From Bacteroidales bacterium (GTDB taxonomy: Bacteria; Bacteroidota; Bacteroidia; Bacteroidales; F082), in contig JAFYUH010000195.1 of the NCBI GenBank assembly GCA_017549605.1, forward strand, positions 1 to 35,132: 35,132 bases of DNA, in the 5' to 3' direction. Numbering within the stretch: position 1 is the stretch's first letter; the number at the start of each line of letters is the position of its first letter. The position numbers were made by a program, and so were the translations under genes. The notes beneath the pieces were generated by a model. It saw only the letters and a list, made by a program, of their open reading frames with translations. It had not been told where the DNA came from and searched no databases. Positions 1 through 35,132 of the stretch are shown here, piece by piece.

Positions 1-2
1 AT

Positions 3-176
3 ATAGTGATTCTAAGTAATGACTATACAGCTAAGTGTTACCTTGAACGTGACCGTTTTATGGTGGAACATTCTTCATTACTAATTGCGTGTTACGATGG
101 GCGTAATAAAGGCGGTACTTTTTGGACTGTCAACTATGCAGCCAGGATAGGTAAGAATGTGATAAATATATATTAA
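3..176 (+). CDS. SLOG/DUF1273-like protein, C-terminal fragment (5' end outside window)
   Basis: An open frame enters from the left edge and stops at TAA 174-176, giving about 57 residues. It reads LSNDYTAKCYLERDRFMVEHS and then a GG-T-x-W-T-V-NYA segment. This resembles the C-terminal part of DUF1273/YpsA-like SLOG proteins, which have a conserved arrangement of R-N/D-R-x-M-V-D/E-x-S followed by a glycine-rich GGT motif. SLOG folds are Rossmann-like and are thought to bind nucleotides or nucleotide-derived ligands; similar genes are common on Bacteroidetes mobile elements. The N-terminal half is outside the window, so the assignment rests on these motifs alone. Confidence 0.6.
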   Translation: MVILSNDYTAKCYLERDRFMVEHSSLLIACYDGRNKGGTFWTVNYAARIGKNVINIY

Positions 177-193
177 CCCTTAATGAGTTGATT

Positions 194-307
194 ATGGATG
201 ATTTATTGACTTTAATACTGATTGTAGTGCTATTTAAAGTGCTCAAACCGATTGTTAAGGCTATTCTTCGAGGCATGGGAAGCTCGGAGAATGGCCGTGA
301 CAAATAA
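194..307 (+). CDS. Small single-pass membrane peptide (37 aa)
   Basis: ATG 194 to TAA 305-307 encodes 37 residues. A hydrophobic run at about residues 4-14 (LLTLILIVVLF) is followed by a basic, Ser/Gly-rich tail (KVLKPIVKAILRG). It starts 18 bases after the stop of the SLOG-like frame on the same strand, so co-transcription is likely. Its stop lies two bases from the end of the convergent nuclease gene. No family is recognised. The hydrophobic-then-basic layout and tight spacing favour a real gene, but the length makes this tentative. Confidence 0.45.
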   Translation: MDDLLTLILIVVLFKVLKPIVKAILRGMGSSENGRDK

Positions 308-309
308 TT

Positions 310-1224
310 TTAAATATTCTCTAAATAACGTTTTCCGAACCACAGGAATGGTTCAACGTTTGCTTTAGGACATTGTTCTATCACTGTTTCAACAAATTGT
401 TCAAGTGTGATAGAACCAATCTTGTATTGGTATTCAGGAAGAAGTTCGTCCTGTAGCGAATGTACTTCTGCATCTGTTGTTGGATGATTTGCCGGGCTTA
501 AAACCAATGAATAACATTCATAGGCATTCTCTTTTATCCTATAGCATTCAGAGAGAAGAAAATTCCTGTATATTTGACTGATTTCCTTCTCGTCATTTAT
601 CAGAGCCAATTCTGCTTCGGGTTTGAAATATTTGAGTTGTCTTATAAGTTTCTTTTGGGATTCTTTGTTGCGTGCACTATTAGAGCCCAGAACATCAGTG
701 TATTTTGTTTCTATTGCAATAAAACATGAATTATTTTGTGAATCAAAGAAACGAACTATGGCATCCATTGCAGTTTTGTCATTGAGGTAGTTCTCTATGT
801 CTTCATGAAGATATTCAAGCTCTATCTCAGTGACATAAGCTATATCAAATTGTGGAAAAATCGTAGAAAATATGAGTGTGACTGCATCGTTCATTCGTTC
901 TTCCAGCATATGTCTTAATGGACAGAATAAATTGAACGCCATCGGCTGGCTTGATAATAGATTGTTGAACAGACGATATTCATCTATTGTTTCATTCTTT
1001 AGCTTTTTCCTTACACGCATTTTTGCATAATCAAAGGTGTACCTGTCAACAAAGTTCTTACCGGTGACTTCTCCGTCTTTAATCATGCTTATTTGTAGAT
1101 TTTTCGATGTTTTCCATGGACCTACGCCCATAGGTTCATTAATACTTTCTCTAAACCTGCTTTGTTGTAAACGGCATTTTGCCGTAAATGAAGAGATGCT
1201 GTTATGAGTCTTATGTAGATTCAT
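310..1224 (-). CDS. PD-(D/E)XK nuclease, PGN_0703-like putative restriction endonuclease
   Basis: This is a 304-residue protein. The recognisable core is D154 (in TAMDAIVRF), then about 18 residues, then the IETKY motif with E172 and K174. This is the D...E-x-K signature of PD-(D/E)XK nucleases, with hydrophobic strands on either side. The N-terminal region (RLQQSRFRE, then PMGVGP) and the segment FNNLLSSQPMAFNLF look like the PGN_0703 family, annotated as putative restriction endonucleases in Bacteroidetes; that match is from memory. No methyltransferase partner is next to it. It begins 4 bases downstream of the recombinase-like gene and is almost certainly transcribed with it. All metal-binding residues of the core appear intact. 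DNA cleavage activity is inferred from the motif. Confidence 0.65.
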   Translation of the reverse strand: MNLHKTHNSISSFTAKCRLQQSRFRESINEPMGVGPWKTSKNLQISMIKDGEVTGKNFVDRYTFDYAKMRVRKKLKNETIDEYRLFNNLLSSQPMAFNLFCPLRHMLEERMNDAVTLIFSTIFPQFDIAYVTEIELEYLHEDIENYLNDKTAMDAIVRFFDSQNNSCFIAIETKYTDVLGSNSARNKESQKKLIRQLKYFKPEAELALINDEKEISQIYRNFLLSECYRIKENAYECYSLVLSPANHPTTDAEVHSLQDELLPEYQYKIGSITLEQFVETVIEQCPKANVEPFLWFGKRYLENI

Positions 1225-1228
1225 GCCT

Positions 1229-1849
1229 TCAATTTTTATCGCTACGCTTTTTAATTGGCCCCTGATGTCTACCTCTGTTTAGTTGGACGCCATGACGGTT
1301 CAATACACGGAAGACGCTGGTTCTACTCTTATAGCCGCTGACTTTCCATATATCTTCTATTGAATGGCCGGAGTTATACATGTTGACTACCGTTTTCTCT
1401 CTATCAAGTTTTAGACCAGCTTTTAATGTTTTGGGGCGTGTTCCTTTACGAAGTTTCAAAATGCGTCCTTCTGATCTACGCATAGATATAACTTCACTTG
1501 ATAGTCTGCTTATGGTTTCCAGAACATCAGCTACTGTAGTATCCGGATAGTATTCACCAAGTGTGTCAATCTGGTCATGTATGCAGACAAGACGAATCTT
1601 GTAATTTCTGCATAAATCAAGGAATACGCCTAACTCCCTTATGCCCCTTAATGCATGGCTGAGCTTAGTAAGAATGATTGTGTCACCCTTTTCTAGCTTG
1701 CATAACATTTTTCGCCATTCTGGACGTAGTTTTTCTTGTATTCCGTCTTCCTCTACAATAACTTCACATTGGAAAGACTTCATCAAATCTTTATCTTCTG
1801 ATAGCGTCGAATAGCTATTTGATTTGAAGATATAACCATATATTGCCAT
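1229..1849 (-). CDS. Degenerate serine recombinase (resolvase/invertase family) with C-terminal HTH
   Basis: From the ATG at 1847-1849 this is a 206-residue protein. Residues 3-10 (IYGYIFKS) align with the resolvase start Y-x-R-V-S: S10 is kept but R8 is Phe. LRPEW at 41-45 keeps the Arg-Pro motif (R42). The block KLSHALR at 62-68 aligns with K-L-D-R-L-G-R, so D67 and R68 of gamma-delta resolvase are Ser and His, while the last Arg is kept. Asp-to-Ser also occurs in Bacteroidetes Mpi-type invertases; losing both R8 and R68 is unusual. Residues about 155-195 form a resolvase-type helix-turn-helix. A longer frame reaches 1900, but that TTG is part of the -33 box and lies upstream of the predicted transcription start, so 1849 is preferred. 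It may bind DNA without recombining it. Confidence 0.7.
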   Translation of the reverse strand: MAIYGYIFKSNSYSTLSEDKDLMKSFQCEVIVEEDGIQEKLRPEWRKMLCKLEKGDTIILTKLSHALRGIRELGVFLDLCRNYKIRLVCIHDQIDTLGEYYPDTTVADVLETISRLSSEVISMRRSEGRILKLRKGTRPKTLKAGLKLDREKTVVNMYNSGHSIEDIWKVSGYKSRTSVFRVLNRHGVQLNRGRHQGPIKKRSDKN

Positions 1850-1870
1850 AACTGTTTTGGTATTTTGCCA

Positions 1871-1901
1871 CAAAGTTATGGTATTTTTTTTAGCCGACAA
1901 T
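1871..1901 (-). promoter_or_regulatory. Bacteroidetes-type promoter for recombinase/nuclease unit
   Basis: On the minus strand, ATTG (1901-1898) is followed by 19 bases and then TAACTTTG (1878-1871). This matches the Bacteroides sigma-70 consensus of a TTTG -33 box, 19-21 bases, and a TAnnTTTG -7 box. Transcription would start near 1865, just upstream of the ATG at 1849. This decides the recombinase start codon. Confidence 0.65.
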
Positions 1902-2044
1902 GAAGTGTGAAGTTATTTGATATTTATTAAATGATTTGGTATTGTGAAAGTTGTGAATGAAAAGTAAAATAATGGTACTAAAGGTACTTATTTTTAATAA
2001 AGATTAATGTGCCAAAAGAGATGCTTTATATTGAAATAAATCAC

Positions 2045-2052
2045 TACTTTTG
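2045..2052 (+). promoter_or_regulatory. -7 box of promoter for the plus-strand operon
   Basis: TACTTTTG matches the Bacteroidetes -7 consensus TAnnTTTG exactly. The -33 region about 19-21 bases upstream is poor; the nearest ATTG is too close, at 11 bases. The promoter may therefore need an activator or be weak. It would drive the lipoprotein gene and possibly the whole unit up to 7494. Confidence 0.5.
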
Positions 2053-2101
2053 CAGTGTTAAATAATCAATATAAGTATCTATGTATGAGGTGTTTTAGTT
2101 A

Positions 2102-2129
2102 TTTAAACCGGTTTAAACTAAACTGGTTC
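2102..2129. promoter_or_regulatory. Palindromic candidate operator in the leader
   Basis: TTTAAACCGGTTTAAA (2102-2117) is a perfect 16-bp palindrome. A second related half, AAACTGGTT (2120-2128), follows 15 bases after AAACCGGTT (2105-2113). It sits between the -7 box and the chosen start of the lipoprotein gene, as expected for a repressor site. The regulator is unknown. Confidence 0.4.
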
Positions 2130-2159
2130 TCTTACTTTAAAAAGAGCGCTTTGGATAGC

Positions 2160-3191
2160 ATGAAAGCAAATGTAAACAGTGTGTTTAGAGTTGTTTTGAT
2201 TATTAAAATAGTAAGTACCATTTGTGTGTCATGTACAACGCAAAACAACACCTCTTTTTCTTCTCCAGATAAGGCAATTTCAGAGTACCAAAGGTTTGCT
2301 CAAAAATTGACTGAAATTAATCAGTCTGACACGAATGAATTGGTAGCTTATATATGCAACTGGCAAGAATTGAGCGACAGCGTATTTAGTTGCATTAGTC
2401 GAGATCCATCTTTTGATGCTCACTTTCATCTTACTGCTGAGTTCTTATCAACCAGTGACTCCATAAGGGCCAATATACAAAGATTGGCATGTTCTCAAGA
2501 TCGCAGTTTGAAGGATATACTCTATATCAAGAATAAAACGAATCCATATAGAAATGATACGAGTATATTGAAAATAAAGAATGAAGCAAACACTTTCTAT
2601 GAACAATCTTGTAAGAAAATGACTCAACCTTCAACTAGCGAGGATGCAATTTCTGCTTATCGTGATTTTCTTTTCGAAGAGGTGCAAAAAGACATTTCAA
2701 CTATGCATGACTTCTTTCGATTTATCATACTTGAGGATATGTATTTTCGAGGCTTCTTAAAAAATCTTTCTGATTATGGCTCTATTTCTCTTAGTGAAAT
2801 CACTAGCAACACTGAGACTATATGCAAGAAGATCTATGAAGCTGTTTCATACGAGAAATTGAAACCACACGAAGTAGTAATATATATGGCAATCAGAGCC
2901 AATAATCGTTTGCTATTAAACGCTAGGACTTGTATAGATGATATTAAATGCGGAAAGATTAAAGAGCATGAACAGTTGGCAGCATATCAATGGATGATAA
3001 TACAACCGTTCCTCTCTATAGACGGGTTTTCAGTGGCACTCTTAACAGAAAGCCAAATTAATGAATTGGAAAGAATTGCCAATGAATTCTCTGTACTTAG
3101 ACATCAGCTTGAATCTGGTAATGCCAATACTATTATTCAGTGTAATGAATTGACACAACAAATCCTCAAAATTTATATTTCATCTTTATGA
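2160..3191 (+). CDS. Unrecognised probable lipoprotein (343 aa)
   Basis: The frame is open from 2055, but ATG 2160 is preferred. From there the protein begins with a short basic N-terminus, a hydrophobic stretch (VVLIIKIVSTI, about residues 11-21) and a Cys at residue 25 in CVSC, which resembles a lipoprotein signal with a weak lipobox. Two upstream options (GTG 2055, ATG 2085) would put charged and aromatic residues before this signal. The remainder is mostly helical, rich in Glu/Lys/Ser, with no motif I recognise. Its TGA overlaps the next gene's ATG (ATGA at 3188-3191), indicating translational coupling. Exported or outer-membrane-anchored location is inferred from the signal only. Confidence 0.6.
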   Translation: MKANVNSVFRVVLIIKIVSTICVSCTTQNNTSFSSPDKAISEYQRFAQKLTEINQSDTNELVAYICNWQELSDSVFSCISRDPSFDAHFHLTAEFLSTSDSIRANIQRLACSQDRSLKDILYIKNKTNPYRNDTSILKIKNEANTFYEQSCKKMTQPSTSEDAISAYRDFLFEEVQKDISTMHDFFRFIILEDMYFRGFLKNLSDYGSISLSEITSNTETICKKIYEAVSYEKLKPHEVVIYMAIRANNRLLLNARTCIDDIKCGKIKEHEQLAAYQWMIIQPFLSIDGFSVALLTESQINELERIANEFSVLRHQLESGNANTIIQCNELTQQILKIYISSL

Positions 3192-3634
3192 CACAGCATT
3201 CTATTGAAACATTCAGAACACTGGCTCCTTTGTTGATGCCACAGTTGTTTGACCTTAACCATTTGGAAAGCATAGATGACTATGATGATTATGCGTTGAT
3301 GGCATTTTCTTTGGCAGAGCCTATACCTATTGAGACACTTCTAGACGACTTGGAAGATCAAATGGAACTTAATATTTTGTATCATATGCAAAGAAGTGGT
3401 GACACTGATAGTGGTCAGCATTGTTGTGCTTACTCAAGTCCTTCGTTTGAGCATATGTACAAAATCAATGCACAGACTGAAATAGATGGTTTGGTAGGAA
3501 CAGTTTATGTCTATTTGTTTGAATCGCTTGAAGTGATGTTGGAATCATTGAAAGTGGATGTCGAAGAGCATTCAAAATTAGGTTATTTCATTAGCAAGAT
3601 GGAGCTAACACAATACTTGTCTGACTTCATGTAG
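3188..3634 (+). CDS. Unrecognised acidic protein (148 aa)
   Basis: ATG 3188 overlaps the stop of the preceding gene by four bases, and the frame ends at TAG 3632-3634. The protein is markedly acidic (DYDDYALM, LLDDLEDQME) and has no signal peptide or membrane segment. No family is recognised. The overlap and the 7-base gap to the next gene place it firmly in one operon with its neighbours, so it probably works with the lipoprotein upstream or the membrane protein downstream. Confidence 0.65.
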   Translation: MTQHSIETFRTLAPLLMPQLFDLNHLESIDDYDDYALMAFSLAEPIPIETLLDDLEDQMELNILYHMQRSGDTDSGQHCCAYSSPSFEHMYKINAQTEIDGLVGTVYVYLFESLEVMLESLKVDVEEHSKLGYFISKMELTQYLSDFM

Positions 3635-3641
3635 GTGATAT

Positions 3642-4028
3642 ATGAATGAACAACTGTACCAACACTTGGTGGCATTAATAAAGGAACATGCTATTCATGT
3701 CACAGTAAAAGAGGAGCAAATTCACCTGGCAATAATGTATACTATTGCTGGCAGAAGCTACAATCGAATTGTTCCTTGTATGATTTTGTATGTTAATCGT
3801 CCTTTTGACATATATCATAAAGGTCATGAATGGAAAATACCAGTTCATGAGCTTCAAAGGTCTATCAAGATGCTTTCAAAAGAAGATCAGGCATTCAGGA
3901 CAAGACTGAATCATCAGAAACTCGACAGATTTGACGTTAAAAGGATAATTCAGTTAGCAACTTATGATGTTGTTCGTTTAAGCATCTTAGACAATTCTTT
4001 GCCATACCTATTTGGCACGATACGATAA
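3642..4028 (+). CDS. Unrecognised small soluble protein (128 aa)
   Basis: ATG 3642 to a TAA ending at 4028. There is no signal peptide or membrane helix. The composition is mixed and basic, with an aromatic/His stretch (FDIYHKGHEWKIP) in the middle and a helical C-terminus. I do not recognise the family. It lies 7 bases after the acidic protein and 30 bases before the membrane-protein gene, so it is a member of the same operon. Confidence 0.6.
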   Translation: MNEQLYQHLVALIKEHAIHVTVKEEQIHLAIMYTIAGRSYNRIVPCMILYVNRPFDIYHKGHEWKIPVHELQRSIKMLSKEDQAFRTRLNHQKLDRFDVKRIIQLATYDVVRLSILDNSLPYLFGTIR

Positions 4029-4058
4029 CGCTTTTGATAAATTAAATTTTAATAGTAC

Positions 4059-4343
4059 ATGATTATTTTGATGAAATTCATCCAGCTTTTCTTTCCACTA
4101 CTGCTGATAGCAGTTCCGTATTTATTGTATAAGAAGAGATACAGATTCATGATTAAGTTCTATCGTAGTATGGTATTTAGTCCTGCTGTTCGGAAAGGCT
4201 ACATAACGCTGTTGGCTATAATAACTTTACTGTTCAATTATTCTTTTTTTAAAACGGATGGAGCGTCTTTATGGTTGATTCCAAGTTTGCTGTATAGTAT
4301 GGTTCTGTTACGCTATTCATTTACTGCTGCCACACTAAGTTAG
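4059..4343 (+). CDS. Membrane protein, N-terminal part, ended by in-frame TAG
   Basis: ATG 4059 to TAG 4341-4343 encodes 94 residues. There are three hydrophobic segments: about residues 6-23 (FIQLFFPLLLIAVPYLLY), 48-63 (ITLLAIITLLFNYSF) and 72-84 (WLIPSLLYSMVLL). The reading frame continues without another stop to 4559, and the continuation is again hydrophobic. The TAG at codon 95 therefore probably interrupts one gene of about 166 codons. An ATG at codon 5 is an alternative start. No family is recognised. If the stop is genuine, a three-helix inner-membrane peptide is made. Confidence 0.5.
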   Translation: MIILMKFIQLFFPLLLIAVPYLLYKKRYRFMIKFYRSMVFSPAVRKGYITLLAIITLLFNYSFFKTDGASLWLIPSLLYSMVLLRYSFTAATLS

Positions 4344-4559
4344 CTTCATGATGATCTTGTTCTATTGGGATTTACATTAGCCATTCTGATGTTCTGTATG
4401 ATTATACCCGAGTTATATTCGTTTTGTGTATCATTGGGATTTACTATGATGGCGGCACAGTTTTATCCATCACGAAAGGTAGTCCGTATGGCAAATGCCC
4501 CTGAACAATATCCAGACTTCATTGGCACGGATTCCGATATAATCAATAATTACTATTAA
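4344..4559 (+). pseudogene. C-terminal part of the interrupted membrane protein
   Basis: This continues the frame of the preceding gene after TAG 4341-4343. It has no ATG near its beginning; the first possible start is TTG 4365. The sequence LHDDLVLLGFTLAILMFCMI and what follows supply two more membrane segments and a polar tail ending at TAA 4557-4559. The simplest reading is a nonsense mutation (for example from TGG or CAG) splitting one five-helix membrane protein. Translational restart at TTG 4365 or readthrough cannot be excluded. Confidence 0.55.
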
Positions 4560-4571
4560 TTGATTGCCGAT

Positions 4572-4609
4572 ATTGATTGGCAATCTCAGACCCATAATTG
4601 CCAATCAAT
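4572..4609. repeat. Perfect 13-bp inverted repeat upstream of the winged-helix gene
   Basis: ATTGATTGGCAAT (4572-4584) and ATTGCCAATCAAT (4597-4609) are exact reverse complements separated by 12 bases. A third near copy of the half-site, TTGATTGCC, lies just upstream at about 4560. No T-run follows, so a simple terminator is unlikely. Its position 38 bases before the ATG of a winged-helix protein suggests an operator, possibly for autoregulation, or a protein-binding site linked to transfer. Confidence 0.5.
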
Positions 4610-4646
4610 TTATGGCATGATTTACTTAATATAAAAAACAGACAAC

Positions 4647-5000
4647 ATGAGTAAAAAGAAAAATAAAACCACTGAAATAACTTGTCCGTACTATGAACAT
4701 TCGCTAACGAAGGAGTTGGCAGACATACTTCATCAGCGACAGGATGATAGATTCCCCAAGTTCGAGGCTTTCCGCTATTTGATGGAGAAACAAGCTCTCG
4801 CTCATATAGAAACTGCTGGCAAAGCTACGTCTTCCTTTTTAGTGACAATTACACAATTGTCGTTGGATTGGAAATGGCACAGACATACGGTGACGGCATT
4901 TCTGGAGGACTTGAAAAAACTAGGAGTCCTGACAATAGAGAAAAGCCGTGAAGGTTTCACAATTGCATTTAACAATCTTTCTATCCCTTCCGTCATCTAG
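4647..5000 (+). CDS. Winged-helix DNA-binding protein of the mobilisation region (117 aa)
   Basis: ATG 4647 to TAG 4998-5000. A polar, basic N-terminus precedes a segment at about residues 60-110. There, ITQLSLDWKWHRHTVTAFLEDL looks like the recognition part of a helix-turn-helix, and LGVLTIEKSREGFTIAFN forms a beta-wing. The spacing resembles winged-helix domains of replication or mobilisation accessory proteins from Bacteroidetes elements. It lies just upstream of the candidate oriT and relaxase, so a role as relaxosome accessory protein or local regulator is plausible. This is inferred from fold-like pattern and position. Confidence 0.55.
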   Translation: MSKKKNKTTEITCPYYEHSLTKELADILHQRQDDRFPKFEAFRYLMEKQALAHIETAGKATSSFLVTITQLSLDWKWHRHTVTAFLEDLKKLGVLTIEKSREGFTIAFNNLSIPSVI

Positions 5001-5233
5001 TATATAACCAATCTTAGTTTGCTGTTTTATGACTTCAATAATCGCACATAGGTTACCTCTTGTTTCAGCCCGTATTTTATGTAATGCTGAGCATGTCATT
5101 TCCATTCGTTTTTTTACGCGGGCTTGCCCGTTTGCCACAAATGAAGGGAAGTGGGTAACTCAATTCCCTTTTAGCTTAAAAGCAAAAGGAGAGATGCCAA
5201 TAAACAGCAAGCTGGGCATAATGAATAAAGACT
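5001..5233. other. Candidate origin of transfer (oriT) upstream of the relaxase
   Basis: This is a 233-bp non-coding region directly before the MobV gene. It contains a GC-rich hairpin CGGGC-TT-GCCCG (5119-5130), a 7-bp inverted repeat AAGGGAA/TTCCCTT (5144-5150 and 5164-5170) with a 13-base spacer, and a small hairpin TTTTA-GCT-TAAAA (5169-5181). Stacked inverted repeats immediately upstream of a mob gene are the usual setting for oriT in MobV-type systems. The nic site cannot be placed from sequence alone. A 90-codon frame at 5029-5301 overlaps the relaxase start and is dismissed. Confidence 0.5.
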
Positions 5234-6730
5234 ATGTCAGAGCAAAAACAGGTATTACACATAGAACCCAAGAAAGGATTCACAGTTGCTCAAAGCAATG
5301 AGCATTTGCGAAACTGGACTGAGAAAGGTTGGCTGTCTGCAAACGATAACGGGCGTATAGACCGCTCCAGACAGCATCTGAATTTTGAAATTGTAAAAGG
5401 CGGTATAGTACAACCCATCAATAAAATGATGAGCATCCCTAAACTCCTGATGGAACGTTTAAAGGAACTGGGATTGAAAGATCCGAATGATGGATTGGCA
5501 GAACCTAGATTTAGGACTACTGCTGACTTCATCATTAGTGGCTCTCACGACATGCTCCACAAACTTGCTTTTGGTGAACAGGATGTACGTTTTGATTTTG
5601 CCGATGCCAACGAAAATATAGAGGATGTTGAACACAATGGTGTCAACGCACATCTTAAGCGTATGCCTGAAATAGAGTTATGGGCGAAAGACATGTACAA
5701 TCTATTGAGTGGCAAATTCGGTGAGGATAATGTAATATCCTTTGTTGTACATTGCGATGAGCAAACACCACATGTACATGCCGAGGTTCTTCCAATAAAG
5801 GATGGCAAACTATCATACAAAAAGGTGTTTTGTGGTGCCGACAAGTATGAATACAGACAACGTACATTGGACTTACATGATGCTTTTGCGGAGGTTAATA
5901 AAAAATGGGGATTGAATCGAGGCGATAGTATCACTGTTACCCATCGGAAGCATAGAAGTACTGAAGAATATCGACGGGAACTGTCTAATCAATGCAGTAC
6001 GCTAGAAAGAGAAGTTGACGAAAAATATGCCACACTATCTAAGCTTAATGGACAGATACGTTTGGCAGAGACCCGAATCAAAGGATTGCAGACCATGATA
6101 TCCAACCTTGAGTCAAGCCGTGATGCAGTTGAAGTAGAAATTGATAGAATCCATTTGAAACTTTCTTCTGGTGATGTGGATGTGGAACAACAGCAACAAT
6201 TGGCACAAAAGGAGGAAACTCTTCAAAAGAAGCTGGACTCCATATTGCTCAAATTGGAGGATAAACGCTCAAAACTATCTGAGGCGGATCAAAAACTGGT
6301 TGAGCTTCTAGAACAGTTGGAACAGGCACAAGCTCGGCACGAAGACCTCGAAACACAGATAAAAGATGCCAATGTAAATGTATCTCATATAGTGATGAAC
6401 AAGATAGGAGCGGAGGCCTTATGGTCAGTTCTCAGGGATTTCACAACAGCTAAGCCTCATATGACACCTGAAGAGTTGGAACGTTTTGATGGTTCATTCA
6501 TTAATGAAATGTCTAAGAGAGGTGTTCATATTATTGCTTGTGCCTCATTGCTTGCCATGGGTATGATAGACCAAGCTACCAACTACGCAGAAAACTGTGG
6601 CGGTGGAGGAACCTGTTGTGACAACAATTGGGGTAAGGATCCAGAAGAGGATGAACGCAACTGGCTTCGTAGATGCTTGGCAAAATCACGTATGATGATG
6701 AAACCATCTGCCAGACGTATGAGAAGATAA
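5234..6730 (+). CDS. MobV-family relaxase (Mob/Pre plasmid recombination enzyme)
   Basis: This 498-residue protein would nick oriT and lead the single strand into the T4SS. The motif VVHCDEQTPHVHAEV, with H173, D175-E176, H180 and H182, is the metal-binding HxDE-x-TPHxH signature of the Mob_Pre (PF01076) family. N-terminal residues about 15-52 (NEHLRNW, then RIDRSRQHLNFE) fit the family's first motif. Residues about 248-385 form a long coiled coil, typical of MobV C-terminal halves and likely used for dimerisation or partner contact. A Cys/Gly-rich patch (GGGGTCC) comes before the very basic tail SARRMRR. Start ATG 5234 gives the full N-terminal motif. The next gene begins 32 bases downstream. 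Confidence 0.9.
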   Translation: MSEQKQVLHIEPKKGFTVAQSNEHLRNWTEKGWLSANDNGRIDRSRQHLNFEIVKGGIVQPINKMMSIPKLLMERLKELGLKDPNDGLAEPRFRTTADFIISGSHDMLHKLAFGEQDVRFDFADANENIEDVEHNGVNAHLKRMPEIELWAKDMYNLLSGKFGEDNVISFVVHCDEQTPHVHAEVLPIKDGKLSYKKVFCGADKYEYRQRTLDLHDAFAEVNKKWGLNRGDSITVTHRKHRSTEEYRRELSNQCSTLEREVDEKYATLSKLNGQIRLAETRIKGLQTMISNLESSRDAVEVEIDRIHLKLSSGDVDVEQQQQLAQKEETLQKKLDSILLKLEDKRSKLSEADQKLVELLEQLEQAQARHEDLETQIKDANVNVSHIVMNKIGAEALWSVLRDFTTAKPHMTPEELERFDGSFINEMSKRGVHIIACASLLAMGMIDQATNYAENCGGGGTCCDNNWGKDPEEDERNWLRRCLAKSRMMMKPSARRMRR

Positions 6731-6762
6731 TATTAAAACTTAATCAAATCATTCAGAAAGAT

Positions 6763-7494
6763 ATGAGACATTTTTTTATAATGACAATATGTCTAGTTAT
6801 TGCAGCCTTTGATGCAAAGGCACAGGATTCTGTACGACAGGCAAACTGCTTGACCGAAACTTTGTACAGATATATATGCGATTGCGGATGCCATAATCAT
6901 CCGGTAAATAATTATAGTGGTTTAAATTCGCTCAGGGCACGTTTAGCCAACAAGTCTTGGGACGGACAATCTGAACGTAGTTCAACTATCGATGTTTCAT
7001 TCAGTGGCAAAGTTGCGGATTCAGATTCAACAATGATGAACACATCATCTAGTGATGTACATGGAAATTCCTCCCATAAAAACAATGGTACGGAATATAA
7101 CATGACAGCAAATACAAGCAGCTTATCTTTTGAGTATTGTTACAAAATGGATAAAGGTGAAGTTGCTATAGGTGTGCCGCTTTATCTTTTCTTTAAGATT
7201 GCCACAGCTGACCTTACTGATGAAGCACAACAAATAAACCTAAATGCCATAGCAGATTTGGCGAAACAGTGGCATCTTGGCGTTAAAGTGACTGGTGCGG
7301 CAGATTCAGCTACTGGTACTCATGATGGCAATTTTGCCCTTTCAAAAGCGCGTGCAAATTATGTCGTTAGCCTGTTAAAGAAAAAAGGTGTACCTGATGA
7401 ACAAATAACTCAGGCTGCCGAAGGTGGCATCTCTGTGTTAACTCCAATCTCTGCAAACAGACATTGTAAAGTAGAACTCTATAAGATTAACTAA
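6763..7494 (+). CDS. OmpA-family outer-membrane/periplasmic protein
   Basis: The frame is open from 6673, inside the relaxase gene, but ATG 6763 is preferred because it begins a clean signal peptide (MRHFFIMTICLVIAAFDAKA, cleavage before QDS). The mature protein has Cys pairs near the N-terminus (CDCGC), a Ser/Thr-rich region and a C-terminal domain from about residue 150. In that domain, GNFALSKARANYVVSLLKKK, GVPDEQI and the ending NRHCKVELY match the OmpA-like peptidoglycan-binding fold. A 243-residue OmpA-like protein following a relaxase may anchor or stabilise the transfer apparatus at the envelope; that role is inferred. Confidence 0.7.
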   Translation: MRHFFIMTICLVIAAFDAKAQDSVRQANCLTETLYRYICDCGCHNHPVNNYSGLNSLRARLANKSWDGQSERSSTIDVSFSGKVADSDSTMMNTSSSDVHGNSSHKNNGTEYNMTANTSSLSFEYCYKMDKGEVAIGVPLYLFFKIATADLTDEAQQINLNAIADLAKQWHLGVKVTGAADSATGTHDGNFALSKARANYVVSLLKKKGVPDEQITQAAEGGISVLTPISANRHCKVELYKIN

Positions 7495-7499
7495 AATAT

Positions 7500-7531
7500 A
7501 TGCCCATTGTAAGTCTCGTTACAATGGGCAT
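7500..7531. terminator. Bidirectional terminator between convergent operons
   Basis: TGCCCATTGTAA (7501-7512) and TTACAATGGGCA (7519-7530) are perfect complements with a 6-base loop, plus one closing A-T pair. The hairpin lies between the ends of the plus-strand OmpA-like gene (7494) and the minus-strand ArdC gene (7553). A/T-rich bases flank both sides, so it can serve both operons. Confidence 0.8.
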
Positions 7532-7552
7532 TATATCACTTGCCAATTTGTG

Positions 7553-8755
7553 TTATCTGTGTCTAGAAGGTCGATACTCTTCTTCAATCTGTTTGGCTGC
7601 TTCTTGCTGTGATTCTAGAGAATCATCCTGATCTAATTGTTCGGTTTTGGCTGTTCTACTCCTGAACTGAGAATAATCTGCTTTTTCTCCTTTCTCCATT
7701 TCTGCTTGAATAGCCGTGATTCTTTGTGTTACCATACTTGTGCACCTTTTAACTTCATTAAGCACGGTTTTCAGAAAATCCGGGCTTTCATGAAGCGAAC
7801 CTAGCCATGACTTTAAATAGGCAGCACTGTCGTTTTTTACGTGTTTTGTCAACCCGAACTGACTGGCGATGACTGCAGCAGATAATTCTGCCGTCAGTTC
7901 TTCCTTTGCATAATCTTGAGACCCAAAGGTTGCACCTGTCTTTAATCTATCAAGTCTAGATGCAGCGCCAGTTGCATGAGCACACTCATGAAGAGTATTT
8001 GTTGCAAATGCCTCACCATCTACAAACTGCTCTCGTGTCGGCATAACTATTTCATCTTTTGAAATGGAGTAATATGCATTGTCACCCTTTATTTGTTTTA
8101 TTGGACAATAATATAGATTATCATCAATCATCTTGTCTATTGCTGGATGGCTACTCATGTCACCCTCATTACGTAGCTGTTGACTACCAATTTCTCCCTT
8201 TAACTTTTCATATAAATCAGGTCGAACTTCTTTAAGATTAGTCTGAGCTGCTACATTAAACACATTGAATGTTTGCTGTTTGGGATAGACTTTATAGTTT
8301 GCTTGTTCTTCCTTGGTAAGATTACGATAGTCATCATAGGGAATCTTTTCTTTTGTCTCAGGGTTGATAACCGTGTAAGTAGTCAAAAACACAGGGAAGG
8401 ACTTTTCTCCTTTATTGATGGTAACGGCAGGAAGTTTATTTCCTTCGCTATCCGTAAGAGGTGTTTTGCCATCCTTGGTTTTAGAAAAATTTAACCCGAT
8501 TATCCGGTCAAAAGTCCCCCATACAGGAATTTCATATCCCATCTTTTCTGCTTGCATCATTAGCATTAGAGCATTCCCACCATTGTAATTTCTTCCAGAA
8601 AGGTTATGGGGTGGACGAGAGATACCTGGAGTAAACCAAGGCTTTTTCCAATCTCCCTGAAGATGCTCGATTTTCTCAATCATGAGTTCTGTAAACTTTT
8701 CAAGAGCTTTATCTGTTGCCGAAAGTCCCTCGGCATTGTTGGTTTTCTTTGCCAT
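7553..8755 (-). CDS. ardC: ArdC-type antirestriction protein (ssDNA-binding domain plus zincin)
   Basis: This is a 400-residue protein. Residues about 14-170 match the ArdC N-terminal domain (DUF1738/PF08401): WKKPW, then NLSGRNYNGGNALML, PVWGTF, KGEKSFPV and QTFNVFNV. Residues about 200-330 form the zinc metallopeptidase-like domain with HECAH at 256-260 and a downstream Glu (E290 in ELTAELSAA). ArdC proteins protect incoming single-stranded DNA from restriction in the recipient. The tail IEEEYRPSRHR ends in Arg/His. It is the last gene of the accessory operon, 6 bases after the OB-fold gene. The zinc ligands appear complete, unlike those of its paralogue at 10360. Confidence 0.88.
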   Translation of the reverse strand: MAKKTNNAEGLSATDKALEKFTELMIEKIEHLQGDWKKPWFTPGISRPPHNLSGRNYNGGNALMLMMQAEKMGYEIPVWGTFDRIIGLNFSKTKDGKTPLTDSEGNKLPAVTINKGEKSFPVFLTTYTVINPETKEKIPYDDYRNLTKEEQANYKVYPKQQTFNVFNVAAQTNLKEVRPDLYEKLKGEIGSQQLRNEGDMSSHPAIDKMIDDNLYYCPIKQIKGDNAYYSISKDEIVMPTREQFVDGEAFATNTLHECAHATGAASRLDRLKTGATFGSQDYAKEELTAELSAAVIASQFGLTKHVKNDSAAYLKSWLGSLHESPDFLKTVLNEVKRCTSMVTQRITAIQAEMEKGEKADYSQFRSRTAKTEQLDQDDSLESQQEAAKQIEEEYRPSRHR

Positions 8756-8760
8756 AACAT

Positions 8761-9366
8761 TTACTCATTAGTAGATTGCTTGTTCCATTGAGTGATTGAT
8801 CTTACCTGACAACAGATATTTTCTTTTCCGTTATAAACAGTGAATTCAAGTTCACCCTCTACATCAATTCCTACCTTAGGTTGAAGAAAAGAAACTCGTT
8901 CCGGCGAAAAGTCTACAAAATGCACCCAAATATATTTGTAGTCGTTTTCATTGATTTTCTCTGAACTGTAAGCGTCAAATATTCGATAGTTCCCTTTCTT
9001 ACTCTCTTTTTCAGGAATATCTTTGCTACCTGTAGTGCCTCTGAAAGTGATTGAACCGCTAATAGAGTCATCATCTTGCGTATCGAATTCGATATTCTTG
9101 GCAGAGAGGTTATAATAGATTGATTCGTCTCGTTTCCTAAAGGTTAGTATACCTTCGATTTTTACTTTTTTGCCTATGCCAGTATTTGGAGGCAAATCCG
9201 TTTGGCCATCTTTTGATACACTAATATCAATGGTCTTATTGATACCAGATTTAGCCTTGATAACGTTTTGGATGCCAAATGTAAAGTAGGAACGACCTTC
9301 TTTGTCAGTTCTTGATTCTACATCACGTGAGATTGTTCCAACGATAGTCACATTACATTTTATCAT
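8761..9366 (-). CDS. Tandem OB-fold, SSB-like protein (201 aa)
   Basis: Residues 1-95 resemble an SSB-type OB fold: NVTIVGTISRDVE, then SYFTFGIQN, VKIEGILTFR and YYNLSAKNIEF. Residues about 100-195 repeat the same strand order more loosely, ending VDVEGELEFTVY-type and CCQVRSITQW segments, so the protein looks like two OB folds in one chain. It has no acidic SSB C-terminal tip. Its ATG overlaps the stop of the upstream glucosaminidase gene (ATGA at 9363-9366). A role in coating ssDNA next to ArdC is likely but inferred. Confidence 0.6.
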   Translation of the reverse strand: MIKCNVTIVGTISRDVESRTDKEGRSYFTFGIQNVIKAKSGINKTIDISVSKDGQTDLPPNTGIGKKVKIEGILTFRKRDESIYYNLSAKNIEFDTQDDDSISGSITFRGTTGSKDIPEKESKKGNYRIFDAYSSEKINENDYKYIWVHFVDFSPERVSFLQPKVGIDVEGELEFTVYNGKENICCQVRSITQWNKQSTNE

Positions 9367-10388
9367 GATCTTGTTCTTTTTACTGAGTTATTATTTATCG
9401 AGTTCATCCCTTCCTCAAAATTTCTAGAGGCCAGTTCGTTCCCGTTATTCGCCATGCTGTTAATGGATTGCTGGCTTTGCTGAACAACAGGTGCATCTTC
9501 CATATTGTCTATTTGGATAGCTAGTGCCATGAGTCCTGCAAACATGGTACTGGCTATATCAACAATGGGATCCATAGAATACTGTGTGTTACCATCCGAA
9601 CTGTCGAAAAATCTTTTCCAAGAGTCCTCGTTACCAGTATCGGCCACTATTGAATTGAAGTAGTTTTTCTCCTTCGCTTCTGTTTGTGATTTCTTTTCAG
9701 CTTCATTTGTAAGGGATGTACTCGTTGTTGAATGGTTATTGATTGTTGATTGTTGAATGTCCTTTTGATTTGACAAGGGTGCTGTATATCCCTGCTCGAT
9801 AACTAATTGGTCATATTTGTCAAGTCCATGTGAGCGTATGACCGCTTGTAGACTAGCTGCGTATCTACTATCTGTTGCATATCCGGCATTTTGTAGCCCT
9901 TTGGTCCAGCCGATATAATCATCGGGTGATAGTTTGAACAGTTCAGAATATCTCTTATTTGATTTAAGAAATAGAGAGTGATGTTCATAACTATCCGCAA
10001 CAGAGGCGTATTTACAAAATTTCTCGTTTGGTTTGTCGTCGGCATACACAAGATAACTGCCACCATTTTCCAACCATGAAGAAGTGGCTTTGATGCCAAA
10101 ATGGTTGTTCCCTTTTCTAGACAACTCACTCTGTCCACTTCCGCTTTCTAAAATACCTTGTGCCAGAGTAACTGATGCAGGGATACCATATCGACGCATC
10201 TGCTCCATGGCCGCTTCTGCATATTGTTCCACATATTCACTTGATTTGCTCATTGTTCTTGATATTGAAGTGTTATGAAATTTTAACGGTTTGATGTCAT
10301 TAATAGCGTGGGTCTGACTAGACAGTAATAACAGCAAAAATAGAGCTGTCATATTGCGTTTAACGATGGTAACCATGGCTGGATTCAC
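9363..10388 (-). CDS. Secreted glucosaminidase-type peptidoglycan hydrolase (VirB1-like role)
   Basis: A signal peptide ([18 protein letters not shown], about residues 11-28) is followed by a glucosaminidase domain (PF01832) at about 55-190. This includes [14 protein letters not shown] with the expected catalytic Glu81, NNHFGIKA and [16 protein letters not shown]. Such enzymes open peptidoglycan to let a T4SS or flagellum pass. A Ser/Thr/Asn-rich linker and a second hydrophobic stretch (about 275-295) come before the basic end SVKRTRS. The start used is GTG 10388 with a purine-rich stretch a few bases upstream; ATG 10376 is equally possible. Either overlaps the end of the ArdC-like/MutS-I gene. 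Confidence 0.8.
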
Positions 10389-12276
10389 GTTGTTCTTCTT
10401 GATTTATTGGTGTTCTACTATCTTTTGCTGTTTGTTGTTTTGGGATATTCAATTGATCACAGATTGCCACTCTTACACCAGCGCGGATTAAACGTGGGAG
10501 ATAAGTATCCAAGCTATGATATGGGAATCCTGCCATTTCCAGAGGTTTGTCGCTCTCATCTTTTACTTTGCTGGTTCTTGTTAGTGTTATACCTAATATG
10601 TTCGAAGCTTTCTGTGCATCTTCGGCGTAGGTTTGATAGAAATCACCGACTCTGAAGAGAAGAACAGCGTCAGGATGTTTAGATTTAAGATCTTTCATCT
10701 GACGGAGTATTGCTGATAAATCCTTAGTCTCTTTATCCTTTGTCTCTTCTACTTCTTTTTCGACTATCTGTTTTTCTCTTAGAATATCCGCAAATAGTGT
10801 TCCGGCAAGATGACGCTTATATTCACTTTTGTCTGGAGCTACCCAAAGCCGTTGCCATTGTGAAGAAGAAATTTCTCTTGGTTGTATTTTTTCTAATCCA
10901 TCAATGGTTGGTGAGCAAAGTATTTTACTTTCGTCTGACTTGGTTTTGAAAATGTTTACCTTTTGTATTTTTGTAAGGTCAACATCTTCAGGAGCTGTTC
11001 GGAATAGATCAACCCGCATTCCTGGATTTGAAGTTGCCTGACTATAATACTTCTGTGCCAATTCTTGACGCAGTCTTTCCATTAACATATCATTGCCTTG
11101 TTTTGCAGTATGAAAGAATCTGTTTACATCACTTTTTTCTGGATAAATAGAAAAGCCATTTTCAGATTCAGGTTTGATATATAGTGCCCACTGATTTTTG
11201 TCATCTCTAATCATCACAACCTTAGCGTTGATAGTATCAGTTTGCGAGTCAGCAGGTTCCAAAACAGGTATAAGAGGAATCTTTTCTCCTGAATCTGCTC
11301 TGCTCAGCATAGACATCGTATTGTTCATGTCTGCCTCAAGTGACTCCATGAAATTGGGATTTTCTGATATCATTTTTTTCCAATCGTCTACCATATTGAT
11401 ACTTTCTTCTGTGAGTTTAGCAGGCATCCCAAACTGGTTCATCTTGATAGCGGAAACTAGTTCCACAATCAGACGTTCCCGTTGTTGGTGCTCTATCGAT
11501 GGCATAGAACCACCTTCCATCTGCATACCTTGACGTGCAAGACGTTGTGGATGGCCGGTTGCAGAGACAATTAGACGCAGTGCCTCTTGAACATACTCCG
11601 AGTAACTGTTGAAATGTTTTTGTGCTGGGATAAATACGATATCTTTATTTGAATCATATTTAGAAATTCCACTACCATCTTTTCTGATCGGCACTAGATT
11701 ATCCTTTATATTCAAGAGAAAGGCATTCACTGCTATTCGACGTTGCTTATCTCCTTTTTCTGTAAATCCTCGTTCAGTTTCAGTCCCATTATTCTTAACT
11801 ATTTTGTCAAAGTCTTCCTTATTGACAGACGGCATCGTGGTCTGCTCAATATTGAATAATGTACGCACTTCACGTTCACGGATTGGTTTGTATGAATTCT
11901 GCTCTTCATTGGATAACTTGCAATATTCTTCTCTTGAAATCTTTTCATGTTCGTCCGCTTTCTTTTGGTATTCATTCCATGAGTACCAAAAAAAGGGAAC
12001 TCCTTTTTCTCCTGATTGAACACCTTCACCACGTTTTTTACTTTCAGAAAACAGTGTGTATAGGTTGGTGTGATATCCGTTTGCATCGCTATGGAGTGAT
12101 AATGTAAGGGAATTAAATGCTGAAAGCATTGCCCCTTTAGGAAAAATTTGAGGCATGGTCTTTCCTTTGGCATTGAGAAGGATTCCTCCATTAGATTTGG
12201 CATTTTCAAGTGCATTGATAAGCAGTTCTGTCTGGCGTTGAACTGCATGTTTCTCTTGTTGGCTTTTTTCAGACAT
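10360..12276 (-). CDS. Inactive-looking ArdC paralogue fused to a MutS domain I-like module
   Basis: This is a 638-residue protein. Residues about 10-330 follow the ArdC layout ([33 protein letters not shown], then the zincin region). The HECAH motif of the neighbouring ArdC aligns with R234-L-I-V-S238 before the conserved ATGHPQRL, so both His and the Glu of HExxH are gone, although the downstream Glu (E272) remains. Residues about 522-612 match MutS domain [35 protein letters not shown], then [16 protein letters not shown] and VAICDQL. The mismatch-contacting Phe is present (F546), while the Glu of F-x-E is Gln548. DUF3945-like material may link the two. The tail is SSHGYHR. Such multi-domain chains resemble the polyvalent proteins of conjugative elements. 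Confidence 0.75.
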
Positions 12277-12294
12277 ATCATTTGATTTTAATTA

Positions 12295-13743
12295 TTATCG
12301 TTGCGTGAGTGAACGATTAGTTTCACGTGATTCGGCTTCAAAACGTTCTTGTGCATTTCCTACATGTTGCATCTGGTCTGTACGTTCAAGAATAGCATTA
12401 GCTAATGTATTTAGTGGTAGTGCTCCTTTATTATACGCATCTGCAACACGTTCAGGAAGAGTGATGCTGACAGGAATTTTGTCTATCGTTGCAATCATTG
12501 TATTTCCGTTTAATATCGGTTTTTCAATGCGTGGATTAAGCTTCTCATCAGCATATTGTCGATAGATATTTTCAGATCCACGTTGACGTTTATCCAATTC
12601 TTCATGACCGGCTTTGTTTAACAGGTTGGCTCCTCCAAAACCAATGAGTGTCATCTTTAATAATGGATTTCTGACAAACATACCTGCTACAATACTTGCT
12701 ATCGGCATAAGGTTCTCCCTAAGTCCGAGACTTTTTGTTTTACCCGTGAAAATGCCGACAAGAATATCCGGAAGCATTGCCAAGATATATCCTGCATTAT
12801 GGCCTATGTCACTTAATCCGTTTAGGCCAAATTCTGATAATAGATTCTGCCACCCATTGCTCTTAGACTCTTTAGGTAATTCATTTTTTGGAGATTCAAC
12901 TTTTTCTATTGTAATCTGACTTTCCTGTGTATGATTATCAGTTGGCATCAAAGTTTCCTTTTCATTGGTAATTTCAGTTGTAGAAGCCTTATACTGTTTT
13001 GAACTTTCAGAATCGGTTGTCTTCTCTTTCTTTTTACTTGCGATATACTCCTCTCTATATTCTGGGAGTATAACCATTGGAATATCATCAGTCATGTTGT
13101 AGTTATCAATCTTTGGCTTTGCTGAATTATTCTTAGGTTTATCATCTTTTGCAATTGATGCAAGTGCATTTATTGTTAAGTCTGCACCTATAAACTTGAG
13201 GCCGTTTACAACGCTTGTTCCACCTAACGCTACAAAATCTGTTGTTGCGCCTAATCCCCAGCCAAGTCCTTTTTCCCATTGACTGGGATTATATAGCACT
13301 TCGCCTTTCTCTTCAATTTCTTTTTGTAAAGGTGATTTATTCAACTCATTAGATAAACTAAAGATGCTGTTTCCTGCGGCTGAACGTATGATGTACTCTA
13401 TAGACGACTTTGGCATCTGGTCTGAGACCATTTTGTCAATCATCATATTTTCAAGTGTTGGCGTGACTGTGACTTTTTCTTTCTCTAATTCCAATTTAAC
13501 CATTTGCACATAATCTTCTACGGTTTTGGAGTTCCATTTACCTGTACGTCTTAGCATTTCGATTTGAGCTGAATGTGCAGTCGTTCCTCCGTCAGGGCCA
13601 ATACCACCAGCGAGAATCGAGGCAGGCGAGAATAAATGTTCTTTCATCTCTTCTGCTTGCTTGCTCTGTAGATAGTCACGCACCTTATTCATGATAGGTA
13701 TGACCTTGTTATTGAAAATCTCTTTATCTGCCACGGAAATCAT
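12295..13743 (-). CDS. Unrecognised membrane protein of the accessory operon (482 aa)
   Basis: ATG 13743 overlaps the upstream gene's stop by four bases. The chain has a helical N-terminal part (1-150), two Gly-rich hydrophobic stretches at about 165-190 (GWGLGATTDFVALGG), a polar, Lys/Ser/Glu-rich linker (about 205-300), and hydrophobic segments at about 315-380 (AGYILAMLPDILVGIF, ASIVAGMF, TLIGFGGANLL). The tail contains RETNRSLTQR, again Arg-rich. No family is recognised. The Gly-rich membrane segments resemble those of the 228-residue neighbour at 14890, and the two may form one membrane assembly. Confidence 0.55.
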   Translation of the reverse strand: MISVADKEIFNNKVIPIMNKVRDYLQSKQAEEMKEHLFSPASILAGGIGPDGGTTAHSAQIEMLRRTGKWNSKTVEDYVQMVKLELEKEKVTVTPTLENMMIDKMVSDQMPKSSIEYIIRSAAGNSIFSLSNELNKSPLQKEIEEKGEVLYNPSQWEKGLGWGLGATTDFVALGGTSVVNGLKFIGADLTINALASIAKDDKPKNNSAKPKIDNYNMTDDIPMVILPEYREEYIASKKKEKTTDSESSKQYKASTTEITNEKETLMPTDNHTQESQITIEKVESPKNELPKESKSNGWQNLLSEFGLNGLSDIGHNAGYILAMLPDILVGIFTGKTKSLGLRENLMPIASIVAGMFVRNPLLKMTLIGFGGANLLNKAGHEELDKRQRGSENIYRQYADEKLNPRIEKPILNGNTMIATIDKIPVSITLPERVADAYNKGALPLNTLANAILERTDQMQHVGNAQERFEAESRETNRSLTQR

Positions 13744-14036
13744 AGATTAAGTTGTTGATTGAGAAGTTGCTCCCTTGTCTGTTGAATAGCGTTGTGGTAA
13801 ATCTCCATCTGTTTGGGGAAATATTCCTCAAGCCATTCATCCTTTTCAATTTCGTCATGTATAAATAGAATGGCTAGTTGGCGTGTTATTTCTACACTAG
13901 CTTCACCATCTTTACGATTGTTGAACCATGCCTTTGTCCACCATCTAATTCCTGCTTGATCTGGATATACACTTACTTCCCGAGGTATATCAAAACTTTG
14001 TAAGCTGATGTCCAAATCGGAGAGGGGGTCTATCAC
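13740..14036 (-). CDS. Unrecognised small soluble protein (98 aa)
   Basis: This is a 98-residue, mostly helical protein with aromatic content (IRWWTKAWFNNR at about residues 30-41) and an acidic middle (HDEIEKDEWLEEYFPKQ). It has no signal peptide or membrane helix. It sits 11 bases after the M23-like gene and overlaps the next gene's start by four bases (ATGA). Function is unknown; the tight packing supports a real gene. Confidence 0.6.
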   Translation of the reverse strand: MIDPLSDLDISLQSFDIPREVSVYPDQAGIRWWTKAWFNNRKDGEASVEITRQLAILFIHDEIEKDEWLEEYFPKQMEIYHNAIQQTREQLLNQQLNL

Positions 14037-14047
14037 TCCACTATCTG

Positions 14048-14878
14048 CTATTGCTTGTTCATAGACTTTTTTTTTAATTGTTCATTCCATGTCGACAAGT
14101 AGGTATTATGACACAACGCAAGGTAGTTGAGAAAATCAGCTATGAGTAGATTCTGTACTTTTTCAGCTAATGGTATGCTTTTTCTTCCTAAACCCATTGG
14201 ATTCTCCATTGAGGGCATAGTCTCAAAGAAATAGTTTTTAATGGAAGCCATTGTAAGTACATTCCTTAGAGACTGCTCTGTCCTGGATGGTAATAAATAT
14301 TGGCCGCTATTTAAATCAGTCATATATACAGGGAAGAAGCGTAGCAGCAACTCCTCTATTTCTGTTTTATCTGCATCAAACTTAGTGTGGAAATCCGCAT
14401 CAATAGTTATAAAATCAGATGGGTCGAATGGTTTCTTTTGTTGTTGCATGGAACGTATGTTACCATATATCATGGTCAAAAATTCCAATGGGTTTAACTC
14501 TTCACCATTGTAACGCACTTCCATATGGAGAATATCGCCACTGACACTAACAATATCCCCAGCTTTTACAGATGTTCCGTAATTGGTTAGTATATTGCTG
14601 AGATGACCGTATGTCACTTCATAATTGCCATATCTTATTATTTGATATGTACCATGAATAGCATCTGTGCCTATTCCCGAAACGGTTCCGCTTGCTATAG
14701 CTGACAGCAAGTACCGAGGTGCTTTGAAATCGACCCCATGATGGAAAAACTCGACACCTGTGTCAAGGTGCTTTTGATTGCCATAACCAAGTGTCATCTC
14801 AACTTCTTTGTCACGCTCCTCAAAAGGCATGCAATAACCAGAGGGTGACTTTAAAATCATTTCTTGTGTATATTTCAT
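14048..14878 (-). CDS. M23/LytM-like peptidase-fold protein, catalytic His missing
   Basis: Residues about 28-130 of 276 match the LytM/M23 fold: FFHHGVDF supplies the H-x-G-V-D zinc motif (H46, D50), VTYGHLS the conserved GH (H92), and GDILHMEVRYNG the final strand. In active enzymes the last motif is HLHFEV; here the first His is Ile116 and only the zinc ligand H118 remains. The zinc site is kept but the general-base His is gone. No signal peptide is visible, which is also unusual for a wall hydrolase. Residues 140-276 are helical and unknown. It may act as a wall-binding or structural factor rather than an enzyme. Confidence 0.7.
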   Translation of the reverse strand: MKYTQEMILKSPSGYCMPFEERDKEVEMTLGYGNQKHLDTGVEFFHHGVDFKAPRYLLSAIASGTVSGIGTDAIHGTYQIIRYGNYEVTYGHLSNILTNYGTSVKAGDIVSVSGDILHMEVRYNGEELNPLEFLTMIYGNIRSMQQQKKPFDPSDFITIDADFHTKFDADKTEIEELLLRFFPVYMTDLNSGQYLLPSRTEQSLRNVLTMASIKNYFFETMPSMENPMGLGRKSIPLAEKVQNLLIADFLNYLALCHNTYLSTWNEQLKKKSMNKQ

Positions 14879-14889
14879 ATCTTATAATG

Positions 14890-15576
14890 TTATCTTCTTG
14901 AACGATGTATCTGTTCTGTTTCTGCAGCTGTAGACATTGTTTGCTCTTTTGTTTGGGTTCTTACATTTGCTTGATATTGATTCATATCATTGCTTTTTTG
15001 AGAATTATTACCAATCATCATCATTGCAAGTACAGCACCGGCTATCTTTCCCATCCAACCAAAACGACCGAATAATAGGAAAGATGACAAAACCAATCCC
15101 ATAATTCCCAATCCTGAGACTTTACCCTGGAGTAGATTATCCGTAAAATTTCCAAGCATGTTACTTGTATTACCGGATGTGACTCCACCTATAAATTCGG
15201 TTATGCCATTCATTTTGGAGTCTACATTACCCATAGTGGATGAAATGGTATCACTCATATTGCTTACAGAATCTTTAAGGTCACGAAGTCCTTCTGTCGT
15301 TTGCTGAACCGTATTGCTGATAGCTTCAGTATTTTCCTTACCTATTAGAGCATCACTGACAATCCCAACAACACTCTCATCCGTAGTAAGCTTTTGCCAA
15401 CCGACATATCCTAATGCACCTCCAACGGTTGCTGTTTTAAGAGCTTGCCCAGCTCCTTTAATGGTCTGTTGTGGATGCAATACTGCTTTACCTGTTGTTT
15501 CAACAGTAGCTGCAGCACCTTTGCCTATCCATTTGGCTGCTTTTGTTCCTAATTTTAATAATGATGCCCAACTCAT
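14890..15576 (-). CDS. Unrecognised Gly/Ala-rich membrane protein with amphipathic segments (228 aa)
   Basis: The N-terminal 60 residues are a series of Lys/Ala/Gly amphipathic stretches (KLGTKAAKWIGKGAAATVE). A middle Thr/Ser/Asn/Met-rich helical region (about 85-140: LRDLKDSVSNMSDTISSTMG) follows. A strongly hydrophobic pair of segments lies at about 155-190 (GIMGLVLSSFLLFGRFGWMG, KIAGAVLAMMMIG). The tail is ETEQIHRSRR. The layout recalls membrane-inserting or pore-like proteins, but no family is recognised. It lies between the M23-like gene and the VirB5-like pair in the same operon. Confidence 0.55.
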   Translation of the reverse strand: MSWASLLKLGTKAAKWIGKGAAATVETTGKAVLHPQQTIKGAGQALKTATVGGALGYVGWQKLTTDESVVGIVSDALIGKENTEAISNTVQQTTEGLRDLKDSVSNMSDTISSTMGNVDSKMNGITEFIGGVTSGNTSNMLGNFTDNLLQGKVSGLGIMGLVLSSFLLFGRFGWMGKIAGAVLAMMMIGNNSQKSNDMNQYQANVRTQTKEQTMSTAAETEQIHRSRR

Positions 15577-15588
15577 AATTTTGTTTTT

Positions 15589-16281
15589 TTATGGTCTAAC
15601 ATTTTTTCCTATACTTTTCCAGCGTTGGAATGCTGACTTACTGATATTATTTATGTCTGCTTTTGCTGGTTGGCGGTCTGTTATCTCATTCCATACATCA
15701 TTCATAGAGGTGTATTTGACAGCTCTGGTGAGACGTATGAGCTTCTGATTCATGACTTTTAGCTTAGGTCTTATCCCGAAGACGGCTTCTATGCGTTCCT
15801 TCTCGGTCATTTTTATATCTGAAAGGCAGAGGGTACGTACATCATTGACAATTTCTACGCTTTGCAGGATAATTTCTCTATACATTTTGTTGCGGTTTGT
15901 TGATAAAGCAACTGCTACAGCATTACTTGGACTGTTGGTTATCTGTGTAGACAAACCTTGTAAATTTTCTGTAAGCTTCTGTATCTCATGATAGAAACCA
16001 TAAATCTGAGCAGCATAGACAATAATACCTCTAAAACTATCTAGATATTCATTGAACTCCTTGTGAAGTTTATATGTGTTATCCACTTCCTCTTCAATCC
16101 AGATATGTCCAGTTGTTTCAAGAAGCATTGCATTTTTTTGTGCTTCAAGAGTTTTTTCAGCTTTTTCAGTATAGAGAAGAACCATCGCTGCCAAAGTAGG
16201 ATCCATAGATTGTGCAGTGATTTTTCCACTCAACAGTGTGAACAAAAGTATAATGAGATATAGTCTATGTTTTTTCATCAC
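15589..16281 (-). CDS. Secreted VirB5-like helical protein, copy A (TraI/DUF4141-like)
   Basis: A signal peptide (residues 1-23, LIILLFTLLSGKITAQ) leads into an all-helical 230-residue protein. The segment LCLSDIKMTEKERIEAVF resembles the S-M-T-x-K-E-R-M-D-V stretch of the CTnDOT TraI (DUF4141) family as I recall it. These proteins are periplasmic and may play a VirB5-like part. It is clearly paralogous to the next gene upstream: KYTSMNDVWNEITD here against RYYTMIDVWNNATE there. Its C-terminus carries the I-x3-A-x2-RW signature (NNISKSAFQRWK) shared with four other proteins in this window. Its start lies 4 bases after the stop of copy B. Confidence 0.6.
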   Translation of the reverse strand: MMKKHRLYLIILLFTLLSGKITAQSMDPTLAAMVLLYTEKAEKTLEAQKNAMLLETTGHIWIEEEVDNTYKLHKEFNEYLDSFRGIIVYAAQIYGFYHEIQKLTENLQGLSTQITNSPSNAVAVALSTNRNKMYREIILQSVEIVNDVRTLCLSDIKMTEKERIEAVFGIRPKLKVMNQKLIRLTRAVKYTSMNDVWNEITDRQPAKADINNISKSAFQRWKSIGKNVRP

Positions 16282-16284
16282 TAA

Positions 16285-17031
16285 TTAGTTATTGGTTCCT
16301 ATTCTGGCTGCTCTTATCCATCTACTATGAGCTTGGTCTGCTATATCACCATGTGATCGGTCTATTAATCCTTCCGTGGCGTTATTCCAGACATCAATCA
16401 TGGTATAATAGCGTAACGATAATGTCAACTGTGACAGTTTATGATTGAAAGCGGCTAGTCGGTCATTAATTGCCCAAAGTGTGGTAGAACGTTCTGCTCC
16501 AGTGAGCATATTTCCGTTTCCACCTTTGGCTATGGCATCACGAAGTGTTGTATATACAGTTATCAATTCCGTTGCAGTTTCCACATATAGATTATTCATG
16601 GAAAGCGTAGCTGCAATACCTTGTGGATTCTCGGCTATGGCTTTCTTTAGATTACATAAATTGATAAATAGCCTGACACCATCGTCATAAAGATGTGTAG
16701 CAGCCTTTAATGATGAAGCATATCCATCAATACTCTTTAAGTAGGAGTTGTACTTTTTCTCCCATTTATGTATTTGAGTAAATTCTGCTGCTATGGTATT
16801 CTGTAGTAACGCTGTTTTCTTTTGACCTTCAATTTGATCTTTTATCTGTCCATTTATCAATTCGTTACCTTCTGCCAATGCTGCCCATTCGAGAGGGTTG
16901 GCAGAAACAACCTGTGCGTTCACTCTTGTTGACGCAATAAGTGAGGCTAATAGTATCAGCCCAAAAACAATCACCCATTTTTGAGCTTGACTCAATGGCC
17001 TTTTATCTTTAATTGTAGTTCGCAAACTCAT
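16285..17031 (-). CDS. Secreted VirB5-like helical protein, copy B
   Basis: This is a 248-residue protein with a longer N-terminal region before the hydrophobic signal (WVIVFGLILLASLIASTRVNA, residues about 19-39). The mature part is helical and parallels copy A: PLEWAALAEGNE, a Lys-rich helix, LSLRYYTMIDVWNN, and the ending GDIADQAHSRWIRAA with the I-x3-A-x2-RW signature. Its start overlaps the PH-domain gene's end by 23 bases. A tandem duplication with copy A is the simplest explanation. A surface or pilus-tip role is inferred from similarity of layout to VirB5, not from a direct family match. Confidence 0.6.
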   Translation of the reverse strand: MSLRTTIKDKRPLSQAQKWVIVFGLILLASLIASTRVNAQVVSANPLEWAALAEGNELINGQIKDQIEGQKKTALLQNTIAAEFTQIHKWEKKYNSYLKSIDGYASSLKAATHLYDDGVRLFINLCNLKKAIAENPQGIAATLSMNNLYVETATELITVYTTLRDAIAKGGNGNMLTGAERSTTLWAINDRLAAFNHKLSQLTLSLRYYTMIDVWNNATEGLIDRSHGDIADQAHSRWIRAARIGTNN

Positions 17032-17485
17032 GTATATTCATTCTTGAACGGTTATATGAAACTCTTTCCCTTAGTATATCCACTAAATCGGACTTCTCTT
17101 TCATACCGATTATATCTAATTTGGGTGTACTTTTATCACCAGAGTATATGCTGACGGTCTTTAAACCCATCAATTGTTGCATGAAAGTACTACGCTCATC
17201 ATAATCCACAACTCGGTATAATTCAACAAAATCACGATTCCTTGTAAATACCCCGTGCTCGTAAATTAGCTGTTGCTCTGTAATGGTATATTCCATACCC
17301 CGTAGGTAGATGTAATTGTAATAAGCATGAAATGTAATGGCAAGCGCAATACAAAAGAAGATTGACGAGAATGGTATATCCATACCTCCAACAATGAACA
17401 TAACTACAGCAAACAAGATGGAGGGTAATTGGTCAATTATAAATTGTCTCCAGTCTGGCTTTATATATATTGTTTGATATCTCAT
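17009..17485 (-). CDS. Bacterial PH-domain membrane protein (bPH_2/YdbS-like)
   Basis: This is a 158-residue protein. Two adjacent membrane segments (about residues 17-33 and 38-53) are followed by a bacterial PH-type domain at about 58-145: YTITEQQLIYEHGVFTRNRD, then VVDYDERSTFMQQLMGLKTV and SIYSGD. This is the layout of bPH_2 (PF03703, formerly DUF304) proteins, in which a helical hairpin anchors a PH-like domain facing the cytoplasm. Their function is mostly unknown. It starts two bases after the Toprim gene's stop and overlaps the next gene. A PH-type protein in a transfer operon is unusual. Confidence 0.75.
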   Translation of the reverse strand: MRYQTIYIKPDWRQFIIDQLPSILFAVVMFIVGGMDIPFSSIFFCIALAITFHAYYNYIYLRGMEYTITEQQLIYEHGVFTRNRDFVELYRVVDYDERSTFMQQLMGLKTVSIYSGDKSTPKLDIIGMKEKSDLVDILRERVSYNRSRMNIHEFANYN

Positions 17486-17487
17486 AT

Positions 17488-18852
17488 TTATCTGCGATAA
17501 TGGCGTTTTTCTTCATTTGATTCCTCTATCTCAATTGAACCGTCACCGTCAATATCACTACCAACGGGCTTTTTTAGGGACTTGCTTTCATTAAGAAGTT
17601 GCTCGTTCCAATCTTTATAACCATCAATAGGTATTTCTCTAGTGACTTTTACTATACAGTCATTCACCATTTTGTAAAATGTCGTATATGCCTTATCTCT
17701 CTCATCACCTAAGGTTTGTTTATCTTCTGGGTTGAGATAAGCAGTTGCATATTCTTCGGAAAGACGAAATGCTGAGAAATATTGTTTTTTTACAGCTTCA
17801 GGTAGTTTCGAAAACGCTTCAGCTTTATCATCATCGATTTCTATATTTCCAGGAGTGTCCAGAAACTTTTTAGCAACTTCACTGTCCGGTTTAAGAGTCT
17901 TGACTAATCCTTCAAAGTTTGCAACAAACTGTTTACCGGCAACATCATTATCAAAACATAAATGGAAGGTTGCTTTAGGAGCATGACTGATTACACCATC
18001 CATCTGCTTTAATGTAGGTGTTCCGCCTGTAGATACGAAAACACCATCTCTAAGATCCTTGACTTCTCGGTGTCTGAGTTGAAAGTAAGCCATAGCATCA
18101 TAAGCACTCTCAAACAGATAAACGTGTTTAGCTTCATCTAATTTAGTGTCATTAGGCGATGCAATCCACAATCCTTCACTGCCATTGCTTCCGGCTGCTT
18201 TTCCTTTATAGGCACTTTCACCATCTTTACGCATCCTGCCTCTTTCCTCAAAACCGACTGTAACACCTTCTTTTCCTGGAATTACAAGAGGGAAACTGAG
18301 GTTTCTGTAATATGTACCAGACTGAGAAGTGGATTTTTTTGATGCAAGCAGGATATGATGACGAAATGCAAATTGTGTCGTTAAATCAATGCCACGATGC
18401 TTGAAATATGGATAGAACATTTTTTGACTATCTCGATCTCTTCCATCAAATGACCTGATGCTGTAATCATTGATATTAAAAGGTTTCAATGATTGATCTT
18501 CTGACTTGATGTCTTTCACTTTCTCTTCACAAGGTGCATTGAGCAAACGGCTACACACTTTGTTGACCAAATGGTCTAGATTCATCCCCGGAGAATAATC
18601 AATAAATAAATCAGGATGTTCCTTGATGAATGAAATGATATTATAAGATTTTTGTGCAGGAGGTTGAAAGCAACAATTACCGTTCTGAGTGACAATGAAT
18701 TTATTGCCTCTTATCCTACGTCCATCTCTGTCAAGCATGACAAATGATGGATAACGTAATCCATCTCTTTTATTCTGTACATAACCAGCATCTATCAAAA
18801 GTTGTTGGATGCTTATTCGTTGCTTATAATCTTCGTAAGATAAATCTGCCAT
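17488..18852 (-). CDS. Toprim-domain primase-like protein (TraP-type)
   Basis: The start is set at ATG 18850-18852 (454 residues). A longer frame to 18903 would overlap the preceding gene and adds a sequence unlike the family N-terminus. The N-terminal ~105 residues (SIQQLLIDAGY, then GNCCFQPPAQKSYNIISFI) resemble the CHC2-type zinc-finger region of Bacteroidetes mobile primases but show no obvious CHC2 cysteine set. The Toprim core is FESAYDAMAYF (E248, D252) and LCFDNDVAGKQF (D301, D303, G306), the metal-binding Glu and DxD motifs. It probably primes the incoming strand or resembles CTnDOT TraP. The C-terminus is Glu-rich, then KRHYRR. Confidence 0.75.
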   Translation of the reverse strand: MADLSYEDYKQRISIQQLLIDAGYVQNKRDGLRYPSFVMLDRDGRRIRGNKFIVTQNGNCCFQPPAQKSYNIISFIKEHPDLFIDYSPGMNLDHLVNKVCSRLLNAPCEEKVKDIKSEDQSLKPFNINDYSIRSFDGRDRDSQKMFYPYFKHRGIDLTTQFAFRHHILLASKKSTSQSGTYYRNLSFPLVIPGKEGVTVGFEERGRMRKDGESAYKGKAAGSNGSEGLWIASPNDTKLDEAKHVYLFESAYDAMAYFQLRHREVKDLRDGVFVSTGGTPTLKQMDGVISHAPKATFHLCFDNDVAGKQFVANFEGLVKTLKPDSEVAKKFLDTPGNIEIDDDKAEAFSKLPEAVKKQYFSAFRLSEEYATAYLNPEDKQTLGDERDKAYTTFYKMVNDCIVKVTREIPIDGYKDWNEQLLNESKSLKKPVGSDIDGDGSIEIEESNEEKRHYRR

Positions 18853-18862
18853 AAAGTGTATT

Positions 18863-19078
18863 TTATGAATGATAATTGACTGCAACAAATGAGCATTCTC
18901 CAATATTCAATATTGGCTCATTGTCGAAAACAACACAGAAAAATTCTGCTTGATTCTTGATTGGTCGCCATTGTTTGCCTTCATACTCGATAAACATTTT
19001 CTCAACATCGATAACTTTGACTCCTGTATTTGATTCAAACTTTTCTATCTGTTCTTGTGTAATTACTTTCTTTTTCAT
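18863..19078 (-). CDS. Unrecognised small protein (71 aa)
   Basis: This is a 71-residue soluble protein, MKKKVITQEQIEKFESNTG at the start, with a beta-rich second half (FFCVVFDNEPI, CSFVAVNY). It lies 18 bases after the 551-residue protein gene and 10 bases before the Toprim start. No motif is recognised. The packing and Lys-rich start suggest a genuine small gene. Confidence 0.55.
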   Translation of the reverse strand: MKKKVITQEQIEKFESNTGVKVIDVEKMFIEYEGKQWRPIKNQAEFFCVVFDNEPILNIGECSFVAVNYHS

Positions 19079-19096
19079 ATTCTTATGCTTTAAAAT

Positions 19097-20752
19097 TTAT
19101 CTACCTAATCCAACACCATGTTCAGCTGCATTTACACCTGCTTCAAATGCCCTACATGCTATATCCTTTGGTGAGTCTACACCTGGTTTCATATATACAT
19201 GACCACTTCCATGACGTTCCATATAGATATTTGGGGCAGGATGATGTGGGCCTCTTACCAACTCACCAGCTATGGTTAATGCAGCAAGGAGTCCTGCACC
19301 GAAATGGAACCCTTTGTTTTCTTGTGGCACGTTTTTCATATCAACTTCATGAAACACCTTGGAGAAGAGTTTCATGCGATGATAATCATCTACGGCCATG
19401 AATTTGTCATATTGTTTCTGCGTAATCTCATGAGATATGGCTTCACCGTTAATGACAGCCGTCATACGATACTTAATATCTCCCTTGTTGTCTTTCTCTA
19501 ATTCTCCAACTTTGTCTCTAACAGGCTCAACCTTGATTTCACCAACAGTGACTTCTCTTCCATGTTTCCCTTCTCTGTACCATGCCTGGTCTTTCATTTC
19601 ATAAAGTGATTCACCATGAACACGTGCAATACCTTGCTTGGCATCAAGCTGTTCTTGGTGATAGGGAACTGTCACCTGCAGGTCTTTATCAATGGAAACT
19701 TCATTCAATTCCTGTTCATTGCTTATGTTACTATCCAACTTACGTAGTTCATGAATAACTTCAGGATTCAAATCAAGATGGATTAACTCTTTGGTGTTAA
19801 GCATATCCATACTGATTTTTGTGCTATAATCATTTTTTATAACCTCGTTAATCAGATCAATGCGAGATTGAACAGGTACTTCATTGATGGAATTACTAGT
19901 TAACTTTTTGATTTCTTCATCGGTTAGATCATAAACAAAATCTTTGTTTATAGCCGCCGACTGAATGGTAAGTGTCTTCTTGTCTGCATCTACAACAATA
20001 CCATGGCTTGTGAGTACTTCCTGCCATTTGTCATTACTGAAATAGACATTTGACGTTATTTGGTCTTTGTACGGTTTTGCATCTTCTTTTGGACGAGGTC
20101 TGGATTGAATCTCAGGAGTGATATTGCTTAATTCCTTCAATATATCATCCTTCTGGATAATCTGTTGGCGGTTATTTTGCTCTTTGTAATAAAAACCATA
20201 ACCACCACTAAGCAGTTCTCCTGGTTTTCTTCTTCCATCAGGACGGTCGGGCACCATGGGAGCACCTTGCATAAAAAGCGCACCGCCAACTCTTCGCATA
20301 TGGAAACCTTCTTGTTGACGAGGTGTCCATCCCAATATACCATGATGATGCCACATGTCCAAAGGATGGTGTATGTGCGCTCTTCCAGCTCCCATAGGTC
20401 TTCCATATTCACCAACACCTATACGATAACCGTGTAAGCCCATGACAACACGGCCATTTGCATTTCGTGCATGGACAAAATCTTTTGGCATATTAAAGTC
20501 ATTTGCAACTATATCAGTAAAGGTGTTGTATGCCTGTTTGTTAGATGAATTCGTACCTCCGTCAGTCAATGATTTAAGTTGCTGTACGCTAATTTTATAA
20601 GTCAGCAAAGGTGAATCATGTCCTTGTACAGCAAGAAGATGGTCATTACCCTGCATGATAATATGTGCTTGCATACCGTTCTTTCGAAGGATTGCCTGCA
20701 GTTCAGGTGCAACATCACCATAATGACCTAAGGTATTTGAACGTATTGACAT
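19097..20752 (-). CDS. Unrecognised large accessory protein with His-rich patch (551 aa)
   Basis: No family is recognised with confidence. Visible parts are: a globular N-terminus (1-90); a Gly/His-rich segment at about 105-150 in which HIHH (126-129) and HHH (135-137) lie close together and could bind metal; an Arg/Pro/Gly-rich stretch (180-190); a long helical middle (200-400); a domain at about 400-460 with YRMTAVINGEAISHEIT and QYDKFMAVDDYHRMKLFSKVF that recalls DUF3945-type repeats of polyvalent proteins; and a hydrophobic Gly-rich stretch (about 482-497). It ends in HGVGLGR. Its place between DUF4099-type and Toprim genes suggests a DNA-transfer or establishment role. Confidence 0.5.
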   Translation of the reverse strand: MSIRSNTLGHYGDVAPELQAILRKNGMQAHIIMQGNDHLLAVQGHDSPLLTYKISVQQLKSLTDGGTNSSNKQAYNTFTDIVANDFNMPKDFVHARNANGRVVMGLHGYRIGVGEYGRPMGAGRAHIHHPLDMWHHHGILGWTPRQQEGFHMRRVGGALFMQGAPMVPDRPDGRRKPGELLSGGYGFYYKEQNNRQQIIQKDDILKELSNITPEIQSRPRPKEDAKPYKDQITSNVYFSNDKWQEVLTSHGIVVDADKKTLTIQSAAINKDFVYDLTDEEIKKLTSNSINEVPVQSRIDLINEVIKNDYSTKISMDMLNTKELIHLDLNPEVIHELRKLDSNISNEQELNEVSIDKDLQVTVPYHQEQLDAKQGIARVHGESLYEMKDQAWYREGKHGREVTVGEIKVEPVRDKVGELEKDNKGDIKYRMTAVINGEAISHEITQKQYDKFMAVDDYHRMKLFSKVFHEVDMKNVPQENKGFHFGAGLLAALTIAGELVRGPHHPAPNIYMERHGSGHVYMKPGVDSPKDIACRAFEAGVNAAEHGVGLGR

Positions 20753-20763
20753 TTTATACTGTA

Positions 20764-20988
20764 TTAAGCGTTACCATTCTCCATTGCTTGATCTAGCAGT
20801 TCAGCTTTCCAATCTAAGAATGCTTCAGCACTGTTTTCATTGATGTCTAAATTTCTATTGCTACAAAACTCCAGATATTCGTTTTGCCATTCCTGGGAAT
20901 GCAAATCAATAAATGTGACCAGATTGATTTCATTGGATTGATACATCTGAATCAATTCATCTTCGCTGTAAAATTTATCTTGTTTCAT
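20764..20988 (-). CDS. Unrecognised small acidic protein (74 aa)
   Basis: This is a 74-residue, helical, acidic protein (KFYSEDELIQMYQSNEINLV at the start). It lies 11 bases from each neighbour, downstream of the DUF4099-like gene, in the same operon. It has no membrane helix or signal. Its composition could suit a partner of the large proteins beside it, but no function is assigned. Confidence 0.6.
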   Translation of the reverse strand: MKQDKFYSEDELIQMYQSNEINLVTFIDLHSQEWQNEYLEFCSNRNLDINENSAEAFLDWKAELLDQAMENGNA

Positions 20989-20999
20989 ACGTAATTCAT

Positions 21000-21746
21000 T
21001 TAGCGTTTAATCGCACTGTTTTTAGCGATGACCTTTTTTTGTTCTTCCCAAATTTCATCAGTATAATCGTCTTCGTGGATATAGTCAAGTAACCCATTTT
21101 CATCCTTTACCCAACAACCGAAAAGACCGAAATTGTATTGATTGAACTGATTGTTACGTTGTTGCTCCCATCTTTTCATGTCGCCTGTTACTAAACGTAT
21201 TCCTGTTTTCTCATTAAGATCTATTCCTACAGTAACCATCTCTTCATCTTCAAGGAATGTAACTGGTTCGCCGTTTTGGATAATTTGAATCTCTGCTGAT
21301 GTCAGATGAAAATGTTCCATAAGTGAACGTAAATTTCGTCCGATAACAGGAGTTGGAATATACATGACCTGATTAGTTTCAGTATCAATTTGAACAAAGA
21401 ACTTTCCTGTGCTACCTGTTGGGGATACACTCACAATGGTTTTACCCTCAAGCATGGATTTTTGTTCTTCTTCAGAGTATTGTTCCAAATTACAGCGAAG
21501 CAATTGGGGATAGAACAAGACATCAATTGTTCCATCCTCTTTGCGATAGAATTTGAACCGTGTTCTGCTATAGATGATGTTGCCTTCATCATCAGATACC
21601 CGTATAGGCAATACAGGTGAACGTCTTCCGTCCTTAAGGTCTTCCAATACGTTCATTGGCAAATCCTCTATCATCTCTTGTGACAGACCGAACTGTTCTA
21701 GTGTGTAGTAAGGAAATTCTTCTTCCTTAAATGTCCTTTTGTTCAT
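21000..21746 (-). CDS. DUF4099/DUF3945-type accessory protein (248 aa)
   Basis: The N-terminal part (YYTLEQFGLSQEMIEDLPMN, then LEDLKDGRRSPVLPI) matches the DUF4099-type pattern of Bacteroidetes mobile elements, with a leucine-rich helix and a conserved G-R-R-S. The central part (LLRCNLEQYSEEEQKSMLEG, KTIV, then FVQIDTETNQVMYIPTPVIG) looks like DUF3945. Such domains commonly sit in polyvalent proteins of conjugative elements; the biochemical role is unknown. It is the first gene of the 14-kb accessory operon, with a candidate promoter at 21826-21853, and ends in KNSAIKR. Confidence 0.65.
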   Translation of the reverse strand: MNKRTFKEEEFPYYTLEQFGLSQEMIEDLPMNVLEDLKDGRRSPVLPIRVSDDEGNIIYSRTRFKFYRKEDGTIDVLFYPQLLRCNLEQYSEEEQKSMLEGKTIVSVSPTGSTGKFFVQIDTETNQVMYIPTPVIGRNLRSLMEHFHLTSAEIQIIQNGEPVTFLEDEEMVTVGIDLNEKTGIRLVTGDMKRWEQQRNNQFNQYNFGLFGCWVKDENGLLDYIHEDDYTDEIWEEQKKVIAKNSAIKR

Positions 21747-21889
21747 TTGTCCTTAATGTTTTTGTTTAGAAATACATGTAAATTTATCTATTAACTAGGT
21801 TTTTATCTATTTTCTTCTACTAATGAAAATGTACTTTTAATATTTATTATCAATAAAATTGAAATGGTACTCTGTTTTGGTACTGTGCG
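21747..21889. promoter_or_regulatory. Leader/promoter region of the accessory operon
   Basis: This 143-bp non-coding gap separates the T4SS operon from the accessory operon. On the minus strand a TTG (21853-21851), 17 bases, and TACATTTT (21833-21826, one mismatch to TAnnTTTG) form a plausible promoter. Two copies of TTTATCTATT and a GGTACT pair (21866-21871 and 21879-21884) may be regulator sites. No terminator hairpin is evident, so readthrough from the T4SS operon is possible. Confidence 0.4.
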
Positions 21890-24064
21890 TTACTTTTTAG
21901 CGAATTGCGTAATTGCTTTACACATGGCATCTACCTCTCGATTAACATTGACAAAATTTTCATAAAGAATATGTTCTTTGGCTTCTTTAGATGAGAAGGA
22001 GTAAAACTTGGGTAAGTCTATATAGTGTTTCTCTTCCTCTTCAATTTCTTTCATATTGAAGTCTGTCTTGCAATAGAATTTAGAAGTCTGGAACTCGGCA
22101 CTCTCCTGGATATTCATACTATCTCTATGACCTGTTTTTGTCTTAACAAAATCCCTTGCTGTCTGTCCGCAAATCCAACCTGTAGGCATATCAGAGATTT
22201 TGCTGGCTGGTACAAGATTATCCATATTCTCATTCAGATTGATCGAGGTTTTGTCTCGGTCAATGGTTACTCCTTTCTTTAACTGGACAATCTTACCGAA
22301 TATGTCATTTGACAACCATTCAAGAGTTTCCTTGGCTCTTGCCGAACCGCTTACAACATTACCGACGGTTGTGATGACTTTCTGCATTCCGACCTTACCA
22401 TAATCGCTTTCCAACTGTGGTAATTCTTGAAATCCCAATGTTACAGCTACCTTATTACTTCTTGCTGTACCAATTAGTCGGTCTATTTTATGGAAATATA
22501 GAGTAGGCAACTCATCCACAATGATACTTACTGGTACATTTTTACCTTGCCCTGTATTAACTCGTGTCACAAGACGATTTAGTATCAGTGCGTTTAGTGC
22601 TCCAATAATACTTTCCATTTCAGGGTCATTCGCTATAAGTAGATAACTTGGATTTTTGGGGTCACTTACCTTAAGATCAAAGTCATCGCCATCTTTATGG
22701 AATATCCAATAGGATTCCTTTGTTGCAAGACGGCTGGTATATACACGTAGCGTACCAATCATACCTTCCAACTGTTCCATAGCCTTATTTTTCAGGGCTG
22801 TTTGAAATGGGCCAAGCAAGGGGAGGACTTCGGGGTCTGTCTGCAATACATCGAATATGGTTGTATAATCCTGATTGAGAAAAGAAAGAATATGTGGCAT
22901 GTCTGAATACTGTCCAAGCCAATAATCAGGCTCTACATATAAGCCTTCTTTGTTTTTGGCTCGACCTGTAAGACGTTTCTGACCAGTCTGTTTGTCTTCA
23001 ACGTACTCTGCTTCAATCATCTTTCCGTCCTTATATGGTTTTTTGTTCCAATTACAAAAGAAGAAGATACATGCAGCAAGGAAGTTGACTGCAGAAGTTT
23101 GGAAGAACTGGTCACTGCCACCACCTTCTTTTTTACCTTTTTGGAGTGAGTCCAATAATGTCTCGGCAGTCTCGCTCGCAGCTGCAAGGTTATTGATATA
23201 TTTCAGTTGAATAGGGTTTACTCGCTTAGAGTATTCCACATCAACGAAATTAATAACATTGAATTTACATCCTTTTGGGGCTAAACCTCTTTTTTCATTC
23301 AACTTGTAATGATAGTATAGTTTTTTTGCAAGGGTCGGAAACTTGTAATCGTACACCACCATAGCAAATCCTTTAGCACTATGTTGACGAATATATGGTT
23401 CTATGATGGAGAACGTCTTACCCGAGCCTGGAGTACCGACAACCCATGTTCCTCGAAAAGGGTTGACGATATTTACCCAGCCTTTGCGGAATTTTCCTTT
23501 ATAGTAGTATCGCATAGGTATATTGACGCTGTACTTGTTCTCTATCTTTTCTTCACATTGAGTAAAAGATTCATTCTCAAAGTTGAAACGGTCTTTCATT
23601 AAACCCTCTTTCAAGAATTTCGATATGTTATCAAGTGCAATATGGACTAATATTGTACCCAAGATTGATGTAAGCATATATAGCCATCTATTCAGACTTA
23701 AAGTATAGATACGCATATCCATATTATGATTGAACAGATAGATAGAGAATACAATAATTAATAATCCTGCTACCAATGGATACAGTACCTGTCTACGGGC
23801 ATCAAACTCCAATTGTTTCTTGTTTCGTGTACCTATACAAGTAATACAGATGACAAGAAGGGTTGCTATCTTACTCCATATAAGATTTCCGTCATTATAG
23901 ATGAACCACCTTTTCATTCGACTGTGGATATCACAGATGATGCCACCACAGAAGTCAACAACCTGTGGATCTATGGCATACATAAAAAACTCTATGATTA
24001 TTGATGCATAGATTATGGTTCTGAATATTTTATAGGCTGTGATAAGGTCTTTGCTCTCTTCCAT
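21890..24064 (-). CDS. VirD4/TraG-family type IV coupling protein
   Basis: This is a 724-residue ATPase that would bring the relaxase-DNA complex to the T4SS channel. Three or four membrane segments lie in the first ~150 residues (about 17-30, 64-78, 95-110, 127-142). Walker A is GTPGSGKT (210-217) and Walker B is SIIVDE (513-518), with VVYDYKFPTLAKKLYYHYK and QLPQLESDYG-type regions fitting TraG/VirD4 (YWF-type conjugation proteins of Bacteroidetes, often named MobC). The C-terminus after Walker B (ARAKETLEWLS, CGQTARDF) is also typical. It is the last gene of the T4SS operon, 7 bases after the lipoprotein, while the relaxase is about 15 kb away on the other strand. Confidence 0.9.
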   Translation of the reverse strand: MEESKDLITAYKIFRTIIYASIIIEFFMYAIDPQVVDFCGGIICDIHSRMKRWFIYNDGNLIWSKIATLLVICITCIGTRNKKQLEFDARRQVLYPLVAGLLIIVFSIYLFNHNMDMRIYTLSLNRWLYMLTSILGTILVHIALDNISKFLKEGLMKDRFNFENESFTQCEEKIENKYSVNIPMRYYYKGKFRKGWVNIVNPFRGTWVVGTPGSGKTFSIIEPYIRQHSAKGFAMVVYDYKFPTLAKKLYYHYKLNEKRGLAPKGCKFNVINFVDVEYSKRVNPIQLKYINNLAAASETAETLLDSLQKGKKEGGGSDQFFQTSAVNFLAACIFFFCNWNKKPYKDGKMIEAEYVEDKQTGQKRLTGRAKNKEGLYVEPDYWLGQYSDMPHILSFLNQDYTTIFDVLQTDPEVLPLLGPFQTALKNKAMEQLEGMIGTLRVYTSRLATKESYWIFHKDGDDFDLKVSDPKNPSYLLIANDPEMESIIGALNALILNRLVTRVNTGQGKNVPVSIIVDELPTLYFHKIDRLIGTARSNKVAVTLGFQELPQLESDYGKVGMQKVITTVGNVVSGSARAKETLEWLSNDIFGKIVQLKKGVTIDRDKTSINLNENMDNLVPASKISDMPTGWICGQTARDFVKTKTGHRDSMNIQESAEFQTSKFYCKTDFNMKEIEEEEKHYIDLPKFYSFSSKEAKEHILYENFVNVNREVDAMCKAITQFAKK

Positions 24065-24071
24065 ATGGTAA

Positions 24072-24728
24072 TCAGTAGATGGTTACTATTGGTCTGACTT
24101 TATGACTTTCATCTTTTGGAGTTTCCTGACGCGTACCGCTTCCTAAACTATATAGCCATGCCTTTGCGGCTTCTTGACCTTTTACTTCTGTACTTGTCCA
24201 ATACCAACATCTGTCTGGATCATCAGAAATAGGTGTTCCTCCAATTGATTCTAGATAAGGATTGACGGCTGATTTGGCATTGTATAGCAGTTGCATCTGA
24301 GCGACTGAAGGGACATAAGCACTCTGACCATATTCCCAAATCGCAAATACAGATTTAGCTAATGGTGACCCCATCGCAGCTGTACTGTATATGGCATGGG
24401 TGTTCTCGTTACCATCAAAAGCAGTAACATTTGACGATGTATTCTGTTTAACGCCTAAGCTGTCAGCAAAAGCAACATGGTTAATGTCTCTAAGATATAC
24501 GGCATAACCTTTTTCCTCAGTGCTTTCATGATTCAAATGAAAGACTACAGCTATTGGTGTCTTGCCTTCATCAAGACATCTTTCTAAAGTAACAACCTTT
24601 CCGTCAGTGCATAGAATATGACCGATTTTTGTTGAAAAGTCTTGAGCCATTTCATGCTCTTCACAACTTGCCAATGTCATACACAACATCAGCGAGAGGG
24701 TCATATAGTGAAATATATTCTTAATCAT
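24072..24728 (-). CDS. Lipoprotein with DUF1566/Lcl-like C-terminal domain
   Basis: This is a 218-residue protein with a lipoprotein signal (LSLMLCMTLASC, Cys22 followed by EEH). The C-terminal part (about 135-218) shows the DUF1566/FGE-like pattern: YVPSVAQMQLLYN, then CWYWTSTEV, AWLYSLGSGTR and the terminal KVRPIVTIY. In Bacteroidetes such domains occur in surface or fimbria-associated lipoproteins and have a C-type-lectin-like relation. It lies between the TraO-like protein and the coupling protein. Surface display with a role in recipient contact or exclusion is a reasonable inference. Confidence 0.65.
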   Translation of the reverse strand: MIKNIFHYMTLSLMLCMTLASCEEHEMAQDFSTKIGHILCTDGKVVTLERCLDEGKTPIAVVFHLNHESTEEKGYAVYLRDINHVAFADSLGVKQNTSSNVTAFDGNENTHAIYSTAAMGSPLAKSVFAIWEYGQSAYVPSVAQMQLLYNAKSAVNPYLESIGGTPISDDPDRCWYWTSTEVKGQEAAKAWLYSLGSGTRQETPKDESHKVRPIVTIY

Positions 24729-24742
24729 ATTATTCTCGTTTT

Positions 24743-25255
24743 TTAGTGTTTACATGTGGGTATCTTTAAGCCAATGGCGATACCAGTCCGAAATACATCT
24801 TCTCTATTCGGTATCATTACATCTACTTTTGCTTGCCAGTATAGTTGCCAACCGTAGCGTAGGACATAGTTTTGTTCATAGCCAAAATGTAAACCGGCAA
24901 GAAAGTTTTCAGTATTACTTCCTGCAGAAGCACCTATTCTCAATGAACCATATCTGTTTCGTGATTGAATGATACAGGGTTTGTATGCGACACCAATGCC
25001 CCAGGTATTATAGTGCTTCCAAAAGGAATCTGAACAAACATGTCCGCATGTTGTACAATCATCCCATTTCAGATAACCATTGGCAAAGACCTCCCAAGCA
25101 TGATGGTATCGCGTCTCATATTCCCAAGACACGGTTGCATCAAGGCCTTTTTCCCAAAGTACACCAGCTCCTAAACCTAATCTGCTCGAATTGTTTTGTG
25201 CTTGTGCCGTAACAAAACACAGTACAGATATCAGCAAAACACATGCTTTTCTCAT
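24743..25255 (-). CDS. traO: TraO-like outer-membrane conjugation protein
   Basis: This is a 170-residue protein with a signal peptide (MRKACVLLISVLCFVTAQAQ). The mature chain alternates polar and hydrophobic residues with many Tyr/Trp (VSWEYETRYHHAWEVFANGY, GWQLYWQAKVDVMI, RTGIAIGLKI), as in a small outer-membrane beta-barrel. Two Cys pairs (CTTC, then GHVC) are unusual. Size, signal and position directly after the TraN-type gene match TraO of CTnDOT-like operons. The name rests on order and general features rather than on a decisive motif. Confidence 0.6.
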   Translation of the reverse strand: MRKACVLLISVLCFVTAQAQNNSSRLGLGAGVLWEKGLDATVSWEYETRYHHAWEVFANGYLKWDDCTTCGHVCSDSFWKHYNTWGIGVAYKPCIIQSRNRYGSLRIGASAGSNTENFLAGLHFGYEQNYVLRYGWQLYWQAKVDVMIPNREDVFRTGIAIGLKIPTCKH

Positions 25256-25258
25256 AGT

Positions 25259-26107
25259 TTAGTCCTCCTTTAATAATGAATCATCAAATGAATCGGCAGA
25301 AAGTATATCTTCATAATCAATTGATAAACTGATATTTCTACCGCTAATCTGCTTCTCTGTCATCTCTATGGTAAGCACCTTGTCGTTCGGGAATGTCATC
25401 TTTTTCAAGACTACAACATTACGATAGCCTCTTTTGAAAGATGATTTGTTTTCAAGAACAAAGGCTGGGAACAGTTCGATAGTCTGGCAATTGGTCGCTT
25501 TTGATTGTTTTTTGTCTGTTAGCTTAAACCGAAGCTCATCTATGTCAAACTTGATATTACTACGATTATTGATGCTGAAATCAATGAAGAAATAATCTCC
25601 TACAGAATAAATATTATTAAGCCTTATTTTCATCCTATGCATTCTGGTTCCAACATTTCGGAATTTTGACGGTGAACCCCAGATCCGTCGTGCAAAGTGT
25701 GTCATTTCTTCTGTTGACATCGAGACGGCAGGATTATTATAAGGCGTGGTTTCACAATGATGAATGGTTTTGTCTGATACTGCTTCTTCTAGTCTGGTTG
25801 TATAAATAAGGGCATACTGCGCTCTATATCGCTCTGTAATGATGGTCACAATGGCCAGAACATCGCCATCTTCATGTTTCTCTGCACCTTCTTTGGGTTT
25901 AAGACGAATCGTATTGTTGATGGGTTGGTCTCCAGCAACCATATCCGTACTGATATCAACAAATCGAATAGGTTCTGTGGCAGTTATAACTGTAGTTACA
26001 TGCTCATTGACTGTGAGCAATTCCATTTCGTTGTAGGTCTGCTGTGCCTTCAGGCTTAAGACAGACAAAATGCACATGGTTAGTGCCAGAAAATACTTGC
26101 TATGCAT
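25259..26107 (-). CDS. traN: TraN-type (DUF4138, VirB9-like) conjugation protein
   Basis: This is a 282-residue protein with a signal peptide ending SLKAQ at residue 22. The mature part is beta-rich: LLTVNEHVTTVITATEPIRF, then VDISTDMVAG, MKIRLNNIYSVGDYFFIDFS and INNRSNIKFDIDELRF. This is the pattern of DUF4138/TraN proteins, which occupy the VirB9 place in the Bacteroidetes T4SS and contact TraM in the outer-membrane core complex. It lies 10 bases after traM and 3 bases before the TraO-like gene, the canonical order. Confidence 0.82.
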   Translation of the reverse strand: MHSKYFLALTMCILSVLSLKAQQTYNEMELLTVNEHVTTVITATEPIRFVDISTDMVAGDQPINNTIRLKPKEGAEKHEDGDVLAIVTIITERYRAQYALIYTTRLEEAVSDKTIHHCETTPYNNPAVSMSTEEMTHFARRIWGSPSKFRNVGTRMHRMKIRLNNIYSVGDYFFIDFSINNRSNIKFDIDELRFKLTDKKQSKATNCQTIELFPAFVLENKSSFKRGYRNVVVLKKMTFPNDKVLTIEMTEKQISGRNISLSIDYEDILSADSFDDSLLKED

Positions 26108-26117
26108 ATTAATCTTA

Positions 26118-27323
26118 TTATTCGTTTTTCTTTTCTTTTCCGTTCACGAGGTATACAAATGTGCCATATTTAAGTTTAGCACTGTTTTTCTTTATGGATT
26201 TACTGATTGCATTGGTTGTTCTCTGGTATGCATTCTGAATAGCTTGCATTCCCCATTGGGCAAGACTGTTCTCATAGCTTCCCTGATTCATACTTATGTT
26301 ACCACTCATTGCACTGCTGGCTACTTCTTTTGAGGTTTCTCTGAAACTACTGCTTGGTACATAAAGACCTTCGAGTCCGTCTGTGTCGTAGATACTGAGA
26401 CTAACTTTAATGAGTTCATCATTGTATAGTAGACTCTTTACAGAGCCTTTCACTCTCTGGCTACCAAAGCCGCTCATAATAGCATATATATAACTGCCTT
26501 TAGGCATTACAATAGAGCCTATTTCAATGTCATCCAGAAGTCGCAATCGTACTCTGCTACCATCCACAGCCTTGATGTCTTCGTCAATAATTGCCTTTAT
26601 AAGATTTGACTGTGGTTCATTTTCAGACAATGAGTTGAAAAAATCTGAAGTTTGTCTGCTTCTTTTGACAACCTCTTGAGTTTCTGCATTATCAGTTGGT
26701 TGATTGACTGCTTTCTCGTTATAAGAAATGGTTCCGTTGACGGTTACGTCGCCAGTTTGAGACGCTTTTTCTGTTGCATTAAGTCCAGTTTCCCTTGCCT
26801 GAGCCAATGCTTGCTCCAAACCTTGACGCATCTCTTTTTCACGCTGCAATTCTTGAATAAGTCTTTCTTTTTCGCTTAGAGCGAGTGGCATATCATTATC
26901 TTGCATGCTATTCCCACGTTCAGCACTGAGTTCGAGCTGTCTTTTCATTTCTTCTGCTTTCAATTGGGCTGCTATGGCAGTAGAATCCATACTTTCTAAA
27001 TCCCCATCTGTATATTTGGATTCATATTTTTCTAATTGGCTATCTTCTTCGCTATCAATATTTTCAATTGCACTGAAGTCGTCAATCTTACCATAAGACT
27101 TTAGCATACTTTCATATTTACCATCAAGACCATCCTTAACCTTTGCTTGGGGAAGATTTGGATTAAGATATTCTGTTGATTGCATGGTAGGATCCGCTAT
27201 CTCGGCCTTTTCAGTATGAAACATATCAATGACGAAATAGCCAGTGAACAGCAGTGGAAAGTACAATATGGCTGGCAGTATGTACTTGGGTTGTTTGAAA
27301 TTTATCTTTTTTAATTGTTCCAT
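26118..27323 (-). CDS. traM: TraM (VirB10-like) conjugation protein
   Basis: This is a 401-residue protein. One membrane segment near the N-terminus (about 14-33, YILPAILYFPLLFTGYFVID) is followed by a long acidic/Gln-rich periplasmic region with a predicted coiled coil (about 130-180). The C-terminal domain (about 240-390) has SNLIKAIIDEDIKAVDGSRV, RLRLLDDIEIG, GSYIYAIMSGFGSQRVKGSV and VPSSSFRE. This matches the Transposon_TraM (PF12508) family, which spans the envelope like VirB10. It sits 3 bases after the TraL-like gene. Confidence 0.9.
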   Translation of the reverse strand: MEQLKKINFKQPKYILPAILYFPLLFTGYFVIDMFHTEKAEIADPTMQSTEYLNPNLPQAKVKDGLDGKYESMLKSYGKIDDFSAIENIDSEEDSQLEKYESKYTDGDLESMDSTAIAAQLKAEEMKRQLELSAERGNSMQDNDMPLALSEKERLIQELQREKEMRQGLEQALAQARETGLNATEKASQTGDVTVNGTISYNEKAVNQPTDNAETQEVVKRSRQTSDFFNSLSENEPQSNLIKAIIDEDIKAVDGSRVRLRLLDDIEIGSIVMPKGSYIYAIMSGFGSQRVKGSVKSLLYNDELIKVSLSIYDTDGLEGLYVPSSSFRETSKEVASSAMSGNISMNQGSYENSLAQWGMQAIQNAYQRTTNAISKSIKKNSAKLKYGTFVYLVNGKEKKNE

Positions 27324-27326
27324 AGA

Positions 27327-27662
27327 CTAAGGCTTAATTTCGTATGACTTTTCCTTTATTTCTCTGAGCATCTCTTCTTGACGTTCCGTTGCTGTCTTAT
27401 GTTCCTGTTGTGCGTTATAAGCCTTTACCATATTGTAGATGTTAAAAGCAAGACAGCTGATGACAAAACCAAATACGATGACAAGGAACAGGTTGCGATG
27501 TCTTAATGCGAAACGCTGGATATAACCGACACCTTTGTCAATCTTGGTTATTTGAGCAAACTTGCGACCTGCTTCTACATCTTTTTCATACTTTTCCTTG
27601 TATTTAGGATCATCTTTATCAGGCATTTCTTCGCCTAGAATCATTTTCTTGAAATTTCCCAT
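27327..27662 (-). CDS. traL: Small single-pass inner-membrane protein in the TraL position
   Basis: This is a 111-residue protein with a charged cytoplasmic N-terminus (DKDDPKYKEKYEKDVEAG), one membrane segment at about 57-77 (LFLVIVFGFVISCLAFNIYN) and a charged helical C-terminus. It lies between traK and traM with 3-4-base gaps. CTnDOT-like operons carry a small membrane protein, TraL, here. The name is positional; no motif confirms it. Confidence 0.55.
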   Translation of the reverse strand: MGNFKKMILGEEMPDKDDPKYKEKYEKDVEAGRKFAQITKIDKGVGYIQRFALRHRNLFLVIVFGFVISCLAFNIYNMVKAYNAQQEHKTATERQEEMLREIKEKSYEIKP

Positions 27663-27666
27663 AATG

Positions 27667-28281
27667 CTAGAAGTTTATCTTATTTTTCTGTTCAATGTCT
27701 TTGTTCAATAGCGTTCTCCAATTGACAATCAATAATCCATGGGGATTGTTGTCCGTTCTTGGGACTCGCTTAAGTTTTCCGGCTGTTACAAGCTCGCGCA
27801 TCAGTATACTACTACGACGTTCTATACGTTGACGGCCATAATAAGTAAAATCCATATTTTGCATATCTACCTTTATGCTATCGCAATAAATGCTGAAGAC
27901 GGCACTTGTTCCCATGATATTGGAATAGAAGCCTTTTTCTTTCAATGTATTGTATTGAGCGAGTCCAGTTTCATCAACTAGATACATGGCTTTTTCCATA
28001 GTATACTTGATGTATTTATCGTCTGGAGCTAACGTGAAGAAATAATGATGAAACATTTCGATATGACTCTTAGCTTCCACATCCAAGGTTTCTTGCATAG
28101 TACTTCTCTCTACTAGGATTGGGACATTGCCATCAAGTACATAGATTTTCTGCTGAGCATCCGTTACCATGCCTCTTGCTGTCCAAATACTGGCAATACT
28201 GATAATGATGCAACCTAAAAGAAATAGGCTACAGATTATACCAACCAGTTTGATCTTGTTTTCTAAATTTTTGATAACCAT
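27667..28281 (-). CDS. traK: TraK (VirB8-like) conjugation protein
   Basis: This is a 204-residue protein: a short cytoplasmic start, one membrane helix (about 11-31, LVGIICSLFLLGCIIISIASIW) and a periplasmic domain of VirB8 type. Family-typical segments are YVLDGNVPILVER, then VEAKSHIEMFHHYFFTLAPD, TGLAQYNTLKEKGFYSN and a final VPRTDNNPHGLLIVNWR. Size and order (after traJ, before TraL/TraM) fit TraK of the Bacteroidetes conjugation system. VirB8 proteins scaffold assembly of the inner-membrane complex. Confidence 0.88.
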   Translation of the reverse strand: MVIKNLENKIKLVGIICSLFLLGCIIISIASIWTARGMVTDAQQKIYVLDGNVPILVERSTMQETLDVEAKSHIEMFHHYFFTLAPDDKYIKYTMEKAMYLVDETGLAQYNTLKEKGFYSNIMGTSAVFSIYCDSIKVDMQNMDFTYYGRQRIERRSSILMRELVTAGKLKRVPRTDNNPHGLLIVNWRTLLNKDIEQKNKINF

Positions 28282-28304
28282 ATTATTCTAATTAAATTAT
28301 TCCT

Positions 28305-29432
28305 TTACATGATGTTTCCTCTAAGCATACCTGTGGCAGTAGACTTGGCTTGTTGTGCAACACCTTCACCGAAATTTCTGGTAGAGAATGCGGTATCACC
28401 TTCAGGTATCATCCAAGCTGCAAGGTCTGGAACTAAATTCAAGCATTTCAGTGATACGATACTTGCTGCCATAAGATAACCTGCCGAGAAGAATGCATTT
28501 TGTAGGAATGCAGCCATCGTTGACTCACTTTGTGTAATAGCAGTCAAGTTTTCGACCTGTATACAAAGCACAATATCAAACAGCAATAGAACATAGAAAC
28601 CTACGAAGTATAGCATAGCACCATAGAAATGAACAGTCAAATACCTGATTAGCCATTTTGCCCATGCTCCTTCCCATTTCGGCAACAGCGAGAATGCCCA
28701 TTGGATAGGACCGAAGATGGTAAGCATACCCAATAAAATCTGCTGACAGTATATCGTTCCCCACCAGCCAATGCGGAAGACGATAAGGGCAATAAGCATG
28801 ATAATCTTATCCAATCCAACAACTGCACCTGCCGTAAGTGACGTAAACCAAAGTTTGGAGGCATCTTTTTCCATATTAGTTACTTCATCAACTCCGGTCT
28901 GCTCCATGGTTGCTTCCAATAGTTTGGGGTCAGACGTACCCGAATGTGCGACATCTGCCATGGCTTGCAAGTCTTGATACATTGTATCACGGACATAAAT
29001 GAGTTCCTGAAGTTCTTCAAACTTGTCAGTAATATGTGATGCTTCCGCCTGATATAGGTCATGCGTATAGGAACCGATGCAGTTTGGTATATAGGAGAGA
29101 AAATCTAGAACACACCATGAGTTACTGCTATTGGTTATACCTGTATCAGCAGGAGGATACCACCAACATAGAATGACACTGACAAATAATGGTCTGAAGA
29201 GCTTCATTACATCCAATGGCTCATGTTTTACCATCATTTTGTAAGCCATTCCAGCTGCTACTATAATTGAGAAAAGTGCAGCAAGTGCCATACACATTTG
29301 AAGTATCCACCAGAAAGCACCTTGCGACCCCGTAAATGTAGCATCACAAAGAAATTCATTGGTCTGAAAGATGACATCATCAATCTCTTCTTCGAGGATA
29401 TTGATGCCTAAGTCTGATAAAATGCTTGACAT
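28305..29432 (-). CDS. traJ: TraJ (VirB6/TrbL-like) polytopic membrane protein
   Basis: This is a 375-residue inner-membrane protein. There are at least five hydrophobic segments: about 42-65 (WILQMCMALAALFSIIVAAG), 80-96, 200-225 (AGAVVGLDKIIMLIALIVF), 232-252 (ILLGMLTIFGPIQWAFSLL), 262-290 and 312-330. They flank a soluble loop (about 120-190). LPKWEGAWAKWLIRYLTVHF is typical of TraJ. It would form part of the inner-membrane channel. The N-terminus is soluble and acidic. It starts 3 bases after the upstream secreted protein and precedes traK, as in CTnDOT. Confidence 0.87.
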   Translation of the reverse strand: MSSILSDLGINILEEEIDDVIFQTNEFLCDATFTGSQGAFWWILQMCMALAALFSIIVAAGMAYKMMVKHEPLDVMKLFRPLFVSVILCWWYPPADTGITNSSNSWCVLDFLSYIPNCIGSYTHDLYQAEASHITDKFEELQELIYVRDTMYQDLQAMADVAHSGTSDPKLLEATMEQTGVDEVTNMEKDASKLWFTSLTAGAVVGLDKIIMLIALIVFRIGWWGTIYCQQILLGMLTIFGPIQWAFSLLPKWEGAWAKWLIRYLTVHFYGAMLYFVGFYVLLLFDIVLCIQVENLTAITQSESTMAAFLQNAFFSAGYLMAASIVSLKCLNLVPDLAAWMIPEGDTAFSTRNFGEGVAQQAKSTATGMLRGNIM

Positions 29433-29435
29433 ATA

Positions 29436-30146
29436 CTATTCAATAATTTGATTTGATGTTGAACTGCCTTTCCAACGACGACTTGCTTGTTTAGCTATAT
29501 CGCCATTCCTGTTTACTTTAGTGTAGCTAGCATTCAATGCCTGTGCGACATCAGCTTGACTGTTGATTGATACCAGATAACTTACCAGTAACTCGTTCTG
29601 CTTGACAACATCTTCATAGATTCGTAGATATTCTTTTTTACGCTGTGAGTTGGGCATATAGGCTTGTTGGGTAGCTTTGATTGCTGTTTGGTATATTTTA
29701 TAATACTCGGTCCAACGTGTTCTGTCGGAAGATGTACCGCCAGCAGGAACAATACGATTGATATTATTACTGAAATCTTGCATTATCTTTTCAATCTTGC
29801 TCCCTTCTGTATGCCATGCAATGTCTATTTGTCTGTCAGCTACATTCAATGCCTCTATTTTGGCTCTGCTTGTCAATGAAGAGTCAATCTTCTCAGCCAT
29901 GTTTACCTGCATATAGGCTGAAGTACTTGCTTGGGTTCGAAAGCCAAGCTTGTTTTTAACGGCAGCTGACTTGTAGTAGTTATTGTGCAATAGCGTATAA
30001 TAAACTTCAGGTTTTAATGAACCTGTACCAATCTCCATGACCGTAATCTGATTCATTTTTGTTGCATCATGATTATAGGTCGCATACTGTGCATTTGCAG
30101 TATTCATGCACAGTATTACAGCTGTCAAAAGAATTATTACTCTCAT
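29436..30146 (-). CDS. Secreted helical protein of the RW-tail family, T4SS copy 1
   Basis: This is a 236-residue protein with a signal peptide (VIILLTAVILCMNTANAQ, cleaved before YAT). The mature chain is helical, with a Lys/Arg-rich third helix (NSQRKKEYLRIYEDVVKQNE). It ends GDIAKQASRRWKGSS, the I-x3-A-x2-RW signature shared with four other proteins here. Its position before traJ corresponds to TraI (DUF4141) of CTnDOT, and a VirB5-like part is likely, though overall similarity to copies A and B is weak outside the tail. It overlaps neither neighbour (3-base and 10-base gaps). Confidence 0.6.
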   Translation of the reverse strand: MRVIILLTAVILCMNTANAQYATYNHDATKMNQITVMEIGTGSLKPEVYYTLLHNNYYKSAAVKNKLGFRTQASTSAYMQVNMAEKIDSSLTSRAKIEALNVADRQIDIAWHTEGSKIEKIMQDFSNNINRIVPAGGTSSDRTRWTEYYKIYQTAIKATQQAYMPNSQRKKEYLRIYEDVVKQNELLVSYLVSINSQADVAQALNASYTKVNRNGDIAKQASRRWKGSSTSNQIIE

Positions 30147-30156
30147 TGTTTCATCT

Positions 30157-30882
30157 TTAATAATCTAGTTTACTTGATGCCCTCCAGCGTCCGTAGGCAC
30201 CTTGAATAATCTCATTTATGCTCTTTGCTCTATATACTTGTGCTTTCCAGTAACCAATCCTGACCTGTACATATTTCCATGTACTGATATAGGATGTGTT
30301 GATCTGTTTTTGGATGTTGTCAAGTGATTGGTTTATACTTGTGATAACCAACATAAGGTTAGAAGTGGAACAAGCAGCTGCCCCCGTGGCATATAGAACC
30401 AAATCATTGAATGATCTATATATGTTCTCACATTCATCTGCAACATTTTCAAGCATGTGGTAATTGATGCTGATAATCAAGGTATCTGTGCTGACTATAT
30501 TGCCTCTGCTGAGACATTTTTCGTGAAAGTCCTGCAACAAATTCTTATAGTCTATTACTCTGTCATGTATTGTTGAATAGGTGTCGTATGTATTGAGTGA
30601 AGTGCGTAGTGTTTGATAAAGAAGATCTATAACATCAAATGCTCTGGTGTATTTGTCAAGGTTGATATTGATCTCTTTATAATTGATATTTGCAGTTTCA
30701 CTGTACTCATGCAGAAGAGCATTGCTGTGCTCTAATGTTGCTCTTGCCAATAAAAGGCTACGTTGATTCTTATGGTCACTTATGTATGCCTCAATAGTAG
30801 GGATATCAAAGCTCCATTGTGCTTTGGCTGTACTGGTCACAAAACACATTAAGACTAAAAATATGTATGATAAACGTTTCAT
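30157..30882 (-). CDS. Secreted helical protein of the RW-tail family, T4SS copy 2
   Basis: This is a 241-residue protein with a signal peptide (LSYIFLVLMCFVTSTAKAQ). The mature protein consists of helices rich in Asn/Ile/Tyr, among them SLLLARATLEHSNALLHEYS. Near the end, STWKYVQVRIGYWKAQVY leads to SINEIIQGAYGRWRASS, again with the I-x3-A-x2-RW tail. It lies between the 843-residue protein and copy 1. Periplasmic or surface assembly with its neighbours is inferred from signal, order and shared tail. Confidence 0.6.
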   Translation of the reverse strand: MKRLSYIFLVLMCFVTSTAKAQWSFDIPTIEAYISDHKNQRSLLLARATLEHSNALLHEYSETANINYKEININLDKYTRAFDVIDLLYQTLRTSLNTYDTYSTIHDRVIDYKNLLQDFHEKCLSRGNIVSTDTLIISINYHMLENVADECENIYRSFNDLVLYATGAAACSTSNLMLVITSINQSLDNIQKQINTSYISTWKYVQVRIGYWKAQVYRAKSINEIIQGAYGRWRASSKLDY

Positions 30883-30905
30883 TCTTTTGGCGGAATCAAG
30901 TTGGA

Positions 30906-33437
30906 TTAATCATTCTGTTCTTCCGATGAACCTTTTCCTGCAGCACTATTCATCCATCTTTGTTGACACTCTTCAATGATTGAGAGTTTTCTACCTTCAT
31001 CATCGTTGATATATGGTGCGATGTCTTTAAGGACATCAATAATACGGAGTTTGTAGTGCATCATCTTTTCTAAAGAAACAAGGTCTGAGTATATCTTTGT
31101 AAGACGTGAATCTATCACTCTGGCTATTTCAAGTCTATCGCTAGACCAAAGTAGATGGTACTTGTCATCCGTATTATCTTCCTGGACAGGTTCTGTCTTT
31201 GCATATTCTGTTGTGATATTGCATGATGGAAATTGATGCGCAATCTCAGATACTCTCTTGTTTACCACGTCTGCTTTTTCCTGGTCACTCATTGAAGGAT
31301 CAAGGGTTATCACATCCACTACTTGAGTATCAGAATACTCTGCACTAAGTTTCCATGAAATCTGTACGATTGCACGGTGTATTTTGATGCCGAGAAAGTA
31401 TTTCGGTTTTCTGGCAATAGAGATCGATGCTTCGAAAGTGACGATTCCCCTAATGTTCGGAAGGGTTGCATGTCGGATAAAGGTATAACCACTCCATGAA
31501 CCTTCGTCTTCCCATGTTAAATCAAACGAAGACTTCAGTTCCTGCATAATGGCAGGAATACGGTAATAGTCATCGGTTTGGATATTTTCACCGTCTTCTG
31601 CATCTTCAATAGCTGCTTGCATTTCTTTCTTCTGAGATTCATATTCATTGAGTTCAGCCTGTAGATTGGATATAATATCCAAATTCTCATTATATTGTTG
31701 TCTAAGTATAACAGCATCTTCAATGCTTGCATTGCTAATATCTTTCAGAAGCTGGCGATTGGTATTTTCTAGAGATTGAATTTGACTTTGTAACGCATTT
31801 ATCTTTGATTGTAGGTCTGACAACATTGCATCCAATTCTGATGTGTCAACGTTCTGTGAAGTGACACTGGTCTTCATGGAGCATGATTTGGTATGAGAGG
31901 AGAGGGACTTTCCGCAATCATCGCATTTATATTGTGTTGAACCCTCTGCAAGTGTTGCACCATCATTGCAAGTAACACTGATTGTTACGGTTTCTGTGCC
32001 CTTTATTTTCTGGGCATCCGTCATCTGATAATATCGTTTTGAGTCACTTCCAATATAGTATGTATAACCTTCTTCATTCTCATTTAATTCAGAGAGACGG
32101 GCATTTAATTGCGCTTTGAAAGTATTTAAGTCCATTGTATATGAATCGAAATAATCTTCATATACAATCTCTGTGTTATTCCAGCTTCTTGTTACGGTAA
32201 TCTCATATGCATAAGCCTTCTTTTTCAGTTTTCCATTACTGGAACTTATAAGATAGGCCGACATATATGAACTGAATGTATAGGTATATCCGTCATTCGA
32301 TGCATTTAGCTGATTGACTTTAGCACGTGAAAAGCCTGCATGATTTTCACTATTGGCGAGGATTGCTTCTCTTTGTGAGGAATTTGGATAGAAACTATTG
32401 TCAGTAGTATTGATACGATACCAGTGACTACCATTAAGAATGGCATCCTTGTCTGTTGGAGGAATGTAGGAACAGATGACTTCACTTCCTGCATCCTGTC
32501 TATAGATGTACCATCTTTGAGTATAGTATTGTCCCATACTTTCACGTGAATAATCATCAACCCATGATGTCAAGTTATAATTGCTTAATTCAAATAGATT
32601 GGCTATACCATGTTCTCCTCCGATAAGACTAATCAAGGCAGGGCCTACTCCTTGGTCAAAAGAGTGAAATAACTCTGCATAGTTGTCTACAATAGTAATG
32701 GCCGTGCCAATCTTTCCATTAAAAAGATCATTGAAATTACTGGATTGCAAAATTTGGTTACTTAAATTGTTATACCCTGCAGATGCAAGATTTACCCCCA
32801 TCTGATAGAGGTTGTTGATGTCAGCTTTTAGGTTTTCTTTAGTAAAATTGTTACCAATCTGTGTGAAATTATCAAGCAAGGATTTGAAATCTACACCACC
32901 CAGTTCTGAAAGTTTGAGGATTTCAGCCACCTCTTGGTTTATCTGTAAGAAAGCAATGTCTCTAAATGAAAGTGTGCTATTGGTTACAATAGATTCAAAC
33001 TGCATACAGAGAGTTTTTGTGTCGTCGCAAACTTTCATTAAATAAGTACCCCAATACAAAGCTGTCTGAGGACTCTTTAACATCATTCCTGCTACAGTCC
33101 AGATTTTAGGCATAATCTTGGCTGAAACAAGGTTATATATTCGTCTGTAATAGTAATTTTCAGTGGAATTTGCCCAAATCCCTAAGTCTGTAAGGGCTTT
33201 TCTATCCAAATATTTGGATGTAAATATGCCGGCTGCAGCAACTTCTGCAGCCGTATAATGCTTTAGTATGGTTTTGACTTGTTCATTGTAAAGTGCTTCA
33301 GCGGCAGTTTCTGTTGCATATGCACCTACCATTGCTGCAACAGTCTTTGTATCTATGTTTACACTGTAATATTGTGCATACATAGATTTGAAAGAAACTG
33401 TTGACAGCATGACTATTATGAACAAGTATCGTTTCAT
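30906..33437 (-). CDS. Large secreted coiled-coil protein of the T4SS operon with Cys cluster
   Basis: The start is ATG 33437 (843 residues), not the upstream TTG. A signal peptide (RYLFIIVMLSTVSFKSMYAQ) is followed by a helical TraI/VirB5-like region (about 1-260), with NSTLSFRDIAFLQINQEVAE. A middle domain (about 300-470) contains Trp/Tyr-rich beta stretches. A Cys cluster (KCDDCGKSLSSHTKSC) could be a metal-binding knuckle. Next come a coiled coil (about 530-620, LQSKINALQSQIQSLENTNR) and a beta-rich domain (about 640-720). The end, SIIEECQQRWMN, has the I-x3-C-x2-RW signature. No whole-length family is recognised. Size and export suggest a structural or adhesive transfer component. Confidence 0.6.
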   Translation of the reverse strand: MKRYLFIIVMLSTVSFKSMYAQYYSVNIDTKTVAAMVGAYATETAAEALYNEQVKTILKHYTAAEVAAAGIFTSKYLDRKALTDLGIWANSTENYYYRRIYNLVSAKIMPKIWTVAGMMLKSPQTALYWGTYLMKVCDDTKTLCMQFESIVTNSTLSFRDIAFLQINQEVAEILKLSELGGVDFKSLLDNFTQIGNNFTKENLKADINNLYQMGVNLASAGYNNLSNQILQSSNFNDLFNGKIGTAITIVDNYAELFHSFDQGVGPALISLIGGEHGIANLFELSNYNLTSWVDDYSRESMGQYYTQRWYIYRQDAGSEVICSYIPPTDKDAILNGSHWYRINTTDNSFYPNSSQREAILANSENHAGFSRAKVNQLNASNDGYTYTFSSYMSAYLISSSNGKLKKKAYAYEITVTRSWNNTEIVYEDYFDSYTMDLNTFKAQLNARLSELNENEEGYTYYIGSDSKRYYQMTDAQKIKGTETVTISVTCNDGATLAEGSTQYKCDDCGKSLSSHTKSCSMKTSVTSQNVDTSELDAMLSDLQSKINALQSQIQSLENTNRQLLKDISNASIEDAVILRQQYNENLDIISNLQAELNEYESQKKEMQAAIEDAEDGENIQTDDYYRIPAIMQELKSSFDLTWEDEGSWSGYTFIRHATLPNIRGIVTFEASISIARKPKYFLGIKIHRAIVQISWKLSAEYSDTQVVDVITLDPSMSDQEKADVVNKRVSEIAHQFPSCNITTEYAKTEPVQEDNTDDKYHLLWSSDRLEIARVIDSRLTKIYSDLVSLEKMMHYKLRIIDVLKDIAPYINDDEGRKLSIIEECQQRWMNSAAGKGSSEEQND

Positions 33438-33474
33438 TGTCAGCAACGAATATTTTTAAAGAAACGTTATAATG

Positions 33475-33936
33475 TTATTTTACACTTTTACAGGTATTAA
33501 TGAACACATTAGCAATCGATAAAGACATTTCTGTCATTTCATCAAAATCCATTTCATCTACAGAATCGTTTAATACATTGTGTAGAAAAATTTCTTTTGC
33601 TATTTCATACCTCCGTTGTTCCCATTTTGCGTCATCAACTATGATTCTTGCTTCAATCATAGTCGTTTTTTTAGATGTTGTATTGATTCCGGCATATTCG
33701 TCAAGTTCTTCGTCAGTCATGTCTAAGTGTAAATCATAACGTTCTAGTAACTCAATAACATGACGTAAACTTGATTTTCCAAACTGTTTGTAGAAATTGA
33801 AAGATTTTGCATTACAAAGACATAAGTCTCTAATTGTTATGATATTACTATGACGACAAGCATGCTGAATTCGAACATCATACTGTTTCCCGAAATCAAA
33901 TTCAACGATTTTTTTATTGAGATCAATTTTTGCCAT
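33475..33936 (-). CDS. RNA polymerase alpha-CTD-like helix-hairpin-helix protein (153 aa)
   Basis: Residues about 22-70 align well with the alpha-subunit C-terminal domain: RIQHACRHSNIITIRDL, then FGKSSLRHVIELLERYDLHL, corresponding to R-x-x-N-C-...-I-x-T-I-x-D-L and G-K-K-S-L-x-x-I-...-G-L-x-L of RpoA. This is the helix-hairpin-helix that contacts UP elements and activators. The remainder is acidic and helical with no signal peptide. It sits between the VirB4 gene and the large secreted protein. DNA binding or interaction with RNA polymerase is inferred; an equally possible reading is a generic HhH protein. Confidence 0.55.
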   Translation of the reverse strand: MAKIDLNKKIVEFDFGKQYDVRIQHACRHSNIITIRDLCLCNAKSFNFYKQFGKSSLRHVIELLERYDLHLDMTDEELDEYAGINTTSKKTTMIEARIIVDDAKWEQRRYEIAKEIFLHNVLNDSVDEMDFDEMTEMSLSIANVFINTCKSVK

Positions 33937-33947
33937 AATAAAGTATT

Positions 33948-35132
33948 TTACTCAGTTAAATTAAGTACTGCTCCCTTACCATTTACCATTTGTGCGAATG
34001 GCAATGATTTAGTTATTCCACTTCTGTCCCAATCACGGCAATAAGCTTCTATAGCTTGTTGATGATTGCATTTTAGTTCTGATTTATAAAGTTTCAAAGC
34101 TTCTTTCTCTGCACGTTCAGTAGTGTAGGTCATATAACATTCATGTGGTTCTTCAACACCATATACAGCACCGACCTGTCCTCTACGAATAAATACTTCA
34201 CGGAAATAACTTCGTCCTTCTTTATTATCAAGACGATTGATGGTAAAGATCTTCTTACAATCTACATCTGTTAATCCTAGAATTGACTGGATATCGTCAA
34301 AACGTTCTTTGAATTTACTTTGGTCAAGTAACATCACCACGTCAGAGTTATTGATAATAGCCTCCTTGACAATAGGAGAACCGATGATGTCCTGGATCTC
34401 CTGTGTTACAACACCCACGCTTGCCCAGAATTTACGGGCAGTCTTGTAGAGATACTTGATATATTCTGCCATCATGGGAGAGGCGATTGCTTTCCATGCC
34501 TCTTCAATGACAAGTACCTTACGGTTCTTCTTGATACGCATCTTCTGGATAAATAAGTCCATGATGATTAGCGTTACAATCGGGAATAGGAGTGGATTAT
34601 CCTTGATGGAATCGATTTCAAATACAATGAATGTTTCATCAAATAACGTCGTGTCAATATCTTCATTCAAAGTCATTTCATAGTTGCCGCCTTTATAAAA
34701 TCCCTTCATAAGGAAATCAAATGATGCAATGTCAATACCAGTCAAGTTATTATCACGACATATTCTTGGTATGGTTTCTACACTGAATTCATAGAACGTA
34801 TTAAAACTGAGCGTTTTGATCTTACCATTGAAATAGCTTTCGTAATATTCTGTAATGGTCTGCTCAATAAGTTTGTCTTCGGTCTTTGTGATTGTCCCAT
34901 CACTACCTTTCCAGATAAGCATGATAAGGTTCTTAAGGAATCCTATCTTCTCAACGTTGTATTCCTCTCGCTTTATGCGGAAAGGATTCATGGTAATAGG
35001 ATGTTCTTCCGTATAGCTGATGTATTTTCCTCCCACATATTCGCAAAGACCTTCATAGGAATTACCGGTATCTACCATTACTACGTCAGTATTCTGTTCC
35101 CACATCTGACGGACAACGGAGTTCATGTGAAA
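33948..35132 (-). CDS. traG: TraG (VirB4-like) conjugation ATPase, C-terminal part (cut by window edge)
   Basis: The frame runs from the right edge (35132) to its stop at 33948, giving 394 codons of a longer gene. The two codons before the first Met in view encode Phe-His, matching the end of a Walker A region (G-K-S-F-x-M-N-S-V-V-R). Visible family features are VVMVDTGNSYEGLCEYVGG and ITMNPF, then Walker B VLVIEEAWKAI followed by AEYIKYLYKTARKFWASVG, VTQEIQDI and DVVMLLDQSKF. This is the Bacteroidetes TraG/VirB4 ATPase that powers T4SS assembly. The N-terminal domain and most of Walker A lie outside. Confidence 0.92.
   Translation of the reverse strand, partial: FHMNSVVRQMWEQNTDVVMVDTGNSYEGLCEYVGGKYISYTEEHPITMNPFRIKREEYNVEKIGFLKNLIMLIWKGSDGTITKTEDKLIEQTITEYYESYFNGKIKTLSFNTFYEFSVETIPRICRDNNLTGIDIASFDFLMKGFYKGGNYEMTLNEDIDTTLFDETFIVFEIDSIKDNPLLFPIVTLIIMDLFIQKMRIKKNRKVLVIEEAWKAIASPMMAEYIKYLYKTARKFWASVGVVTQEIQDIIGSPIVKEAIINNSDVVMLLDQSKFKERFDDIQSILGLTDVDCKKIFTINRLDNKEGRSYFREVFIRRGQVGAVYGVEEPHECYMTYTTERAEKEALKLYKSELKCNHQQAIEAYCRDWDRSGITKSLPFAQMVNGKGAVLNLTE

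What the first reader, a model, noticed from the sequence alone, without database searches (positions are those of the whole stretch)
6690..17530. Shared Arg/His-rich C-terminal tails on unrelated accessory proteins and the relaxase: candidate T4SS translocation signal
Seen: several non-homologous proteins end in short basic tails, often after a Glu-rich stretch: ArdC (IEEEYRPSRHR), ArdC-like/MutS-I fusion (SSHGYHR), Toprim protein (NEEKRHYRR), Gly-rich membrane protein (ETEQIHRSRR), 482-aa membrane protein (RSLTQR), glucosaminidase (VKRTRS), and the MobV relaxase (SARRMRR). Known: VirD4-dependent substrates such as VirE2/VirF use Arg-rich C-terminal signals, and ArdC-type proteins act on DNA entering the recipient. 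Inference: this could be a transfer tag by which the element co-delivers early-establishment proteins. Neighbours without the tail (OB-fold protein, 98-aa protein, RW-tail family) would then be donor-side. The membrane proteins and the exported glucosaminidase bearing the tail are the weak point of this idea.
Basis: partly seen in the sequence, partly recalled or inferred. Interest (0 to 1): 0.7.

Follow-up and report, generated by a model that had tools for sequence, protein, structure and literature searches.

The report
Shared tail tag on conjugation proteins
Several unrelated proteins of a gut-bacterial mobile element end in the same very short positively charged tag, kept across distant relatives and probably acting as the label by which the DNA-transfer machine picks proteins to send along with the DNA, though nobody has yet tested that transfer.

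Summary
In related Bacteroidales loci the last residues (Glu about -8, F/Y/M at -3, H/R/K at -2, Arg at -1) persist behind a variable linker: 45 of 55 clusters (<70% identity), against 1 of 287 controls and 0 of 80 clusters of seven other module families.

Other Bacteroidota elements repeat the pattern with other letters: -RGP[KR]L on relaxase, Toprim, DUF3945 and Fic proteins in Hymenobacter; K/R-G-phi-x-[LM] on many MobV relaxases, some primases and two of three CTnDOT-like relaxases. T4SS-operon proteins mostly lack it (exception: 2 of 7 170-aa proteins). A type IV secretion recruitment signal is the best explanation (about 0.7). Translocation is inferred, not shown; counter-evidence includes R388 ArdC and untagged ArdC in Hymenobacter.

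The parts
17491..17526 (-). C-terminal tail (last 12 residues) of the Toprim/DnaG-like protein 17488-18903
   Evidence: score above all 287 control ORFs; 51 of 59 distinct homologues match the tail regex; coordinates checked
7556..7591 (-). C-terminal tail of the ArdC protein (ArdC-N + MPTase-PolyVal) 7553-8755
   Evidence: domains; score above all control ORFs
10363..10398 (-). C-terminal tail of the ArdC-N/MPTase/MutS-I polyvalent protein 10360-12276
   Evidence: tail kept in relatives with and without a MutS-I match
14893..14928 (-). C-terminal tail of the Gly-rich membrane protein 14890-15576
   Evidence: 13 of 17 clusters match
19100..19135 (-).
   Evidence: 99.7th percentile; homologues end MRRGR/GLGR/GHGR and others, 0 of 46 match the strict regex
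6692..6727 (+). C-terminal tail of the MobV relaxase 5234-6730
   Evidence: 98.3rd percentile; relatives KKSKR, KRKKR, RKLKR, KKQKR, KKSMHR
12298..12333 (-). C-terminal tail (variant) of the 482-aa protein 12295-13743
   Evidence: 97.9th percentile; homologues RTLSQR / RTRGIQ / RTFGIK
21003..21038 (-).
   Evidence: 95.8th percentile; homologues GIKR, GLHK, GHMR
9366..9401 (-). C-terminal tail (weak variant) of the glucosaminidase 9363-10388
   Evidence: 89.5th percentile only; homologues ENLKR / LQRK
8761..9366 (-). OB-fold (SSB-like) protein, no tail
   Evidence: SSB match below Pfam cut-off; 0 of 10
13740..14036 (-). 98-aa protein, no tail, highly conserved
   Evidence: 0 of 31
20764..20988 (-). 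74-aa strongly acidic protein (net charge -5 to -18 in 17 clusters), no tail; speculative adaptor
   Evidence: charge; 0 of 38
21890..24064 (-). type IV coupling protein (YWFCY / TraG-D family), proposed reader of the tag
24072..35126 (-). T4SS operon (TraN, TraM, TraK, TraJ, VirB4 and others); no window protein here scores above 87.5% for the tail

Best explanation
The tails are a short linear recruitment signal for the element's own type IV secretion machinery. Shown: unrelated cargo families (Toprim primase-like, ArdC/MPTase/MutS-I polyvalent proteins, Gly-rich membrane protein; in weaker or variant form relaxase, 482-aa, 551-aa, DUF4099 and glucosaminidase proteins) end in a conserved few residues behind a variable Glu/Gln-rich linker, while most structural T4SS proteins and other neighbours do not. 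Inferred: the tail is displayed on a flexible linker and bound in the donor by the coupling protein (21890-24064) or an acidic adaptor such as the 74-aa protein, so that the protein passes through the T4SS and acts early in the recipient (priming, antirestriction, wall and membrane passage). Different element families use different letters (phi-[HRK]-R; R-G-P-[KR]-L; phi-K-[LI]; K/R-G-phi-x-[LM]), as expected if signal and reader co-evolve; the co-evolution itself was only glanced at, with 12 coupling proteins.
For: Enrichment: 45 of 55 clusters of three families against 1 of 287 control ORFs and 0 of 80 clusters of seven other module families. Cross-prediction: a model from Toprim tails alone puts 17 of 18 ArdC and 12 of 17 Gly-rich clusters above the control 99th percentile; the ArdC model 19 of 20 Toprim and 12 of 17 Gly-rich; the Gly-rich model 13 of 18 ArdC and 15 of 20 Toprim; other ORFs of the same loci pass in 4, 2 and 9 of 498. 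C-anchored information 3.5-3.9 bits at the last residue against a mean of 0.8-1.3 in the linker; Glu at -8 in 40 of 50 ArdC and 42 of 58 Toprim. The tail outlasts domain change: MutS-I lies before it in the window protein, L107 and (variant end GRGR) L094, and has no Pfam match in L041, L054 and L103 at the same place in the operon. Hymenobacter: -P[KR][LMIVF] ends on 9 of 18 Fic/Toprim/DUF3945/relaxase genes against 2 of 270 other genes, first plasmid left out (0 of 287 controls), the Fic gene beside a VbhA-family antitoxin gene. VbhT, a Fic toxin, was shown to be transferred by a conjugative T4SS and shares its signal with the relaxase (PMC5675462, passages). MobV relaxases of the ordinary sort end in L, M or V in 12 of 14 distinct C-termini, 9 of them as [KR]-G-phi-x-[LMV] (counted by hand) against 0 of 287 controls; the DnaG-like primases found beside them in five loci end KKKGGFHL, KKKGLKM (twice), GRGRKM, KRGLRR; relaxases of another Pfam family end RKGLG[LM] in 2 of 3. 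A T4SS of the window's kind lies on the same contig as the module, roughly 30-65 kb away, in B. ilei (two copies), B. ndongoniae and P. gordonii.
Against: No translocation data. R388 ArdC acts when expressed in the recipient and donor expression did not complement (PMC7213743, passages; the authors do not rule out export). In pED208 work, removing the C-termini of four substrates with positively charged ends had no significant effect, although cloned positive C-termini generally supported transfer (PMC11288057, passages). ArdC is untagged in Hymenobacter (0 of 7), pBF9343 and pBFY46. Toprim lacks the tail in Prevotella L036 although that plasmid has a T4SS, and in B. faecis L162. Plasmid L170 has none of the tails. 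The 170-aa T4SS-operon protein matches the strict pattern in 2 of 7. Relaxases of L166, L167, L168 and pBF9343 do not carry their element's tail exactly. A MobV in module locus L068 ends RGIKL, not phi-[HRK]-R. Hymenobacter and CTnDOT-like coupling proteins are 59-61% identical though their tails differ. Tagged membrane proteins are unusual T4SS cargo. Element borders were not mapped, and the coupling gene is split in the B. ndongoniae copy.
Confidence: 0.7

Rival explanations
1. Donor-side docking tag: the tails bind a common scaffold (coupling protein, bPH membrane protein, or an acidic adaptor) and assemble a relaxosome or transfer complex, but the proteins are not themselves translocated.
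For: The tagged set includes membrane proteins and sits in one operon with untagged neighbours; recognition by the coupling protein would leave the same conservation pattern.
Against: The same kind of tail is on Fic proteins beside VbhA-family antitoxins and on relaxases, which point to export; R388 ArdC is needed in the recipient (PMC7213743, passages).
Confidence: 0.17
2. C-terminal degron: the tails mark the proteins for AAA+ proteolysis (ClpXP- or Lon-like), keeping levels low in donor or recipient.
For: Short extreme C-terminal motifs on flexible linkers are typical degrons (recalled); some large proteins between coupling gene and module end in acidic residues plus AA, reminiscent of the ssrA tag (recalled).
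Against: Letters differ between element families; relaxases and primases share them; control ORFs of the host lack them (1 of 287).
Confidence: 0.05
3. Protease recognition site: the MPTase domain of the polyvalent proteins trims these tails in trans.
For: Tagged proteins are encoded beside MPTase proteins; MPTase was proposed to process polyvalent proteins (PMC5512222, passages); in Hymenobacter the ArdC-type protein itself is untagged.
Against: In the window family the MPTase proteins carry the tag themselves. Whether an MPTase lies near the MobV/primase pairs was not examined.
Confidence: 0.04
4. Generic basic tail that binds DNA or membrane, or chance/compositional bias.
For: Tails are basic; 83 of 287 control ORFs end in K or R anyway; many of the proteins are expected to touch nucleic acid.
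Against: The position-specific pattern is shared by non-homologous families and absent from the OB-fold neighbour; chance is excluded for the full pattern.
Confidence: 0.04

Closest known systems
Arg-rich C-terminal translocation signals of Agrobacterium Vir effectors (VirF, VirE2 and others)
   Same: Extreme C-terminal, positively charged, shared by unrelated substrates; the coupling protein VirD4 has a role in substrate recognition (PMC3937733 and PMC10025392, passages).
   Different: Here only the last two or three residues are fixed basic, with hydrophobic or aromatic at -3 and a Glu-rich approach, and the cargo is conjugation-establishment proteins, not plant effectors. Transfer is untested.
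VbhT (Fic toxin with BID signal) of the Bartonella conjugative plasmid pVbh
   Same: Fic protein of a toxin-antitoxin pair that shares its C-terminal signal with the relaxase of the same plasmid (PMC5675462, passages; Hymenobacter plasmids L163 and, with a one-residue extension on Fic, L169).
   Different: BID is a domain of its own; the Hymenobacter signal is a five- to six-residue tail shared also by Toprim and DUF3945 proteins.
E-block C-terminal signal of Legionella Dot/Icm effectors
   Same: Glu-rich stretch near the C-terminus (PMC10025392, passages).
   Different: Here the Glu-rich stretch is followed by a fixed basic terminus.
Polyvalent proteins of conjugative elements (ArdC-N, MPTase, MutS-I)
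   Same: Domain content and genomic context; transfer with DNA was proposed (PMC5512222, passages and one section).
   Different: The term 'secretion signal' does not occur in that text; the shared tail unites polyvalent proteins with other cargo.

Membership tests
T4SS C-terminal translocation signals (general kind) | Located at the C-terminus and shared by unrelated substrates | tested here: met
   (sharing and place; that they are substrates is not shown)
T4SS C-terminal translocation signals (general kind) | Carried by bona fide substrates such as the relaxase | tested here: inconclusive
   Window-type MobV: 6 of 8 sequences scoring 126 bits or more, window included, end in a basic residue plus R (the misses: L194, a 315-aa frame, and L197 ending RRWW), but only 2 of the 6 in the loci set match the strict pattern. 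Hymenobacter: 2 of 5 annotated relaxases end RGPRL. Ordinary MobV 12 of 14 end L/M/V; CTnDOT-like relaxases 2 of 3 end KGLG[LM]
T4SS C-terminal translocation signals (general kind) | Sufficient and/or necessary for translocation | not testable with these tools
   needs a Cre reporter assay
Agrobacterium VirF-type Arg motif | Several spaced Arg residues within the last ~20 residues (spacing recalled, from no call) | tested here: not met
   Only the last few residues are basic; positions -8 to -12 are Glu-rich
Legionella E-block | Glu-rich stretch near the C-terminus | tested here: met
   Glu at -8 in 40 of 50 ArdC and 42 of 58 Toprim; not so in the Hymenobacter tails, which are Pro-rich
BID or XVIPCD signal domains | Sequence-conserved domain of about 100 or more residues before the terminus | tested here: not met
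   Only a variable linker precedes the tail in the three main families; no such Pfam domain in the proteins scanned
C-terminal sorting signals (LPXTG, PEP-CTERM, T9SS CTD) | Motif plus transmembrane helix plus basic tail, or a CTD behind a signal peptide (recalled) | tested here: not met
   No Pfam sorting domain in the window's tagged proteins; a polar linker directly before the tail; no dedicated sorting-signal or signal-peptide predictor was run
Polyvalent proteins | ArdC-N with MPTase-PolyVal, MutS-I as partner domain | tested here: met
MobV relaxase | Mob_Pre / MobV profile above cut-off | tested here: met

The most novel reading that the evidence does not exclude
The tag defines a whole delivery kit: the T4SS sends not only primase and antirestriction proteins but also wall hydrolases without signal peptides and hydrophobic proteins, which assemble in the recipient envelope into an entry conduit for the incoming strand (a conjugative counterpart of the phage T7 ejectosome; comparison recalled). 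Across Bacteroidota each conjugative lineage has its own tag dialect, read by its own coupling protein, and mobilisable elements carry the dialect of their helper.
Probability: 0.2. Interest if true: 0.9.

Novelty: new variant of a known kind. Interest (0 to 1): 0.74.

Why it matters
To my knowledge (recalled, not searched as such) it is largely open which proteins travel during conjugation in Bacteroidota; the polyvalent-protein paper proposed transfer, and the term 'secretion signal' does not occur in it. A readable tail would let cargo be listed from sequence alone, would suggest recipient-side functions for unnamed proteins (Gly-rich, 482-aa, 551-aa), and gives a simple test: five residues to remove. 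The apparent dialects, and their likeness between MobV relaxases, primases and CTnDOT-like relaxases, could make helper specificity of mobilisable elements predictable.

Tried and rejected
Chance and composition: rejected. Homology between tagged proteins as the source of the tail: rejected, since the domains differ and the linkers align poorly. Sorting signals (CTERM type, T9SS): no matching anatomy. Reading the frame around the detached Segatella tail ORF gave nothing useful. Structure prediction could not be run.

Limits of the counts: genes were called by a simple longest-ORF rule; in GC-rich loci (L041, L045) some genes were missed or replaced by shadow frames. The scan returns at most 80 loci and returned 80; many are near copies, hence the clusters. 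The family clustering mixes an M23 family into 'Gluc' (74 distinct rows, of which 27 longer than 330 aa were used). Rows dropped by length before the cluster counts: Toprim 1 of 59, Gly-rich 2 of 29, 482-aa 1 of 43, ArdC/ArdC-MutS 0 of 50. The tail regex was written after seeing the window and first relatives; the cross-family models are less biased. The -P[KR]L pattern was taken from L163 and then counted without it; the Hymenobacter plasmids are partly related, so cases are not independent. Fisher p 1.4e-10 was for a hand count of 9 of 19 against 2 of 269; the recount by script gives 9 of 18 against 2 of 270, one annotated gene not being called. For phi-K-[LI] only 3 plasmids were read, with 3 of 287 controls matching. 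Among the untagged families some models raise RW2 (1-2 of 10 clusters above the 99th percentile with two of the three models), the 98-aa (1 of 4 with two models) and the 74-aa protein (AUC up to 0.66) slightly. The 287 control ORFs come from 20 stretches of the window's genome and 11 of B. ilei, not filtered for mobile elements. One of 3 CTnDOT-like relaxases does not end in KGLG[LM] (L171); the label CTnDOT-like is recalled. Candidate extra tail classes (L170; acidic-AA tails) were not pursued.

Absence in print: searches (open-access library only) listed no paper whose title or abstract start describes a shared C-terminal tail on Bacteroidota conjugation cargo; most listed papers were not opened.

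Papers: PMC5512222 passages and one section; PMC11288057, PMC7213743, PMC5675462, PMC10025392, PMC3937733 passages only; others search listings only.


Full report
Setting. The window is a whole 35,132-base contig (C193) of an incomplete genome whose relatives of the element lie mostly in Bacteroidales. It holds a MobV relaxase, a YWFCY/TraG-type coupling protein, a TraN-TraM-TraK-TraJ-VirB4 T4SS operon, and between them an accessory module. tblastn with the 482-aa protein found six plasmid records; the module was opened in four and another part of a fifth.

Observation. The tails quoted are present as written. In the relatives, gene families were built by iterated HMM search and their ends listed. 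The strict tail pattern is met by Toprim in 51 of 59 distinct sequences, ArdC plus ArdC-MutS in 38 of 50, Gly-rich in 21 of 29; by none of OB-fold (10), 98-aa (31), M23 (43), RW1 (35), RW2 (28), bPH (37), 74-aa (38), TraN (6), TraM (5), TraK (5), TraJ (4) and coupling proteins (5); by 2 of 7 of the 170-aa T4SS-operon family, 2 of 6 MobV, 5 of 43 DUF4099, and 4 of 809 other ORFs. The 482-aa (0 of 43) and 551-aa (0 of 46) families do not match but have their own conserved endings, RGIQ/LSQR/FGIK and RRGR/GLGR. Control ORFs: 1 of 287.

Is it one signal? After collapsing to clusters below 70% identity (tail removed before clustering), 45 of 55 clusters of the three main families match; Fisher p about 3e-45 against the controls and 2e-26 against the 80 clusters of untagged module families. 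A tail model from one family recognises the others: Toprim to ArdC 17 of 18 and to Gly-rich 12 of 17, ArdC to Toprim 19 of 20 and to Gly-rich 12 of 17, Gly-rich to ArdC 13 of 18 and to Toprim 15 of 20 above the control 99th percentile, with 4, 2 and 9 of 498 other ORFs passing. Weaker families (482-aa, glucosaminidase, 551-aa, DUF4099) are shifted the same way (AUC 0.74-0.89 with the Toprim model); M23 and OB-fold stay at 0.48-0.56, 98-aa at 0.59-0.68, RW and 74-aa proteins between 0.47 and 0.74, bPH at 0.23-0.59 over the three models. The last residue carries 3.5-3.9 bits and the linker 0.8-1.3 on average; Glu at -8 is common to ArdC and Toprim. The domain before the tail can change: MutS-I present (window, L107, L094) or without a Pfam match (L041, L054, L103). 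In the Segatella plasmid a 61-residue ORF beside the polyvalent gene ends in SRGFHR and has no Pfam match.

Association with T4SS. In B. ilei (two copies), B. ndongoniae and P. gordonii, a T4SS operon with the window's TraJ (about 750 bits) and coupling protein lies on the same contig, roughly 30-65 kb from the module. The borders of these elements were not mapped; the B. ndongoniae element closely resembles one of the B. ilei ones and its coupling gene is split in two frames. The P. distasonis record L034 shows no tra genes in its annotation, so a module without a nearby T4SS, or an incomplete record, exists.

Other dialects. In pBFY46, pBF9343 and Q1F2-p2 the DUF4099, DUF3945 and Toprim proteins end in phi-K-[LI] (3 of 287 controls do); the B. 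faecis plasmid L162 does not show it. In Hymenobacter plasmids Toprim, DUF3945, relaxase and Fic proteins end in variants of R-G-P-[KR]-L; leaving out the plasmid where this was first seen, 9 of 18 such genes against 2 of 270 others (DUF5712 of L170 counted as a relaxase). The Fic gene lies beside a VbhA-family antitoxin gene in six of the seven stretches (not annotated), though in one of the six (L170) it is untagged. MobV hits were found in 14 of 198 genomes of the order. Together with those of the module loci they fall into two sorts: window-type ones, 6 of 8 ending in a basic residue plus R (for example KKSMHR), and ordinary ones, 12 of 14 distinct C-termini ending in L, M or V. In five loci a DnaG-like primase beside the ordinary sort ends in a similar style (KKKGGFHL, KKKGLKM twice, GRGRKM, KRGLRR). 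Relaxases of another Pfam family, next to CTnDOT-like tra genes (label recalled), end RKGLGL and RKGLGM in two of three. The window coupling protein is 78-79% identical to those of three loci of the same dialect, 47-48% to the B. fragilis plasmids, 34-37% to four Hymenobacter plasmids and 27% to L170; but Hymenobacter and CTnDOT-like coupling proteins are 59-61% identical with different tails.

Mechanism. T4SS translocation signals can be C-terminal, positively charged or hydrophobic, and vary between systems (PMC11288057 and PMC10025392, passages). Relaxases and some primases travel (PMC5512222, passages); VbhT, a Fic toxin, travels with a signal shared with its relaxase (PMC5675462, passages). 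The simplest reading is that the tail is the recruitment label. Steps shown: conservation, modularity, restriction to a subset of proteins, dialects. Steps inferred: binding by the coupling protein or an acidic adaptor, passage, action in the recipient. Against: R388 ArdC works from recipient expression (PMC7213743, passages), C-terminal removal did not matter for four positively charged substrates of pED208 (PMC11288057, passages), ArdC is untagged in Hymenobacter and B. fragilis plasmids, one plasmid has none of the tails (L170), and two tagged families are membrane proteins.

Glucosaminidase family members start without a signal-peptide-like segment, by eye, in 25 of 27 cases, and the 12 of 43 M23 starts printed show none either. 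The window copy has an in-frame upstream start giving a signal-peptide-like sequence; which start is used is unknown. Cytoplasmic wall hydrolases and hydrophobic proteins bearing the tag would fit a kit that opens the recipient envelope; this is the boldest reading and is untested.

Verdict. A real, conserved C-terminal signal on Bacteroidota conjugation cargo, not found described in the searches made; a new variant of the known kind 'T4SS C-terminal signals' if transfer is confirmed.

Noticed in passing
L141, L142, L143, L147, L149 (Bacteroides/Parabacteroides genomes): Several large proteins between the coupling gene and the module end in an acidic stretch plus AA (QPEETAA, ENTVRAA, SQEAAA, QEEDIAA), a second possible shared tail.
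   Followed up: no
L037 12728-12913: A 61-residue ORF ending SRGFHR stands alone between a 1458-aa polyvalent protein, which lacks the tail, and the glucosaminidase.
   Followed up: partly
window 20764-20988: 74-aa protein family, strongly acidic in all 17 clusters, mostly ending NG[DE]A or SGEA; no NCBIfam match. Possible adaptor for basic tails.
   Followed up: no
window 10300-10388: In-frame start upstream of the glucosaminidase gives a signal-peptide-like sequence not seen in the homologues listed.
   Followed up: partly
L163 41227-42627: A Fic protein beside a VbhA-family antitoxin gene carries a DUF4099 domain before its RGPKL tail.
   Followed up: partly
L170 (Hymenobacter NBH84 plasmid 4): A different T4SS type; Fic, Toprim and DUF5712 proteins end SAGIER, TAEITR, SAELDIEM, perhaps another dialect.
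   Followed up: no
L068 19078-20385: A module-bearing locus of Phocaeicola coprophilus carries an ordinary-type MobV ending RGIKL; whether it belongs to the same element is unknown.
   Followed up: no
NZ_OY725765.1 and NZ_OY725888.1: Records labelled as circular plasmids mix module genes with phage tail or chromosomal-looking genes, with no tra genes annotated in the parts read; they may be pieces of integrated elements.
   Followed up: no
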